Part shown: positions 1-64,000 of the stretch, one piece after another
Layout of the letters: every line of letters begins with the position of its first letter
Numbering within the stretch: position 1 is the stretch's first letter
Source of the DNA: Pirellula sp. SH-Sr6A
GTDB taxonomy: Bacteria > Planctomycetota > Planctomycetia > Pirellulales > Pirellulaceae
DNA length: 64,000 nt
Reading direction: 5' to 3'
Assembly (NCBI RefSeq): GCF_001610875.1
Contig: NZ_CP011272.1
Coordinates: 124,001-188,000, forward strand
The notes under the pieces: generated by a model
Databases searched by the model: none
What the model saw: only the letters and a program-made list of their open reading frames with translations
Told to the model about the DNA's origin: nothing
Program-made: the position numbers and the translations under genes

Positions 1-3000
1 CATTGAAGTCCGACGTGGTTGCGGGCGTGGCTCCTATCCCCACCGGGGCGATGGGTTGCCCCGCGCCGTTATCATTCTGGTTTACTTGAATGCTCAGATC
101 TCGAATGGTGACGTTGGTAGAGGCGATTGTGGAAATAATCTGCTGCGATCCAGAGGTTCTTTTAATCGAAGCAACACCAGTACCATCGATCGTGGAGGGC
201 TTATTGACGATGAAAGTCTCATCGTAGATTCCTTCGGTAACCTCAACCATTCTCGCCCCCCCCGTCAGGACGCCGTCTGACAAGAGATTTATCGCTTCTT
301 GAATCTTACCGACAGAACCAACTTGTGGGCTGTTCGCATGCGTCAAGAGATGGGACAAATCCGGTTGGAAACCAACCGTGCCAGGATTCGTGTCTATTCC
401 CGATGCAAGAGTCGGGCTGAAGTCAATGTTTGCGGAAGCACTGCCACGAATTGCTTCAAGGCCGGGACCAGCGGGAGGAGCGACGGCGGCACCACCAAAG
501 CCTACTGGTATTTGATCCGCGTATCCCGGTTCACCCCCCTGAACCGTACTCACCGAAGGAGTGGACGAACCAAACCAGTTCGATGAGAAATTCTTTAAAT
601 TCGTACCTGGCGCTGCCACTGAACTACCGTATTGGCGATCCTCTACCTGTGCATACCAGTTTCCACTTATGTTATTAAACCGGAATGCTGAGTTCAACGC
701 TTCTTGAACGGGAACGTTGCTGCCATTACTTGCATCGAGGAACAATACGCCCGAGGTCCAGTTGTTTGTAATAAAGTTGCTTTCAACCGTCAGGTTGTTC
801 GTTTGATTCCTAAGTATCATTCCGGTACGGTTATTCGTGATCGTGTTATTCACGATTGTGTGGCCCGACGTATTGTTGATGTCAATGCCCGTGCGATTGC
901 CCACAATTAACGTACGACGAACCGTCATTCCAGAGATTGCCGTCCCGATCACAGCGACTCCGGCGGAGTTCAGACCAGAGTTATTCCAGTCGGTTGTGTT
1001 ATTTCCCTCACGCGTAATTCGAACGTCTTCGATGGTCACGTTGCTTGCGCTGACCTGGATCGTTGCAACTGCCCCGCCTATCGCTCCGCTAACCGTGGTA
1101 GCGTCGCTACCTGCCCCCTTGACTGTAACGCCCGCTTTAGTGACGTTTACATCCTCGACGAATGTTCCAGGAGCGATCAAGATGATGTCGCCGGCGTTCG
1201 CGGCATCGATCGCCGACTGAATGGAATCGAATCCACCTCGACCTACCAAGCGATAGGTCTTTCCGGTCGAATCAACGACCGTTTCCACGTCGATCAATTG
1301 GTCTGTACCGCTGGTAGTGGTACCTGTTACTTTCCAACCAGCCAGCGTCGTTGAGCTAACCAAGACACTACCATCTGGAGTAATCTGGGATTCTGTCAAT
1401 GCTTCGGTGTAAATCGCGGTATCGTTGCCACCCTTGCCTAGAATGGTGTCGTCGCCTGCGCCACCGGTGAATGTGTCATTGTCCGAGTTGCTATTCAAGT
1501 TATTGCCGTCCAGGAAGTCGGCTCCTGATGTTCCCACGATCGTATCACTGCCTACACCACCGAGCACGACGGTGACTTGACCGCTGCTAGAGGTATTGCC
1601 GCCAGCGCTGAGGTCAATTGAGAAATTGCCTGGGACGTTACGCGCGTTGATGTCGGAATCAACATCGACGAATGTGTTGTTGGTCAAATTCGAAACGGCG
1701 AATGGTCCAACCGGGCCGTACGAAATGCCCGTTCCTGCAAGTGCGAACGTGTTGTTCGAAACAACTGGATCCGTTGTCGGTGTGTCAAGATTAATCGCGG
1801 AACGCGTGCTGTTGAACGTGTTGCCGGATATGGTCAACGCTACTCCGCTACCGTCGGACCAAATTCCACGCCCCCACGCCGCTGTACCATATTTGCCAAG
1901 CGACGTGCCTGTGATCAAGTTATTGGTGATTGCGATCGATCCCATGGCAATTGGAGAAATCGAAATCGCGCGTGCATCGGAAGTGCCACCGTTTGTCTCG
2001 TTGAAGAACACCGAGTTGGTGATTGTGTGTGTGCTTCCTGTGCCAACAGTCAGGATGTTTAATGCCGGATTGGCTGGGCCTGTGTTGCCGCTGGTTGATG
2101 TGGCCAAAAATTGGATGCCATTGATCGTCACTGAATCGGCCGAGTTGATTGTCGTAATGCCGACGATCGTTGACTCCGCACCCCGCGTGGTGCTTATACC
2201 GGCCACACCCGCATTTGCACCCTTAACAGTCAAGCCCTTGGTTAGTGTGGCATTTTCGGTGAACGTGCCCGCTTCAACAAGAACCGTTCCGCCACTGGTC
2301 AATACGTCCTGAGCACGAGCAATCGAACCATTGACGAGGTTAGACGACACAGTGTCCGTCGTGACAACCGCTTGGTTGTTCTTCACCGAGACAAAACCTT
2401 TAAAGGTTCCATGAGTAGGATGCAAGGCGTCGGTGTAGTGCAGAATGCGATCTTCAACGGATATCGCTTGAGATTCAGTCAACGCCGATGCAGCGACTGT
2501 GCTTGAATCCAATACCCAAGATGTGCCGGTTGCATTGGCTCGTAGGAAAGTGAAGTTGTTATCCGGTGCAATCTCAAGCTCATGGCGTTGTGCACTCGTG
2601 GCAGATAGCCCTCGAAACGCAGTGTTGCCTAAGTCAATGCTGGCGGGCGATTCAATCGTTCCTGTCCCTACCGCGTCAAACCGCAAGGAAGCACCGAACG
2701 CTCCAGTGACAGCGGATGTATCGCCGCCTAGCTTGACATCGGTGAAGGTGATGTTCGGAACGCTGTAGCGCTGAATACCGAGCATTTGCGTTCGGTAGCT
2801 TCCTGATATGTCGATGTTGTTGAGCGAGACATTGCCCGAAGCGATGACGCCGTTTCCGTCAATTGCACCTACACCACGAAGCTGGACGCCAAGCCGGGCT
2901 CCCGTTGTTGCCGTTGCACTTCCGACCAGTGTCAGGTCTTTCAGTGTCACGTTTCCATTGTATTCAAAAATTTGAATATCGCCGGTCCCACCCGTACCAG

Positions 3001-3976
3001 ATGTGCCGTTGTTTGCGAAGCTGGAACCTTCAATTACGATACTCGATGCAGAAAGTCCGGTAGATGTATTGCCGAAGATTCCGATGGCGCTGGTGTTAAA
3101 GCCAGTGAACACACCATTTTTGACGGTTACGGTTCCTGCTGTCGTCGTGTTCGGAACGTAAACGCCTAGAGACGCAGCGCCATTTTGGCCATCGAAGGAG
3201 ATGTTCTCGATCGTAACGTTTCCGGTGCTAAGCGTGCCTGAGACATTGATTTGAGCTCCTAACGAGTTCAAGATCGTGGTGGGAACTCCATTAGTGTCTA
3301 CTGATCCTTTAAGCGTGATCGCTCGGTCGATGATTATATTTTCATTGTAGGTGCCTGGCGCGATGAAGATAGTATCACCGGCAGTAGCGGAATTGATGGC
3401 CGCTTGAATGCTGCCGAAGGCGCCTTTACTCGATGTCACGCTGCCGAACGTCAAGCCGGTGACATCAACTGCTGCCCCCGTGCCGCCACTCGCTTGGTCT
3501 GCACCTAGCCATGTTACCGTGTCACCACTCTCGATAACAGAATTGGAATTTGCGTCCGAGGTAAGCGCGAAGTCGACAGTATTGACACCTTCTGTGGCAA
3601 GATTGCCGACATACAGGTCGGACGCCAACAATTGCCGAGCTTCGAGTGGCTCATGGATCAAGCCACGTACTTTGGCGCGACGTTTGGCTTTTTGAACATC
3701 GCCGCGGCGACGGTCGAGGCGGATGGTTTGGCCAGGGGAGCGGAGACCGAGCAAGGACATCATGGCGATCCACAACGTGCTCGCCTTCGAGAAGAGCCAC
3801 CCAGAAGCGACCATCGGTACGCGGAACGTGCGGGACCACCAAGTCATTCTCGATTGATGCCGCTCCATAAACACTCGCGAACTCTCGCGGACGCGATCCC
3901 GCAGCCGCTGTGACTTCAGCTGATTGCGGACTGCGCGTTGGGTGTTGCCGTTTCGATGGTTGCGTCGAATGCTCAT
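1..3976 (-). CDS. Giant secreted parallel beta-helix protein with LEPR-XLL-like motif (3' end outside window)
   Basis: The reading frame is open on the minus strand from an ATG at 3976 to the window edge, giving about 1325 codons with no stop seen. The N-terminus is long, basic and has a hydrophobic stretch near residues 55-80. Residues 111-118 read LEARQLLA, a variant of the LEPR-XLL motif found near the N-terminus of many planctomycete exported proteins. The body is made of Asn/Thr/Gly/Ile-rich repeats of pectate-lyase-like parallel beta-helix type, with recurring segments such as SIQAAINSATAGDTIFIAPG and a second copy SIQSAIDAANAGDIILIAPG, and many NNT or GNxxIxN rungs. Around 1401-1566 lies a short glycine/aspartate stretch (GGAGDDTILGKGGNDT) resembling RTX calcium-binding nonapeptides. 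The likely role is a cell-surface or secreted adhesin or polysaccharide-binding protein; no catalytic residue is claimed. No convincing ribosome-binding site precedes the ATG, so the exact start is less sure than the frame. Confidence 0.85.
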   Translation of the reverse strand, partial: MSIRRNHRNGNTQRAVRNQLKSQRLRDRVRESSRVFMERHQSRMTWWSRTFRVPMVASGWLFSKASTLWIAMMSLLGLRSPGQTIRLDRRRGDVQKAKRRAKVRGLIHEPLEARQLLASDLYVGNLATEGVNTVDFALTSDANSNSVIESGDTVTWLGADQASGGTGAAVDVTGLTFGSVTSSKGAFGSIQAAINSATAGDTIFIAPGTYNENIIIDRAITLKGSVDTNGVPTTILNSLGAQINVSGTLSTGNVTIENISFDGQNGAASLGVYVPNTTTAGTVTVKNGVFTGFNTSAIGIFGNTSTGLSASSIVIEGSSFANNGTSGTGGTGDIQIFEYNGNVTLKDLTLVGSATATTGARLGVQLRGVGAIDGNGVIASGNVSLNNIDISGSYRTQMLGIQRYSVPNITFTDVKLGGDTSAVTGAFGASLRFDAVGTGTIESPASIDLGNTAFRGLSATSAQRHELEIAPDNNFTFLRANATGTSWVLDSSTVAASALTESQAISVEDRILHYTDALHPTHGTFKGFVSVKNNQAVVTTDTVSSNLVNGSIARAQDVLTSGGTVLVEAGTFTENATLTKGLTVKGANAGVAGISTTRGAESTIVGITTINSADSVTINGIQFLATSTSGNTGPANPALNILTVGTGSTHTITNSVFFNETNGGTSDARAISISPIAMGSIAITNNLITGTSLGKYGTAAWGRGIWSDGSGVALTISGNTFNSTRSAINLDTPTTDPVVSNNTFALAGTGISYGPVGPFAVSNLTNNTFVDVDSDINARNVPGNFSIDLSAGGNTSSSGQVTVVLGGVGSDTIVGTSGADFLDGNNLNSNSDNDTFTGGAGDDTILGKGGNDTAIYTEALTESQITPDGSVLVSSTTLAGWKVTGTTTSGTDQLIDVETVVDSTGKTYRLVGRGGFDSIQSAIDAANAGDIILIAPGTFVEDVNVTKAGVTVKGAGSDATTVSGAIGGAVATIQVSASNVTIEDVRITREGNNTTDWNNSGLNSAGVAVIGTAISGMTVRRTLIVGNRTGIDINNTSGHTIVNNTITNNRTGMILRNQTNNLTVESNFITNNWTSGVLFLDASNGSNVPVQEALNSAFRFNNISGNWYAQVEDRQYGSSVAAPGTNLKNFSSNWFGSSTPSVSTVQGGEPGYADQIPVGFGGAAVAPPAGPGLEAIRGSASANIDFSPTLASGIDTNPGTVGFQPDLSHLLTHANSPQVGSVGKIQEAINLLSDGVLTGGARMVEVTEGIYDETFIVNKPSTIDGTGVASIKRTSGSQQIISTIASTNVTIRDLSIQVNQNDNGAGQPIAPVGIGATPATTSDFN

Positions 3977-4829
3977 GTTGTTCTATCGCTCAATGACTAA
4001 TTGCAAAAATGGTTTCAAAATCAATTCGTTCGATTGGCCTTCATGGCCAAGAACAGGACGTGAATAACTCGCTCCCTTGCCGATCCAAGCGACCGACGGT
4101 CGCCCGGAATACTCAATCTTTTCGCCAAAGTGCTTACCCGAATACCGTCGGAGACCAAGGCTAGCACCAGAGCGGCTGACCGTTTTCAGGTAGGCTCGAA
4201 ATCCAGATGGTTTTTTACCAGCGAATGCCTCGGCCCGCGCAGAAAACGAAAGATGCCTCCACGATGGGAGGTTGCGGTTTCGATGGCTGAGAGTTCGGGC
4301 GTTCTCGAGAGGCAATGGCATGGAGGATGCTGATCGGGGCTCTTGTCCGCAAGCGACCATGCTCACAAAACAAGGAAATACTGTTGGCGTCCAGTTCGAA
4401 GAAGACCAGCACTCCTTGCCTACCTTGTCTAATCCGATGACTGATTAAACTTCACCCAATAGGTGTTTGCAAGCTTCGAACGAGAGAAATCCGTGAAGAT
4501 GGCGAGAACGTGCCGGCGAATTGGACGATCAGACCAGAAAGGTCCGGAAAAGGAAGCACGGGACCGCCCCCGCCGAGATGCTTGGCAACGAATGGTCGGG
4601 GAGAATCTGGTCGAGACAACGTGCACCAACAGGTCAAGAGCAACAGCAGCAGATCCGTTGGCGTTGTGGGACAAAGCGGTTTTCCGGGAAAGAACCGGCA
4701 CGCTATGCGTGCCGGTATCGCACCACTGAAGGGGCCCATTGCCGAAAGGGGGATGTCCCATTTGTTGTTGAAACTCTTGATGGTCTCGCTGGTGAAAACT
4801 TAGGGTTACTTGACTTGACTTTCAACTGC
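3977..4829. other. Intergenic region with no supported gene
   Basis: About 850 bases between the beta-helix gene and the IS256-type transposase. Short open frames occur on both strands (for example 3983-4366 minus and 4429-4761 minus), but none has a recognisable domain, signal peptide or convincing ribosome-binding site, and they overlap one another. The promoter of the minus-strand beta-helix gene should lie here, but I cannot point to a specific box. Confidence 0.5.
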
Positions 4830-4873
4830 TCGCCGCCATTTCCAATCGCCGAGGCGATTGGAAATGGCGGCGA
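4830..4873. repeat. Long perfect inverted repeat (21-bp arms, 2-nt spacer)
   Basis: The arms 4830-4850 and 4853-4873 are exact reverse complements, separated only by GA. Each arm contains GCCGCCATTTCCAATCGCC or its complement. It lies 45 bp downstream of the IS256-type transposase stop codon. There is no T tract on either side, so it is not a classical intrinsic terminator. It could be an IS end structure, a small palindromic repeat, or a terminator-like stem. Confidence 0.8.
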
Positions 4874-4917
4874 AGCCGATCAGGTGGGTGCCCCCTCGGG
4901 ACGCGACAATGCCGCGA

Positions 4918-6087
4918 TCAGTCAGGTAGCGACTGATGCCCTGCGATCTTGCGGAAGCCCTTCTCTGCTTCGAGTAGCGCATACGAAAGCCAGCGTGAGG
5001 CTTGATCCGTCTCGGCTCGAAAACGGGTTACTCGATCGATCTTGCGACGTGTGTTTAAGAAAGAGTTCTCGATCGCGTTGGTGCTCAGCAGCGAACGGTG
5101 AAGCGTGTTGGGGACATTAAGACGTTGCAACGCCAAAAGGTCCTCACCGGCCTCCTGTAGACTCTTGTAAGCCTCCGCATTGATCGGCTTCAAGAACGAT
5201 TTCAACTCTTTGAACACTTCCTCAGCGGCCGCGATCCCTTGCACGCTGCGAATACGCGTAAACAACCGCGATAGTTCGCCCCAATGACGCTTGGATAATT
5301 TGCCTTTGATGTTTCGCTCCTTATGCACCAAGCAACGTTGCACGACGCAGTCGGTAAAGGATTCTTTTACCGCCCCACGCAACGCATCACTGCCATCGAG
5401 TACGACGTACAGACGATGCGAGCAAGCGAAGCCACGCCCGACGATTCGACGCATCAGTTCACGTGAAATCTCGATGTTTTCGCTGCTTCCCAAAACGAAA
5501 TCCAGGACATGCTTGTTACCTTCGTTGTCGATCCCCAAAGCCACGACCGCCGTCTGGTCCTTGCTTAATCGTATTCCGTCAAGCATCAATGCACACCACG
5601 TGATCGAGCCAAGATCTTTACCGCGTAGTTGATCAACCAACCGGCAACCAGCTTCCTGCTAAAGCCGTGAAACACTCGAGCGTTTGACGCCCGGAGAGTT
5701 TGGCTTAATCTCCTCAATGGCTCGTGAGCTGACGCCCGAGACGATCGCTTGGACGATCTGAGCTTGCAACTGCTGCGGATCTTTGGCCGCCCGGTAGCTG
5801 GCCAGTTCGACTTCGCAGCTGGTCCCGTCCGAGGACTTCTGACGCACACGTGGCCGAACGACCTCCTCCCGCTCGCCCTCCAAAAGCACTCGCCCCGAGG
5901 CGGATCCCGCGCGATAAAGATCGCTCGATGACGGATCGTGCTTGGGTCCACAAAGCTCAGTGACTTCGGCGGCCATGACTTCACAAATCATCTGGCGGAC
6001 GTGCCCCCGTAAGAACGCTCGAAAGATTTCTCCGGTTTCTGACGCAGAAACTTGCCCAAGAGATTGCAAAAGACTAACTTCATTCAT
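4918..6087 (-). pseudogene. IS256-family transposase interrupted by an in-frame TAG
   Basis: This is a Mutator/IS256-type DDE transposase in two halves that lie in the same frame. The first half starts at the ATG at 6087, preceded by a GGGGAGA ribosome-binding site, and runs to a TAG at 5659-5661. The second half continues without a frame change to 4918. The DDE residues appear in the second half: LMLDGIR, VVLDGSDAL and STNAIENSF. Around the stop the translation reads SSVSRL, stop, QEAGCRLVDQLRGKDL; family members have a residue here, so a single substitution (for example TGG to TAG) explains it. The full length without the stop, about 390 codons, is normal for the family. A longer first-half frame could start at 6180, but the ribosome-binding site favours 6087. 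I did not find convincing terminal inverted repeats. It is probably inactive unless the amber codon is suppressed. Confidence 0.85.
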
Positions 6088-6173
6088 GATGATCTCCCCG
6101 TCGGTTGCCGCCGACGAAAATTGAAAAGTTGCGAAGGGCAGATTCTGCCCTCCGGGAGAACATCTTTCAACTT

Positions 6174-7548
6174 TCAACAATTAGTGGGACGCTTCCCAAG
6201 CCTTTCATACTGTGCGCGAGGTTTACTGAGTCGCGCGTACATCTTAGGGCGGAGTTTGACGGCACGGGGTTCAACGCGATCGGGCCGTTTACCTACCTCA
6301 TGAGCTGCGATTGCATAGAGCAGTTGAAGACACCATTGCATCGCCTCAATCGGAGTCGTCAGTATGGCTAGAAAATTATTGAGAGTCTGGATAGCTCCTT
6401 TGAAACTAACGTGCCATGGCTTTGTGTCAGCCTGGATAGCAGCCAGTGCAATGGCTCTGCGTATTAAGTTGTACGCGACCAAATTGATGTAGAATTCGTT
6501 TCGAATACGATGTGGGGTTTTGCATCGCAGGTATTCCATATGCATCGTTGTCTTGAGGGATCGAAGGTTAAGCTCCGCGTTCCATCGCTGGCGAAAGATT
6601 TTTCCAATGTCCTCCTTGGTATATTGCTCTGCATCGAGGAGTGTTGTGTGCACGATAATCGTCTTCGTGCGAAACCCCTTTTGATGGACACGTATGCGCA
6701 CCTCTCGAAGCTCAATCTCCTTTGGGCACTCACTATAGTCTTCGACTGACATCCATTGAGGCCGCGACGGCCTCTTGATCCGGATTATGTGATCATCTTT
6801 CCCGAGCCAAGTGCCTTTTCGAAAATCTGCTTTGCGCGATTCATTCATGCGAACGACAAGATCTAGTCTGTTTGCACCGCAAAGCACCATATCAAACCAA
6901 CCCGAAAAATAGCGATCAGCAAGGATGACATCTCCTACTGAGAAGCGATGCAAAAGCCTTCGAAACATCGAAGTTTCGCCGGTGCCCTTACCTTGATAAG
7001 GGCCAATCGCCATTTCCACTACCGCTCCAACCGCGAGCGAAAACACAACCAGAATCCTTGCAAGCGGAAAGCCAACTCCCGGTCGCTGCTGCGACTCCTG
7101 AGGGTACTCCGCCAGCATTTCAGCGGTGCCAGGCATTTTCACCGTGGATCCATCGACAATTCTTACCTCCCGACCTTTCCACAATCAGCTCTTGGGAGCG
7201 TCGTTACAAAGATCGCGTCCGATGTTTCGCGCTAATGCCTCGCACCCTTTTTCCGGCAACGTGTCCCGAGCCACGCAATAGCCTCAGTATTGGCTGAACA
7301 GGCGGGTAGCCTTTTGCTGAGTCGCCATGATAAAAGCTTCGATACGACTTCTCGGCAAGAATGATCGGCGCTTAGAGTTTGAGCCAAGAAGACGGTCACA
7401 ACCGTCAGAGGGTCATAGAGTGCACCTCGGGATTTACACGCTTTCTCAAAAAAGACTTTTCAATATCCTGGGTTGTCAGAAGTCCAGCAAAATACAGGTC
7501 CTTGTGACTTTGCGCGATTCGCACCATCGAGTAAAATGATGCTAACAT
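6174..7548 (-). pseudogene. IS4-family transposase, degraded (two frameshifts and one nonsense codon)
   Basis: Read on the minus strand, the N-terminal part starts near an ATG at 7548 (alternative 7527). A frame change is needed at a run of six T (7448-7453 on the plus strand as A6), after which the sequence reads ALYDPLTVVTVFLAQTLSAD, a typical IS4 N-terminal segment. A second frame change is needed near 7279-7283 to pass from ACSANTEA to YCVARDTLPEKGCEALAR. A TGA at 7185-7187 interrupts KS-stop-LWKGREVRIVDGS, where related proteins usually have Trp. From 7184 to 6174 the frame is intact for 336 codons and includes VDGST, LADRYFSGW and the C-terminal signature region RQRWNAELNLRSLKTTM. The lesions make it a pseudogene. 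It is flanked by the IS256-type copy on one side and IS66 on the other, so it is probably the older resident element. Confidence 0.85.
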
Positions 7549-7566
7549 CTTTGGCCGCCCTGCTTG

Positions 7567-7575
7567 GGTTTGTTC
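7567..7575. repeat. Left target-site duplication of IS66 element
   Basis: GGTTTGTTC directly abuts the left GTAA end of the IS66-family element and is repeated at 9131-9139. Confidence 0.85.
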
Positions 7576-9130
7576 GTAACCGTTCACGGGGTGGGGAGTA
7601 TCTTGGGGGCTGGCTGATTTGTTAGTTTGGCTTCGATGGCTCGAACAAGGTACTGATAGACGCTTCGATTTTGAATGCGGCATGTTGCTGCAACGCTAAA
7701 GATGCGCTCGATAAACCTGCTGCCGCCTTCCGACTGCGTTCCAAAAGATAACTTTCGATAAATGACAGCCTTGCGCAACGCTCGTTCGGCGCGGTTGTTC
7801 GTTGGTTCAAGCCCTTGATTGCTGATGAACAGCCATAACCGGTTTCGGTGCACATACAGCGATTTACACTGATTCCGCAACTTCGAATCGTGACTTCCCA
7901 TTCCTGCGTACAGAAGTTCATTGATCTTCTTGGCTATTGGGATCGCTGAATTCTGGAATTCCTCCCATTCGATCTGGCCTTGCTTGAATCGATGCCATAG
8001 ACGAAAAACTTCTTTGACCTCTTTCATGACTTGAGTACCGAATCCGACACGATCCGGGACCTTCGAATCGATCATCGCTTGGATATCGCGAATCAAGTGA
8101 GCCCAGCACCATTGCAGATGTTTCGCAACATAGTACATCTTCGCACGGTCGCAGTTGATGATGCCTTCAAAATTAGAACCTAGAAGCGATTCGATCGCAG
8201 TTGCTGCGCGACTGGCGAAAACAGAAAAAACGACGAATTGATTTGCTACGGCCGTCCACAGCCAGGCCTTGGTGTTGGCCTGCTTAGTGGGGGTTTCGTC
8301 CATAAAGACGTTGCGCTCTGATGCAAGCGATTGCCGGAGTTCTTCGTGCGGTTTGGCGAGCGCTGCCGATGCGATGTCCTGCATCTTGACGGTGGTTGCA
8401 GGGCAACAGGGAATGTTCAGTAGGTCGCGTAGAAATTCCGACGCTAGGCGTTTGCTTTGGCGAAAGTGTCCCATCAGTAATGCGGTAAATGCAATCAGCC
8501 TCGGTCCGGACTGTCCACTCGGTACACCTATTGGAAGCTCAGCACATGTTGTTGTGCCGCATCGGGTGCAATGGAGTCGATGACGCTGGTATTCGGTGAT
8601 GAAAGCCTTGATGACCGGAAGTTCATAAACTTGGTGACGGATAGGTGAAGAATCTTCGCCGGACAGTGGTTTTTGGCAACAACGGCACGTCGAAGGCATC
8701 AGCGCAATTATAGAGTCGCATTGGTCAACCGGGACCAACGCACGCTGGTGGCGAGGGTGTCCCTTTTGTCCACCACGACTTTTACCGCTCTTGGGTTTGT
8801 TCTTAAGAGCTTTGGCGTGGGGATGCACGCTGCTTGGCGGTATTGAGGAATTCTGAGGGGTCAGTTTCTTGACTTGAGATTCGAGATCCGAGATTTTCGC
8901 ATTTAAATCAACGATCTGCGATTGCAGGATGTTGATCTGGGACTGAAAGCCAGCAATCAACGCGTGCACAAAAGCCCGAACCGCCGGAGTCATCTCGGCG
9001 TCGATTTCAGCAGGGATCAGCGGATGGGATGATGTTGGTGGAGACACGATAATCTATGTCGTGTCCCAAACACCTCTTCCGTGTCTAGATCAGTTTTTCC
9101 ATTTTGTTGGCGCGACCCGTGAACGGTTAC
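7576..9130 (-). mobile_element. Complete IS66-family insertion sequence
   Basis: The element begins GTAACCGTTCACGGG (7576-7590) and ends with the exact reverse complement (9116-9130), a 15-bp terminal inverted repeat with the 5'-GTAA ends characteristic of IS66. The 9-mer GGTTTGTTC lies immediately outside both ends (7567-7575 and 9131-9139); this is a target-site duplication and shows insertion rather than rearrangement. The family norm is 8 bp, and one base may belong to the element. The element is 1555 bp and carries only the transposase gene, like the ISBst12 subgroup that lacks tnpA and tnpB. It sits about 27 bp upstream of the first codon of the IS4-family pseudogene. Confidence 0.92.
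7584..9047 (-). CDS. IS66-family transposase
   Basis: This 487-residue DDE transposase catalyses movement of the surrounding element. It has a GTG start at 9047. The N-terminal region has a leucine-zipper-like coiled coil (about residues 35-65, repeating QSQI..L.SQIVDLNAKI) followed by QNSSIPPSS, typical of IS66 proteins. A zinc-finger region with CRCCQ and CTRCG follows (about residues 120-165). The catalytic region shows FMDETP, NCDRAKMYY and, near the C-terminus, PTNNRAERALRKAV, which supply the expected D, D and E. The stop codon lies inside the left terminal inverted repeat. The frame is intact and full length, so this is the only transposase in the cluster that looks functional. Confidence 0.95.
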   Translation of the reverse strand: MSPPTSSHPLIPAEIDAEMTPAVRAFVHALIAGFQSQINILQSQIVDLNAKISDLESQVKKLTPQNSSIPPSSVHPHAKALKNKPKSGKSRGGQKGHPRHQRALVPVDQCDSIIALMPSTCRCCQKPLSGEDSSPIRHQVYELPVIKAFITEYQRHRLHCTRCGTTTCAELPIGVPSGQSGPRLIAFTALLMGHFRQSKRLASEFLRDLLNIPCCPATTVKMQDIASAALAKPHEELRQSLASERNVFMDETPTKQANTKAWLWTAVANQFVVFSVFASRAATAIESLLGSNFEGIINCDRAKMYYVAKHLQWCWAHLIRDIQAMIDSKVPDRVGFGTQVMKEVKEVFRLWHRFKQGQIEWEEFQNSAIPIAKKINELLYAGMGSHDSKLRNQCKSLYVHRNRLWLFISNQGLEPTNNRAERALRKAVIYRKLSFGTQSEGGSRFIERIFSVAATCRIQNRSVYQYLVRAIEAKLTNQPAPKILPTP

Positions 9131-9139
9131 GGTTTGTTC
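9131..9139. repeat. Right target-site duplication of IS66 element
   Basis: GGTTTGTTC directly abuts the right TTAC end of the IS66-family element and is identical to 7567-7575. Confidence 0.85.
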
Positions 9140-9330
9140 TGGTAAACCAAATCTTGAGCAAGTGAGGCCTCTTATTTGAATAGCAGTTTATCGCTGCTGG
9201 AATGCGAGCTAAAACTTAAGTTCAATAAGAACCTGAACTTCCGAAATCAGAAGAAAAGCGCAAGTGCCATTCGGGGGGATCCCCAGCAATTGAAGCCCCC
9301 TCGCTCTTCTTTTAGCTGTAAGCCTTCGCC
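9140..9330. other. Short non-coding stretch between IS66 and an IS256 fragment
   Basis: About 190 bases with no supported gene. If the IS66 element were removed, this DNA would join the 5' flank of the IS4-family pseudogene, so part of it may be that element's left-over end. No inverted repeat matching an IS4 terminus was recognised. Confidence 0.4.
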
Positions 9331-9810
9331 TCACGATATCTGCCGGGTAAGAGAATCCACGAGAGCGCCCGTCAAAGATTGCAAGGCTTCCGAGGAATCT
9401 CCCGTGGAAATACCTTTGACGTAAAGCGATGGGATGATCTCGTCGATCGCCTTCGAACGACGAAGGTAGGGCGAAAGAATGCTGGAGGAGAATTGAACGC
9501 GATCGTCGGCCTCTGGTGATTTATCGCGATCACGGGGCTGTTGGATTTCGAAGGTTCCTGCCCTCGTCACCAACTCGCTTGACGGCAAGTATCGATTTTG
9601 AACCACTTGTCGCCTTCCCTCATTGTCGACTTCGTTCGAATGCCGTTTTAGGAACGCGTCGACCTCGCTTCCGAAAACAGTTTGCAGCATCCTTCTCGCC
9701 CCGTCTTGGATAATTGGGGCGAGGACGCTTCTGGCGTTCTCGACGGCTCCAAACTTAAGAACTTCCCTCCCATTCAATGGTTCAGAAGCATCGAATACCA
9801 TATTTTTCAT
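9331..9810 (-). pseudogene. IS256-family transposase, N-terminal fragment
   Basis: The 159-codon frame contains a typical IS256-family N-terminal half, including GARRMLQTVFGSEVDAFLKR, NRYLPSSELVTRAGTFEIQ and YVKGISTGDSSEALQSLTG. After this last motif the similarity stops and the frame ends within 14 codons, so the whole catalytic DDE domain is missing. It differs in sequence from the IS256-type copy at 4918-6087, so it is a separate element. The remnant may mark the edge of an older insertion or deletion. Confidence 0.8.
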
Positions 9811-10001
9811 CTCGGCGTACTCCTTGTGCCCTCGTTGTGCCGCTAGTGAAACGTAACATTTACACCAGCAGGATACGCCACTTTTCCGAATACACAGAGC
9901 CCAACATTTGGTTGTATCTCGCCGCGCTGGAGTCTGAAAAATAATCTTCTGAGTGGATCAAACTTGGGGGCAAGGTCAAAGTTCTATACGTAGGTAGCTA
10001 G

Positions 10002-10898
10002 CTACTTTTGGGGAGGGAGTGAATTGATGGCTTGAAAGCGGGTGCGAATGGTAGCGGGAGTTCCAAGGGTGAAGTAGGCGGTATACGTGAAACGCAAGCC
10101 TGGGTGGAGGGAAAACGTTCGCAATGGTGCGATGTAAGAACAATCGGATCCCGATCCTCCCATATAGCGATAACATGTCGCTTCGTTGCATCCCGGGACA
10201 TAGACGCCCAGCCCTTGACCGCTATCGTCCACATAAGCTGCCCACGATTCCGATAGTTTGATCGACTCATTCGGCCATCCCGGAATACGTTGGCTGAGAT
10301 CACGTCCCGACCAAGCATCATTGCCTTCATAGTAGAACAAACGGTTGTGCCGAGGTTCTACAAAGACTGCGGGTGTCTCCTGGTGCCTTGCCGCATGGAC
10401 TTTGTTTCCTGTGTACTCGAAGGCATAGCGGATGCGAACCACCGGGCCTGTCAGATCGATCGTTTGCTCCATGATGCACTCCGTGAGCAGTTCCCCCGTT
10501 GCCCAGTGCCTGGGAGTGGTCTTGGTGTAGATCTCGTGATCTGTCGACCGGAATTCCAACAACTTGGATGCCGCTCCTCGATAGTCTCCTCCTTGGACGG
10601 GATTGTAACGCCAGGGTTGTTTCACCCACTTCGAGCCGTCCTCGACGCCATAGTACGATTGCTGTACCAGTCGACCGTGGTCGTAGTGGTTGAGGACGTT
10701 GTCTTTGGTGCCGCGATCCGACAAATAAGCCATGGCTCCGCCGTGGGATCGAAGCACACCAACTTTGATTTGGTGGTTTTCGACGTACACCCAGTCCTTG
10801 TCAGAACCTCCCGTTGCGACTTCTTGACCGACGACGCTTGTCGTGGCAAGCATCCAGAGCGTGAAGTGCAAAAGCATGGAACATGGAGCATTAGGCAT
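10002..10898 (-). CDS. Secreted protein of unknown function
   Basis: The frame encodes 298 residues. An N-terminal hydrophobic segment ending in TTSVVGQE (about residues 8-25) looks like a Sec signal peptide, so the mature protein is probably periplasmic or extracellular. Either ATG 10898 or the ATG at 10877 could be the start; the second gives the tidier signal peptide. The mature part is rich in aromatic residues and has conserved-looking blocks such as GRLVQQSYYG, NPVQGGDYRG, TKTTPRHWATGEL and ESWAAYVDDSGQGLGVYVPG. The composition is beta-rich and compatible with a sugar-binding or mutarotase-like sandwich, but this is only an impression and no catalytic residue is assigned. It lies downstream of the type II secretion-like operon on the same strand, separated by about 300 bp. 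Confidence 0.7.
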   Translation of the reverse strand: MPNAPCSMLLHFTLWMLATTSVVGQEVATGGSDKDWVYVENHQIKVGVLRSHGGAMAYLSDRGTKDNVLNHYDHGRLVQQSYYGVEDGSKWVKQPWRYNPVQGGDYRGAASKLLEFRSTDHEIYTKTTPRHWATGELLTECIMEQTIDLTGPVVRIRYAFEYTGNKVHAARHQETPAVFVEPRHNRLFYYEGNDAWSGRDLSQRIPGWPNESIKLSESWAAYVDDSGQGLGVYVPGCNEATCYRYMGGSGSDCSYIAPLRTFSLHPGLRFTYTAYFTLGTPATIRTRFQAINSLPPQK

Positions 10899-11201
10899 TT
10901 AGGTGAGATCGACGTGGGGACGGAGGAAGACGGGGGATCGCGGCGAAAGGGAATACCGGGATGCAAACAAAATGGCATCGCTACAAGACAGACGGGAGCG
11001 ATATGGCAAACCAAACGATCGGTAGGTGATTACCCTATTGCCTTTCGTGGGTGACACAAGTGCATCACCGCGAACATCAAAGTAATGCAGCGAGTCACTT
11101 CCCAAAATGTGTGGGTTGTTCCACACATTCGCCGAAAGCTTAGCCACGACAGGTTTGCGAATCCCTGCCACCATACCTAGTGGAGTCTATTGAATCGTAC
11201 C
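10899..11201. other. Intergenic region upstream of the unknown secreted protein
   Basis: About 300 bases between the end of the secretion operon and the secreted protein gene. One 91-codon minus-strand frame (10899-11174) fills most of it, but it has no recognisable domain or signal peptide and I do not support it as a gene. The promoter of the downstream gene is probably here. No strong terminator hairpin with a T tract was seen for the operon. Confidence 0.4.
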
Positions 11202-12401
11202 TCAATCGATGAGGCCACGTTTGAAGGCGTCGGCGATGGATTCTTCGATGCCGATAGTCCACTTGCGTCCATCGGTTTCTAGCTCGATGAAGTTCGCGCC
11301 GACCTCCAGCACTTTCCCGCGTATTTCACCAAGCTTCAATTCATCACCTTTGCGAAGCTTGTGGGTCTTTCCTTCAATTAATGAATGGACCCAAGCCTCG
11401 GTTCCTTGCCGACCTGCTACCAATGCGGTGACTTTCGCCTGCGAAGCAATGTCGAATTTCGCTGGTTCGATGCGAGGTGGGGGTGGGGGCGCAACGCGAA
11501 TGGTGAGCAGTTGGGATGCGGACTTCGCTGGCAAACCGGAGTCGGTCGCGACGACTTTCAGCTTGTATTCTCCCAAGTCGCGTCCTGTCCAATTGATCTT
11601 TCCCGAAGCAGGATCGATGGTGAGCCCCTCGGGCGCGTCTCCATCGATCGTGTAGCTCAACGATTGATTTGGATCTGGATCCTTGGCATCGACGCTGTAG
11701 TCGACGCGCAGTCCTTGGAAAGCGTCTACCGTTCGGGTTGCAGCTAGTGCCGGCGGCTGATTGGGTGGTGAGAAAATGTTGCGATAAAGAATGGACTTGT
11801 TGAAGTCATCCAGGGATTTTGCGACCAAGCTTGGATCGGATTGAAGAGGAAGTTGATTGTCCTTTGCAGTCGGGATCGAAAGGACTTCGCAGTCCATGAC
11901 GATCGCGAGCATGTCGGGATTCTTGTCTCGTTGTGTTCCCAATGGTCGAAGGTCCAAACGATTGATGCGATGCAAGAAAGGTTTGCTGTAGAACTCGTGC
12001 AGCAGGTGCGTGACGTGAGCCAGAGTGCCGTTGCCTCGCAATTGAAATTTGTGCGATTGGAATCCGTCCTTATCTCGAGCCTCCGCGGATGACGTGGCGG
12101 TATGTGTCGGATCGATTAACTTCACCTTGGTCGCCAATTCGATCAACCATCGATCGTACTCAGCCCTCGCGAGCTCGCGGCTCTTCGATGCTGATCGCGG
12201 CGTCACTTTTGTAATGCGTTGTGAAGCGACGAGTCCTTTCTGAATTTCCAGATCTTGGGCCTCTTTCTTCTTGGTCAACGTATCGATTTCCGATTTCTTG
12301 ATGTCAAAACCGGATTGGATGCTCGACCAGACCATCTGACCGACGAAGAGGACGCCGATAACGCCAATGCCCGCTGCTAGAAGTTTCTCTCGTTGGTTCA
12401 T
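11202..12401 (-). CDS. GspM/PilO-like protein with cadherin/Ig-like and GspC/PilP-like parts
   Basis: The 399-residue protein is the last gene of the secretion operon, 2 bp after the GspL-like gene. Residues about 8-28 form one transmembrane helix and residues 30-60 a probable coiled coil, as in PilO and GspM inner-membrane assembly proteins. Residues about 75-180 fit the PilO/GspM ferredoxin-like region. A middle segment (about 225-305) reads like a putative Ig or cadherin-like domain: VDYSVDAKDPDPNQSLSYTI, then DPASGKINWTGRDLGEYKL. After a PPPPPP linker, the C-terminal 80 residues (TALVAGRQGTEAWV, KLRKGDELKLGEIRGKVLEV) resemble the periplasmic domain of GspC/PilP that contacts the secretin. 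No separate gspC gene is present in the operon, so this protein may do both jobs; that is inference. Confidence 0.75.
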   Translation of the reverse strand: MNQREKLLAAGIGVIGVLFVGQMVWSSIQSGFDIKKSEIDTLTKKKEAQDLEIQKGLVASQRITKVTPRSASKSRELARAEYDRWLIELATKVKLIDPTHTATSSAEARDKDGFQSHKFQLRGNGTLAHVTHLLHEFYSKPFLHRINRLDLRPLGTQRDKNPDMLAIVMDCEVLSIPTAKDNQLPLQSDPSLVAKSLDDFNKSILYRNIFSPPNQPPALAATRTVDAFQGLRVDYSVDAKDPDPNQSLSYTIDGDAPEGLTIDPASGKINWTGRDLGEYKLKVVATDSGLPAKSASQLLTIRVAPPPPPRIEPAKFDIASQAKVTALVAGRQGTEAWVHSLIEGKTHKLRKGDELKLGEIRGKVLEVGANFIELETDGRKWTIGIEESIADAFKRGLID

Positions 12402-12403
12402 GC

Positions 12404-14227
12404 TTAGTTGCCCTCCTCGGAAGTGGGGGATTTCTCGCCTGCGCTGGGAGGTGGGGTGGGAGCTGCCGATCCTTCGTTCGGGGCAGGATTTGGATTGGGA
12501 TTTGTGTTGGGAGCTGATTGCCCCTCACCAACATTGGGGGGGGAAGTGGTTGTGGAAGGCGCCCCAACCGTTACGTTTGGAGTGGGGGAGGGAGTTACAG
12601 GGGAGGCATCACTCGCATTGTTGGCGGGCGTAGTGCTCTCTGTTGCGACGGGGGTGGGGGATGGATTTGGCGAGAGAGCCCCGGTGGGAGTCGGGTCACT
12701 CTTCGTATTGCTCTCCGAGGTCGGTGCCGTCCGAGTCTCAGGAATCGGAACAGACTTCCATTTCCGCGGATCTTCGACTTTTCGTCCAGCGAGACGGATG
12801 GTGAGATCGGAGGACCACGGGTACTTGCTGGTTCGATCTGGATTCTTAGCGATGCCCGTAGCATTGATCTCGTGATCCGGATCACGCAAGGCGGCTTGCA
12901 TTTCCGGTGCATCTTCACTTTCTTGGAAGATGAACTTTGACGAGACAGCTGCGTTGGTTCCCTTGGCGTCTAGCGAGAAGGTAGCCGATCCAAACATGGC
13001 TTGATCGGCCGGGAGTGATTTTTTGGACAAGTACTCCAGCTCTTCGAGCCAAGAGTAATTGCCGGCGAGGAAGGCCTCGATCTTCCTCCATTCGTTCTCC
13101 TTCTGCGTTGCCAGCTTCACCGCCCCTTCATTCTGCTTGATGGAATCGTTGAGAGCGATGATCTGTTGGTCGAGATCGGCATGAGACGCGAAATACGAGT
13201 AGAGGCCGAGTCCGACGACCAGTGCGGCGGCAGCACCAGCCAAGCTGTAAGTAAGGACTGGGACCTTCTTTTCTATCCGTTTGCGAGGGTGTCGGAAGTC
13301 GATCAGATGCTCGTGGTAACTGGGAGCAAACAATGCACCAATGGCTGCCGCGTACTTGCCGGACTCATGTCCTGATTCCCCTTTCGCTTTCGCCGATACG
13401 TCCGCCAGTTCGAATGGATCGAGGCTGCTTACTGGGAGCGACAAGCTGTCGGTAAGGATTCGGCACAAAGCTTCACGAGCCGAGAGGGATCCCCACACTA
13501 TGACTTGGGTGACACTTAAGTTGGAGAACTGCGATGCGGCCGAGAGAAGTGTTCGCTTGATTTCGGAACTGATTGTTTTGTTTCGAGACCCTTCGTCTTG
13601 ATCCGCATCGAAGCGAATGGTTCGCATGAAGACAACATTCTTGCCATCCACGATCGCCATATCCGCTTCTTGCTGAAGCAAATCGACGAACAAGGTGACT
13701 TGATTGGCGAGTTCCGGCCTCTTAAGAAGGGCTACCGTACTGGCGACCATCGGGCGCAGGACCAACTGCGAAAACTTAAGTCCGTTATCCTCGAGAATCT
13801 TCTCCAACCGTTCGATGCGGGCCGGATTGACCGAAGCGGCGAGCACCTCCGTCATACCATCCGGGGTTAAGCCGAGCGTGACGAAATCGATCGGCCAATT
13901 GTCACCGACGCTGGCAAACTGTCTTTGCGCGGCGAATCGGACCATGTCCGGCATTTCGTTCTTATCGACAGTGGGGACATGGACGGCTCGAAGTTCGACG
14001 TTGCTGCGCGCGACGCAAACGATGGCGTTTCCGGCTCGAATGTTTCCTTTTTTGAGGAGCAGTTGAAGGGCCGCAAGGGTTTTCGGACTCTCCAAAAAAT
14101 CTTCATTGGGCCCGAGATCGAGCGGGGCCGAAAGTACTTGCTCGACCGAAACCCCTGTGAGGCCGCTCGTGCCAACCGCGATCCGCATTTCCTTTGGATC
14201 GCAGTCAATGGTGATGGTCTTGGACAT
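12404..14227 (-). CDS. GspL-like protein (PilM-like cytoplasmic part fused to PilN-like part)
   Basis: The 607-residue protein combines an actin-like PilM/GspL cytoplasmic domain (about residues 1-310) with a single transmembrane helix (about 325-347, VPVLTYSLAGAAAALVVGLG) and a periplasmic PilN-like segment with a coiled coil (about 350-400). The C-terminal 120 residues are low-complexity, rich in Pro, Thr, Ser and Asn (for example SPNPSPTPVATES). In type II secretion and type IV pili this protein couples the cytoplasmic ATPase to the inner-membrane platform. It lies 36 bp after the GspK-like gene and 2 bp before the PilO-like gene. The Pro/Ser tail is unusual for GspL and could span or contact the cell envelope. 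Confidence 0.8.
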   Translation of the reverse strand: MSKTITIDCDPKEMRIAVGTSGLTGVSVEQVLSAPLDLGPNEDFLESPKTLAALQLLLKKGNIRAGNAIVCVARSNVELRAVHVPTVDKNEMPDMVRFAAQRQFASVGDNWPIDFVTLGLTPDGMTEVLAASVNPARIERLEKILEDNGLKFSQLVLRPMVASTVALLKRPELANQVTLFVDLLQQEADMAIVDGKNVVFMRTIRFDADQDEGSRNKTISSEIKRTLLSAASQFSNLSVTQVIVWGSLSAREALCRILTDSLSLPVSSLDPFELADVSAKAKGESGHESGKYAAAIGALFAPSYHEHLIDFRHPRKRIEKKVPVLTYSLAGAAAALVVGLGLYSYFASHADLDQQIIALNDSIKQNEGAVKLATQKENEWRKIEAFLAGNYSWLEELEYLSKKSLPADQAMFGSATFSLDAKGTNAAVSSKFIFQESEDAPEMQAALRDPDHEINATGIAKNPDRTSKYPWSSDLTIRLAGRKVEDPRKWKSVPIPETRTAPTSESNTKSDPTPTGALSPNPSPTPVATESTTPANNASDASPVTPSPTPNVTVGAPSTTTSPPNVGEGQSAPNTNPNPNPAPNEGSAAPTPPPSAGEKSPTSEEGN

Positions 14228-14263
14228 TCGTCTTGAGGTGTTAAGGGAAGTGTCGATTAGGTT

Positions 14264-16915
14264 TTATTGAGGGACGACCAAGCCCATGGCTCGCTGTCCC
14301 AAAGTTGTTTGGCTAAAGCCCCGCCCTAAGTGATCCAGTTTGCGATAGAGCAGAACAGTGGGGACTTGGGTGCTGGCGTCGATGATGGCTTCCGTGCGGG
14401 CATATCGTGCGGACTGTTCGAAGTAGCCCACACTTTGTACACGCATGCAATCACCACCGGCTGTGATCAAGGGTGCGATCGTTTTCATCTGTTGAAGGGT
14501 GATAATTCCTTCGACCAACGGCCAAGTCTCGTACTTGCGATTGTCGGTATCGGAGGACATTCCGCGAGCCTCCAACAGCGCGTCCAAAATCTCCGTAGTC
14601 ATTCCGGGCAAACCTCGGAGGATCTCGCGCGGCGCCTCATTTATATTAATTCGCCCTGGGAGGGTCGTCGCAGTTACAGCCGTCAGTTTCTCCATAATCA
14701 TGGGCATGTATATCGCCATGGCGACGGGCTGGTTCACCAGGGGAGACGTAAACGTGACTTGCTCGCCGTTCAATTGGGCGGTGAACTCGGCGCCGACCAA
14801 ATCCAGGACTTGACGAACACGTCCGGCGGGTGGGTTTGCCGTATCGATTCCGATCGACTCGAAGTATTCGGCTTTCCATTCCATCCGTTTCCCGCCGTTA
14901 TTTCCGCCTGGGTTTCCAACGATTATTCCACCGCCAGGGCCCATTCCTCCGCCATTGCCCATGCCCCGACCGGGTCCGCCATTGTTTCCACCGTTATTTC
15001 CGCCACGGCCACCGTTGTCGCCGCCGTTGTTTCCACCCCGGCCACCGTTGTCGCCGCCGCGTCCTCCGTCACGACCGCCGTTCCGGCCGCCGCCAGGCCC
15101 TTGCCCGGGTTGACCGGGTCCGCCTTGTCCTGGTCCACGACCGCCACCTTGCAAGCCTCCCTGTCCGCCCTGTCCGCTGGGGCCACCTTGTCCACCAGGC
15201 TGCCCTGGTCTTCCGCCTTGGAATCCGCCCCGCCCACCTTGTTGCAAGAACGAGGTCAACATGAGAGGTTGCTGCAATATCAAGGGGAGGGTTTCCATAA
15301 CAATCTGAGAACGGCCTCCTCGCCCTCCTGGAGCTCCACCGCCTCGCGGGAATCCTCCACCGGGATTCCCGCCTGGGCCCCCTCCGGGGCCGCCTGGGCC
15401 AAATCCGCCTCCCGGCCCCCCGGGACCGCCAGGTCCACGATTTCCGCCGCCTTGACCACCGGGGCCACCTTGCCCTCTAGGCCCGCCTTGACCACCCTGT
15501 CCGTCTTGGCCACCATTGTTTCCGCGTCCACCGCTGGGGCCTCCGCCAGGTCCGCCTCCTTGTCCGGGCACTCCAATGACGCCCGCACCTCCCGTTCCAG
15601 CTTGCCCTGCCCCCTGTTGGTTCTGCATATACCGATAAGCCAGGATGAAGCTGGAGAGCTCCGGTCCGACCGCTGCTTCTAGATCCGTTTGAAGGGTCGC
15701 GATGTCGGTATTGTTGATGTTGATCTTGGGAGATCCATCGGACATGGTGTTCCGCTCTTTGGAATACAGCGTCAAGTAAACGGCCCAACCTAAGTCCGGA
15801 GTCTCGGTCTCGGTTTCCTCATCGCTACCGCTGACATAATCCGGGGATTCTCCCAGTTGCGACAAGGCAGACTCCTCGGCAGGGTCGAGGACTCCGTTTC
15901 GATTTTGGTCCAAACCGAACAGCAAGTCCGGAGTAACGCCTCGAACCAGCAGCAGTTGCTCGATGGACTGCAGCGGGCCGTTTACGGGTGCATAAGGGGT
16001 GGAGAGAGTCATGTAATAGTCCCGCTCCGCACCGTATTCTCGCGGTTCGTCGTCTTCATCCACGAAATCTAAGATGGCATCGGCGACATCTTCGGTCATG
16101 CCGGGCAAGGCCATGAGCAATTCGCGTCCTACGCCGCCAGCAGCTGATTGGCCCGTCCCGCCCCCGGAGCCACTGCCGCCCGATAAACCACCTGATGCAC
16201 CGGAGATCGCACTTCCTCCCATTCCACCACTTGCTCTACCTCCACCTGTTCCGCTTCCTGCAGCACCTGCACCTCCAGCAGACCCTCCTGCGCCACCACC
16301 GCCTGCACCGTTAGCCCCTCCTCCGCCAGATCCGCCAGCACCTCCCACCCCGCCTGCACCACCTCCGCCGAGACCTCCGCCCGGCGCCCCTCCCAATCCG
16401 AGGCTGGAAAGGTCTTGGCCCATGGCCTGCTGAGCGATCTGTTGGACGCTGAACTGCTTATCGATGATGGGGAGGACATTCACATTGAGTCGGGCTGATT
16501 CATTGTGAAGCCCGAATCGAACGCCCGCATAGTACCCTTCTTCGTCCAAATCGGGCGCAACGAGGGAATAGTTGCAAACGTTCATTTCCCCCTTCCCTTG
16601 AAAGACCGAAATGGCTTGGAAATAGTCGGGATTGCTGTAGGTACCACCTGCTTCTATTCGCTGGTCGCGCGTGTACGAAAGGAACAATCTCGCTGCGTCG
16701 ATACCGGAATCGGCTGCGTAACGCGCTTGCACTGCTTCCCCAGCCAGGATGGATTCCTCGTGCCCGGTTAGCATGGAGCGGGAGTAAGCCAATGCACCAA
16801 GCGAAATGGCCGAAACGACGAGCAAAACCAACAGCAAAATAAAGCCGCGCCGCTTCGACTGCGAAGCGTGATTGGCCTTCCTTTTTCTGATCGAAGTTTT
16901 TTTAGAACGTCTCAT
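14264..16915 (-). CDS. gspK: GspK-like minor pseudopilin with very large Gly-rich inserts
   Basis: The N-terminus is basic and is followed by RRGFILLLVLLVVSAISLGA, a class III signal and helix in which the usual Glu5 is absent, as is normal for GspK. The SAM-like or helix-hairpin parts expected of GspK are present: LLMALPGMTEDVADAILDFV and ININEAPREILRGLPGMTTE. The protein is 883 residues, whereas GspK is usually about 320. The extra length comes mainly from two low-complexity Gly-rich segments, about residues 172-265 (Gly/Ala/Ser) and about 435-670 (Gly/Pro/Gln/Arg/Asn, with GGQGGP-like and GGNNGG-like repeats). GspK caps the pseudopilus tip with GspI and GspJ. The gene starts 14 bp after the GspJ-like stop. 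Confidence 0.85.
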   Translation of the reverse strand: MRRSKKTSIRKRKANHASQSKRRGFILLLVLLVVSAISLGALAYSRSMLTGHEESILAGEAVQARYAADSGIDAARLFLSYTRDQRIEAGGTYSNPDYFQAISVFQGKGEMNVCNYSLVAPDLDEEGYYAGVRFGLHNESARLNVNVLPIIDKQFSVQQIAQQAMGQDLSSLGLGGAPGGGLGGGGAGGVGGAGGSGGGGANGAGGGGAGGSAGGAGAAGSGTGGGRASGGMGGSAISGASGGLSGGSGSGGGTGQSAAGGVGRELLMALPGMTEDVADAILDFVDEDDEPREYGAERDYYMTLSTPYAPVNGPLQSIEQLLLVRGVTPDLLFGLDQNRNGVLDPAEESALSQLGESPDYVSGSDEETETETPDLGWAVYLTLYSKERNTMSDGSPKININNTDIATLQTDLEAAVGPELSSFILAYRYMQNQQGAGQAGTGGAGVIGVPGQGGGPGGGPSGGRGNNGGQDGQGGQGGPRGQGGPGGQGGGNRGPGGPGGPGGGFGPGGPGGGPGGNPGGGFPRGGGAPGGRGGRSQIVMETLPLILQQPLMLTSFLQQGGRGGFQGGRPGQPGGQGGPSGQGGQGGLQGGGRGPGQGGPGQPGQGPGGGRNGGRDGGRGGDNGGRGGNNGGDNGGRGGNNGGNNGGPGRGMGNGGGMGPGGGIIVGNPGGNNGGKRMEWKAEYFESIGIDTANPPAGRVRQVLDLVGAEFTAQLNGEQVTFTSPLVNQPVAMAIYMPMIMEKLTAVTATTLPGRININEAPREILRGLPGMTTEILDALLEARGMSSDTDNRKYETWPLVEGIITLQQMKTIAPLITAGGDCMRVQSVGYFEQSARYARTEAIIDASTQVPTVLLYRKLDHLGRGFSQTTLGQRAMGLVVPQ

Positions 16916-16929
16916 CGTTTCATTCCTCC

Positions 16930-17967
16930 TTAAAAGCCCATTGAACTTGTTCCACTGCCCGACGCTTGAGGAGCGGATAGCAAATGGGCACCCGGGATGA
17001 TCGCGTTGATGGAATACACATCGACGCCGAACTCCCGCATGGTTTCTGGTGTGATCGAAGACATCATTACACCTGGTTCCATCGGATTGGTTCGGGCCTT
17101 GCCCTCACGCTGCAATGCGATGGTAATCTTGATCACTTTTGGCAATCCTTGAACACTGCTGTCCCATTGAAGTTGCCACATTGTCCCATCGAAATATTGA
17201 AATTCGATAGAAATCACTTCGGTCGCCACCAGTTCTCCCGTTCGTAAGAGGGAGTCCGTCGATGCTTGCTCGTACGCATACTGGGTGATGGCGCGATCCA
17301 ACGAACGCCGCACCAACCCACCGGGCCCTGCGGAAGTGGTTTCGATTCCAGCTCCGAGGATCGTCAATCCTCCCAGTGGATCTTTTACGCCGTCCGGCCG
17401 GGGAGCTTGGACGTAGTAACTCACAGTCTTGATATCGCTGGGCATGTCTCCGAGCGTGCCCGTAGAAATATCCCCTTCGGTGGCATAGTACTCATCCGGT
17501 CTAGGGAGTTTGCTGATATCGATTTCGATAGACGCTTCGCTCCCATAGATCCCGGGTGGCAATGCCGACACCGGAGCTGCTCCTGCATCGCCGGAAGCCA
17601 TCCCGCTCGATGGAGAGGCACTCCCGCTCATCGCGTCCGCACCGAAAGCACTGGGAGCTGCCCCCGATCCAGCGCTGGTTGAGGCTGCCCCTCCGGCAGA
17701 CGCTCCACCCGCTTGCCCGCCACTGAGGATCTCACTCAATCCGCTGGAGTCAAAGGGCTGATAGCGCACGGTGGCACGAATATCTTCGGCGATCATATTC
17801 AAGATTGCGCGGGCCAGCTGGGCTTGCTTTACTTGCTCGCGTCCTGAACTTTGATTGATCAAATAGAGCTGGACCAACGAACCTACCAAACCGGCTACGA
17901 CGGCGGTCAGCATCAGCGCCAGAATCAGTTCCAGCAACGTGAATCCGGATATGCGGCGAGTGTTCAT
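16930..17967 (-). CDS. gspJ: GspJ-like minor pseudopilin
   Basis: The 345-residue protein begins MNTRRISGFTLLELILALML, a classical type IV prepilin leader with cleavage after Gly8 and Glu at +5 of the mature protein. The hydrophobic helix is followed by a periplasmic domain with a Ala/Ser/Gly-rich insert (about residues 85-125). The C-terminal half contains QYAYEQASTDSLLRTGELVA and SIEFQYFDGTMWQLQWDSS, as in GspJ-type pseudopilins. The start overlaps the stop of the upstream gspI by one base (TAATG), which suggests coupled translation. It acts with GspI and GspK at the pseudopilus tip. Confidence 0.85.
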   Translation of the reverse strand: MNTRRISGFTLLELILALMLTAVVAGLVGSLVQLYLINQSSGREQVKQAQLARAILNMIAEDIRATVRYQPFDSSGLSEILSGGQAGGASAGGAASTSAGSGAAPSAFGADAMSGSASPSSGMASGDAGAAPVSALPPGIYGSEASIEIDISKLPRPDEYYATEGDISTGTLGDMPSDIKTVSYYVQAPRPDGVKDPLGGLTILGAGIETTSAGPGGLVRRSLDRAITQYAYEQASTDSLLRTGELVATEVISIEFQYFDGTMWQLQWDSSVQGLPKVIKITIALQREGKARTNPMEPGVMMSSITPETMREFGVDVYSINAIIPGAHLLSAPQASGSGTSSMGF

Positions 17968-18554
17968 TACTGAATTCCTCCCGCCGAACCACTCGTTGCA
18001 CCTGCGCCTGTCGTTCCCATGCCGGTCGCCCCAGAACCGTCGGCCGTCGGGTCGCTCGAGGGGGGACTATCCAAGCCGAGGCTAGGATCGATGACCCAGC
18101 GAACGATGAAAAACAATTCAGGGCTCCCGGTGACCGGATTGGGATTGTCGGTGACTGCCAATCGCAACCCAATCATATTCTCACGCTCGGTGGCGCTGGT
18201 CTCCAACCGGTAATACCATTGCCCGGGAAGCGAACCGTCTTCATTGAGGGTCCAGTCGAGTGGCTCCATCGGAATGGCCCCGACCAAGACCTCTGCCATT
18301 TTCGATTCACATAGCATTTGGGCTTGCGCGAGCTTTTGAGCCGACAGAGCGTTGTCGGTGGCTTGTCGGGTGATCTGCGCTAAAAGTGCAGCCGAGACCG
18401 CGAGAATAGCCAGCGCCAAGACGACCTCCAGCAAGGATAACCCACTACGCGTTGCTTGTCCCTTTCCCGAAGAATTTCGAGGACGACCAAGCCGCAGGAA
18501 AGGCAGCTGGACTCGAATGGTATCGGTGCATCTTTTTGCTTTGATCTGCGTCAT
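17967..18554 (-). CDS. gspI: GspI-like minor pseudopilin
   Basis: The 195-residue protein has a 37-residue basic leader ending in RSG, then LSLLEVVLALAILAVSAALL, the prepilin helix with Glu at +5. The short periplasmic domain contains AQMLCESKMAEVLVGAIPME and LDWTLNEDGSLPGQWYYRLE, the usual GspI pattern in which a conserved alpha region is followed by the E-x-G-x(n)-W-like strand. The last 30 residues are Gly/Ser/Thr-rich. The gene lies 3 bp after the GspH-like gene and overlaps gspJ by one base. Its probable role is priming the pseudopilus tip. Confidence 0.85.
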   Translation of the reverse strand: MTQIKAKRCTDTIRVQLPFLRLGRPRNSSGKGQATRSGLSLLEVVLALAILAVSAALLAQITRQATDNALSAQKLAQAQMLCESKMAEVLVGAIPMEPLDWTLNEDGSLPGQWYYRLETSATERENMIGLRLAVTDNPNPVTGSPELFFIVRWVIDPSLGLDSPPSSDPTADGSGATGMGTTGAGATSGSAGGIQ

Positions 18555-18557
18555 GGC

Positions 18558-19343
18558 TCAAGGTGCTCCGGATGGTGTCGAGGCTTCGATGGCGGGCAAA
18601 GTGGAGGGATCAACCGATGTGGTAGCGTAGAAACTGATCTGTCCCGTCACCCCTCGCAATTGAACTACCATTCGGCGGCCCTTTTCATCCGCCAAGATAA
18701 TCTGAGCGGTCGTTGTCGAACCGTCCGGATAAAGCAGGATGGGATTCGATTCGCTACCGGCAACGGGTGCTGCAGCCCCTGCGACGGGAACGCTGCCTGT
18801 TTCGGTTTCGATAGCAGCTGCGTTGCGAGTATCGATCAACGTATCGACCGACGCGAACTGAACTCCGGTTTCTAACTCTTGGATCTCGCTCTCGGTGGAT
18901 TCGGCGGATGTCGCAACACCACCACCGGCAGCAGCCTCAGTCTCTACCACAGCACCGGTCGCGTCCTGCACGGTCGCACCCGCTGAAGCGTCAATATCAT
19001 CGTAGGTCCCAAGCCACGCGTCGATCGAGTAGTCGCGGCCATTCAACGTCGCCTTGAAGACTTGGGCTTGCCCATTCTTCATTGCTTCCACGCGGGCTTC
19101 CGCAAGATCGTTGGCCAGTCTTTCTGCAGCATTGCGAAGCCTCCGGCTCGTAATCATCGATTCGAAAGTCGGGGCCGCAATACCAGCCAACGCAACGAGA
19201 ATGGCAAGGACGAGAAGGACCTCGATCAAGGTCACGCCTGAGCGACTGTGGGTCGACGCAGGTACGAACGTCGGCCAAGAAACGGAGCGAAGCCAATGCG
19301 AAAAGCGTTGGCTCTTCGTTGATGTTCGTCCTTTCGTTGGCAT
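18558..19343 (-). CDS. gspH: GspH-like minor pseudopilin
   Basis: The protein carries SGVTLIEVLLVLAILVALAG, a prepilin cleavage site and helix with Glu at +5, followed by the GspH-type sequence LRNAAERLANDLAEARVEAM. The chosen ATG at 19343 gives a 34-residue leader; a GTG at 19424 in the same frame would give a longer 61-residue leader, which is unlikely for a prepilin. The C-terminal half has beta-rich segments (NPILLYPDGSTTTAQIILAD, RRMVVQLRGVTGQISFYATT) typical of GspH/FimT. A Glu/Thr/Ala-rich insert separates these parts. It lies between gspG and gspI in canonical order. Confidence 0.8.
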   Translation of the reverse strand: MPTKGRTSTKSQRFSHWLRSVSWPTFVPASTHSRSGVTLIEVLLVLAILVALAGIAAPTFESMITSRRLRNAAERLANDLAEARVEAMKNGQAQVFKATLNGRDYSIDAWLGTYDDIDASAGATVQDATGAVVETEAAAGGGVATSAESTESEIQELETGVQFASVDTLIDTRNAAAIETETGSVPVAGAAAPVAGSESNPILLYPDGSTTTAQIILADEKGRRMVVQLRGVTGQISFYATTSVDPSTLPAIEASTPSGAP

Positions 19344-19467
19344 GGAATGGGGTGACCTGCAATAAAGGAAATCGCCATCCGATGGGGATGGCGCTGGAGG
19401 TCTCGGTCGCATCGGAAATGCCACCTGAGTTCTTCACACATCGCCCAACAGGCGACGAACGAAGTGA

Positions 19468-19878
19468 CTACGGAGTAATGTCGTCTTGGGTTCCCGACTG
19501 ACCGTCCGGACCAAGGCTTCGCAATTCAAACGCCGTTCCATTGAGCTTGTATTCGTAAGGGCGATTCCATGGGTCCGCAGGCACTGGCTTGTCAAGCTTC
19601 TGAACCCACATCGACGGATCGGCTAAATCGCTAGGCTGCTGGTGCAATGCGTCGAGCGCCGAAGGCAACGAACCGACCTGGATTTGATATTCCTTCAGCG
19701 AGGTTGAAAGAATCCCCAACATGGCCTTAGCCTGGTTCTTCTTGGCTTGATCAAAAGTTCCCGTCAATGCTCGGATACCAAAGCCTGCGATGACGACGAT
19801 GATGATAAGAACCAAGAGGACTTCCATCAGCGTGAATGCGCTGCGTTGACGTCCTCTGCTAATTGGTCTTCTTTTCAT
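19468..19878 (-). CDS. gspG: GspG-like major pseudopilin
   Basis: The 136-residue protein has the leader MKRRPISRGRQRSA and then FTLMEVLLVLIIIVVIAGFG, with Glu at +5. The residue before the cleavage site is Ala rather than the usual Gly; an Ala at this position seems tolerated and is also seen in other planctomycete-like prepilins (recollection, not tested). The mature domain contains LGILSTSLKEYQIQVGSLPS and DPWNRPYEYKLNG, then GPDGQSGTQDDI, the calcium-binding GspG C-terminal loop. GspG builds the pseudopilus shaft. It lies 67 bp downstream of gspF. Confidence 0.92.
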   Translation of the reverse strand: MKRRPISRGRQRSAFTLMEVLLVLIIIVVIAGFGIRALTGTFDQAKKNQAKAMLGILSTSLKEYQIQVGSLPSALDALHQQPSDLADPSMWVQKLDKPVPADPWNRPYEYKLNGTAFELRSLGPDGQSGTQDDITP

Positions 19879-19945
19879 AGTAAATATTCCTTTCTTACGA
19901 GTCTTCCAATGGACGTTGGAGGTGGGAGCGAGGTACTGCGATCGA

Positions 19946-21148
19946 TTACAGAGAGCTCGCGGAATTGATGATGGGGAGCATGAGTGCCAATACGACGAAC
20001 ATGACCATGCTCGCTAGCACGAGCAACATCACGGGTTCCAATAATCGGACGACTGTTTCCAATCGCCGAAAGGTGGTCCGCTCCAAGTTGTCTGAGATCG
20101 TCACCAAGACATTGTCGAGGTTATTCGATTCTTCTGCAATGGATATCATTTCGACGACGGTCATGGGAAAGTGCCCGGATTTCTCCAGCTGCTTAGCAAG
20201 TCTCTCCCCTGCCGTGATTTCCTCACTCGCCTTCTGAACCGATTCCGCCAAGATGATATTCCCGGCGGCGTGCCGGCTGATCTCCAGCGAACGGAGTAGG
20301 GGAACGCCATTTTTCAGTAGCGTTCCAAGGACTCTGCAGAAGCGGGAAACAGCCAGATTTAGAAACACCGAACCAAGCAAAGGTGTCTTGATTTTTGCTA
20401 AATCGGCATTTCTTTTCCCTTTTTCCGTTTTCAGATATTGGTTGAGTCCCAAGCCAATCAGTGCGATCGCTCCGAGAACCACCCACCAAAACCGCTGCAC
20501 AAAACGGCTGAGTGCGAGGAGAACTTCGGTCGCTTGTGGTAACGCTCCCTTTTTTCGCATCTGTTCGAAGATCGAATCGAATTGCGGTACGAAGAAAATG
20601 AGCAGGACGGTGACGACGATCACACCGACGCTCATAACGAATACGGGATAGGCGAGCGCTCCGGCTGTCTTCCCCTTCATTTCTTCCTGCTGTTCGATGA
20701 ATGAACCGACTCGTTCCAACGCGTCCTCGAGGAACCCGCCTTCGGCTCCCGCGCGAACCATGTTGACTCCCATATCATTGAAGATCCGAGGATAGCGGGA
20801 CATCGCATCTCCCAAGGACTCTCCTTCTTCCACTCGGCTTTTGATTTCCGACACCGCGTTCCGCAATGTTCGGCTGGAACCAGATTGGGTGGAGAGAACA
20901 CTGAGTGCCCGAAGCATTGGGACGCCGCTTCGCAATAGGGAAGCGAGTTGTTCATAAAAGCCGGCCATCTGGGCACCAGCAACCCGGCGGGTTTTCTTGA
21001 CCTGCGAACCTTTATTAATCGTGATCGAGATCGGGAACAACGACTTCGCACCCAACTGAGAAGCCGCATCGCGCTGGCTGTTGGCCGAAATCGTACCGGT
21101 AATCGACTTGCCCTTCATATCTCGGGCAGTGTAAGCAAAATCTGGCAT
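19946..21148 (-). CDS. gspF: GspF-like inner-membrane platform protein
   Basis: The 400-residue protein has two repeated T2SSF cytoplasmic domains. The first contains FYEQLASLLRSGVPMLRALS and the second FCRVLGTLLKNGVPLLRSLE, a clear internal duplication. Three hydrophobic segments are visible: about 170-190 (AYPVFVMSVGVIVVTVLLIF), about 220-240, and the last 25 residues (MLLVLASMVMFVVLALMLPI). This is the standard GspF/PilC architecture, and the protein forms the inner-membrane platform that passes force from the GspE ATPase to the pseudopilus. It starts 6 bp after gspE. Confidence 0.95.
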   Translation of the reverse strand: MPDFAYTARDMKGKSITGTISANSQRDAASQLGAKSLFPISITINKGSQVKKTRRVAGAQMAGFYEQLASLLRSGVPMLRALSVLSTQSGSSRTLRNAVSEIKSRVEEGESLGDAMSRYPRIFNDMGVNMVRAGAEGGFLEDALERVGSFIEQQEEMKGKTAGALAYPVFVMSVGVIVVTVLLIFFVPQFDSIFEQMRKKGALPQATEVLLALSRFVQRFWWVVLGAIALIGLGLNQYLKTEKGKRNADLAKIKTPLLGSVFLNLAVSRFCRVLGTLLKNGVPLLRSLEISRHAAGNIILAESVQKASEEITAGERLAKQLEKSGHFPMTVVEMISIAEESNNLDNVLVTISDNLERTTFRRLETVVRLLEPVMLLVLASMVMFVVLALMLPIINSASSL

Positions 21149-21154
21149 AGGAGA

Positions 21155-22855
21155 TTATCCGAGGTGATCTCCCTTGGTCGCTCTCAGCACTTCATCGATG
21201 CTGGTCGCACCTTCCATCGCCTTGCGGAATGCATCATCTCGCAGAGTGAGCATACCTGCTTCGATCGCAGCTTGTTTGATTTCAAACGAACTCTTGCGGT
21301 CGTGTGCCAATTGTCGCACCTTTTCGGTCGTCGCAAGCAATTCATAGATACCAAAACGACCAGCGTAACCAAGATTGCGGCAAGTCCTGCAACCGACGGG
21401 GCGGTAGAGCGGACGACCTTCCAACTTATGCCATGGGAAGTCGCGAGGCATGTCCTCAGGCTTTGGAGCATAAGGCTCTTTGCAAGATGGGCATAGACGT
21501 CGAACAAGCCGCTGCGCCATGATGCCTTCCACGGTGCTGGCGACCAAGAAGGGTTCGATTCCCATATCGACGATCCGAGTGAAAGCACCTGCAGCATCGT
21601 TGGTGTGCAAGGTGCTAAAAACCGTGTGACCGGTGAGAGAGGCCTGGATCGCGTTTTCCGCTGTCTCCGCGTCCCGGATTTCCCCGACGAGCACGACGTC
21701 GGGGTCGTGACGCAAAATGCTTCGAAGGGACGCCGCGAATGTGAGGCCAATCTTGGGATGGACCTGGATTTGGCTAATTCCTTCGAGTTGGTATTCGACT
21801 GGATCTTCGGTCGTGATGATCTTCACTTCCGGGGACTTGATCTCCAGCAGTGAACTGTAAAGCGTGGTCGTCTTTCCCGAACCGGTCGGACCCGTTACCA
21901 GGATGATTCCGTGAGGAAGGCGGATCAGTTCGCTGAAGAGTTTGTAGGTGGCGTCCCCCATCCCAAGATTTCGAAGGTCGAACTTCATCGAGCCTTTATC
22001 GAGAATCCGCATGACCAAGCTTTCGCCGTGAATCATCGGAATGACGGAGACCCGGACATCGACCTCACGACCGTGAACACGCAGTTTGATACGACCATCC
22101 TGGGGAAGTCGCTTCTCGGCGATATTCAAACGAGCCATGATCTTCAAACGGGAAATAATCGCCGCTTGGAATCGATTGATTTCGGGTGGGACAGGCTGGG
22201 TGTGAAGAATACCGTCGATTCGATAGCGAACGACCAACCCGCTGGCCTGAGATTCGATGTGCACGTCACTGGATCGGGAATCGACCGCTTCTACGAGCAA
22301 TTCATTGACCAACCGGACCACCGACGCCTCTTGCGCTTGCTCTCCGAGCTCGCTGCCATCGGCCTCGATCTTCTCCAACAGTTCGATTTCGTCGTCTTCG
22401 GCTTTGGCTGCCATCAAGCCTTCGATGGTCTCGCTACCAACCCCCAAGTGCTTTTTCACCAGCTTGGCGATTTCCGACTTTTCGGCCACCAGCGGGACGA
22501 CTTGGAGCCCCGTCGCTGCGGCGGCCTCATCGATGGGATACAGGTCGAGCGGATTATGGGTCGCGACAAAGAGCTGCCCCCCCTCACGCTTGATCGGGAA
22601 GAGTCCGTGGCGATAGATCAACTTTTGCGGGAAAGTCTGCAGCAGACTCAGGTCAGGGTTCGCTTCTCGCAAGTCGATAAAATCGAGGCCGAACTCGTCG
22701 GCGACGGCCCGGAGCGCATCTTCTTCCTTGGCAAACCCGGAGCTAATAATGCTCTCAAGAATGCCACCGCCATTCATGTTATTGCGGGATTGGGTAAGTT
22801 GCTCCTGCGTGATCAAGCCCCGCCGAAGCAGCAATTCGCCTGCCTCTGTAATCAT
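21155..22855 (-). CDS. gspE: GspE-like secretion ATPase
   Basis: The 566-residue protein is a type II/IV secretion AAA-type ATPase. The N-terminus has a MshEN-like domain (ELLLRRGLITQEQLTQSR; about residues 1-150). The ATPase core has Walker A GPTGSGKTTTLYSS (about residue 320), an Asp box (ITTEDPVEYQL), Walker B DPDVVLVGEIRDAETAE and the His box (GHTVFSTLHTND). A four-cysteine zinc site (CPSC and CRTC) is present near the C-terminus, as in GspE. All catalytic motifs are intact. It should power pseudopilus assembly at the inner membrane through GspF and GspL. It starts 2 bp after the gspD-like gene. Confidence 0.95.
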   Translation of the reverse strand: MITEAGELLLRRGLITQEQLTQSRNNMNGGGILESIISSGFAKEEDALRAVADEFGLDFIDLREANPDLSLLQTFPQKLIYRHGLFPIKREGGQLFVATHNPLDLYPIDEAAAATGLQVVPLVAEKSEIAKLVKKHLGVGSETIEGLMAAKAEDDEIELLEKIEADGSELGEQAQEASVVRLVNELLVEAVDSRSSDVHIESQASGLVVRYRIDGILHTQPVPPEINRFQAAIISRLKIMARLNIAEKRLPQDGRIKLRVHGREVDVRVSVIPMIHGESLVMRILDKGSMKFDLRNLGMGDATYKLFSELIRLPHGIILVTGPTGSGKTTTLYSSLLEIKSPEVKIITTEDPVEYQLEGISQIQVHPKIGLTFAASLRSILRHDPDVVLVGEIRDAETAENAIQASLTGHTVFSTLHTNDAAGAFTRIVDMGIEPFLVASTVEGIMAQRLVRRLCPSCKEPYAPKPEDMPRDFPWHKLEGRPLYRPVGCRTCRNLGYAGRFGIYELLATTEKVRQLAHDRKSSFEIKQAAIEAGMLTLRDDAFRKAMEGATSIDEVLRATKGDHLG

Positions 22856-22857
22856 GC

Positions 22858-25800
22858 CTAGTTTCTCGTTCCTCGGTTATTGCCGCCGCGGTTTCCGCGA
22901 TTGTTTCCGCCGCCCTGGGTATTACCACCCTGGCCGCCTCGTCCGAATTGGGCAGGATTGAATCCGCCATTTCCTCCGAAGCCGCCCCCGCCAAATCCGC
23001 CCGTTCCGCCGAAGGGGAATCCGCCGGTTTGTTGACGACGTTGGAATTGGCTTGGGTCGAACGTTCTACCGCCGGCGTTGTTGGTGGGATTTGTGGTGGG
23101 AGTCGTACCGCTCGCGTTGGTCGAAGTCGTTCGGGCGCTGGCACCAAACACCGAGTTAAGGGTGTTTTGGATCAGGACCGGATTGACATCCCCATCAAGG
23201 GGTACGGTCAAGATGGTTTGCTCGTCCTCGGCGGCCGCCTCGTCCATCTTGGTCACGAGTGATTTTACTTGATTGTAGAGATACGGGGGACCCACAACGA
23301 TCAAAGCATTGTTCTTTTTATCGGCGCTGATGGTCATGGTCTGCTCCTTCAGTTCTGACTGGGCACTGCCACCGCCACCTCCGCCTCGTCGATTTCCGCC
23401 CCCACGCAGCAAATTGATCAAATCCTCAGGCGAAGGCTGTCGCTGGCCACCCGCTGCCCCCCCTTGCTGCTGCTGGGCGATCTGCGCTGCAAAAACTTGC
23501 TTGACAATCGGTTCGACTTCTTCGACCGGCGTGTTCTCCAAGTAAACGATTTGGACACTTCCTCGAGTCTGGATGTCGACTTCGCTCTGCTCGACATCGA
23601 TCATGGTGAGGATATCTTCCACGAAGAGCGCGTCCATCGGATTGGCCTGAATCCAAAGTGCATTGAGTCGTGCATCGGGTGTAATCACCACGTCTCCTAC
23701 CGTTGCGGCTCCCGATACGGTCGTCGCGGCAGCGGTTGACCCACCTCCGCCACCACCGAAGAGGCTTCCAAACAACCCGCCTCCCCCGAGAACACTCGAT
23801 GCCACATCTCCCAGCAACCCGCCTCCTCCACTGCCCGCTGTAGCTTGCTCCCCAGCAATGACACTCTTTACCAACTCTGCGGCGGCGTTGGCCGTGATAT
23901 GTCGCAAAAAGCGAATGGTGGGTTCCGCTGGGGCATTCCGCATTTGGTCCTCGGCGACTCGGAGCAGTTGATCAAACTCGCTCATCGCTTCTGGATCATC
24001 ACTGGCAATGATCAGGCCCGAAGGACCTTGCATGATGGTGACTTCGCCTTTGCCTGGTTTGGCATCCCCGGCAGTCTGTTGCGCAGATGTCGCTACCACC
24101 GCTTGTTTAGCAGACGGCGCGTTCTTTCCTTCGTCTTCCTTTTTCTCGTCGTAGTTCGCGACTAAAACTCCCTCGGGGACTGCATTCAGCGAGGCACGCG
24201 GGGCATCCTTTTCGCTCGGTTTTTCACCGATCTCTCCCTCCGCGGGCGTTTTGGCCTTGGATGATTCATCCTTTGGCAACGAGATCTTGATTCGGGATCG
24301 GCTGGCTTTGCGAAGCAGTTCCAACTGTTCCAGCAAGCGATCGGCGGCCTTGCCACGCAGAGGAATGACGCGAACACCATCGCCCAATCCTTCGATCTTG
24401 GGACCCGAATCTTCTACTTTGCTGATCAGCATTCGGATTTGATCGACTTCCTGTTTGGTTCCTTTCACCAGCAATCTGCGGCCTGCAGGATCACCGTAGA
24501 AAATGGGACCTTTGATCGCGGCGGGATCCTTACCGGTCGACGTCGATTTGCCGTAAAACTTCTCGAGCGTCAGGACCGCTGCATTGGTATCGATGTTTCC
24601 GAGCGGGATAATCTCGAATTCGCTGGATTGGCCTGCCAACTCGTTGATCAGCTTTTCGATGAAGTCGTGGTCGGTCTTGGTCGCTCGGACGATGATGTTA
24701 TTGGTCTTCGGGTCGAGCGCCATGTTGATATTGGGCTGACCTGCAAACGTCGACTGCAGTACATCCATGGTCGTGGTGGGATCGGAGCCAAGCAGCAGAT
24801 GGCTCTTTACAACTGGCTGCTCCGATGCTGCCATCTTCGTGCTAGACTCGTCCGGTTTGACGTCCAGCTCCTTGACGATGTCGCGAAGTTTCTGGAGTTT
24901 GTCGGCCGAGCCAGTGGCGAACATCGTGTTCCCAAACGTATCGGTCGAGATACTAATATCTTCGGCGCGAAACTCATTCTCTTTGATTCCAAGCAATGCG
25001 CGGGCAATCGAAAGGACTTCTTCCGCACTAACGAATTTCAGAGGTAGTCGCACAATCTTTGCCGAACGGACCCCGTCCGGATTTTCAGATCGTTCAATCG
25101 TTTCACGGATAATGCGAAGCTTGCCACCCGTTTCCGTGACCAGTATTTGACCTGCCGATTGGATCGGGACAATGGAGCCGTGCGGGCCAATGAGAAGCTT
25201 GATTTCCTTCTCGATATCTTCAATGCTTGACCGCTCAAGAGAGAAGACCGTCTTGATGATTTCGTATTCGCCACGCGAGTCGAGCTCCTCAGGTGGAACG
25301 AGCTCGGCCATTTCCCGAAGAAGCGATCGCATCACGTCCGCCGATTCGGCGCTGGCTAAGTCGATGCTCATCAGAATCCGTTGTTTCTTGACAAGCGTGT
25401 AGCCCTTGCTCAAGAGAACACTGTTCATGATATCCATGGCTTGCGCGACCGTGTACCGCCGATAAGGATCTCGATACGTGAAGGTCCCGGTGGGATACGC
25501 GTCGACCTGCAAACTCAACTCCGCCTCTCGGGCGATCCATTTGAGAACTTCCGACCACGGCGCTGCGTTGAAATTGATCAGGAGACCGTCCTCGGGACCC
25601 GATATCGGTTGGCTCGACGACGCGACTGCAGAATTCGAATCGGAAGGGGCTCCGGTTGCCTTCGGGACATCCGATGGACTCGATGCGGGAGCGGCTGCTG
25701 CCGCGATCGCTGGTGCGCCTGTTAGTTCCGTCCACTTTCCTTTTTGTTCGTCGGACAAGACCGCGACGAGGCGGGTTTTGATCTCGGCATCCGCCTTCTC

Positions 25801-26280
25801 GGCCCCCAGGGTGCGAAGCAATACACTGCGTCCCTCGAGGACATTGCGGACTTTCTCCGCCTGCTCCGGCGTCACCTGCAATTGGCTCGCAACCTCGGGA
25901 TCCAAGATCGCGATGGGACCCAAATTGCTCAGGCGCCACTTTTCGGCGGTCGCACGCTGCGCTTCGCTGAGAAATTCGTATCCCTGCTTTTCGATTCCAC
26001 GAATGGCCTCCATTTGCCGCATGCGGCGTTCCGAAGGCGAATCGACGCTTCGCAAGGTGTTGGCCAAATCCAGGGCTTTCGATTCGTATTGCTTGATCAG
26101 CAAGCTCAATTTTCCTAGCTGGTCCTCGGAAAGCCCCAATTCTGCCGCTTTCTGGGGGTCCGTGATCACCGCGAGCACCCCTACCAATGCTGGGTTCCCA
26201 TCCGCAAACGCGTGAGAAGTCACGGTGGTAGCAAGGAGTAATGCCAAAACTCGATTACGAAGGCTTCGGTTGGTATTCAT
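22858..26280 (-). CDS. GspD-position secretin-N repeat protein lacking a recognisable pore domain
   Basis: This is the first gene of the operon. The ATG at 26280 gives a good signal peptide (LRNRVLALLLATTVTSHAFA); a GTG at 26319 would extend it by 13 residues. The protein is about 1140 residues. A helical, LTxxQ/Spy-like segment (about 30-175) is followed by an STN-like segment (about 240-320) and then at least six secretin-N-type modules of the form strand-helix-LxxLL-NxIIV-helix-D, for example LDPKTNNIIVRATKTDHDFI and SADKKNNALIVVGPPYLYNQ. The C-terminal 100 residues are Gly/Asn/Arg-rich (PFGGTGGFGGGGFGG). I see no secretin beta-barrel domain and no VPxLGDIPxLGxLF-type signature, which a channel-forming GspD needs. 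It may be a periplasmic scaffold, with the pore encoded elsewhere. Confidence 0.8.
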   Translation of the reverse strand: MNTNRSLRNRVLALLLATTVTSHAFADGNPALVGVLAVITDPQKAAELGLSEDQLGKLSLLIKQYESKALDLANTLRSVDSPSERRMRQMEAIRGIEKQGYEFLSEAQRATAEKWRLSNLGPIAILDPEVASQLQVTPEQAEKVRNVLEGRSVLLRTLGAEKADAEIKTRLVAVLSDEQKGKWTELTGAPAIAAAAAPASSPSDVPKATGAPSDSNSAVASSSQPISGPEDGLLINFNAAPWSEVLKWIAREAELSLQVDAYPTGTFTYRDPYRRYTVAQAMDIMNSVLLSKGYTLVKKQRILMSIDLASAESADVMRSLLREMAELVPPEELDSRGEYEIIKTVFSLERSSIEDIEKEIKLLIGPHGSIVPIQSAGQILVTETGGKLRIIRETIERSENPDGVRSAKIVRLPLKFVSAEEVLSIARALLGIKENEFRAEDISISTDTFGNTMFATGSADKLQKLRDIVKELDVKPDESSTKMAASEQPVVKSHLLLGSDPTTTMDVLQSTFAGQPNINMALDPKTNNIIVRATKTDHDFIEKLINELAGQSSEFEIIPLGNIDTNAAVLTLEKFYGKSTSTGKDPAAIKGPIFYGDPAGRRLLVKGTKQEVDQIRMLISKVEDSGPKIEGLGDGVRVIPLRGKAADRLLEQLELLRKASRSRIKISLPKDESSKAKTPAEGEIGEKPSEKDAPRASLNAVPEGVLVANYDEKKEDEGKNAPSAKQAVVATSAQQTAGDAKPGKGEVTIMQGPSGLIIASDDPEAMSEFDQLLRVAEDQMRNAPAEPTIRFLRHITANAAAELVKSVIAGEQATAGSGGGGLLGDVASSVLGGGGLFGSLFGGGGGGSTAAATTVSGAATVGDVVITPDARLNALWIQANPMDALFVEDILTMIDVEQSEVDIQTRGSVQIVYLENTPVEEVEPIVKQVFAAQIAQQQQGGAAGGQRQPSPEDLINLLRGGGNRRGGGGGGSAQSELKEQTMTISADKKNNALIVVGPPYLYNQVKSLVTKMDEAAAEDEQTILTVPLDGDVNPVLIQNTLNSVFGASARTTSTNASGTTPTTNPTNNAGGRTFDPSQFQRRQQTGGFPFGGTGGFGGGGFGGNGGFNPAQFGRGGQGGNTQGGGNNRGNRGGNNRGTRN

Positions 26281-26666
26281 GGAAAAGAACGAATGCAAAT
26301 GAAGAAAATTGCGCTGCACTTCGACTCTAGTTGCCTGGCAACCATTCGCTAGCGGCTAATGAATAGTTGACGGTGTAATGTTCGAAATCGCGTGCCAAAT
26401 ATCGGAATCAGCACAGGAAAAAGGTTTCCAAATGCTAAAACCGGCACACTCTTAACCCGTTCGGCGGCAAAAGGTTCCGTGGGAAGGCTTCAGAGGGCCT
26501 AAGATCGAATGGGAACCCGTGTTTTTCGGGACGGTTCTAAACGGGGCGCATCTGCCGAGGGTGACAGTTTGGTCGTAGTGGAGGCTGCAGATCGGTCGGA
26601 GGGACCGATCTGCCGAGGTCGACGCATATCGCGATGGAGGACCACCGATCGTCGGTGGACGCCCGG
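26281..26666. other. Intergenic region with hairpins, between the secretion operon and an esterase gene
   Basis: About 390 bases with no supported gene. Downstream of the esterase stop (minus direction), a 11-bp perfect stem GCAGATCGGTC/GACCGATCTGC lies at 26587-26597 and 26603-26613, and a second stem CCACCGA/TCGGTGG lies near 26643-26659. Neither has a T tract. The promoter of the secretion operon must lie near 26281-26450. Short open frames here lack recognisable domains. Confidence 0.5.
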
Positions 26667-27851
<1,185 letters not shown>

Positions 27852-28493
27852 ATGGTAGAAAACTCGATTGAAAGCTGGTTACATGAGATTCGAGCTGGAA
27901 ATTCCCAGGCACAGCAAGCGATTTGGGAGGCGTTCTTCCCCGAACTTGTCCTGCTAGCACGCAAACGATTAACCGGCATCCGCAAAGCGGTCGAGGACGA
28001 GGAAGACGTCGCGCTAAGCGTCTTGCAAAGTTTTTTTACTGCTATGCAGAAAAATCGGTTTCTCGATTTGAGGGGTCGCGACAGCCTTTGGCGGTTACTC
28101 TCCTGGATGACCCATAGAAAAGCGATCGATCGCATCCGCTTTCAGTCGCGGCAGAAACGCAAAGTTCAAGGGGAGTCGGCGGTGCTTCCGGGACCCATTA
28201 GCAATCCTGGTGATCGCCCCCTGGAACAAGTCGCTGGCCCGGAGCTAGGTCCGGACTTGGAAGCGATCCTTATCGAAGAACTGCGCGTCCTGTTGGACTT
28301 GCTTAATGAACCGATGAGACTCGTTGCGATTCGTAAACTGGATGGGTTTTCCAATGCGGAAATCGCGCAGGAGCAAGGCTGTTCACTTGCTACGATCGAG
28401 CGTCGATTGAAATTGATTCGCGAAATTTGGACTCAGCATGGAAAATCCATCGACCTTCCACCCAGCCCTTCCGATTCCAATTCCTCACGGTGA
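27852..28493 (+). CDS. ECF-like RNA polymerase sigma factor
   Basis: The 213-residue protein has the region 2 and region 4 layout of planctomycete-type ECF-like sigma factors. Region 2 contains AIWEAFFPELVLLARKRL and DSLWRLLSWMTHRKAIDRIR; region 4 contains LDGFSNAEIAQEQGCSLATI, a helix-turn-helix that reads the -35 element. An acidic linker (EDEEDVALSVLQSF) sits between the first helices. The 3' end overlaps the kinase start by 56 bp in a different frame. In planctomycetes many such sigma factors are linked to Ser/Thr kinase genes, so the kinase probably controls this factor, for example by phosphorylation; that is inference. Confidence 0.93.
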   Translation: MVENSIESWLHEIRAGNSQAQQAIWEAFFPELVLLARKRLTGIRKAVEDEEDVALSVLQSFFTAMQKNRFLDLRGRDSLWRLLSWMTHRKAIDRIRFQSRQKRKVQGESAVLPGPISNPGDRPLEQVAGPELGPDLEAILIEELRVLLDLLNEPMRLVAIRKLDGFSNAEIAQEQGCSLATIERRLKLIREIWTQHGKSIDLPPSPSDSNSSR

Positions 28494-31400
28494 ATTGCTC
28501 CGACTCGATGATGCGTGCGAATCATTCGAAACTTGGTTGAGGGTCGCCATTCCGACCTCCTCCGTGGAGATTGCATCGCAATTATCGAAACATTTGGCCG
28601 ATTTGCTTGCCGATGGCACTTTTCGCTCAGAGGAATCGTTCCGAATTCGATTTCTTCAGGAGACCCTCCCCATCGCATGGGCTTGGCAAACCGAACGAGG
28701 TCAATCGATCGAGGTCGCATTCTACGCGAACCTGGGATCCGTCATCCCCGCACTCCACGCTTTTTGGGAAGCAAAAGACTGCACCGAAGCACCGCTAGCT
28801 ACGGAGAGAAGTGGTAACACCGAGCCGTTGTCCGACTCCTATGCCCTTTCGCAGGCGCAACTGGAGGATTTCGCGATCTGGATTGAGAAGTATCGCGACG
28901 CATGTCATGAAAATCCAACCTTAGGAGCTTCAGACTGGATCGCGGCCCAACAAGGGCTTCCGGCCGTACTACGGGACGCCATGGATGGAATGGCTTCGCC
29001 AGATCGATTGGGAAAGGGAGCAGGCAATTGGTCCATCGGCGAATTCCAAATCGTCCGCGAGATTGGACGTGGGGGAATGGGGATTGTCTTTGAAGCGATC
29101 CAGCCCTCCTTGGGACGAACGGTCGCCTTGAAGATTCTATGGTCTGGATCCCATTCCAATGGGGAAGCCATGAAGCGATTTCAGCGTGAGGCGCTGACCG
29201 TCGCCAAGCTTCACCATACGAACATCGTCCCGATCTTTTCAGTGGGAAGCGATGGTCCGATCAACTATTTCGCTATGCAATACATCGAAGGAACGAGTCT
29301 CGACAAGATCCTTCACGATCCGGACACGCCCATCGATTGGGAATGCGTTGCCAACTGGGGACTTCAAGCGGCGGAAGCTCTCGAGCATGCGCATCGGCGC
29401 GGGATCGTTCACCGCGATGTGAAGCCATCCAATTTGCTTCTCGATCGCGAACAACGTATTTGGCTGTCCGACTTCGGGCTCGCCAAACAACAAAATGACG
29501 TCACCTTGAGCGTCGCGGGGGCACTGCTGGGAACACCGCGCTATATGAGTCCAGAGCAAGCGTCCGCATCGGTGCACGCAATCGATCATCGCAGCGACAT
29601 CTACAGCCTCGGCGCGACGCTTTACGAGCTTGCGACCGGGCATCCGGTTTTCGATGCCCAGACTCCACATGGCGTGATCCATCAAATACTGCACAGTCAG
29701 CCAGTACCAGCCACTCGCTACCAACACCAGTTGCCCAAAGATTTCAGCACGATCCTGATGAAGTGCCTTTCGAAGGATCCAACCTCTCGCTATGCGAGTG
29801 CGTCGGAGTTGGCCTCGGACCTTCGAGCGCTGCTCGATGGACGCCCGATCCGAGCCAAGCAGCCCACGCTCGTGGAGCGGTCTCAGCGGTGGATTCGTCA
29901 GCATCGCAACGAATTCACTTGGTCGGTCACATCGATTGTCGCGAGCCTGATGTTGCTGGCCTTTGCCATCCTAAGTTGGGTCGGTTATCGACAATGGAGA
30001 GAATCCCACCTCTCCCTTACCAGTCCCGCTACTTCGTTGACGGCGGAAATTCTTAGCGCAGATGGCACACTCGCGCTCCACGCTCAAACGGTTCCCACAC
30101 AAGACCCCATCCCGCTGCAACCGGGCGAATACAAGTTGCGGGTTCGAACCCCCGGTTTGTTGAGCCAAACCTATCAGTTGTCTCTCTTAGCAGGACGGGA
30201 TCACAAACAGACGCTGAACCCAACAGATCAACTGCTCGCGCCATCCAAGACTGGATTCTTTCGAACCCAACTCGTGAAAGGGACCGAACATGCCTGGGGG
30301 GTATCGATCGATGCCCATCATCTGGTGATCGAATCGCTCGCGGGTGAGGAACCCAAACAGGCGTCCATTCCCTGGACTGCGTTTACGAACGGCGACTCGG
30401 CTCCCAGTTTTCATTGGGAGTCTGCCCATCAATTCCATCGAAACATCGTACAAGGCGCGAAGTCGTCAACGGCTCCTTTTTTGATAGGTCTTCCCGGTGC
30501 AACGATTGGTTTGGAATCGGACCATCTTCTCATTGCCACTCGCCACCAAGCGTTCGTGGCAATGGTGGGATGCGATGGGACGACAAAGTGGGCGCGTGGG
30601 CTCGCAGCCGATGTCCTGCAAACCGATTCGATACAGGAACAACTCGACGCCTGCAAACAAAGTCCACGTAGTACTATCGTAGAACCCCCTCGCATCGTTG
30701 CGGATATCGATGGCGATGAACATCCCGATTTCATCGTCCATATCGCCTCCATTCCTCCGAGAGGCCTTCCCCAAACTCATCAAGCGGTGCGCGAAGTCAT
30801 CGCATTGTCTGGACTTCGCGGCGAGATCCTATGGAGCACCACAATCCCGCTTTCCGCTTTTTCTTTAAGTCCCCAAGAGGTCCCCTATCACTACAAATGG
30901 TTTACGGGCATGAATACAGGGAGCAGTGAAGGAGGAAGTGGCACGTTTCTTAATCAAGGCTATTGGAGTCGCAACAGCAACCAAAGCTGTGAACTGACCG
31001 GCGAATTCGTCGCAGTCGGTGCTACGATCTTCCTCAATGACTCGCGTGCTGCCGAGAATCCGAGCACAACGTTTTGGTATCAAGTCGGTGAGAACCTACT
31101 CTCTATCGATCTGCGAACGGGGAGGTTCCAAGGAGACGCGATCCACCTAGGAGGAATCCCCCAAACCCCTCCCCTCTTCTGGCCCGAAAAGAACGACGTG
31201 CCAGCAACTCTCTATTGGATGGACGGAGGCTCGACGACGGATGGGCAGGCTGCAAAACCGATCAATGTCGCTCCACCATCGCTTCGGTGCGTCGCTTGGT
31301 CCTTATCCGAAAATCGGGTTCTTTGGCAGAGGACGCTACAAGCACAGCTGCCACTACTTCGAACGTGGGAAATGACTCTTCCTCGCTGGCCATTCTTGGT

Positions 31401-34293
31401 CGATCTCGATTCGGACGATGTTCCCGAGTGGATCGTCCCCGATGAATCGACAAACGGAATTCCTGGAAATCCAAAGAGCACTGCTATTCGAGTACTCCAT
31501 GCGAAAGACGGTGAGGAGAAGTGGCATGCACGCATTCGACATGCCGATATGCAGATCGATCATTGGGTGGTTGGCCCAGACCGGGATGGTGACGGTGTTC
31601 TCGATTTGATCGTGACGACGATGGCTGGCATGCCAGTTCGCGTCCACCTCGATGTCCTTTCCGGCGCGACAGGTAAGACGATTCTGCAGGGGCAAAGCCG
31701 CGTGCTGCATCGCGACTCGCCGGAGACGTTCTACCTTTGCCAACCATTTCTTTGGGAGAATCGGGTTGATGGTTGGCCGCGTGTCGTCGTTCCCCTTCAA
31801 AGCTCTCATTCCCGCGAAGGAGACGCAGCGGAACTGAAGATCTTTTCGATTGGAACCGGACATTGCGAACAAGAAGCGACGCAGGTCCATTCAGTAGAAA
31901 TAGGAGATCTAGACGGAGACAAAGTACCCGATCTTTCCCTCTCACGATTTCGCACACCGGAACTCGGATTGCGAGGACAATCCGAGACTCACTTTGTGCG
32001 GGGCACTGGGGAATCCCTTTGGGACCGTATGGGCCAACCCCACCAGAAGGTGTCCGATCTCAATGGGGATGGAATTCTGGATTTGATCCAAACGGATTAT
32101 CGTTCCATCACCGCACACAACACGTTGGACGGTTCCCTCCTATGGCAGATCCAGTTGAGTGGCCGTGCCTCGCACACAACTGTCCATAGCGAACAAGGCG
32201 TTGCACCGTTGCGATTGCGAGGAGCACCGAGCTGGGAAGCAGAAGGATTTGCCGAGTTCGACCATCGTAATTGGGATTTCGATGACGATGGGATTGGTGA
32301 TCTGATCCTGGAGTCCCAGACCGGCGGAAGCAAGCTCGAAGTACTCGAAGCGATCTCTGGAAAAACTGGATCGAGAATTTGGAAGACACGAGCGACAAAA
32401 ACCTACCAGCAAGGATCGGGATATCTGCAGTGCCAAGACCTGGATAGAGACGGACGCAGCGAGATCGTTTACCTGTCCTATTCGGATTCGCTGCTTGCAT
32501 TGAAAAATCGCCGAAGTTGGTCTGGCGATGACGGAAATCTCATCGTGTCTGTGTGGGATGCTACGACCGGAGCGGAGCGATGGCATCGCGCATTGACGCG
32601 TAAGTACGGATCTAATTCCGGTCAGCGTTTGCCCTACCCATTCGCGTCGCGACCGATGCCAAAATTGGGAATGGGTGACTTCAATGGCGATGGCGTTACG
32701 GACATTCTCGCGCCCGCCGAGCCGTCTGCGGAGACCACACCACCGATGGCGGCCACTTGGCTGGCACTCGATGGGAGGGATGGAACCGAATTGTGGAATC
32801 GTCCGGGAGCTTCCTGCCGAGAATCCAGCAACTGCTTCGCCGAAGCGGCACAAGCCCGCGTTCAGCCACAAGGAGCGAATGCGGACGCCGCTCTCTCCCA
32901 AGTTTACTTCGTCGAGGTGCGAGATGATTCGCGGGAGGACGGCAGTCTGTCCAGGCAGCTCCATGCGGTCGCGGTCGCAGCCAAGTCGGGAGTCGAACTC
33001 TGGGACCATCCCATCGAAGTTGACGCGAGTTTTCGTCGCAACTTTGCTTCCACGGGGGACAGGCTTTTCAGCGGAACCCTGCTGGATGCAGACGGAAAGT
33101 CGATGCTTCTCTTAGGCTATGAACAGGATCGAAAGGATCATATTCAGATTTTAGACGAGGATGGGACCAGTATTGCCAAGCGATCTTATCCGCAGCCCTC
33201 TACCTATCCCAAGCCACCCATTATCTGGAGGTTATTGGACAACGATGCCGATGGCATCCTGGATCGAGCGATTGTTGGCAGCCGGATTGAAATTGTGGAT
33301 CTCTCAAAAAATTTGGAGACGCTCTTCACGATCGCCGATGCGCATGCGGGAACGTCGGTCGGTATGAACGGAGCGCTGGACGCCGACCGCTATCCAGCGA
33401 ACGTGGAGGTCCATTCGCTGAGTGCGTCCCATCCTCCTAGCATCGTACTGCACTCGTGGGGGGAACATCCCAGCGTCTCGGCATTCGATAGCGAGACCGG
33501 GGATCGACATTGGTGGAGTCACGGTCCGACGAGACATCGAACGTATTCGAATGAAATCGTACCGACTCTCGCTATCCCGCGCCGAGATGGAGAACTCCCA
33601 ATCGTCGTCACCAATCACCTCGATCAATCCAATGCGAGGGCAGCGTGCAGCGATACACCGTCATCGAGAAATATCCAGTCACCGATTTCCTTGGTATCGA
33701 CGGAGCGCGATGTGCGATTTCAAAGGCCATTGCCTTGGATGCAAAATTCGATGGCGACCGAATTACCCATGGAGGTTGTTGCGTTTCTAGTAACCGGTCT
33801 CTTCCAATCCGTGTTGCTGGTTTGGATCCCTGGCCTCTATTTGTGGACAACCTTTCGAAAGCGGAAGTGGGGCCTTAGATGGCTGTTATTGCTACCCATT
33901 CTCGTCGCCATTTCGCTGATCACGCTTCGGGTGCAACAAGGGACCGAAGGAGGTGGCTGGTTTACAAGTTATGGATTGGCGCTTTTATTCTCGCCGATCG
34001 TCGGGATGATCGGATTGATAGTGCATCGATGTGTTCAGAAACAATGGCGTGGAGTCTTCGCTATTTTCTTTTATATCGTGCTCGGAGCAATCCTCACGGC
34101 GGGAGGAATTTTGAGCCTTCATGGGTGGAGTCAGCCGCTCGAGCCGGGTGAATATTACGACTGGGCCGGATGGTACTGGATCATTCCGCAAAGTGTATTC
34201 GTAACAGCGTACGTTTATTGGGCCGTTCGAGCGCTCGGAAAGATGTTCCATCGACAAGGGCTTGAACGTAGAACGGTAGCATCTGCTCGGTAA
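28438..34293 (+). CDS. Giant Ser/Thr protein kinase with FG-GAP-like repeats and C-terminal membrane segments
   Basis: The 1951-residue protein starts inside the sigma factor gene. Residues about 200-465 are a complete Hanks-type kinase: IGRGGMGIVFEA (glycine loop), VALKIL (Lys), GIVHRDVKPSNLLLD (catalytic loop), SDFGLAK (DFG) and MSPEQ (P+1 loop). A transmembrane helix (about 493-517) puts the rest outside the cytoplasm. The long outer part has repeated Asp-rich, FG-GAP/EF-loop-like motifs, including DRDGDGVLDL, DLDGDKVPDL, DLNGDGILDL, DFDDDGIGDL and DFNGDGVTDI, which suggests a calcium-binding beta-propeller. The last 175 residues contain about five more hydrophobic helices. The likely role is a sensor whose outer propeller signals to the kinase, which then acts on the partner sigma factor. 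No ribosome-binding site is obvious; translation may be coupled to the sigma gene. Confidence 0.93.
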   Translation: MENPSTFHPALPIPIPHGELLRLDDACESFETWLRVAIPTSSVEIASQLSKHLADLLADGTFRSEESFRIRFLQETLPIAWAWQTERGQSIEVAFYANLGSVIPALHAFWEAKDCTEAPLATERSGNTEPLSDSYALSQAQLEDFAIWIEKYRDACHENPTLGASDWIAAQQGLPAVLRDAMDGMASPDRLGKGAGNWSIGEFQIVREIGRGGMGIVFEAIQPSLGRTVALKILWSGSHSNGEAMKRFQREALTVAKLHHTNIVPIFSVGSDGPINYFAMQYIEGTSLDKILHDPDTPIDWECVANWGLQAAEALEHAHRRGIVHRDVKPSNLLLDREQRIWLSDFGLAKQQNDVTLSVAGALLGTPRYMSPEQASASVHAIDHRSDIYSLGATLYELATGHPVFDAQTPHGVIHQILHSQPVPATRYQHQLPKDFSTILMKCLSKDPTSRYASASELASDLRALLDGRPIRAKQPTLVERSQRWIRQHRNEFTWSVTSIVASLMLLAFAILSWVGYRQWRESHLSLTSPATSLTAEILSADGTLALHAQTVPTQDPIPLQPGEYKLRVRTPGLLSQTYQLSLLAGRDHKQTLNPTDQLLAPSKTGFFRTQLVKGTEHAWGVSIDAHHLVIESLAGEEPKQASIPWTAFTNGDSAPSFHWESAHQFHRNIVQGAKSSTAPFLIGLPGATIGLESDHLLIATRHQAFVAMVGCDGTTKWARGLAADVLQTDSIQEQLDACKQSPRSTIVEPPRIVADIDGDEHPDFIVHIASIPPRGLPQTHQAVREVIALSGLRGEILWSTTIPLSAFSLSPQEVPYHYKWFTGMNTGSSEGGSGTFLNQGYWSRNSNQSCELTGEFVAVGATIFLNDSRAAENPSTTFWYQVGENLLSIDLRTGRFQGDAIHLGGIPQTPPLFWPEKNDVPATLYWMDGGSTTDGQAAKPINVAPPSLRCVAWSLSENRVLWQRTLQAQLPLLRTWEMTLPRWPFLVDLDSDDVPEWIVPDESTNGIPGNPKSTAIRVLHAKDGEEKWHARIRHADMQIDHWVVGPDRDGDGVLDLIVTTMAGMPVRVHLDVLSGATGKTILQGQSRVLHRDSPETFYLCQPFLWENRVDGWPRVVVPLQSSHSREGDAAELKIFSIGTGHCEQEATQVHSVEIGDLDGDKVPDLSLSRFRTPELGLRGQSETHFVRGTGESLWDRMGQPHQKVSDLNGDGILDLIQTDYRSITAHNTLDGSLLWQIQLSGRASHTTVHSEQGVAPLRLRGAPSWEAEGFAEFDHRNWDFDDDGIGDLILESQTGGSKLEVLEAISGKTGSRIWKTRATKTYQQGSGYLQCQDLDRDGRSEIVYLSYSDSLLALKNRRSWSGDDGNLIVSVWDATTGAERWHRALTRKYGSNSGQRLPYPFASRPMPKLGMGDFNGDGVTDILAPAEPSAETTPPMAATWLALDGRDGTELWNRPGASCRESSNCFAEAAQARVQPQGANADAALSQVYFVEVRDDSREDGSLSRQLHAVAVAAKSGVELWDHPIEVDASFRRNFASTGDRLFSGTLLDADGKSMLLLGYEQDRKDHIQILDEDGTSIAKRSYPQPSTYPKPPIIWRLLDNDADGILDRAIVGSRIEIVDLSKNLETLFTIADAHAGTSVGMNGALDADRYPANVEVHSLSASHPPSIVLHSWGEHPSVSAFDSETGDRHWWSHGPTRHRTYSNEIVPTLAIPRRDGELPIVVTNHLDQSNARAACSDTPSSRNIQSPISLVSTERDVRFQRPLPWMQNSMATELPMEVVAFLVTGLFQSVLLVWIPGLYLWTTFRKRKWGLRWLLLLPILVAISLITLRVQQGTEGGGWFTSYGLALLFSPIVGMIGLIVHRCVQKQWRGVFAIFFYIVLGAILTAGGILSLHGWSQPLEPGEYYDWAGWYWIIPQSVFVTAYVYWAVRALGKMFHRQGLERRTVASAR

Positions 34294-34366
34294 CCCATGA
34301 TTCGCGTCGCAGGGGAGCGGCGACCGCCTACTTACAAACTATAGAGATTGCCTCGCCGACCATCGT

Positions 34367-34430
34367 CGAGGACCAACATCGAGGACCAACATCGAGGACC
34401 AACATCGAGGACCAACATCGAGGACCAACA
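34367..34430. repeat. Tandem repeat, five copies of a 13-bp unit
   Basis: The unit CGAGGACCAACAT is repeated with starts at 34367, 34380, 34393, 34406 and 34419 (the last copy lacks its final base). All copies are identical. The array lies between the 3' ends of the convergent kinase and enolase genes, immediately next to the enolase terminator. It has the look of replication slippage; copy number may vary between strains. Confidence 0.9.
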
Positions 34431-34492
34431 AAAAACCGGAGATCAACACGGTCGCGGCTGCAACGCAGCCGTTCTGTGCAAAACTCCGGTTT
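34430..34492 (-). terminator. Intrinsic terminator of the enolase gene
   Basis: On the minus strand, a 9-bp stem (AAACCGGAG at 34433-34441 with CTCCGGTTT at 34484-34492) encloses a second hairpin CGGCTGC-AAC-GCAGCCG and is followed by a run of six T. It lies about 43 bp after the eno stop codon. Confidence 0.8.
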
Positions 34493-34534
34493 GATCCAAT
34501 CGACAGCGATCGAAATTCCAATGCGACCGACGGA

Positions 34535-35869
<1,335 letters not shown>

Positions 35870-35973
35870 TCAGACTTCGAGCCCGCGCCCGTTTGCTCCC
35901 CACATACAACGTTTTGCGCATTGTGGCGGAGCGTTGGCTTCTTGGCTACTTCAAATGGTTCGCGCAAAAGAAA

Positions 35974-35999
35974 ACCCGAGGTGTTCGCACACCTCGGGT
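35974..35999 (-). terminator. Intrinsic terminator of the cytochrome c peroxidase gene
   Basis: An 11-bp perfect stem (ACCCGAGGTGT at 35974-35984 with ACACCTCGGGT at 35989-35999), with a four-base loop, is followed on the minus strand by TTTTCTTTT. It lies about 90 bp after the stop codon of the minus-strand peroxidase gene. Confidence 0.85.
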
Positions 36000-36088
36000 C
36001 GGTTGGGGGCAACCGTTTGGAAGAAAAAGGGCTGCTTCGTCGATGGAACGAGGCAGCCGAGCCATCGTTCGGAGTGGAATCTGGGGGG

Positions 36089-37318
36089 CTATTGAGGAAG
36101 CCGTCCCATTTCGACCTTGGGGAGCGGTCCTGTGAGGGCCTTCATGAACTCTACCAAATCGGCCTTGTCTTGGGCGGTCAGATCAAGCTTTTTGATTTTA
36201 TCGCTCAGATAGGGATTGGGATGCCCACCTTTTGCATAGTACTCGACGACTTCCTCCAGCGTTTTTTGGGAACCATCGTGCATGTATGGAGCCGATTGCG
36301 CGATGTTCCGAATCGTCGGCGTCTTGAACGCTCCCTTGTCTTTCTCTTGCTTGGTCTCCGCGAAACGGCCAAGGTCTGGTTCTGCGGCTTCCATCCCGAC
36401 ACCCAGGTTGTGGTAAAGCTCGTCGGTGAAGTTCACCCCCACGTGGCAAGCGGTGCAGTTCGATTTAGCGCTGAAAAACAAATCGCGCCCCCGTTTGGCA
36501 GAGTCGCTCATGGGATGCTCATCCGACAAGGCCTTCGCCTTGGTAAATCGCGCATAGAGTTGCGGATCCTCTTCCTTCAACGCGTCCAGATCCTCCAGTT
36601 CTTCAGGGAATGCCACCAGCATTTGTCGGACAGGTTCATAAAGATCGTATGGGCTGGCTTCCGTAACGAGAGCGCGCTCAAAGGTCGCAATGGCACGCCC
36701 AACATCGTCGATATTGGGAGCGCGTCCGAAGACTTTTTCAAACTGAATGCGATAACCTTCGATCTTCCCGAGGCTCCCAATGCAGGCATCGTGGGTGTGC
36801 CCCATTTCAATCGGGTTGGCAATTGGACCTACCGCTTGGTCTTCGAGTGTCCCAGCTCGGCCATCCCAAAACTGGGCTTTGCTAAGAATTCGGTTGAAGG
36901 ATACGGGCGAATTTCGATTTCCTTCTTGCTTGCGAACGCCAACGCCGAACCGGGTGTTGGCACCATAACCAGTGGTGGGGTGGTGGCAGTCCGCACAGCT
37001 AACCGTGTTGTCCACGGAGAGGCGGCGATCGAAGTAGAGCTGTCGCCCCAATTCAATCTTGGCGAGGGTCATCGGATTATCCTCGGGGATGAATAGCGCG
37101 CTAGCACCCGCCTTTAAAGCGTCCGGAAGTTGAACGTTTAAGGGCTCGTGGTTCTTCGGATTGTTAAGAAATGATTTGATTTCTTCGATGGTCAAATTCC
37201 CTTTACCGGGAATTCCCTGAGTGAGAGTGTCCGAACCGAGTTTGACCAGCTCGGCAGCGGAGGCGGGGGCCCCAGCGGCGAACATTGTCAACAATCCAAA
37301 CATCAAAGAATGTCGCAT
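36089..37318 (-). CDS. Di-haem cytochrome c peroxidase (MauG/CcpA type)
   Basis: The 409-residue protein starts with a signal peptide (MRHSLMFGLLTMFAAGAPAS) and so acts outside the cytoplasm. Two c-type haem sites are visible: CADCHH (about residue 108) and CTACHV (about residue 275). Motifs such as ALFIPEDNPMTLAKIELGRQ and PTIRNIAQSAPYMHDGSQKT, plus VVEYYAKGG near the end, match bacterial cytochrome c peroxidases. These reduce hydrogen peroxide with electrons from cytochrome c; MauG-like members oxidise protein residues instead, and the two cannot be told apart here. It is monocistronic and ends before its own terminator. Confidence 0.93.
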   Translation of the reverse strand: MRHSLMFGLLTMFAAGAPASAAELVKLGSDTLTQGIPGKGNLTIEEIKSFLNNPKNHEPLNVQLPDALKAGASALFIPEDNPMTLAKIELGRQLYFDRRLSVDNTVSCADCHHPTTGYGANTRFGVGVRKQEGNRNSPVSFNRILSKAQFWDGRAGTLEDQAVGPIANPIEMGHTHDACIGSLGKIEGYRIQFEKVFGRAPNIDDVGRAIATFERALVTEASPYDLYEPVRQMLVAFPEELEDLDALKEEDPQLYARFTKAKALSDEHPMSDSAKRGRDLFFSAKSNCTACHVGVNFTDELYHNLGVGMEAAEPDLGRFAETKQEKDKGAFKTPTIRNIAQSAPYMHDGSQKTLEEVVEYYAKGGHPNPYLSDKIKKLDLTAQDKADLVEFMKALTGPLPKVEMGRLPQ

Positions 37319-37462
37319 AAGACTTTTGCAGAGTGAGGGAGGGGAAGGAGGGGAATGAACCGATCGGGATCCGATCTGATAACCGCAAAGTATACGTCAC
37401 GACCAAGCCCCCACGAAGACAACGGGGAGGAACTTTTGGGTTATAGGACTTATTCCTGCTGG

Positions 37463-37792
37463 TTATCGGTTGGGATTGTAGACCACACCTGCCCGTGGAT
37501 CGAACCGATAGTAGCCACCGTAGGGGGTCGGATGAAGAGGGCTCGAGGTGAGTCCGTGCTGGTAGAGCTCGATCAAATTCAAATCGGGCTTGTTTCCTAC
37601 TGTCTGCGAGTAGATTTTGACCAATTCGTTGAGATGGACCAGGTTGTTGGACTCCCTGTATTCGCAGTAGCCGCTCCAAGCTTTTCCGGTGGCCTCGTAG
37701 GACATGAGCAGCCCAACGGACACCATCGCGAGCATTCGGAACGAACGAATCCAACCTTCGATCGGCTTAAACGGAGTCTCGAATGTCATCAT
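37463..37792 (-). CDS. Small hypothetical membrane-anchored or secreted protein
   Basis: The frame extends to 37903, but the ATG pair at 37792/37789 has an AAGGA ribosome-binding site about 8 bp upstream and gives a 109-residue protein with a hydrophobic segment (about residues 18-32, FRMLAMVSVGLLMSYEA). The rest is short and polar and ends in PTPYGGYYRFDPRAGVVYNP. I do not recognise a family. It lies upstream of the cytochrome c peroxidase gene on the same strand, about 145 bp away, so it may share regulation. Confidence 0.5.
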   Translation of the reverse strand: MMTFETPFKPIEGWIRSFRMLAMVSVGLLMSYEATGKAWSGYCEYRESNNLVHLNELVKIYSQTVGNKPDLNLIELYQHGLTSSPLHPTPYGGYYRFDPRAGVVYNPNR

Positions 37793-38082
37793 CGAAAAAT
37801 CCTTGGTCAATACGCAGGCTCCGTCCCTGTGGCGCAGCCTCTTCAAACAACTTAGTTCACGGATTTTCGCATTAAATCCTGTGGAAGGAAAAATCTCCGA
37901 CATTCCACTTTCGCGTTCCTGTTCGGCGCTCCGTTGGACACCCGGCTACGTCGACTCAGGAAATCTGAAGCCCCGACTCCTGAATCTAGCCAGAAAGCGT
38001 ATGATTGGGCCTCGCTGGGTGAACCTTAGGTCTCCCTTTGTCATTTTCCAGTCCAGACAAGTCGAAAGTCCAACAAAGCGGA

Positions 38083-38811
38083 ATGAGTGCTCTTCAAAAT
38101 CTATCAGTCGTTGTTACGGGCGGGGCGAGCGGGATCGGTTACGCCCTCGCTACGGCGTTCGCTGCGCGCGGAGCCAAAGTCGCCATCGGTTCCCGCCGAA
38201 ACTCTGCCGTCGAGGAAGCGGTCGCTGCGAGTCAAGGAAAGCTGACCGGGAAAGTGCTCGACGTGGTCGACCGTGGGAGCGTGCAGCATTTCTTCGATTG
38301 GGTCAAGGAAACTCAAGGAGACGTCGATATTTTGGTCAATGCCGCGGGAATCAACATCAAGGATCGGAGCATGGCCGCCATGACGCCCGAGATGTGGGAT
38401 CAAGTGATGGCGATCAATGCGACGGGGGCATACAACTGCATCCACTCCGTCCTGCCGTCCATGCGGGAACGCAAGGCCGGGATGCTGATCAATATCTCGA
38501 GTGTGGCAGGGAAGCGAGCGATTGCGCTCGGTGGTGTCGCCTATTCGGCCAGCAAGTTTGCCATGACCGCGCTCGGCATATGTTTGGCCAACGAATTAGG
38601 AGTGGAAGGGATACGGGTTACCAATGTCTATCCCGGTGAAGTCGATACTCCGATTCTGGAACAACGACCTGTACCGGTGACAGAAGAACATCGTCAAAAG
38701 ATCTTGAAGCCGGAGGATATTGCTGAGGTTGTGGTCGGATTGGCAGAGATGCCGAGCCGCGTCCATGTACCAGAAATCGTTATTAAGCCGATTCATCAGC
38801 AGTACTACTAA
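38083..38811 (+). CDS. Short-chain dehydrogenase/reductase
   Basis: The protein is about 242 residues from ATG 38083; an upstream TTG (38038) would add 15 residues, but SDR proteins normally start a few residues before the first strand, so the shorter form is preferred. The Rossmann motif TGGASGIG is at the N-terminus, NAAG follows (LVNAAGIN), the catalytic Ser is in ISSVAG and Tyr/Lys are in YSASK. The substrate-binding C-terminus contains VYPGEVDTPI. The family reduces or oxidises sugar, steroid or fatty acyl carbonyls with NAD(P); the substrate is unknown. It opens a run of three same-strand genes with 31- and 33-bp gaps, probably an operon. Confidence 0.9.
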   Translation: MSALQNLSVVVTGGASGIGYALATAFAARGAKVAIGSRRNSAVEEAVAASQGKLTGKVLDVVDRGSVQHFFDWVKETQGDVDILVNAAGINIKDRSMAAMTPEMWDQVMAINATGAYNCIHSVLPSMRERKAGMLINISSVAGKRAIALGGVAYSASKFAMTALGICLANELGVEGIRVTNVYPGEVDTPILEQRPVPVTEEHRQKILKPEDIAEVVVGLAEMPSRVHVPEIVIKPIHQQYY

Positions 38812-38842
38812 GACGCGAACGGCGCACCAAGCGAGACGAAAG

Positions 38843-39955
38843 ATGGATTGGAATATTCACAACATCCCTGCAGATCAACCGACCCCATCGGTGATTGTGT
38901 CGACGGAGTTAGCGGAAGCGAACATCAAACGGATGCAGGACTACTGCAACGCACATGGCTTGCGACTGCGTCCTCACACAAAGACCCACAAATCTTTGTG
39001 GGCAGCACAGCTGCAAATGAAAGCTGGAGCGGTCGGGCTGACGGTTGCAAAGGTTGGTGAGGCCGAGGTCATGTCGCATGTTTGCCGCGACATCTTTATT
39101 GCCTACCCAGCGATCGGGGCCCATCGATTAAGCAGATTGATGGAGCTTGCAAAACGCATTTCGGTCTCGGTGGGTATCGACTCGATCGCTGCCGCGTCTG
39201 CCCTTCAATCGGCTGCCCAAAATGCGGGGGTCCAAGTGGGGGTTTTGGTCGATATCGATGTCGGCTTTCATCGAACAGGTGTGCAGGACCGAATCAAAAC
39301 ATTGGAACTGTGCACGTTTGTCGCAGCCCAACCCAATCTTGCATTCCGCGGTCTCATGTGCTTCCCGGGCCACATTCTTCCCCATGCCGATTCCCAGACA
39401 TGGAGCGCATACGAGGCGGCTTTGAAATCCATCGTCGAGGAGTTGGCCCAACGAGGGCTTTCGGTTGAGGCTGTTTCCGGTGGCTCGACCCCCACGGCCA
39501 TGGAATCGCACAAAAACACCGCCTTGAATGAGATCCGCCCAGGGACTTATGTCTACAACGACCTCAACGAGGTTCGACTGGGTGTTTGTGATTTGGATCA
39601 AGTCGCAGCTCGAGTTCTCGCAACAGTCGTCAGCAAACCTGAACCCAACAAGGTGGTCATCGACGCTGGAAGCAAAACTCTTTCGAGCGATCGCAATGCG
39701 GCCTTGCCCGATAGCGGATTCGGGTATCTCCCGGACTTTCCAGAGGCCAAGGTCGTGCGGCTTAGCGAAGAACATGGCGAAATCGTGTTTAGCGATGCGG
39801 ACGTTGCGAGCGGTCGAGTGCCTGAGGTGGGAGATCGCCTATGGTTGATCCCAAACCACATTTGCGTTTGCATCAACCTCCAAAATCAGTTCTTTCTGCA
39901 TGATGGCCAGACTCTTTCCGTCTTGCCTGTCGATGCACGCGGTTTGCTTGTCTAG
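38843..39955 (+). CDS. D-threonine aldolase/D-serine dehydratase-like PLP enzyme
   Basis: The 370-residue protein starts at ATG 38843 (MDWNIHNIPADQPTPS), matching the family N-terminus; the frame extends upstream but the sequence there is unlike the family and overlaps the SDR gene. The fold III PLP lysine lies in RPHTKTHKS. Further family features are GVTVAKVGEAEVM-like (GLTVAKVGEAEVM), VDIDVGFHRTGV and the phosphate-binding SGGSTPT. The C-terminal domain has HGEIVFSD and the metal-binding PNHICVCINL (His and Cys). This suggests cleavage or dehydration of D-amino acids such as D-threonine or D-serine. It lies between an SDR and a glycosyltransferase in a likely operon. Confidence 0.88.
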   Translation: MDWNIHNIPADQPTPSVIVSTELAEANIKRMQDYCNAHGLRLRPHTKTHKSLWAAQLQMKAGAVGLTVAKVGEAEVMSHVCRDIFIAYPAIGAHRLSRLMELAKRISVSVGIDSIAAASALQSAAQNAGVQVGVLVDIDVGFHRTGVQDRIKTLELCTFVAAQPNLAFRGLMCFPGHILPHADSQTWSAYEAALKSIVEELAQRGLSVEAVSGGSTPTAMESHKNTALNEIRPGTYVYNDLNEVRLGVCDLDQVAARVLATVVSKPEPNKVVIDAGSKTLSSDRNAALPDSGFGYLPDFPEAKVVRLSEEHGEIVFSDADVASGRVPEVGDRLWLIPNHICVCINLQNQFFLHDGQTLSVLPVDARGLLV

Positions 39956-39988
39956 GTCTGCGCCCTTTGGAGATCAATCGAAACCGCC

Positions 39989-40792
39989 ATGAGCGCAGCA
40001 GTCCCCCATCCCGATCCATCGATGTCCCAATCGAACAAGATCTCGATCCTTGTCCCTGCATACAACGAGGAAAAGACGATCGGCCGAGTGCTGGAACGAT
40101 TGCTGGAGCTCCCCTTCGCGCAAAAAGAGATCCTCGTCGTCGATGACGGGTCACTGGACAGGACAGCGGACGTGGTGGAGTCCATCGCGGGAAAGCAACC
40201 GGAGGTGAAACTCTTTCGACAGACGTCCAATCAAGGGAAGACGGCTGCGATCGCCCGCGCCATCTCGCTGGCCACGGGCGACGTTTTGATCGTGCAAGAC
40301 GCCGACTTGGAGTACGACCCTCGAGAGATTCCGGATGTCATCGCCCCCATCCTCGAAAACGTGGCCGACGTCGTCTACGGCAGTCGCTTTTTAGTCAAGA
40401 AGGCCTCGCGCGTTCTCTACTACTACCATTACATCGCGAACAAGTTCCTAACGTGCTTGAGCAATTTGCTCACCAACCGGAACATGTCCGATATTGAAAC
40501 TTGCTACAAAGCGTTTCGACGCGAAGTCATTGCCCCGATGAAGCTCACGAGCAAGGGGTTTGGGATGGAGATCGAGATCACGGCGATGGTTTGCAAAACC
40601 AAATCGAGGACGTACGAGGTCCCGATTTCCTACTACGGACGAACCTACGAAGAAGGAAAAAAGATTGGCCTCTCCGATGGAATCGCCGCGATTTGGTACA
40701 TCTTTTATTACAATTTGGTGCACCCGAGAACCAAGGCGGGCAAGAGCTACATCTCGACCGTCAATGCGGCATTGAAGGATGTCCAATCCTAA
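39989..40792 (+). CDS. Family 2 glycosyltransferase
   Basis: The 267-residue protein has the GT2 nucleotide-sugar fold: SILVPAYNEEKTIGRVL, then ILVVDDGSLDRTADVV, and the metal-binding DxD-like VQDADLEYDP. The acceptor region includes YGSRFLVKK and DIETCYKAFRREV, similar to dolichyl/polyprenyl-phosphate mannosyl- or glucosyltransferases. It lacks the C-terminal membrane helices of DPM1-fusion forms, so it may act with a partner. The likely role is transfer of a sugar to a lipid carrier or to a surface glycan. An ATG at 40022 is an alternative start. It closes the SDR/aldolase-like run. Confidence 0.9.
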   Translation: MSAAVPHPDPSMSQSNKISILVPAYNEEKTIGRVLERLLELPFAQKEILVVDDGSLDRTADVVESIAGKQPEVKLFRQTSNQGKTAAIARAISLATGDVLIVQDADLEYDPREIPDVIAPILENVADVVYGSRFLVKKASRVLYYYHYIANKFLTCLSNLLTNRNMSDIETCYKAFRREVIAPMKLTSKGFGMEIEITAMVCKTKSRTYEVPISYYGRTYEEGKKIGLSDGIAAIWYIFYYNLVHPRTKAGKSYISTVNAALKDVQS

Positions 40793-40831
40793 ACCTGTCT
40801 TCGCGAGCGGAGCTCATCAGCGGAAACGCTC

Positions 40832-41797
40832 CTAGCGTCCGCCTTCCAGGGCAAACGATTTACGGAGCAGTTCCAGACTCTTGGGGATCGCTGTCTTTTG
40901 ATCCTCTTTGCCTTCAAATTCCAGCGAGATCCAGCCTCGGTACTTGGCATCCCGGACCATTTGGCCAATCTTGGAGTAGTCCAGGTCGAGCGTGTACCAC
41001 TCGCCTCCACCGTAGTAGGTTTTGGCTTGGACTAAGACGGTTTTTGGTAAGAGACGTTGTAGCTTTTGGTAAGGATCTTCAAGGAAATTGCCGGTGTCCA
41101 AAGTGACTTGCAGGTACGGGGAGTCGATGGCGTCGACGATTTTCAGAACGCCTTCAGGAGTTAGCCCCAGCCCCCAATGGTTTTCGAGTCCGAGCACCAC
41201 ACCGCATTTCTCGGCGGTAGGGAGGCAACGCTCGAGCGCGTCGATCACCCACGGGAATCCGTCTTCCTCCGTGTATCCCGCGAGAGGGGGCTCGATTCCG
41301 CGATTCGCCATGAGTTCGTCAAAGTTCTTGCTCGTCCCCCACCGCCCCGTATTCACTCGCATGGTAGGAATACCCAGCTTGTAACAAAGTTCGATTTGGC
41401 CGATGGTGAGCTCGATATTCCATCGACGTACTTCTGCGTCCGGTGACACGAACCCTTGATGGGTCGACATTCCATAAAGAGGCAGACCGTGTACCAGCGA
41501 GCGTCGTTTGATCGCTTGCAAGGCACTGTGACTGAGAAGTTCGGTTTGGGAGATTTGATAGAGCAAGATCTCGACGCCATCGAACCCGCAATCTGCTGCA
41601 AAGTCGATGCACTTCGTCACATCTTTGAACTCTTCGTTCTTGAATCGCCAAAGAGAGTAGGTGGAGAGACCGATCGGATTCGTGGTTCGAGCACCGTCGG
41701 CGGCGGTGGTGATTGCAGCGCCCGTCTCGATACACGAGGCTAGTACCCCTGCTGTCATGGTTGCTGCCAAGCCGGTTTGGAAGGTGCGTCGATCCAC
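40832..41797 (-). CDS. Tat-exported sugar-phosphate isomerase/epimerase-like protein (TIM barrel)
   Basis: The preferred GTG start at 41797 gives DRRTFQTGLAATMTAGVLAS, a twin-arginine-type signal; a TTG at 41860 would add 21 residues. The mature protein has the xylose-isomerase-like TIM barrel pattern: IGLSTYSLW, ADCGFDGVEILLYQ, ALERCLPTAEKCGVVLGLEN, SPYLQVTLDTGNF and GWISLEFEGKED near the end. These supply the Glu/Asp/His metal ligands usual in this superfamily. The substrate is not known; relatives act on sugar or inositol-type compounds. It is divergent from the RDD membrane protein gene. Confidence 0.85.
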   Translation of the reverse strand: MDRRTFQTGLAATMTAGVLASCIETGAAITTAADGARTTNPIGLSTYSLWRFKNEEFKDVTKCIDFAADCGFDGVEILLYQISQTELLSHSALQAIKRRSLVHGLPLYGMSTHQGFVSPDAEVRRWNIELTIGQIELCYKLGIPTMRVNTGRWGTSKNFDELMANRGIEPPLAGYTEEDGFPWVIDALERCLPTAEKCGVVLGLENHWGLGLTPEGVLKIVDAIDSPYLQVTLDTGNFLEDPYQKLQRLLPKTVLVQAKTYYGGGEWYTLDLDYSKIGQMVRDAKYRGWISLEFEGKEDQKTAIPKSLELLRKSFALEGGR

Positions 41798-41955
41798 GGG
41801 TTTGCTTTCTTCGAAAGAGGGGTCAAAAATCAGACTCTTGAAATGTACTCCGCCGTGCAAAATTTGCTACTATGCGAATGACGTTTACCGCAGGATGGGT
41901 GAAACAGCGTCACCCGGACCGTTTGCTGCTTCCGTTCTTTTCAGGAGTTCTGTCC

Positions 41956-42465
41956 ATGTCGTTCGATACCAATCCCTATCTCCCCACCGCCCAAGACTAC
42001 GTTCGCGATATTGGAGAGAGTGTTCCTCTCGCAGATCGGGGGACGCGTTTGGTCGCCGCCATCGTGGACGGGGTGATCATGATAATTGTGGCCGCGCCGG
42101 TCATTTTTGGTCTGGGGTACCTGATCGGTTCCGTGATGGGGACAGGAGTGGTTGCTAGTTTTGTCGCCCAAGTCGTCGGCGGCGTTGCCGGGATTGGAAT
42201 ATTCCTCGCGATCAATGGCTACTTTTTGAATTTGAATGGCCAGACAATTGGGAAGAAAATCACCAACATCAAAATCGTGAACGAGGATGGAACGAAGCCT
42301 GAGTTCACCCACCTCATACTTTATCGATATGGCGTGACTTGGCTTATCGGGTTGATCCCTTTCATTGGCGGGCTCTATGGCTTGGTGAACGTCCTGGCCA
42401 TTTTTCGCGAATCGCGCAAGTGTCTGCATGATGACATCGCCAAGACCAAGGTTGTAAAGGCCTAG
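41956..42465 (+). CDS. RDD-family membrane protein
   Basis: The 169-residue protein has an RDD domain. Conserved points are ADRGTRLVAAIVDGVIMIIV (the Arg and Asp of the RDD name), NLNGQTIGKKITNIKIV and FRESRKCLHDDIAKTKVV. Three or four transmembrane helices are visible. The frame could start at 41872, but the ATG at 41956 follows an AGGAG ribosome-binding site and gives the usual short polar N-terminus. RDD proteins are of unclear function, some possibly in ion transport. It is divergent from the isomerase-like gene and overlaps the 3' end of the DUF1501 gene by 4 bp. Confidence 0.88.
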   Translation: MSFDTNPYLPTAQDYVRDIGESVPLADRGTRLVAAIVDGVIMIIVAAPVIFGLGYLIGSVMGTGVVASFVAQVVGGVAGIGIFLAINGYFLNLNGQTIGKKITNIKIVNEDGTKPEFTHLILYRYGVTWLIGLIPFIGGLYGLVNVLAIFRESRKCLHDDIAKTKVVKA

Positions 42466-43934
42466 GCAATAAGGCCTTGAACGACTTGGCCGTGCACATC
42501 GGTCAATCGGTAACGTCGACCTTGGAATCGATAGGTGAGTCTTTCGTGATCGATTCCAAGGAGATGCATCACCGTCGCTTGGATATCGTGAATGTGAACA
42601 GGATTCTCCGCGATGTTGTATCCAAACTCATCGGTTTGACCGTAGACGGTACCGGGGCGCGTCCCTCCTCCCGCGAACCACATCGAGAAGCATCGAGGGT
42701 GATGGTCGCGGCCGAAGTTCTTTTGAATCTTCCCTTGGCAGTAGTTCGTTCTCCCAAACTCTCCCCCCCAGATAACGAGCGTATCCTCGAGCATTCCCAA
42801 TCGTTCAAGATCCTTGACCAATGCTGCACTAGGCTGATCGGTTTCTTGACATAATTTTGGCAGGCTCCCTGGCAGTCCGCCGTGATGATCCCAATCTTGA
42901 TGATAGAGTTGGATGAACCGAACATCTCGCTGCGCGAGTCGGCGCGCGAGCAAGCAGTTGGCTGCAAAGCTTCCCGGTTTTTGAACGTCGGGCCCGTACA
43001 TCTCTAAAACGCTGGCGGGTTCCTTGGATAGATCGGCAACTTCAGGAACGCTCGACTGCATCGCGAAAGCCATTTCGTAGTGCTCCATACGATTCTGGAT
43101 TTCGACATCGGGTGTTCGCGCCAATTGCTCCTGTTGCAATTCCTTCCAACGGTCGAGCATCATGCGGCGGCTCTCGCGCGAAATTCCATCTGGGTTGCCC
43201 AGGTAGAGGACTGGGTCCTTCGCCGCACGCAACAAAACGCCCTGGTGCTTCGTCGGAAGGAACCCGCTCCCCCAAAGATGAGCTCCCAAAGGCTGCCCTG
43301 ATTTATCCTTTGTCACCAATACAACGAAGGAGGGTAGGTCCGCGTTGATTTGCCCCAGCCCATAGCTAAGCCATGCACCGATGCTGGGGCGTCCTGCAAT
43401 TTGGGTCCCCGTTTGGAAAAAGGTAACGCCGGGTCCGTGATTGATCGCTTCGGTGAAAGCGGAGCGCAGAACGCAGATCTTATCGGCGATACCGGCCGTA
43501 TGCGGAAGAAGTTCGCTAAACCAAGCGCCCGATTCACCAGCCTGTTCAAATCGAAAGGGGGAACCAACCAAGGGAATCGACGATTGATTTCCCGACATGC
43601 CGGTCAATCGCTGGGAACCTCGTACGGAATCTGGTAGCTGCTCTCCTTCTTTCTCCTTCAAGAGTGGCTTGTAATCGAGAAGATCCAGATGGGAGGGCCC
43701 GCCCGACATAAACAAATAGATGACCCTTTTGGCCTTGGGAAGATGATGAAACGCCTTCAACTCCCCTCCCCCTCCCCGAATATCCAAGGATGGGGGTTCA
43801 TCTCCGACCGCATCCCCCATCATTTGCGACAGTGCCATACCCCCCAGTCCGATGCCCGAGGAAAACAGGAACCGCCGGCGTGCATTCCAGGATTGGATTC
43901 GTGCAATTTCCGAGTCGGTCATGTCATGTCTCAT
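42462..43934 (-). CDS. DUF1501 protein (sulfatase-like fold), Tat-exported
   Basis: The protein is about 490 residues from ATG 43934 (alternative 43922; upstream codons to 44024 look non-family). The N-terminus has a twin-arginine motif and hydrophobic stretch, RRRFLFSSGIGLGGMALSQM, so folded export is likely. The body matches DUF1501, an alkaline-phosphatase-superfamily group abundant in planctomycetes: AKRVIYLFMSGGPSHLDLLD, RDVRFIQLYHQDWDHHG, EDTLVIWGGEFGRTNYCQGK and GRDHHPRCFSMWFAGGG. The enzymatic activity of this group is not established. In planctomycetes DUF1501 genes often neighbour cytochrome/DUF1549/DUF1553 genes, but here the gene stands alone. Confidence 0.93.
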   Translation of the reverse strand: MRHDMTDSEIARIQSWNARRRFLFSSGIGLGGMALSQMMGDAVGDEPPSLDIRGGGGELKAFHHLPKAKRVIYLFMSGGPSHLDLLDYKPLLKEKEGEQLPDSVRGSQRLTGMSGNQSSIPLVGSPFRFEQAGESGAWFSELLPHTAGIADKICVLRSAFTEAINHGPGVTFFQTGTQIAGRPSIGAWLSYGLGQINADLPSFVVLVTKDKSGQPLGAHLWGSGFLPTKHQGVLLRAAKDPVLYLGNPDGISRESRRMMLDRWKELQQEQLARTPDVEIQNRMEHYEMAFAMQSSVPEVADLSKEPASVLEMYGPDVQKPGSFAANCLLARRLAQRDVRFIQLYHQDWDHHGGLPGSLPKLCQETDQPSAALVKDLERLGMLEDTLVIWGGEFGRTNYCQGKIQKNFGRDHHPRCFSMWFAGGGTRPGTVYGQTDEFGYNIAENPVHIHDIQATVMHLLGIDHERLTYRFQGRRYRLTDVHGQVVQGLIA

Positions 43935-44122
43935 GGAAGAGCGAGTATGGAAAGGAAGGTGGATGGGGTGGGTGGTTCGAGAAGGAGCTGTCTTAAGGAT
44001 AGCCATTTGGAGGGGCGATCTCAAGAATCGAGTCGATCCGTGTATACTGGGGGGCTTGGCTATAGGGTGAGCGATTGCGATCGCTCCCTTCTGTTCGATC
44101 GACCTTTCAGAAAGCGATATCC

Positions 44123-45187
44123 ATGAAACATTCTCTCCGACGCGCCATCGCTACCTCCTTGTTATTCGCACTCGGGAGTTGGGCAGCCCTTCCAACGGCA
44201 TCTTCCGCATTGGGACAGCAAGCCCCTTCCTCCAATGGGAATGGCAATTTTGTGATCGGGCCTGAGTACACGTTGGCTTCGGACTTGACGGATCAAGGAA
44301 ATCCGAAGGGGAAGGCATTCGAGTTCTCGATGCCCCTCGAGGAAAGCAAGATCTTCAAAGGAGATGATAAGACGCTCGATGCTCGCAAAGAAGTACGAAA
44401 AGAGCGAAAGATTTTCGTCTATGTCCCGGCACAATATAAGGATGGCACGAAGGCCCCGGTGCTGGTGATCCACGATGGTCCTGGCCAATTGAACCTGGTG
44501 CGCAATGCGCTCGACAATCTGACGATCTCTAAAGATCCATCCAGGAAGCTGCCCCCATTCATCGCGATCGCCATTCAAAACGGAGGAAACGATGGCAAGG
44601 GAAGTCAGCGGGGGCTCGAGTACGATACGATGTCCGATCGCTTAGCGCGTTTCGTCAACGATGAAGTCTTTCCTGCTATCCTTAGCCATCCCGATATCAA
44701 GGCTGCTTACCCGGGTATCGCGATCACGGACGATCCATGGGGAAGAGGGGTTTTGGGATGCAGCTCGGGTGGTGCAGCGGCATTGACGATGGGATGGTTT
44801 CGGCCCGATCTATTCCGTCGCTTGATCACTTACTCGGGTACCTTCGTTGACCAGCAGGACGACGATGCACCGGAGGAGGCCCAGTATCCGCTCGGCGCTT
44901 GGGAATACCATTCCAGCATGAAACTGATCCAAAACTCGGAAAAGAAACCGCTTCGCATTTTCACCCATGTCGCCGAAAACGATCTTCGTGCCAAAGATCC
45001 TGAAGAAACGTATCACAATTGGGTGATGGCCAACGAACGGACAGCGGCGGAACTGAAGGCCAAGGGCTACGACTACCGATATGTCTTCAGCAAAGCGACG
45101 AAACACTGCGATCGCAAGGTTTTCGAGCATACGCTAGCCGATACTCTCGTCTGGATGTGGCAAGACTACAAAGCCGCTGCGCAATAA
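44123..45187 (+). CDS. Secreted esterase (enterochelin-esterase/CE1-like)
   Basis: The protein has a signal peptide (RRAIATSLLFALGSWAALPT) from ATG 44123; an upstream in-frame start at 44075 is less likely. It is about 354 residues. The alpha/beta hydrolase core has RKIFVYVPAQYKDGTKAPVL, an HDGPGQ oxyanion region, and the nucleophile elbow GCSSGGAAALTMGW. The acid candidate lies in HVAENDLRAKDP and the histidine in the KHCDRKVF region. It is related to Fes/CE1 esterases, but the substrate is unknown. It is divergent from the DUF1501 gene. A small gene follows 51 bp downstream on the same strand. Confidence 0.85.
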   Translation: MKHSLRRAIATSLLFALGSWAALPTASSALGQQAPSSNGNGNFVIGPEYTLASDLTDQGNPKGKAFEFSMPLEESKIFKGDDKTLDARKEVRKERKIFVYVPAQYKDGTKAPVLVIHDGPGQLNLVRNALDNLTISKDPSRKLPPFIAIAIQNGGNDGKGSQRGLEYDTMSDRLARFVNDEVFPAILSHPDIKAAYPGIAITDDPWGRGVLGCSSGGAAALTMGWFRPDLFRRLITYSGTFVDQQDDDAPEEAQYPLGAWEYHSSMKLIQNSEKKPLRIFTHVAENDLRAKDPEETYHNWVMANERTAAELKAKGYDYRYVFSKATKHCDRKVFEHTLADTLVWMWQDYKAAAQ

Positions 45188-45238
45188 CTGCAACAGGTAT
45201 CGACGGAGTTTGCCGCAAAGGAATGAAAGGCTCAAATC

Positions 45239-45559
45239 GTGAATCGATCGAACCTCCTAACATGGCTTGCAGAGTGCACCGGCGATGATGTCTGGTCGAT
45301 CGACTACTGCCGTCAGGTAGGAATTCCCGATGCTTGGATCCTCGATCTGAGCGAGATCTACGAAAGCGGGTTTAAATCACCCGGCGAGATGCTGTACCGG
45401 CATGGGAATCGAATCCATCAATATCGAGGGATACGCGATTCGGACTTGGCGAAACGCATCGCCCAACAATTGGGATTAACCGTAGAACCAATCGAGAGAG
45501 CAGCGTTATCGCATAGCGATCTGGTCCGGCGAATCAAAGAGGCCGTGGAAGAAGAGTGA
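45239..45559 (+). CDS. Small hypothetical protein
   Basis: The 106-residue frame starts with GTG at 45239. It contains no recognised domain. The composition looks like a real small soluble protein: YCRQVGIPDAWILDLSEIYE, RIAQQLGLTVEPIERA and a C-terminal helix ending VRRIKEAVEEE. It lies 51 bp downstream of the esterase gene and ends just before a strong stem-loop, which supports it as the last gene of this short operon. Confidence 0.55.
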   Translation: MNRSNLLTWLAECTGDDVWSIDYCRQVGIPDAWILDLSEIYESGFKSPGEMLYRHGNRIHQYRGIRDSDLAKRIAQQLGLTVEPIERAALSHSDLVRRIKEAVEEE

Positions 45560-45576
45560 TCGCTAGAAGAAACAGA

Positions 45577-45616
45577 CAGTCAAACAATCGAGAGAATGGA
45601 ATCGATTGTTTGACTG
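45577..45616. terminator. Bidirectional stem-loop between convergent genes
   Basis: 15-bp perfect arms CAGTCAAACAATCGA (45577-45591) and TCGATTGTTTGACTG (45602-45616), with a 10-base loop, lie between the small gene (plus) and cheX (minus), which converge here. There is no T tract on either side, so it may be a rho-independent-like pause or an RNA end-protecting hairpin. Confidence 0.6.
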
Positions 45617-45635
45617 CTGTCACATGTGTATCGAA

Positions 45636-46151
45636 TTACAGGAGATTCCCTAGACCGACGATAGCGATCTCGACAGTAAATGGACCATGGGGAGATTGGA
45701 ATCGAAGCATTTCAACGTGGGCCCCCTGGTCGAAGGAAATCGAGTGATTCTTTCCAACCACTACCGTTGGAAGCCCCAACGCGATGCCTTCGATTCCCAT
45801 CTTATCTTTGCTGGATCCCCCAATCATATTCGTCAGTTCACCGACTGTGTCGATGACTTCCGCGGTGATGGATTCGGGTCGTTCGCCGAGAAATGCCTCG
45901 GCTGCAGCGATGGCCATTTCCGCGGAGATACTGACCACGACCGAGCCTCGGATCGCACCGGAGACTCCCACGATGCCACTGCATTCATGGCGAGTCGCGG
46001 ACGCATCATTGGTCGCAAACCCGACTAGGTCGACCTCCCAGCTCAGCATGCGGCTGAATACTTCTTTCGTGCACTTGATAAACGGGGCAAGAAATCGTTT
46101 CTGTGCTTCCGAAAGTCCGGTTGCTTGTGGGCGCTGCGTGGTAGTCGACAC
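45636..46151 (-). CDS. cheX: CheX-like chemotaxis phosphatase
   Basis: The 171-residue protein resembles CheX/CheC phosphatases. The catalytic E-x-x-N signature is visible at E105 and N108 in VIDTVGELTNMIGG, followed by GLPTVVVGKNHSISF and a C-terminal strand typical of the fold. The start is GTG 46151, with AAGGA 7 bp upstream. It dephosphorylates CheY-P and so ends the chemotaxis signal. It lies 36 bp after the response regulator gene and is probably co-transcribed with it. Only one E-x-x-N helix is seen, as in CheX. Confidence 0.85.
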   Translation of the reverse strand: MSTTTQRPQATGLSEAQKRFLAPFIKCTKEVFSRMLSWEVDLVGFATNDASATRHECSGIVGVSGAIRGSVVVSISAEMAIAAAEAFLGERPESITAEVIDTVGELTNMIGGSSKDKMGIEGIALGLPTVVVGKNHSISFDQGAHVEMLRFQSPHGPFTVEIAIVGLGNLL

Positions 46152-46187
46152 GAAGAATTCCTTATAGAGAGCTTCTTAGGTGGGGAG

Positions 46188-46547
46188 TTAAACCGTGACA
46201 AACTTATCCAGTTTGGCACGCAGATCGTCCGCCTCGAATGGTTTCGTCAAGTAATCGTTGACACCCGCTTGAATCGCCGCGATGACTTGGCTCTTCTGTG
46301 CTTCGGTCGTGACCATAATGATGGGGACCGTCGAGCCAAGTGCCCGGATCTCGGTTACCACATCGAGCCCGCTTTTGTTGGGCATGTTCCAATCGGTGAG
46401 AATCAAATCCACCGGTTCATTTTTATAAGCGTCAATCGCTTCTTGGCCATCGGCCGCTTCAACGATTTCTGTCACTCCGACCGCGTTGAGAGATCGAATG
46501 ATAATCTTCCTCATGATGCCAGAATCGTCTGCAACTAAAACTTTCAT
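46188..46547 (-). CDS. cheY: CheY-like response regulator
   Basis: The 119-residue single-domain receiver has the phosphoacceptor Asp52 in LILTDWNMP, the acidic pair at D7/D8, the switch Thr in MVTTEAQ and the Lys in TKPFEAD. These match CheY. Phosphorylated by CheA, it would control the flagellar or pilus motor or another output. It lies upstream of cheX in a two-gene minus-strand unit divergent from the cheA operon. Confidence 0.92.
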   Translation of the reverse strand: MKVLVADDSGIMRKIIIRSLNAVGVTEIVEAADGQEAIDAYKNEPVDLILTDWNMPNKSGLDVVTEIRALGSTVPIIMVTTEAQKSQVIAAIQAGVNDYLTKPFEADDLRAKLDKFVTV

Positions 46548-46690
46548 GCGTTACCCCGTTCTCTATTCCCAAATATTGGTCGCGTGCAGGACTTGAAGCA
46601 ATCCTGCCATTTCGTTGAACGAACTACTGTTGGTTACCGGTTGGTTTAGTCAAATAAACTGTTCTCAGATTTCCGTAGGATCGGATTCCC
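46548..46690. other. Short intergenic stretch upstream of cheY
   Basis: About 140 bases with no supported gene. It contains the ribosome-binding region of cheY (GGGGTAACGC before the ATG at 46547) and probably the promoter of the cheY-cheX unit; no specific box is claimed. Confidence 0.35.
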
Positions 46691-47032
46691 TCACGCGTCG
46701 AGAGGTCCGTTGCATCCGGTAGAAGTCGCACTATCCATATAATCAACACGAAAGGGTCCGCCCTCCCCAACCAGGAGGGCGTTTTCACACGGTGCGTGGA
46801 TCTGAAGCAGCGAGCGAGTGTTCGGCTTTCTCTCGCGAAATCGCACAGACACGACGTATCCAATCCGGCGGCGGAAGGCAGGTTCAGGAAACTTTAATGA
46901 AACATCGGAAATGATCGAGTCAATTACATTCAGGTCTGTTAAAGCCTGCGGGGAAAGCACGACTGATTCGGCTGTTAGATACGACGAGGTAAATTCTGCA
47001 TCGCAGGGAATTCTTGCCGTCTGGAGCAGCAT
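46691..47032 (-). CDS. Hypothetical protein (uncertain)
   Basis: A 113-codon minus-strand frame upstream of cheY. No domain is recognised, but the sequence is not obviously low-complexity and contains RRRIGYVVSVRFRERKPNTR and GPFRVDYMDSATSTG. No clear ribosome-binding site precedes the ATG at 47032. It may instead be part of the long regulatory region between cheY and cheA. Confidence 0.35.
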   Translation of the reverse strand: MLLQTARIPCDAEFTSSYLTAESVVLSPQALTDLNVIDSIISDVSLKFPEPAFRRRIGYVVSVRFRERKPNTRSLLQIHAPCENALLVGEGGPFRVDYMDSATSTGCNGPLDA

Positions 47033-47112
47033 TACCCATTTGGGAGGTTATTCTTCGGCATCGTGAGTTCCGTATGCCCCCTACGGCGTTAATGGATTGG
47101 ATCCAGGTCGAT

Positions 47113-47158
47113 CGTTCCCTCCTTTGCTACCTTTGCTGAGGTAGCAAAGGAGGGAACG
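47113..47158. repeat. Perfect inverted repeat upstream of cheA (20-bp arms)
   Basis: Arms CGTTCCCTCCTTTGCTACCT (47113-47132) and its exact reverse complement (47139-47158) enclose a 6-base loop, about 45 bp before the cheA start codon. It would lie in the 5' leader RNA or act as a terminator of upstream transcription. It has no T tract on the plus strand. Confidence 0.8.
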
Positions 47159-47201
47159 CGAAGTGGATATAGCGTTTGAGTAGATATTGGGGGGCATAAA
47201 C

Positions 47202-49844
47202 ATGTTTCAAGATGATGAACTCATTCAGGACTTCGTAGTCGAGAGCAGCTCGCACTTAGCGGATATTGAAAGCCAGTTGTTGGAGATTGAGGCCGCTGGC
47301 GACAACATTGACATCGAGCTGGTCAATACCGTCTTTCGCGCCATTCACTCTGTAAAGGGCGCCGCTGGTTTCTTGAGTTTGGCAGTGATCAACTCGCTCG
47401 CTCACAGTCTTGAAAATGTTCTGAACATGATTCGCAACCGCGAACTGGTCATGAACAAGCGAATCGTGAATACGCTCCTTCGCGCTTCGGATCAGCTTCG
47501 ATCATTGGTTGAACATGTCGAGTCGAGCAACGAAGTCGACGTGGGAAATCTGATTGAAGAATTGGATCGTATCCACCGCGGCGAAATGGAACTAGGAGAT
47601 TCCGACGCTTTCGAAATGCTCGAAGAGTTGGTCGAAGAAGAGATGGCCTTGGAAGATAACGTTCCGGATATCGAATCGCAGCACGAGGAGATTATGAAAA
47701 ACGTAGAAATTGCAGCCGCATTGCCCACGAAGGCACAAGCCGATCCCAAAACCGTAGCCGGCAGCACTTCTAAACCGAAAGCTACCGACTCCATCGTGCG
47801 TGTGAATGTCGCCGTCCTCGACCGACTCATGAACCTTGCTGGCGAACTGGTCCTCAGTCGAAACCAGCTCCTCGCCGCTGTGATTCGAGGTGGCAGAGAA
47901 GGTCTCGACACCGTAGCGGCTCGCGTCGATCAAGTCACCAGCGAGCTCCAAGAAACGATCATGCAAACACGCATGCAACCGATTGGAACGGTCTTCAATC
48001 GCTTCCCACGCGTTGTCCGAGATCTGAGCAGCAAACTTGGAAAAGAATGCGACTTGATCATCGAAGGGAACGAAGTGGAAGTAGACAAGACCATCGTCGA
48101 AGCGATGGGAGACCCGCTCACCCACTTGGTTCGAAACAGTATTGACCATGGCATCGAATCACCCGGAAAAAGAGCTACGGCTAGCAAACGCCCGATTGGA
48201 ACGGTTCGGTTGCATGCCTTCCACCAAGCAGGGAAGGTCTGCATTCGGATCGAAGACGACGGCGCGGGAATGGATCCAGTCAAACTCAAGACGAAGGCTG
48301 TAGAGAAAGGGGTCATCGGGGCTGAACAAGCGGCAGTGATGACCGACAGCGAAGCGCTTCGCCTCATCTTCGCACCGGGATTCTCCACGGCAGCAGAAAT
48401 CACCGATGTCTCAGGGCGTGGAGTCGGAATGGATGTGGTGAAAACGAACATCGAGCAATTGGGCGGTACTGTCGATGTGGAAAGCGAACTCGGGGTCGGT
48501 TCCGCGATCCATATCACGCTGCCGTTAACCCTAGCCATCGTCCCGTCGATGATTGTCAGCTGCGGTGGCGAGCGGTATGCGATCCCCCAAGCAAATATTG
48601 CCGAACTAGTGCGCGTCCCTGGTGCGGAAGTTGAGGAAAAGATCGGGAGAATCCATGGCGCAGAAGTTCTGCGATTGCGTGGCGCCCTCCTTCCTCTGAT
48701 CCGCCTCGATGAAGCTCTAGGAGTCGTGCGTCCTGACGACTATCAATCGGAATCCCACGCAACCAGCATTCTCGTGCTGGAAACTGGGCAGATGCGATAC
48801 GGACTGGTTGTCGACACCCTCCACGACAACGAAGAAATCGTGGTAAAGCCTTTGGGTAAACATGTCCGCGATCTTGGGTATTTGGCAGGCGCTACGATTC
48901 TGGGGGACGGATACGTCGCACTGATTCTCGATGCCGTGGGAATCGCCATGCACTGCAACCTTCGCAACGTGGACTCGGTCCTCGCCAGCGAACAAAAAGA
49001 AAGCAAAGTGGCGTCCGAAGTTCACCGATTGCTGCTGTTCGCAAATCATCCGGACGATCAATTTGCCATCCCGATGGCTATGGTAGCCAGAATCGAACGC
49101 ATTCGGGCATCCGAGATTCGCGTGGTAGGCGGGCAAAACATTCTCGTGTATCGCGGAGCATCGCTCCCCATACTGCGACTCGAACAGAACATCTCGGCGT
49201 TGTATCCGGATAAAGAAGAACAGAACTTGTTTGTGATCATCTTCAAAATCCAAGACCGAGAGATCGGGCTGGCCGCACCAACCCTTCGAGATATTCGCGA
49301 TATCGAAATGCTGATCGATTCGAAAACGCTCCGAGAGCCCGGTGTTCTCGGAACGGTTATCGTCGACGACTCCCCGACCCGAGTTCTGGATCTCATCGAG
49401 CTAGTCCGAATTCGCTATGCAGATTGGTTCCAATCCGAACCGTCCACCCAAACCGGAAAGTCCATCCAGCCCCCCTCGGTGTTGCTCGCGGAAGATTCCG
49501 ATTTCTTCCGAAATCACGTGACACGAACTCTCGAAAGCGAAGGAATAAAGGTCGTGGGTGCGGTCGATGGACTAGATGCCTGGGAAAGTCTCCAATCCAT
49601 GGTAAATGAGATCGATGTGATTGTCACAGACATCGAAATGCCCCGCATGAATGGACTTGATTTTGCCAAAGCGGTGAGAGCGGATGACGCCACATCCCGA
49701 TTGCCGATCATCGCCCTGACCAGCCTCGCAGGAGATGATGATCGAGATCGTGGTACCAAGGCCGGTATCAACGAATACCAAGTGAAAATGGATCCCGCGC
49801 GTCTGATCGATGCTGTGAAGCGTCTAGCAGCGGCATCAGTCTAA
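47202..49844 (+). CDS. cheA: CheA-type hybrid histidine kinase with two CheW-like domains and a receiver
   Basis: The protein is about 880 residues from ATG 47202, which follows a GGGGGG ribosome-binding site; an upstream TTG (47187) is less likely. Domains in order: Hpt with phosphoacceptor His49 (AIHSVKGAAGFL); an acidic linker (about 115-200) that lacks an obvious CheY-binding P2 domain; the dimerisation helices (about 205-265, VRVNVAVLDRLMNLAGELVL); the ATPase domain with N-box LVRNSIDHGIE (about 306) and G-boxes DDGAGMD and SGRGVGMDVV; two consecutive CheW/P5-like domains (about 440-585 and 600-745); and a receiver with Asp810 in VTDIEMPRMNG. It phosphorylates CheY and CheB under control of chemoreceptors. 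No receptor gene is in the window. Confidence 0.95.
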   Translation: MFQDDELIQDFVVESSSHLADIESQLLEIEAAGDNIDIELVNTVFRAIHSVKGAAGFLSLAVINSLAHSLENVLNMIRNRELVMNKRIVNTLLRASDQLRSLVEHVESSNEVDVGNLIEELDRIHRGEMELGDSDAFEMLEELVEEEMALEDNVPDIESQHEEIMKNVEIAAALPTKAQADPKTVAGSTSKPKATDSIVRVNVAVLDRLMNLAGELVLSRNQLLAAVIRGGREGLDTVAARVDQVTSELQETIMQTRMQPIGTVFNRFPRVVRDLSSKLGKECDLIIEGNEVEVDKTIVEAMGDPLTHLVRNSIDHGIESPGKRATASKRPIGTVRLHAFHQAGKVCIRIEDDGAGMDPVKLKTKAVEKGVIGAEQAAVMTDSEALRLIFAPGFSTAAEITDVSGRGVGMDVVKTNIEQLGGTVDVESELGVGSAIHITLPLTLAIVPSMIVSCGGERYAIPQANIAELVRVPGAEVEEKIGRIHGAEVLRLRGALLPLIRLDEALGVVRPDDYQSESHATSILVLETGQMRYGLVVDTLHDNEEIVVKPLGKHVRDLGYLAGATILGDGYVALILDAVGIAMHCNLRNVDSVLASEQKESKVASEVHRLLLFANHPDDQFAIPMAMVARIERIRASEIRVVGGQNILVYRGASLPILRLEQNISALYPDKEEQNLFVIIFKIQDREIGLAAPTLRDIRDIEMLIDSKTLREPGVLGTVIVDDSPTRVLDLIELVRIRYADWFQSEPSTQTGKSIQPPSVLLAEDSDFFRNHVTRTLESEGIKVVGAVDGLDAWESLQSMVNEIDVIVTDIEMPRMNGLDFAKAVRADDATSRLPIIALTSLAGDDDRDRGTKAGINEYQVKMDPARLIDAVKRLAAASV

Positions 49845-49886
49845 GGTTCTTATTGCGTGCCAACAAAGGTCGCCGACGAGGTAATC

Positions 49887-50360
49887 ATGAACAATCCCAT
49901 CCTATCCAGCTCCAAAGCCGTTCAGTACACGACATTCTTCTGCAACCGGGCCGTCCTCGGCTTGGATATCTCCTACGTGCAAGAGATCAATCGAACCGTC
50001 AACTTAACACGTGTTCCACTCTCGCCACCTTGCGTTCGAGGAGTGATGAATTTGCGAGGTGAAGTCGTGACCATGCTGGACCTGAGAATCCTAATGGGTC
50101 TACCTGCGGGTGAGCCATCCAAGCTTTCTCGGAACCTGATCCTGAAATACGAAGGAGAGGTTTTTGGGCTCTGGGTGGATGGGGTCGCCGATATTCTCAC
50201 GATCGAAAATGCGCACATTGCACCGCCACCCTCGAATCTCTCGATGACGGAATCGCGACTGATTCGAGGCGTCTATCAATCGGAAAAAGGGCTGGTGATG
50301 CTGATCGAACCGAAGGAGTTGCTCAACACCTCCCTCAACATGGCTCGCAGCGCCGCCTAA
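49887..50360 (+). CDS. cheW: CheW coupling protein
   Basis: The protein has one CheW domain (about 157 residues): LGLDISYVQEINRTVNLTRV, PPCVRGVMNLRGEVVTMLDL and VFGLWVDGVADILTI. ATG 49887 follows a GAGGT ribosome-binding site; 49857 is an alternative in the same frame. CheW links CheA to chemoreceptor tips. It lies 42 bp after cheA in the same operon. Confidence 0.95.
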   Translation: MNNPILSSSKAVQYTTFFCNRAVLGLDISYVQEINRTVNLTRVPLSPPCVRGVMNLRGEVVTMLDLRILMGLPAGEPSKLSRNLILKYEGEVFGLWVDGVADILTIENAHIAPPPSNLSMTESRLIRGVYQSEKGLVMLIEPKELLNTSLNMARSAA

Positions 50361-50391
50361 CCCGACCACTAACCTACCTGGATCTCGCCTC

Positions 50392-51546
50392 ATGAAGCAA
50401 TTGTCTGCCGCTACCGGCGCGCCCATCCGTGTTCTCGTTACCGATGACTCGCCCATCTATCGCAGACTTATCAGCGACGCGCTGACCAAACTCCCAAACG
50501 TCGAGGTGGTTGGTACTTCCTTCGACGGAGAAGATTGCCTGCGCATGCTGGAAAAACTCAAACCCCACTTTGTGACACTTGATATCAACATGCCTCGTCG
50601 CGATGGTCTGTCAACTCTCGAGGAGATCCGAAAACGGGGACTCGATACGCATGTGGTTATGGTGAGCTCCCCAACACCCCAAAGCGCGGAACAGACCATG
50701 CGAGCCCTGCGCAACGGCGCCCTCGATATGATCTTTAAACCGGAAGGAGACGACATCCAATCGAATCGAAAGTCCCTGGAAATGCAACTGTTCCAACAAG
50801 TTGAAACGGTGCGAAGTCTCGCGAAGAGCGCTCTCGTACGTTCCAATCAAACCAGGATTAACACGGTCGTCCGCTCGACTTTGCCCGGCCCGACGCGGGA
50901 ACCAAACAGATCGATGCACCATGTTGAACCCCGTCCGATCCACTCGCAAAGCGTGACACGCAAAGGGATTTTTGAGTGCCTTTGTATTGGGATCTCCACC
51001 GGCGGTCCCGCCGCGCTTGGAGTCGTCCTACCCGGGTTGCCTGCCAAATTTCCGGTTCCTATCTTCATCGTCCAGCATATGCCTGCGATGTTCACGAAGA
51101 GCCTTGCTGAACATCTCGCTCAGCTCTGCTCGATCCGCGTTTCCGAGGCAGTTCATGGAGAACGCCCCGAGCCAGGACACGCCTACATTGCCCCAGGCGG
51201 AAAGCAGATGAAGATTGTGAAGTCGGGTGGAATGCCTCGCATCGAAATCACCGATGAAGAATACGACTCTCCGAGCAAACCGAGCGTCGATTGCCTCTTC
51301 GAATCCGTTCATTCCGTCTTCGGAAAGAGCACGCTGGCCCTCATCATGACGGGCATGGGATGCGATGGATTGCGAGCATCCCGAATGCTTCATTCAGCCG
51401 GGGCTCATATCATCGCCCAATCCGCGGACACATGCGTCGTCTACGGAATGCCCAGGCAAATTGTCGACAATCACTTAGCCTCCGAAGTGGTTCCTTTACC
51501 AATGATGGCTACAAGAATTGGCGAACTGCTGAGAGATAGAAAATGA
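50392..51546 (+). CDS. cheB: Chemotaxis protein-glutamate methylesterase
   Basis: The 384-residue protein has an N-terminal receiver (phosphoacceptor Asp64 in VTLDINMPRRDG) and a C-terminal esterase domain with the catalytic triad Ser202 (GISTGGP), His229 (VQHMP) and Asp325 (TGMGCDG). The linker is rich in Ser, Pro and Arg (about residues 145-185). It removes methyl groups from receptor glutamates, and deamidates glutamines, when phosphorylated by CheA. It lies 31 bp after cheW and overlaps cheR by 4 bp (ATGA). Confidence 0.95.
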   Translation: MKQLSAATGAPIRVLVTDDSPIYRRLISDALTKLPNVEVVGTSFDGEDCLRMLEKLKPHFVTLDINMPRRDGLSTLEEIRKRGLDTHVVMVSSPTPQSAEQTMRALRNGALDMIFKPEGDDIQSNRKSLEMQLFQQVETVRSLAKSALVRSNQTRINTVVRSTLPGPTREPNRSMHHVEPRPIHSQSVTRKGIFECLCIGISTGGPAALGVVLPGLPAKFPVPIFIVQHMPAMFTKSLAEHLAQLCSIRVSEAVHGERPEPGHAYIAPGGKQMKIVKSGGMPRIEITDEEYDSPSKPSVDCLFESVHSVFGKSTLALIMTGMGCDGLRASRMLHSAGAHIIAQSADTCVVYGMPRQIVDNHLASEVVPLPMMATRIGELLRDRK

Positions 51547-52544
51547 ACGCGTTAACATCCACGCAAATCAAAATTGTCTTTGACTATGTCGAGGAACTCT
51601 GCGGTATCGCGCTCGAGGAATCCAAGGCCTATTTGATCGACGTTCGCTTCGCCAGCTTGATCAAACGATTCCAAGCTAACTCTGTAATCGATTTGATCGA
51701 CAAAGCGAAGCAAAGCCAAGGCGAAGCGATTCGTCGAGCGATGATCGAAGCGATCACAACCCGCGAAACCCATTTCTTTCGAGACACGAGTATCTTCGAT
51801 GCTCTCCAATTCAAAGCTCTTCCGGAGCTGTTGGATCGCAAGCAGAAACGGAATTCGAACAAACTCCGTATTTGGTCAGCCGCAGCAAGCTCAGGGCAAG
51901 AGGCTTGCTCGGTCGGCATGGTACTCCACGAAATGATCCCTGACATCGCTCGGTGGGATATTCAGATTCTCGGAACTGACATTTCTCAAGAGGCTTTAGC
52001 GAAAGGCAGAAAAGGAATCTACTCGCGACTGGATATCGAACGCGGACTTCCGGCTCACTTCGTCGGGAAATACATGAAGCCCCATCCAGAGGGGTATCGC
52101 GTCGCCGATTCCATCCTGCGACTGATCCGCTATCAAGAATTAAACCTTCTGCATCCGTTTCAATTCCAGGAACCCTTCGACATTATCTTCTGCCGAAACG
52201 TCGCTATTTACTTTGAAAAGCGTGTAAAAATCGATCTGTTTCGGAGAATGCTCCCGATCTTGCAGAAGGACGGTTATCTGTTTGTGGGAGTCTCGGAATC
52301 ACTCTTCGATTGCGGACCAGAATTCAAACCCCAGTCCCACTGCCGCGGTGCGTTTTATCAACCCCATCTCACGATGCAATCGCTACAGCCATCCTCCGCT
52401 TCGCCTGAGGTGAGAAGCGCCGCAGCGATTCCTTCCAGCCGACCAACCCGGTTGCCGAATCTTCCTTCCACACCATCGAAAATTCCTCCCCCCGTTAGAA
52501 CTGGGACAGGAACTGGCTTCGGAACTGGAACGGTAACCCGATGA
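51543..52544 (+). CDS. cheR: Chemotaxis protein methyltransferase
   Basis: The 333-residue protein has an N-terminal helical domain (about 1-85) with FRDTSIFDALQFKALPELLD, then the SAM-binding core with WSAAASSGQEACSVGMVLHE, LGTDISQEAL and DIIFCRNVAIYF. These are standard CheR motifs. The C-terminal 55 residues are low-complexity (Pro, Ser, Gly, Thr). It methylates receptor glutamates, opposing CheB. The start overlaps the cheB stop and its own stop overlaps the next gene. Confidence 0.94.
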   Translation: MNALTSTQIKIVFDYVEELCGIALEESKAYLIDVRFASLIKRFQANSVIDLIDKAKQSQGEAIRRAMIEAITTRETHFFRDTSIFDALQFKALPELLDRKQKRNSNKLRIWSAAASSGQEACSVGMVLHEMIPDIARWDIQILGTDISQEALAKGRKGIYSRLDIERGLPAHFVGKYMKPHPEGYRVADSILRLIRYQELNLLHPFQFQEPFDIIFCRNVAIYFEKRVKIDLFRRMLPILQKDGYLFVGVSESLFDCGPEFKPQSHCRGAFYQPHLTMQSLQPSSASPEVRSAAAIPSSRPTRLPNLPSTPSKIPPPVRTGTGTGFGTGTVTR

Positions 52545-52855
52545 TCAAAACAGACCTGCCTTGCCGCCCTGTTTCATTGTGTCTCGTTGCGGCCTTCGCG
52601 TGGGCAGCACTGGCACTCTCTGGCTTCGCAACCGAACCGCCTCGCGAAGCCTTGTGGGGAACAGCAACGCTACACTATGAAGTTCTCAGCCAACCGTCGA
52701 GCCATCACCACGAAGTCAAACCTCGCACCGAAGCGCCCCAAACCATCCGCCCCGTGAAACCTTACGCTTACGGATGGTTCGGACCTTCACCCAACAAACA
52801 TTGGTATCGGCAGTTCGGTCATCAAAACAGCTACACCCAGTACTCTCTGCGGTAA
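52541..52855 (+). CDS. Small secreted protein of the chemotaxis operon
   Basis: The 104-residue protein has an N-terminal signal peptide (PVSLCLVAAFAWAALALSGF) and a His-rich middle. The C-terminal part reads KPYAYGWFGPSPNKHWYRQF followed by GHQNSYTQYSLR, a short Tyr/Trp-rich motif that I believe recurs in small planctomycete exported proteins (recollection, not tested). The ATG overlaps the cheR stop by 4 bp (ATGA), so it is co-translated with the chemotaxis genes. Its function is unknown; an envelope or surface role is possible. Confidence 0.7.
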   Translation: MIKTDLPCRPVSLCLVAAFAWAALALSGFATEPPREALWGTATLHYEVLSQPSSHHHEVKPRTEAPQTIRPVKPYAYGWFGPSPNKHWYRQFGHQNSYTQYSLR

Positions 52856-52933
52856 CGAACAGCTCGCCATAACCTTAGGGTCATGGGCGAACCGTACGCA
52901 GCTCCCTGGGTCCGTGCGCGGCCTGACTCCAAA

Positions 52934-55900
52934 CTATTTCGCTTTCTTGAAGACGCGGGCTCCTGCATCTCCTCGGTTCAACAAATAAGCCATCAAATCG
53001 AGGACTTCATCTTCGTTGAGCTCTTTGAGGAGATCCTTCGGCATGACGGAGACGGAAGAGGTCTTCTGGCCGGTGATTTCGCTCTTAGCAATCGTCTGGG
53101 TCTTGGTGGAATCCTCCGGATCGGTGAGTACCAACAATTCGGTCTCCGACTCCGAAAGAATTCGGCCACTGATATTTCCATCTTCGGTGCTAAGGACGAC
53201 GGTTTTGTACTGATCGGAGATCACTTTGCTCGGATCGAGAATCGCTTCGGCTAAGTCGCGAGGACTGAATCGCCCAGCGACTTGCGTCAAATCGGGACCG
53301 GTTGCTCCCCCTTCTCCTGCAAAACGATGGCACACGACACATCGAGCGGCAGCGTACATCTTCTTCCCATTCTCGAAATCACGTTCCTGCATCCCTCGCT
53401 CGGTCAAAGCGACGACACCGTCGAGCGTGTACTCTTTGCCCGGTCCCTTGGCCTTTGGGATCTCCTTCGCCACAAACGCCGGAGCTCGCAGCCCCAAGGC
53501 TTCAATCGCCAATCTCTCGGTATCACTGCAGCCTGCGTACGCATCGTTACTGATATTGGTCAAGAACTTTTGGTAGCTGTTTCCGCCACTCCAACGTTGC
53601 GCCTTTTGAAACCATTCAAAGTACGCTCGTCGTAAAGATGGGGTCCATCCGGTTTTGTGTTCTCGAAGAACAAACGCATAGTGCATTTGCTGAAGGTCAG
53701 GCTGATTGGCCAACATCGACGCAATCGATGAACCATACCCTCGGTTTCGCTCCAAGAGTTCTTTACCAACGTCCACGCCTAGGTTTGATTTCTGACTGAG
53801 CAACGGGACAAACATCGCTGGTGCTCTCGGCGAGTCCAACGCGACGAGCAATGCGCACAACTCGCGATGGATTCGGTCCTCGGAAGGAACAAAAAACGAT
53901 TCCAGTTTCTTGGTCCAAGCTTCCTGAACCTCTCCACCCGGCAACCCGAGGCGTATCAGGACGACCTCCAGGGTGCGAAGAAAATCCTTCTGCTGTGCTG
54001 GACTCATCTTTCCCCATTCTAGTTGCTGGAGCGTGGAATGAATGTCGCTTCGAAGCGACGCTGCACCGGATCGCGCGGCTCCCAAACAGGCTTGTATCAC
54101 GCCATCGACGGACGTTGCTCGCGACGCCTTACCCCACCAAGTAGCGGCGTCGACGCGCTCGAGCGCCACGCGCGCAGCGTACCGAATGGTGGGATCGCGG
54201 TGGCTCAAGTGCTCTACTAAATACTCGACAGGAAAAGCCTCACCCGAACGCGGCTCCCGATGCCACGTTTCGATATCACGGCGAATCTTGCGAAGCTCCG
54301 CTCCGGCTTCGGAACGGGGATCCGATGGACTCGTTGATTCCGTTCCGACATAGGTGACGCGGTACAGCTCCGACTGCGTCCCGCGCCCTCCCACGGTGAA
54401 ATAAAGCGCGCCGTCCTTGCCGACGACAGCATCGGTCAAAGGCAATGGGGATCGCGAAAGGAATTCTTCCTTCGTCGCGCGATAGCTCGATCCATCCGGT
54501 TCCATGTGAATGGCGTAAATCGTTCCAAACGTCCAATCGCAGAGATAGAGAGCTCGCTGATAACGCTCTGGAAATTTAGCACCATAACCAAATGTTACAC
54601 CGACCGGTGAGCCAGGGCCGATGTCGACCAAGGAAGGTAGACTATCGACAAAATCGGTGGGCCAGCACGCAGTACCGCTTCGCCAGCCAAACTCGCTCCC
54701 GGATGTCGCGTGAACCACGCGTGTCGGACGATACCACGGCGTACCCATGTCCCATTCCATGTCGGAATCATAGACAAACATATCCCCCTCTGCGTTGAAG
54801 TCGAAATCGTATTGATTTCGGTACCCCACGCTGAGAATCTCCCACGATTTCCCATCGGGATCGCATTGGGCCATCCATCCCCCTGGGGCATAAATCCCCG
54901 TCGCATGACCATTGGCATCCCATTGCCGCGTGGAGAGAACATCTTCATCCCAAGTCGGCGCGATGCGACTGGTCATATTGTTTGGCAAGGAAGCGCGAAG
55001 TGGCTCTTCGCGAATTCCGCCCATCCGTGCGACAGGAGATTGAAGAATCCGATCGGCGGGAAGAAGCGTGTGATTCCCTGCTGCGACGACAATCGACTTT
55101 CCATCCGGTGAGAGCCGCAATGCGTGAGGACCATGCTCCCCGCCTCCTCGAAACGTCGCGAGCTGCGTCTTTTCGTCATACTGATCATCCCCATCCGTGT
55201 CTCGCAGTCGGTAGAGTCCGCTACCTTTTCCATTCAAGGACACATACAGGCTGTCGAAGGCAAACAGCAGGCCCTGTGCCGATGTGATATCGACGGCGAG
55301 CTTCTCAATGCGCGTCGGCTCGCTTGACCCTATTGGCGATGGAGTGATCCGTACCAAGCCCTTCTCCCCCTGATCGCTCGCAATGATCCTACCCTTTGGA
55401 TCCAGCGTGATACAAACCCAGGATCCCAGTTCCTCTCGAGGTACGGTGAAGAGTCGCTCCACCTGAAATCCAGGTGGAATTTGAAAGTCCCGTTGCGAGG
55501 CCCCTCCCGCACGGTCGAGCACTCGCCTCCAAGGCCCTTCACCGTAGGCGGAAACAATCTTCAGTTTCCCTTCTTTTCCCTCTAACGTGGCGACCGTCCA
55601 GCTCTCATCCGACGCAATCGATTTCAGAGACTGCTTCGAATCGATCAAACCGAGCTTGCACACAAAACCCGAAATGCCACCCGCATTCGCGACGGTCGCT
55701 TCGATACGGTTTTCCCCGGGGGCGAGGAACTTGGAGATATCCTTCTCCAATGGGACTTCCCAGCTGTCGCTCTGCCCCACGGCATTGCCATTGATTCGGA
55801 TCGATACGATATTGTCGCAGGAGGCAATGACGTATCCCTGGGTCCCCTCGGTCACAGAAAAAGTCTTGCTTAACACATACTTTCCGTCTTGATTCTCGCC

Positions 55901-56086
55901 CCATATCCACTTCGGTGCACTCCCGTGTTTCAGGATCGCGTCGATGTCGATGGATTTGCTGGAGGGACCATCCTGATTGCTCGCCGCGATCTCTGGACGT
56001 GCGGAATAGGACTGCGCCGAGACTAGGTTTCCATGGAAACCAACCAACGAAAGCAAAGCGAGACGAAAAAGAGCTCTTTTTGACAT
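52934..56086 (-). CDS. Large PVC-type c-type cytochrome protein with beta-propeller and HEAT-like repeats
   Basis: The protein is about 1050 residues from ATG 56086 (MSKRALFRLALLSLVGFHGN, a signal peptide); upstream in-frame codons to 56140 lack a signal-like sequence. After the signal, a galactose-binding-like domain (about 40-190, KYVLSKTFSV, DNIVSIRINGNAVGQSDSWE) is followed by a propeller resembling glucose/sorbosone dehydrogenases (about 205-600, GFQVERLFTVPREELGSWVC, GPHALRLSPDGKSIVVAAGN), then HEAT-like helices (about 620-880) and a single haem c domain with CVVCH (about residue 922) in ARCVVCHRFAGEGGATGPDL. Such proteins are abundant in planctomycetes and are presumed to oxidise sugars or alcohols outside the cytoplasm. 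The substrate is unknown. A paralogue lies at 60678-64000. Confidence 0.9.
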   Translation of the reverse strand: MSKRALFRLALLSLVGFHGNLVSAQSYSARPEIAASNQDGPSSKSIDIDAILKHGSAPKWIWGENQDGKYVLSKTFSVTEGTQGYVIASCDNIVSIRINGNAVGQSDSWEVPLEKDISKFLAPGENRIEATVANAGGISGFVCKLGLIDSKQSLKSIASDESWTVATLEGKEGKLKIVSAYGEGPWRRVLDRAGGASQRDFQIPPGFQVERLFTVPREELGSWVCITLDPKGRIIASDQGEKGLVRITPSPIGSSEPTRIEKLAVDITSAQGLLFAFDSLYVSLNGKGSGLYRLRDTDGDDQYDEKTQLATFRGGGEHGPHALRLSPDGKSIVVAAGNHTLLPADRILQSPVARMGGIREEPLRASLPNNMTSRIAPTWDEDVLSTRQWDANGHATGIYAPGGWMAQCDPDGKSWEILSVGYRNQYDFDFNAEGDMFVYDSDMEWDMGTPWYRPTRVVHATSGSEFGWRSGTACWPTDFVDSLPSLVDIGPGSPVGVTFGYGAKFPERYQRALYLCDWTFGTIYAIHMEPDGSSYRATKEEFLSRSPLPLTDAVVGKDGALYFTVGGRGTQSELYRVTYVGTESTSPSDPRSEAGAELRKIRRDIETWHREPRSGEAFPVEYLVEHLSHRDPTIRYAARVALERVDAATWWGKASRATSVDGVIQACLGAARSGAASLRSDIHSTLQQLEWGKMSPAQQKDFLRTLEVVLIRLGLPGGEVQEAWTKKLESFFVPSEDRIHRELCALLVALDSPRAPAMFVPLLSQKSNLGVDVGKELLERNRGYGSSIASMLANQPDLQQMHYAFVLREHKTGWTPSLRRAYFEWFQKAQRWSGGNSYQKFLTNISNDAYAGCSDTERLAIEALGLRAPAFVAKEIPKAKGPGKEYTLDGVVALTERGMQERDFENGKKMYAAARCVVCHRFAGEGGATGPDLTQVAGRFSPRDLAEAILDPSKVISDQYKTVVLSTEDGNISGRILSESETELLVLTDPEDSTKTQTIAKSEITGQKTSSVSVMPKDLLKELNEDEVLDLMAYLLNRGDAGARVFKKAK

Positions 56087-56633
56087 GGAGGGAGATTGCA
56101 AGGGTGGGAGGGAGGCGAGGATAAACGGAGCGATTATCATAGCAAAAAGGGCGTTCGGTTTGGATAGGACACGCCGAGGCCGTGCGGCCTATGTCATTGA
56201 AGATTCGTCGTTCGATAACGAATGGGAGTGACCAATTTTGCGGTGCTGCTTCTTCTCGCAAAGGCGCCAAGACGCAAACCAGGGAGCGGGAGGGGTCTCG
56301 CCAAGGCGCCAAGACGCAAGGAAAGCGGAGGAGAGTTAGGTGAACCGATGAAAGAAGGGGCAATCAGAGTGGGTGAGTACGGCAGCGACGGACTTTTAAA
56401 CGATGAAAAAGAAATCTCGTTAGCCGCTCATCCTATCCCTCTCCCTCCCCAGTCTTGCGCCACTGCGCCTTAGAGAGCCCCCTTCCACCCCACTTCTGCG
56501 CCGTTGCGCCTTAGCGAGAAACCTCCCGCCCCTTGTTCTGCGCCGTTGCGCCTTGGCGAGAAACCTCCCGCCCCCTGTTCTGCGCCGTTGCGCCTTGGCG
56601 AGAACCTCCCTCTGCGCAATCGCGAGTCGCCAG
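56087..56633. repeat. Intergenic region with clustered GCGCC-type repeats in two orientations
   Basis: A gene-free stretch of about 550 bases. At 56256-56320 the motif TCGCMAAGGCGCCAAGACGC occurs twice. At 56450-56610 the inverse form, CTGCGCCGTTGCGCCTTRGC, occurs at least four times at intervals of about 45-50 bp, alternating with GAGAAACCTCCCGCCCC. The two clusters are roughly inverted copies of one repeat family. The repeat arms could form long hairpins. Similar GCGCCAAGACGC-like repeats occur in many bacterial genomes (recollection); their role is unknown. Confidence 0.8.
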
Positions 56634-59597
56634 CTACAGAACGTTCGAACAGTGCTTGAGAAACTGCTCCCGGATTCGTTCGCGATGCTCTGCGCAGAGC
56701 GCCTCGATGTTCCCCCCATCCTCCATCCGCAGAACATATGCCAAGCGGTTCAACTCATCTTGATGGGTAGGGAGATCATGCCGCGCCGACAAATTCATCA
56801 ATCGCAATCCGGTTTCGATCCTACGCAGGAATTGATAACTCTCAGATAACCGTGCCGCTTCTTCTGGCATAAGAACTCCGCTCGCCGCCAGTTGAGCCAT
56901 AATCTCAAAGGTGCTGGGTGCCAATTGCTTTTCAAACGAATGGGAAGCGAGGTGCTGAATCCACAACGATTGCGCGAGCCATTCCACGTCAAGCGTCCCA
57001 CCATAGCCACGCTTCAAATTGCGAGGCGAAGCGGTCTCTTCCAACCGACGTCGCTCTTCTCCTAGCACGCGTCGATCGGTATCGCTCCAGGATCCGTCAG
57101 CGAGCAACCCGCGGATCGTTGCGATCACCTCTGCTCCAAAGGAATCATGGCTGCCCAGAGAACGCGCCTGCACCAATCGCAATCGTTGAAAAGCCGCGAT
57201 GGAATGACGCTCAATATGGTCCACAAAACTGGATAGCGACCAAGCCATCGGGCTTCGCTCGCTCAAGGAAAGATTGAAGACGTGCGACTCGTACAATCTT
57301 CCAGTAGGACCGAGGCGATTGAGTTGCTGATTGACCTTTTGAGCCAACTGATTGAAGAAATCAAAATGCGAAATAGGCCTTTGCGAACTCGAATTGCCTG
57401 TCGGAACCACAGTTCCCTCCGCTTCATAAAAACAGAGAAGAGACAAATCGCTGTGGTAATTAGGTTCCTGAGCTCCGTACTTGCCGAGTGTCAAAAATGT
57501 GAACCCGCAATCCTCACCGTTCGGAAGTCGAGGCGCTCCGAGCTTTCTCACTTGCGATTCGAGGGTCGATTGGATCAACCGCTCCACGCAAGCATCGGCG
57601 ATGGCCGAAAGAGCGCGATGGGTCGCGTGGTTCTCGTCTTTGCCAAGCAAATCGCGAACACCTACGTTCAGGTGCATTGCGTTCTTGAACGAGACTAGGA
57701 TCGAATGAATATCCTCCGCACCTCGGCACATCTCCAAAACGACGGCCTTCAACTGTGTCGCAGTCGGGAGTTTCGACAACATCAGGGAATCGAGAAGTTC
57801 ATCGATCATCCCCGGATGCTGAAGAAGAATCGACACCAAATACGGACTCGCACCACATAACCGAAGATACAACTCCATGCTGGCTTCATGGAAAAGAAAC
57901 AGCTCCCACAGAACACCCTTTCCACCGATCGAACGGGTCGTCGCACAAAGGTTTTCCAAGGTCAAATCAGGATCGGGTGTGCGATGGATCTTTTCTAAAA
58001 GCGATTTCGCGATGTTCGAAAGAGCGAAGCGACATCGCTTGGTGGAGAGGAGCCGAATGTCTTCCCGAGCCAGCTCGTGCAAATGCTGCATGGCCGCCGT
58101 GCGATGCCTGAATCCATACTTCGAGAGCACTTGACAGGACCACTCCACCGAAGGTTTTGGGTCCAAAATCAAATCGACTTCATCCCACTCGCTCGTATGC
58201 ACCCATTCAACTCCCTCAGGGAGGGAAGAACTTTCCGACGGCGGGGTGGAGGTCGATGCCAATCGAAACACAGGAAAGTCAATTTCTTCAATCTGAGTCA
58301 ATAAGAGATCTCGTCGGAGGGACTCCATTTTTGATTCGACTCCTTCCTGTGCGTCCCGGTCGGTCTCGCCCAAAGGGCCGGTCGCACCTTCTTTGGTCTC
58401 CCCCAGCAGCGGTTGCCATGCAACTTGGAAACGGAGTTCATTCCACTCTCGCCAGAGTTGCAGCAGACGGGCCGACGGTGCAGTGTTTGGTTCGATGCCA
58501 TAAGACTGCTTGGGTCGACGACGATTGTGCCGTGAGACAGCCAACAATTCGGCTTCGTCGGCATCGGATGCAAACCTTTGGAACACGAAAGAGGATGCCT
58601 CCTCGACCGCTTGCGATGCAGTCCACGGATCTCCCGCCACCAATCGAGTTGAGATCAAGGGCAATCGGTTGATGGCTAAGCCGTCCCTTTCAATCTCATG
58701 AATCCACGTTCTCGGATCGAAGAGAGGCGATGATGCTCCAGGCGATGGAATCGGAAGCAGACCCGTGGTGTCGATGCTATAAGCCAATCCATTTGGATGG
58801 GTCATCCAATAACTCCATCGAGCCAGCAGTCGCGACAGTTCTTCGTCATTCGCGTGTGACGGGGACGGAGAGAGACTCGCAGACCGATTGACGAGGACCT
58901 GCATCTCGAGTGGTTGAATGAAATCGATGAGCCCCGATCCATAATCCCCTACGGCCAAGAAGCTGAACTGCGATAGGAGAGAGGGGATCGACCTGCGACG
59001 ATTTTGAATTGACATCTCCACAACGGTTAAACATCCATGCACGGCCGCATCTGCAATCTGGGCCAGCTGGTTCATCGTTTCGCCGCTCGACACCCCTTGA
59101 AGAACGAATCCGACCAGGACACGCAGAGTTTCCCGCTGCCGAAATGTCCGCATGGAGGGGAGCCAGTCTCGCTCTTCCTCCAGGCCACGCAATTCATTCA
59201 CCAGAATGTCGCGCAGATGCTCCGCGCTCGTCGACTTCCCTGCATGGAGTCTCAACCAGTCGAATGAATCCGGATCCTGGATGAGACATTCGGTCGAAGA
59301 GGAACGAATCGCGAGCATCCGAATCAGGACCGGTAAGGCATCGGGGTCCCGTTCCAGAAAAGAAAGAAAAAAGCGGGGGCTTCGAGTGTTATCCAAGAAT
59401 CGAAGCAGCTTCTCGACACCCTCTTCCAAGCCGGGAAATTGGCTCAGGATCGCGCCCAGTTGCGGGAAGAGCACGCTCTCCATCCCGTAAGACTCAGTTC
59501 GACGATACCAGCTCCCCAACAATTCCTCTGTTTTGGGAGAGAGCGCCAGTCGATGCTCGGAGCACCACTGCTCGAACCGTTGCATGTGCGATACCAT
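56634..59597 (-). CDS. GlnE-like protein (glutamine synthetase adenylyltransferase family) with degenerate catalytic motifs
   Basis: The 987-residue length and layout match GlnE, which adds and removes AMP on glutamine synthetase. The C-terminal adenylylation-type half has FTFLTLGKYGAQEPNYHSDL then SLLCFYE (about residue 715), where active enzymes have GSDLDL; the first Asp is kept, but the second position is Ser and the Gly is His. The N-terminal half shows FLAVGDYGSGLIDFIQPLEM (about residue 220), where active enzymes have a (S/G)SDIDL block; the acidic residues are absent. GYGGTLDVEWLAQSLWIQHL and PTHQDELNRLAYVL near the end fit the GlnE C-terminus. The family match is strong, but both activities may be lost or altered. 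Confidence 0.8.
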   Translation of the reverse strand: MVSHMQRFEQWCSEHRLALSPKTEELLGSWYRRTESYGMESVLFPQLGAILSQFPGLEEGVEKLLRFLDNTRSPRFFLSFLERDPDALPVLIRMLAIRSSSTECLIQDPDSFDWLRLHAGKSTSAEHLRDILVNELRGLEEERDWLPSMRTFRQRETLRVLVGFVLQGVSSGETMNQLAQIADAAVHGCLTVVEMSIQNRRRSIPSLLSQFSFLAVGDYGSGLIDFIQPLEMQVLVNRSASLSPSPSHANDEELSRLLARWSYWMTHPNGLAYSIDTTGLLPIPSPGASSPLFDPRTWIHEIERDGLAINRLPLISTRLVAGDPWTASQAVEEASSFVFQRFASDADEAELLAVSRHNRRRPKQSYGIEPNTAPSARLLQLWREWNELRFQVAWQPLLGETKEGATGPLGETDRDAQEGVESKMESLRRDLLLTQIEEIDFPVFRLASTSTPPSESSSLPEGVEWVHTSEWDEVDLILDPKPSVEWSCQVLSKYGFRHRTAAMQHLHELAREDIRLLSTKRCRFALSNIAKSLLEKIHRTPDPDLTLENLCATTRSIGGKGVLWELFLFHEASMELYLRLCGASPYLVSILLQHPGMIDELLDSLMLSKLPTATQLKAVVLEMCRGAEDIHSILVSFKNAMHLNVGVRDLLGKDENHATHRALSAIADACVERLIQSTLESQVRKLGAPRLPNGEDCGFTFLTLGKYGAQEPNYHSDLSLLCFYEAEGTVVPTGNSSSQRPISHFDFFNQLAQKVNQQLNRLGPTGRLYESHVFNLSLSERSPMAWSLSSFVDHIERHSIAAFQRLRLVQARSLGSHDSFGAEVIATIRGLLADGSWSDTDRRVLGEERRRLEETASPRNLKRGYGGTLDVEWLAQSLWIQHLASHSFEKQLAPSTFEIMAQLAASGVLMPEEAARLSESYQFLRRIETGLRLMNLSARHDLPTHQDELNRLAYVLRMEDGGNIEALCAEHRERIREQFLKHCSNVL

Positions 59598-59741
59598 CGA
59601 CGGGGGAAACGGGTGACGAAACGAGGGCGCGAAGCACCGACACCCTCGCCGCTCACGCTACCCATAGGATAGCGTCTGCAGACCGAATCCCAAGGTCCAT
59701 CCCACAATTTGCCCCCGCGTCGTTCCCTTCGGATGGAGCGA

Positions 59742-60068
59742 CTATCGTCCGATGCTAGGTGGGTTGTTTACGAAGAAATCGCGTGGACCACGTACGGTGT
59801 AATACGGATAGGCAACCGCTGGTGATGGAACCCCCGAGCCAACTTGATTGTCAGCTGCATAGGCTTGATGGCCCGCAAAGTGACCACCTCTGAGGTGATT
59901 TCCATAATCGGTTCCGCCCCGTTGCCAACCAATTGGGCAAGGTCGGCATCCGATGGGGCTGTTGCAACCATTGCAGCTACGGCAATGGCGGCGTTCCATA
60001 AGATTGCAACCGCTGAACGAAGCGACTGCGATACCAAGGAGAACTAGGGCTTGAATGCCGCGTTTCAT
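59742..60068 (-). CDS. Small Cys-rich lipoprotein
   Basis: The 108-residue protein has a lipoprotein signal, MKRGIQALVLLGIAVASFSG followed by C21, so it is probably lipidated. GGAAGGACC-like ribosome-binding sequence (GGAAGGACC) lies 8 bp before the ATG. A Cys-rich block (CRSCNGCNSPIGCRPC) follows the anchor, then a Gly/His-rich linker. The C-terminus reads YPYYTVRGPRDFFVNNPPSI, a tail that I believe recurs in small planctomycete proteins (recollection, not tested). Function unknown; the Cys block could bind metal or form disulphides. Confidence 0.75.
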   Translation of the reverse strand: MKRGIQALVLLGIAVASFSGCNLMERRHCRSCNGCNSPIGCRPCPIGWQRGGTDYGNHLRGGHFAGHQAYAADNQVGSGVPSPAVAYPYYTVRGPRDFFVNNPPSIGR

Positions 60069-60406
60069 GACTGGGTCCTTCCAATGTGCTAATTGCTGGC
60101 AAAATCCTTCTCGGTGAGCAGTGGTCTACTCCTCAGCAATAGCGTCTTCATCGAACATTCCCTGTCGCCAAATACAATCCCTTCGGTCCCATCCTCAGAA
60201 ATTGCCCGTATTGCCAACTCCCCCCAAACTCTCCTCCAACAATGACTCGTCGATGCAACCATTTCAACGCTGGGGGCCCAATCCAATATCCCATCTGCGT
60301 TGGCAACACGCAAACCACAGAAGAGGTATGGCTTTTTTGTTCTGTCGACACCCACGCCTTCGTACCGCGGAAAGCGAGTTCGAAACGGTGTATCGCGCCA
60401 TGGATC
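60069..60406. other. Intergenic region upstream of the lipoprotein gene
   Basis: About 340 bases with no supported gene. A 88-codon minus-strand frame (60089-60355) was considered, but has no recognisable domain. The promoter and ribosome-binding region of the lipoprotein gene lie at its left end. Confidence 0.4.
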
Positions 60407-60673
60407 TCAAACCGGCAATTCTTGATGTCGCCGATAAGGAACAGAGCTTATGGCGATCAGGGGGACGGCGATCTCGGGGACGGCGATCTGTCCCCGAACC
60501 CCTTGGACTCGCAATCCGCTTAAGCCGCTTTGATTTTCCCTAAACAGTTTCAACGCCTGCTCCTGGTTATCAGGAGTGACTCGAACAAGCAGCTCGCAAG
60601 GAGCTGCCCGAAAGGCTATTTGAGTCAAGGACGAGGTTGAAACATCGACCCCACTGATCTGCATTCCGAGCAT
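60407..60673 (-). CDS. Short hypothetical frame after the cytochrome c gene (uncertain)
   Basis: A minus-strand frame of 88 codons starting at ATG 60673, only 4 bp after the stop of the large cytochrome gene, a spacing that suggests translational coupling. No family is recognised. It contains QISGVDVSTSSLTQIAFRAA and ELLVRVTPDNQEQALKLFRE. Its 3' half includes two copies of GGGGACGGCGATCT-like DNA, which looks repetitive rather than coding. It may be a real small gene or a chance frame. Confidence 0.35.
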   Translation of the reverse strand: MLGMQISGVDVSTSSLTQIAFRAAPCELLVRVTPDNQEQALKLFRENQSGLSGLRVQGVRGQIAVPEIAVPLIAISSVPYRRHQELPV

Positions 60674-60677
60674 CGCT

Positions 60678-63600
60678 CTACTTGGTCAACGATTCGAGGT
60701 AGTCGAGAATGGATGCGAATTCGTAAACGGTGAACTCGTTCAGCAATCCGGTCGGCATCGAAGAGACCGTCGAGGTCTTCCTGGCTGCGATATCTTCTTT
60801 CATGACCAAGAACTCTTTGCCCTGAGCATCCCTCAGTACGACACGATCGTTTTGTTCGTTGGTAACGAATCCGGTGATTGTTTCGTCGTCGTGTGTTTGG
60901 ATGATGTTGGTAATGAATCCTTGCGCGATCGATTTGCTCGGATCGATAACGGCGGTTGCCAGTTCAGGTCGCTTGTAGGTACGCGCGATATTGCCGAGGT
61001 AGGGACCTTTCTGCACTTCATCTTGCCGGACGGTATGGCACTGCGTGCATTTGGCTTTCGTGAACAGTCGCTCTCCAAAACTGATATCTCCCTTCATGTC
61101 CACCACGCTTTTGAGCGCTTCCTCAGGATTGATCGATGCGAGCTTTGGCGATTTGTCCTCCGGTCGCGGTTTGATCTTCAATCGATTGGAAATGTTCTGC
61201 GCAACTTTCGCCACCTCGGCATCGGGATCCTTCCAGGCCGCCAGGATCTCTTCATCGAGATGATGGCTGGCAAGCCTTCCGGCCGTTCGCATCAATCGAA
61301 TCTTCCGAGCTTTGTTGCCCCACGCTTCCTCCAGTCCCTTTTGTGCGGCCGCTTGAACCTCCGGACTCGGACTCTTGCTGGCCAATTGCAGAAGGGCGGA
61401 ATCGGCAATCGTGCCGAGCGGGCCGGTGGTTGCGTTGGCAAGCTCCAGCAGACGTGGTATTTGCAATCCGAGAGTAGGAGAATTCAACAGCGCATCGCGA
61501 GCTTTCTCCGACAGCGCATTGTCTCCCCCTTCGCGATCCAATCGCTCCATACAACGAATCATTGCCTCGAACGACTCCGGATGCGAAATCCGGGCTAAAG
61601 CAATCACGACCTGACTCAGGGGTTGCTTTGCGAGTCCCTCCATTTTGGAAGCAGCCAGCAAGAGGGGGAGGGCGTTGGCTGGGATCTCCTTGGCCGTCGC
61701 AAGCTTTGCGACCGCGATCGGAATCGCTGCGCTGTCGCGAGTTGCAATTTCAATGATCCGCTCCAGCCCCTCATCGTTTTCGATGCGATTCTTCTCCATC
61801 GCCTCGATCAAAAACGCCGCTTCTTTAGAATCAGCAGCTGCGAGGGCAGAACGGAGAGTTGTGAGAATCTTCTTGGACTCGCCCCAGGTCTCGGGTTGGT
61901 AATAAGGACCTCGCGTGTCGGGTCGGGTCCCCCAGGAATCACCATTCCATTCCCCTTCCACGAAATGCAATCTACAAAGAGCCCCCAGCAGGAGCTCGCG
62001 TCGCTCCGGCGATGTCTCCTTTGCCAATCTTGCAATCACAGCATCGACGACTCGAGAATCGTGCATCATTGCGAGTGATCGCAATAAGGGAGGCAATGGT
62101 GCAGTCCCTTGTTCCAGGGCAGCCAAACAAGCATCGATTTGCTTCTGCTTGGCCAGGGTCCGAATGGCGGTATGGACAATCACAGGGTCTGCATGGCCCA
62201 GTGCTTGGAGAATCGTCTGAGCATTGGCAGTCGTTTGGATCGACTCGACCCGTTGGCGATCTGCATTGCGAGACGCAACACCCTTCGAAAGGAGTTGCGA
62301 GTGGCGACCGTCTCCGCGTCTCGCCAATTCCCGGCTTGCGTCCATCCTCCGACGATAGCTCGGGGATTCCATCTCCTGAACCAACTCGTCGTTGTTGAGC
62401 TTGGCATAGTCCCGAAGCGGCTCCGGTTGAAATCCCTTGGGTTGGATCCGAACGATGTAACCGACGTTGGGTCCGTTCCAATTGAAATTGGCCCCCTTCC
62501 AACTCGCCGCATATACCCGGCTGTTGCCGTCGACATCGGCGTCGGTTGGACGCGTCATTTTGACCAGCGGTTCAGGCGTCGCGACTTCTTGATAGGTCGC
62601 CCCCTGGGGCTTCACCGAGTGGCGATAGATCGCATTGGTTCCCCAATCCGCGGTGAAAGGAGCTTGATTCCATTTTCCAAAGCCAGGTTCGTCGATGTAA
62701 ACAGCACCGCACCCCGAACCTCCTCCGTAGTCCGCCAGGGGAGCGACGCACTCGTCGCTGAAGTTTTTATAAAGACGTGGATAACCATGGTCGTCGTTTC
62801 CGGTGAAGTGATGGAGTCGCACATCCCATCCGCCACCATCATTCGTATTGTCTCTCGCGAACATCTCCATCGCCGGGCTAATCGCTACCTCGAGAATGTT
62901 GCGTGTTCCGGTGGAGTAGATTTCCAATCCAGTCCCGTCCGGGCGTACGCGAATCACGCCTCCGCCGCGATGGGAGAGGCGAGTGCCGTCCGCTCCCACT
63001 GCGTCCATAAAGCCGAAATCTCCACCTGCGATATACAACCATCCGTCCGCTCCGAGGCTGAGCCCATTGGTCGTGTGGTCCGCTGGGCGTTTGTCGTAAT
63101 CAAATGCGAGATTCTTTACGAGCGTTTTTTGTTCGTCCGCCACTCCATCTCGATCGCGGTCGATGAAGACGCTCAAGTGAGGAGGATGCATCAAATACAG
63201 TCGATCCTTGTCCCAGACCAATCCTCGCGGCGCGTCGACTTCACAGAACACTTTGGTCTCGTCAGCGCGTCCATCGTTGTCGGTATCTCGTAACCGGATC
63301 ACGCGGCCGCGCATCGGATCGCGTCCCAACGACCCATTTCCATCGGAGCTCACATACAAAGTCCCGTCGACATCCGCTGCCACAAAAACAGGATAGTTTA
63401 CCGCTGGGGGTGCCGCAAAAAGGGTTGCCTCGAAACCGTCCGCGACTTGAACATCCTTCAAGATGGCGGCCTCTTCCTCCTGAGTTCTTTTCTCAATGCG
63501 AGGCACGATGTTTCCACTCTTGGCGTATTCGTCCCCCTGCAGTGCCGTAAACTTGCCAGCAGGAGATTTAGGATCTGCAGGCCACAGCGACTTGATAGCC

Positions 63601-64000
63601 GCCCCTTGCACTCGGATCTCGCGAATGCTGCACCAGCCACCTGTGCTGCTAATCCCCGTGACTCGGAGGAATCGAAGTGCAGTGGGAGAGCTGAATTCCT
63701 CTTTCCCAACGCGTGGTTTCGAATTGGTCGATTGGTCGATTAGCAATTTAAAATCGGTACCATTTTCCGATCCCTCCACTCGGTACTTGTAAATACCAGA
63801 TGGCATCTCCCAAGCGATCTCCATGGACTGTACCGTTTGGGGATCTTGGAATTCCAATTGAATCGACTGGGGATAGGATGGACCATCGGCACACCAGCGG
63901 GTGTCCTGCTTCCCATCGACTACATGATGGGTTGGGTTCCCATCCTGCACGCTCGACGCGGTGACCTTGACCAAAGTCGCATCCTTAGGGGCATTGCCGA
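60678..64000 (-). CDS. Large PVC-type c-type cytochrome protein with discoidin-like domain (5' end outside window)
   Basis: The frame is open to the window edge, so the start and signal peptide are not seen. Visible from the N-terminal side: an F5/8-type-C/discoidin-like domain (DGNPTHHVVDGKQDTRWCAD, IQLEFQDPQTVQSMEIAWEM), a beta-propeller (PPAVNYPVFVAADVDGTLYV, GVIRVRPDGTGLEIYSTGTR, GRVIRLRDTDNDGRADETKV), HEAT-like helices, and a single haem c site CTQCH in TKAKCTQCHTVRQDEVQKGP (plus-strand 61030-61060). The last 100 residues (VIDPSKSIAQGFITNIIQTH, KTSTVSSMPTGLLNEFTVYE) are closely similar in pattern to the paralogue at 52934-56086. It is probably a secreted or periplasmic oxidoreductase acting on sugars. 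Confidence 0.9.
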   Translation of the reverse strand, partial: GNAPKDATLVKVTASSVQDGNPTHHVVDGKQDTRWCADGPSYPQSIQLEFQDPQTVQSMEIAWEMPSGIYKYRVEGSENGTDFKLLIDQSTNSKPRVGKEEFSSPTALRFLRVTGISSTGGWCSIREIRVQGAAIKSLWPADPKSPAGKFTALQGDEYAKSGNIVPRIEKRTQEEEAAILKDVQVADGFEATLFAAPPAVNYPVFVAADVDGTLYVSSDGNGSLGRDPMRGRVIRLRDTDNDGRADETKVFCEVDAPRGLVWDKDRLYLMHPPHLSVFIDRDRDGVADEQKTLVKNLAFDYDKRPADHTTNGLSLGADGWLYIAGGDFGFMDAVGADGTRLSHRGGGVIRVRPDGTGLEIYSTGTRNILEVAISPAMEMFARDNTNDGGGWDVRLHHFTGNDDHGYPRLYKNFSDECVAPLADYGGGSGCGAVYIDEPGFGKWNQAPFTADWGTNAIYRHSVKPQGATYQEVATPEPLVKMTRPTDADVDGNSRVYAASWKGANFNWNGPNVGYIVRIQPKGFQPEPLRDYAKLNNDELVQEMESPSYRRRMDASRELARRGDGRHSQLLSKGVASRNADRQRVESIQTTANAQTILQALGHADPVIVHTAIRTLAKQKQIDACLAALEQGTAPLPPLLRSLAMMHDSRVVDAVIARLAKETSPERRELLLGALCRLHFVEGEWNGDSWGTRPDTRGPYYQPETWGESKKILTTLRSALAAADSKEAAFLIEAMEKNRIENDEGLERIIEIATRDSAAIPIAVAKLATAKEIPANALPLLLAASKMEGLAKQPLSQVVIALARISHPESFEAMIRCMERLDREGGDNALSEKARDALLNSPTLGLQIPRLLELANATTGPLGTIADSALLQLASKSPSPEVQAAAQKGLEEAWGNKARKIRLMRTAGRLASHHLDEEILAAWKDPDAEVAKVAQNISNRLKIKPRPEDKSPKLASINPEEALKSVVDMKGDISFGERLFTKAKCTQCHTVRQDEVQKGPYLGNIARTYKRPELATAVIDPSKSIAQGFITNIIQTHDDETITGFVTNEQNDRVVLRDAQGKEFLVMKEDIAARKTSTVSSMPTGLLNEFTVYEFASILDYLESLTK

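Follow-up and report, generated by a model that had tools for sequence, protein, structure and literature searches.

A type II secretion system (T2SS) gene cluster was identified on the minus strand of the window, the 64,000-nucleotide stretch of Pirellula sp. SH-Sr6A analysed here. The cluster begins with a gene for a GspD-like protein, designated D. The following features were assigned:

22858..26319, minus strand: poreless GspD-like protein D (GTG start, 1153 aa), read as the probable inner half of a split secretin
26203..26280, minus strand: probable Sec signal peptide of D (residues 14-39, cleavage after AFA), read by eye from the sequence
25720..26199, minus strand: helical N-terminal region of D (residues 41-200), weakly LTXXQ-like, AlphaFold2 pLDDT mostly >90
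25351..25593, minus strand: N0 domain of D (residues 243-323), from the N0 HMM, predicted fold and structural matches
23230..25260, minus strand: Secretin_N (ring-building) modules of D (residues 354-1030)
22861..23211, minus strand: half N module (to residue 1061) and disordered Gly/Asn/Arg-rich tail (1067-1153) of D
21155..22855, minus strand: GspE ATPase, directly downstream of D (PF00437, 2.2e-136; MshEN)
19946..21148, minus strand: GspF (PF00482)
19468..19878, minus strand: GspG major pseudopilin (PF08334)
18558..19424, minus strand: GspH-like pseudopilin (PF12019)
17967..18554, minus strand: GspI-like pseudopilin (N_methyl under cut-off; same place in relatives)
16930..17967, minus strand: GspJ-like pseudopilin (PF11612 under cut-off, N_methyl over cut-off)
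14264..16915, minus strand: GspK-like minor pseudopilin, 883 aa (PF21687; NF037980 under cut-off)
12404..14227, minus strand: GspL/PilM-like platform protein (PilM models under cut-offs; same place in relatives)
11202..12401, minus strand: GspM-position protein with an Ig/cadherin-like domain (PF05345), M by position and phmmer matches in relatives

GspE, GspF, GspG, GspH and GspK were recognised over cut-off, and the other components by weaker or positional evidence. The initial annotation had placed D in the D position of a complete D to M operon. The genes from E to M are present, but the front is not the usual place of GspD in this phylum, since a pore-bearing GspD closes the other clusters read there. 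The gene itself had been taken to span 22858-26280; its open frame runs up to the GTG at 26319, although the internal ATG at 26280 (residue 14) is probably the true start, because the signal-peptide-like stretch begins there.

Pfam identified six Secretin_N stretches in D (PF03958, 2.2e-49), and the predicted structure contained seven N-type modules and a half module (strand and helix order read by eye), the last three modules containing disordered inserts, in agreement with the at least six modules claimed before. AlphaFold2 predicted the helical N-terminal region, an N0 fold, the N-type modules and a disordered tail, but no barrel; the relative arrangement of the modules in this model is not reliable, because its mean pLDDT was 71.5 and its pTM 0.32. 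The best structural matches belonged to the GspD family, XcpQ and GspD N0-N2 crystal structures among them. TIGR02517 (GspD equivalog) scored 128.5 bits on D against a threshold of 351, with the best stretch at profile positions 25-234 of 600, and PF21305 scored 13.8 bits, under its cut-off of 27. Searched by itself against PDB sequences, D gave nothing at E 0.01; a 65-row D profile matched GspD and PilQ-type chains. N0 was among the most conserved parts of D, and the invariant columns cluster there. The PF07813 match of the helical region was below cut-off; a related stretch was found in 15 of 23 other D proteins (E <1e-5). The tail contains FG, but the idea of a nuclear-pore-like role was given up: over the final 120 residues of 12 D proteins, FG counts varied between 0 and 12. 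As a separate observation, up to 33 Secretin_N stretches were counted in one poreless half.

No PF00263 match was found in D by Pfam at E up to 1. A secretin HMM was built from 24 PF00263 matches of Pirellulales (24 of 33 loci; 8 were dropped with both strands open and 1 was too short) and gave -1.2 bits on D. Of the D homologues from 30 loci, it reported 23, all at <=2.3 bits, and gave no match for the other 7 even at E 1000. The same HMM gave 220 bits on SecO, the second GspD-like gene of the genome, and 153 bits on L024, which we take to be a Tad-type secretin, both of these being inside the HMM, and 72 bits on the third secretin (L023), which is outside it. Pfam, the HMM and AlphaFold2 thus confirmed the earlier description of a secretin-like protein with multiple secretin-N modules and no pore, neither PF00263 nor a barrel being found in the C-terminal 400 residues. 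There is no room for a pore domain after D, because only two bases separate its stop codon from gspE. Across 80 named loci, all 71 complete homologous D open reading frames had N0 and lacked the pore, which makes an assembly error unlikely, and a truncation or assembly error behind the poreless end was rejected on this ground. The missing pore would also fit a decayed, nonworking GspD. However, D is conserved across Pirellulales with invariant residues, 71 complete homologous frames were found, and gspE lies <=500 bases downstream in 42 of them, which leaves decay hardly credible.

The genome-wide search for a separate secretin that had been proposed at the outset returned three PF00263 genes. 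One of them is SecO (L020, 9097-12840; 1247 aa; PF00263 7.8e-38), located about 460 kb from the D cluster, which has a secretin pore and at least six N modules. In relatives, the GspD at the end of the D-E...M cluster is homologous to SecO. The order poreless D, E...M, SecO was found in six of them (G028, G027, G048, G053, G037 and G102), and D and SecO also flank E...M in three paralogous clusters (G033, G030 and G036). We infer that SecO is the cognate pore-forming GspD of this T2SS; as SecO lies outside the cluster in the source genome, its pairing with D there would rest on homology. The other two secretins were not favoured as partners of D, L024 being short and carrying BON and T2SS-T3SS_pil_N domains and L023, a TPR secretin, lacking Secretin_N over cut-off.

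In a hand tally of 60 relatives, D and SecO occurred together in 49, both were missing in 8, D alone was found in 3 and SecO alone in none. Seven genomes lacked D, SecO and GspK all together. D was present with no SecO match in the drafts G031 and G046, only a weak D match was obtained in the draft G025, and the 88% complete draft G058 had GspK and neither D nor SecO. G017, G040 and G050 contained SecO with weak D matches only, and G040 and G050 carry N0-bearing poreless paralogues in place of D. Outside the class Planctomycetia, D was absent from the gene neighbourhoods read. An N0 HMM derived from 24 D sequences matched the GspD of three out-of-class genomes clearly (E 7e-11 to 4e-8) and that of a fourth, G060, at 0.024. 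It detected N0 in none of the 13 SecO proteins of Pirellulales tested. SecO of G102 was matched at 1.8e-19, and SecO of G198, which belongs to the other order, was also without N0, so that the pattern there held in 7 of 8.

Two further N0-bearing poreless paralogues of D, L021 and L022, are encoded in the source genome, so D is not the sole candidate inner half. All three might be interchangeable inner halves for one or more pores, with one outer pore serving several platforms. The genome has three such proteins against one SecO, a second E-type ATPase group at 881-886 kb has no PF00263 gene near it, and an L021-type gene adjoins D and SecO in G055. Nevertheless, no E-type ATPase gene was found near L021 or L022 in the source genome, and L023 might be the secretin of the second platform; we regard such an exchange of halves as quite improbable.

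Eleven sister genomes each contain one giant secretin of 1,892-3,240 aa with both N0 and a pore. Ten of these were analysed; the giant of G195, which resembles that of G179, was left out. In nine of the ten, D and SecO jointly matched the single chain in order: the N-terminal half matched the tail-less D core, followed by a Gly peak (0.64-0.84) and then by the main SecO match. The D core aligned to six of the nine as a single stretch (280-438 bits) and to three in two pieces, and inspection of five giants by eye showed similarity continuing across the terminal half module of D as far as the Gly run. The tenth and longest giant (G184, 3,240 aa) gave no clean alignment and no Gly peak. As a control, the D core gave only partial matches of <=97 bits on 14 SecO and 4 out-of-class GspD proteins. 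SecO also matched the N-terminal half of the giants weakly (6-58 bits). The stretch before E was readable in 4 of the 11 giant-type loci, and in one of the giant-type genomes, G236, it held a 405-aa open reading frame with a weak N0 match (1e-3). In the GspE tree the split lineages were separate from the giant lineages at an ultrafast bootstrap of 90, which is under the usual 95. The Gly-rich end of D noted in the initial annotation is present, and by position it corresponds to the Gly-rich linker of the giants.

It had been proposed that the channel is encoded elsewhere and D is a periplasmic scaffold, or that this lineage uses a different exit. A pore gene was indeed found elsewhere in the genome, and since this matching gene exists a different exit is not needed. 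The word scaffold is too weak for D, because D is colinear with the N-terminal half of the single-chain giant secretins. A rival reading would make D a separate periplasmic ring or platform scaffold, for example a replacement for GspC, not coaxial with the pore, with SecO alone forming the full channel. This would agree with the genome having no GspC (PF11356) over cut-off (best 14.4 bits, E 0.11), with the region ahead of N0 in D, to which no related stretch was found in the ten giants tested, and with SecO having enough N modules for a long channel. On the other hand, the sister families fuse the halves covalently, with N0 and modules first, then the linker, further modules and the pore, and the SecO proteins of Pirellulales tested lack N0, the docking domain expected of a self-sufficient GspD. 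A separate scaffold is therefore considered unlikely.

We propose that D is very probably the inner, platform-docking half and SecO the outer, gated half of a split type II secretin. At the level of sequence, this is supported by N0 and the pore being divided between D and SecO of Pirellulales, by the two proteins mostly co-occurring and flanking one cluster in several relatives, and by sister families joining both halves in one chain, in the same order and with a Gly-rich linker. D would be exported to the periplasm, its N0 would dock on the inner-membrane platform (GspL/M/F/E), and its seven or so N modules would stack as rings. SecO, without N0, would sit in the outer membrane and supply the pore and its own N modules. 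The two proteins may contact each other physically, joining at their ends into a single long channel in which the flexible Gly-rich tail of D would lie at the junction.

The general view of a T2SS secretin is of one chain reaching from the platform at the inner membrane to the gate in the outer membrane. A split secretin would account for the poreless GspD-like gene beside gspE in these planctomycetes, and a two-protein channel whose living relatives show both a single-chain sister state and an intermediate one would offer a natural experiment on the coupling of docking to gating and on the splitting of secretin genes. It would further be a specific candidate for the so-called crateriform structures, planctomycete-specific outer-membrane complexes that link the two membranes in the manner of press studs and bear 12-nm pili-like fibres; the available text of PMC5394234, from which this description comes, does not name their proteins. 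A doubtful idea is that their core is a giant or split secretin, in which the Gly-rich joint makes the channel detachable and the number of N modules sets its reach. If so, the inner half would stay on the inner membrane and the pore in the outer membrane, snapping together only where the membranes approach, and a detachable channel would suit cells with a locally swelling periplasm.

D resembles GspD (TIGR02517, PF21305, PF03958, PF00263) in having N0 followed by N modules and in adjoining gspE-M, and differs from it in lacking the pore domain, which is in a second protein. It also has seven or so N modules, compared with the three of bacterial GspD given in PMC8134430. No split secretin in a bacterial T2SS was found in the literature searched. 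The mitochondrial T2SS is similar in that its secretin consists of several polypeptides, GspD and GspDN1-3, and in that no GspC was found according to PMC8134430; it is a reduced eukaryotic system without N0, whereas D keeps N0 and its modules are multiplied. PilQ of T. thermophilus, described with six N rings in PMC5745081, has a long N-ring stack like that predicted for D but is one chain with a pore. In the rhizobial-type T3SS (RhcC1/RhcC2, HrcIIC1/HrcIIC2), the N- and C-terminal parts of the secretin are encoded by two genes, as stated in PMC3574062. It is a two-gene secretin, as proposed for D and SecO, but of a T3SS and not of a T2SS. RhcC1 and RhcC2 need not have arisen as parts of a single gene, because RhcC2 derived from a Tad-like secretin according to a commentary (PMC4500985). 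Unlike RhcC1 and RhcC2, D and SecO both match one single-chain relative.

D, the GspD-like gene next to gspE, and SecO, a second GspD-like gene carrying a pore, in all likelihood encode a split secretin, in which D would have retained the docking domain and SecO the gate. The first gene and its neighbor are:

Window 22858-26319, minus strand: D gene, 1153 aa
Window 21155-22855, minus strand: gspE, directly downstream of D

By Pfam, gspE is followed by F, G, three pseudopilin-like genes, K, a PilM/L-like gene and a gene in the M position. The initial annotation had described D as rich in secretin-N modules and lacking a pore, and both points held: the PF03958 search gave six Secretin_N stretches, the secretin domain was absent by Pfam, and a secretin HMM built from sequences of the window's own order scored -1.2 bits. 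TIGR02517 (GspD) gave 128.5 bits in total, far under its cut-off, with the best stretch at profile positions 25-234 of 600. An AlphaFold2 model, run on a 65-row alignment, predicted helices at the N-terminus followed by N0; behind these come seven N-type modules (our reading), half of another one and a disordered tail. In most modules, local confidence exceeded 80; it was lower in the last modules and their inserts. Only module folds were used because the pTM was 0.32. Among the best Foldseek matches were PulD and crystal structures covering N0-N2 of XcpQ and GspD; TM-scores were low, with no value over 0.12 in the top 50 when normalized by query length.

Other features were observed around the cluster. 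The GspM-position protein (window 11202-12401) has an Ig/cadherin-like domain. The GspK-like protein (window 14264-16915) has 883 aa; of five other K genes (L089, L090, L092, L095, L096), one encodes 860 aa and the rest 510-551 aa. Immediately upstream of D, a putative esterase gene (window 26667-27656) matches PF00756 and partially a xylanase/feruloyl esterase model, and its product is possibly a secreted enzyme. An IS66-type transposase (window 7584-9047) lies close to the downstream end of the cluster. In window 27852-34293, an ECF sigma factor overlaps a 1951-aa protein with kinase domain and FG-GAP/PQQ repeat matches. Just outside the window, a reading frame of 5,131 aa or more (L028:3603-18998) ends the stretch immediately preceding it.

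A search of the whole genome for a separate secretin, as the initial annotation had proposed, found three PF00263 genes on the single 6.53-Mb contig:

L024: short, BON-type
L023: with a TPR match
L020:9097-12840: SecO, 1247 aa, PF00263 at 7.8e-38, six Secretin_N stretches

No E-type ATPase gene was found near SecO in this genome. In relatives, SecO is the last gene of the T2SS cluster. The order poreless D, E to M, SecO was found in G028, G027, G048, G053 and G037, as well as in G102, which belongs to another order; in G053 SecO lies on the opposite strand, other ORFs intervene between D and E in G027, G048, G053 and G037, and G was not separately picked out in G037. A second cluster, paralogous to the first and with the same layout, occurs in G033, G030 and G036. 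Its poreless D proteins reach giant size (2070-3749 aa); the largest (L106:3036-14285, 3,749 aa) heads the second T2SS cluster and has 33 Secretin_N stretches. In G166, G040 and G042, SecO is at the cluster end and a full D is absent before E. In G055, D adjoins SecO, and E to M are not in the fetched stretch.

As an unlikely rival reading, D may be one of a set of interchangeable inner halves. Elsewhere in its own genome, two D paralogues, L021:8640-11858 (1072 aa) and L022:9728-12331 (867 aa), encode N0-bearing, poreless proteins with N modules, and G055 has an L021-type gene beside D and SecO. For the split secretin, no GspC over cut-off was found by profile search in the own genome, so D would probably contact GspL/M directly.

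A very unlikely rival reading is that D has decayed, and the conservation of D speaks against it. A D match at E <= 1e-10 was present in 52 of 60 relatives. With SecO at 1e-60, both genes were found in 49, neither in 8, D only in 3 (G025, G031, G046) and SecO only in none (Fisher 6e-8). With the D cut-off at 1e-30, the counts were 46, 9, 2 and 3, respectively (Fisher 7e-7); both P values are indicative only because the genomes are related. D, SecO and GspK were jointly absent from seven genomes, and G058 (88% complete) had GspK and neither D nor SecO. No pore was found in the D homologues of 30 fetched loci, three of which are open at the C-terminal end. Named genome records held 103 stretches encoding a D relative and probably overlap with the 60 relatives. 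The best 80 of the 103 come from Blastopirellula marina DSM 3645, Pirellula MAGs, Rhodopirellula europaea, R. rubra, Rubripirellula obstinata, Roseiconus nitratireducens and others; the chosen ORF had N0 in all 80 and a pore was found in none, with 71 ORFs complete. These loci were found with D as query and ORFs with an N0 match were preferred. Finding D and N0 is therefore partly a product of the method, and the informative result is the missing pore. In the 71 complete loci, E starts at most 500 bases downstream of D in 42 and is not inside the fetched stretch in 17, and D ends with R, K or N in 68.

An unlikely rival reading is that D is a non-coaxial scaffold, and single-chain relatives speak against it. 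Eleven giants, single-chain secretins of 1,892-3,240 aa in sister families, have N0 close to the N-terminus and the pore close to the C-terminus; the gene is at the end of the T2SS cluster in ten and unlinked in one. The longest of them, L183:3834-13556 (3,240 aa, N0 and pore), follows K-L-M genes. Ten giants were analyzed by alignment (G195 was left out). The tail-less D core aligned with the N-terminal half in nine, uninterrupted in six (in G191, over 157-955 with 438 bits) and in two pieces in three. In these nine the D-core match is followed by a peak in Gly content (0.64-0.84 over 50 residues), then by the main SecO match, with weak SecO matches (6-58 bits) also within the N-terminal half. 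Reading by eye in five giants placed the half module at the C-terminus of D, just before the Gly run, within the similarity. The G184 giant gave no clean fit, and no Gly peak was seen in it. The control, with the D core on 14 SecO and four out-of-class GspD, gave only partial matches of at most 97 bits.

In a tree of 26 GspE sequences, two of them partial, the split lineages formed one group, separate from both the giant lineages and the sequences outside the class (ultrafast bootstrap 90, which is not strong); this grouping favors splitting of the secretin gene over fusion. The region preceding E was visible in four of the 11 giant-type loci: three had no N0 protein there, and in G236 an ORF of 405 aa matched N0 weakly (1e-3). 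An N0 HMM built from 24 D proteins clearly matched the out-of-class GspD of G099, G171 and G163, and that of G060 at 0.024. The fetched stretch ends inside the pore domain in G060 and G163 and before it in G099; the sole complete one, in G171, has N0, three N modules and the pore in one 698-aa chain whose gene closes the cluster. N0 was matched in none of 13 SecO of the window's order, in SecO of G102 and, in the other order (f21), in seven of eight examined SecO (exception G198). Judged from sequence, these states form a putative series from the single N0-three N-pore chain (G171) through the giant single chain (f83, f84, f86) to two chains, of which both (f21) or only D (the window's order) carry N0. 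These f-coded groups are probably orders of the class Planctomycetia, and the window probably belongs to Pirellulales. The named D loci support the placement of the window; the order names of the other families are tentative.

According to the available part of one study, crateriform structures are planctomycete outer-membrane complexes connecting to the inner membrane, P. limnophila has about 104 per cell with 12-nm fibres, the periplasm of such cells is able to swell, and the protein is not named there (PMC5394234). It is a speculative reading of low probability that a long secretin, made in two parts with a Gly-rich joint, could account for these structures.

Searches of the literature on planctomycete secretins, GspD, T2SS and split secretins, mostly at title level among top-ranked matches and covering few subscription papers, found no split GspD in a bacterial T2SS. 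In the portions available, a paper on an anammox species gives secretin-family outer-membrane proteins without the word GspD (PMC3422733) and a planctomycete paper does not mention T2SS (PMC11131199); the main text of a survey lacks the word 'Planctomycetes' (PMC6668835). As far as the accessible text of the sources goes, split secretin genes were described in the rhizobial-type T3SS (PMC3574062; PMC4500985), and GspD of the mitochondrial T2SS is made as several polypeptides (PMC8134430).
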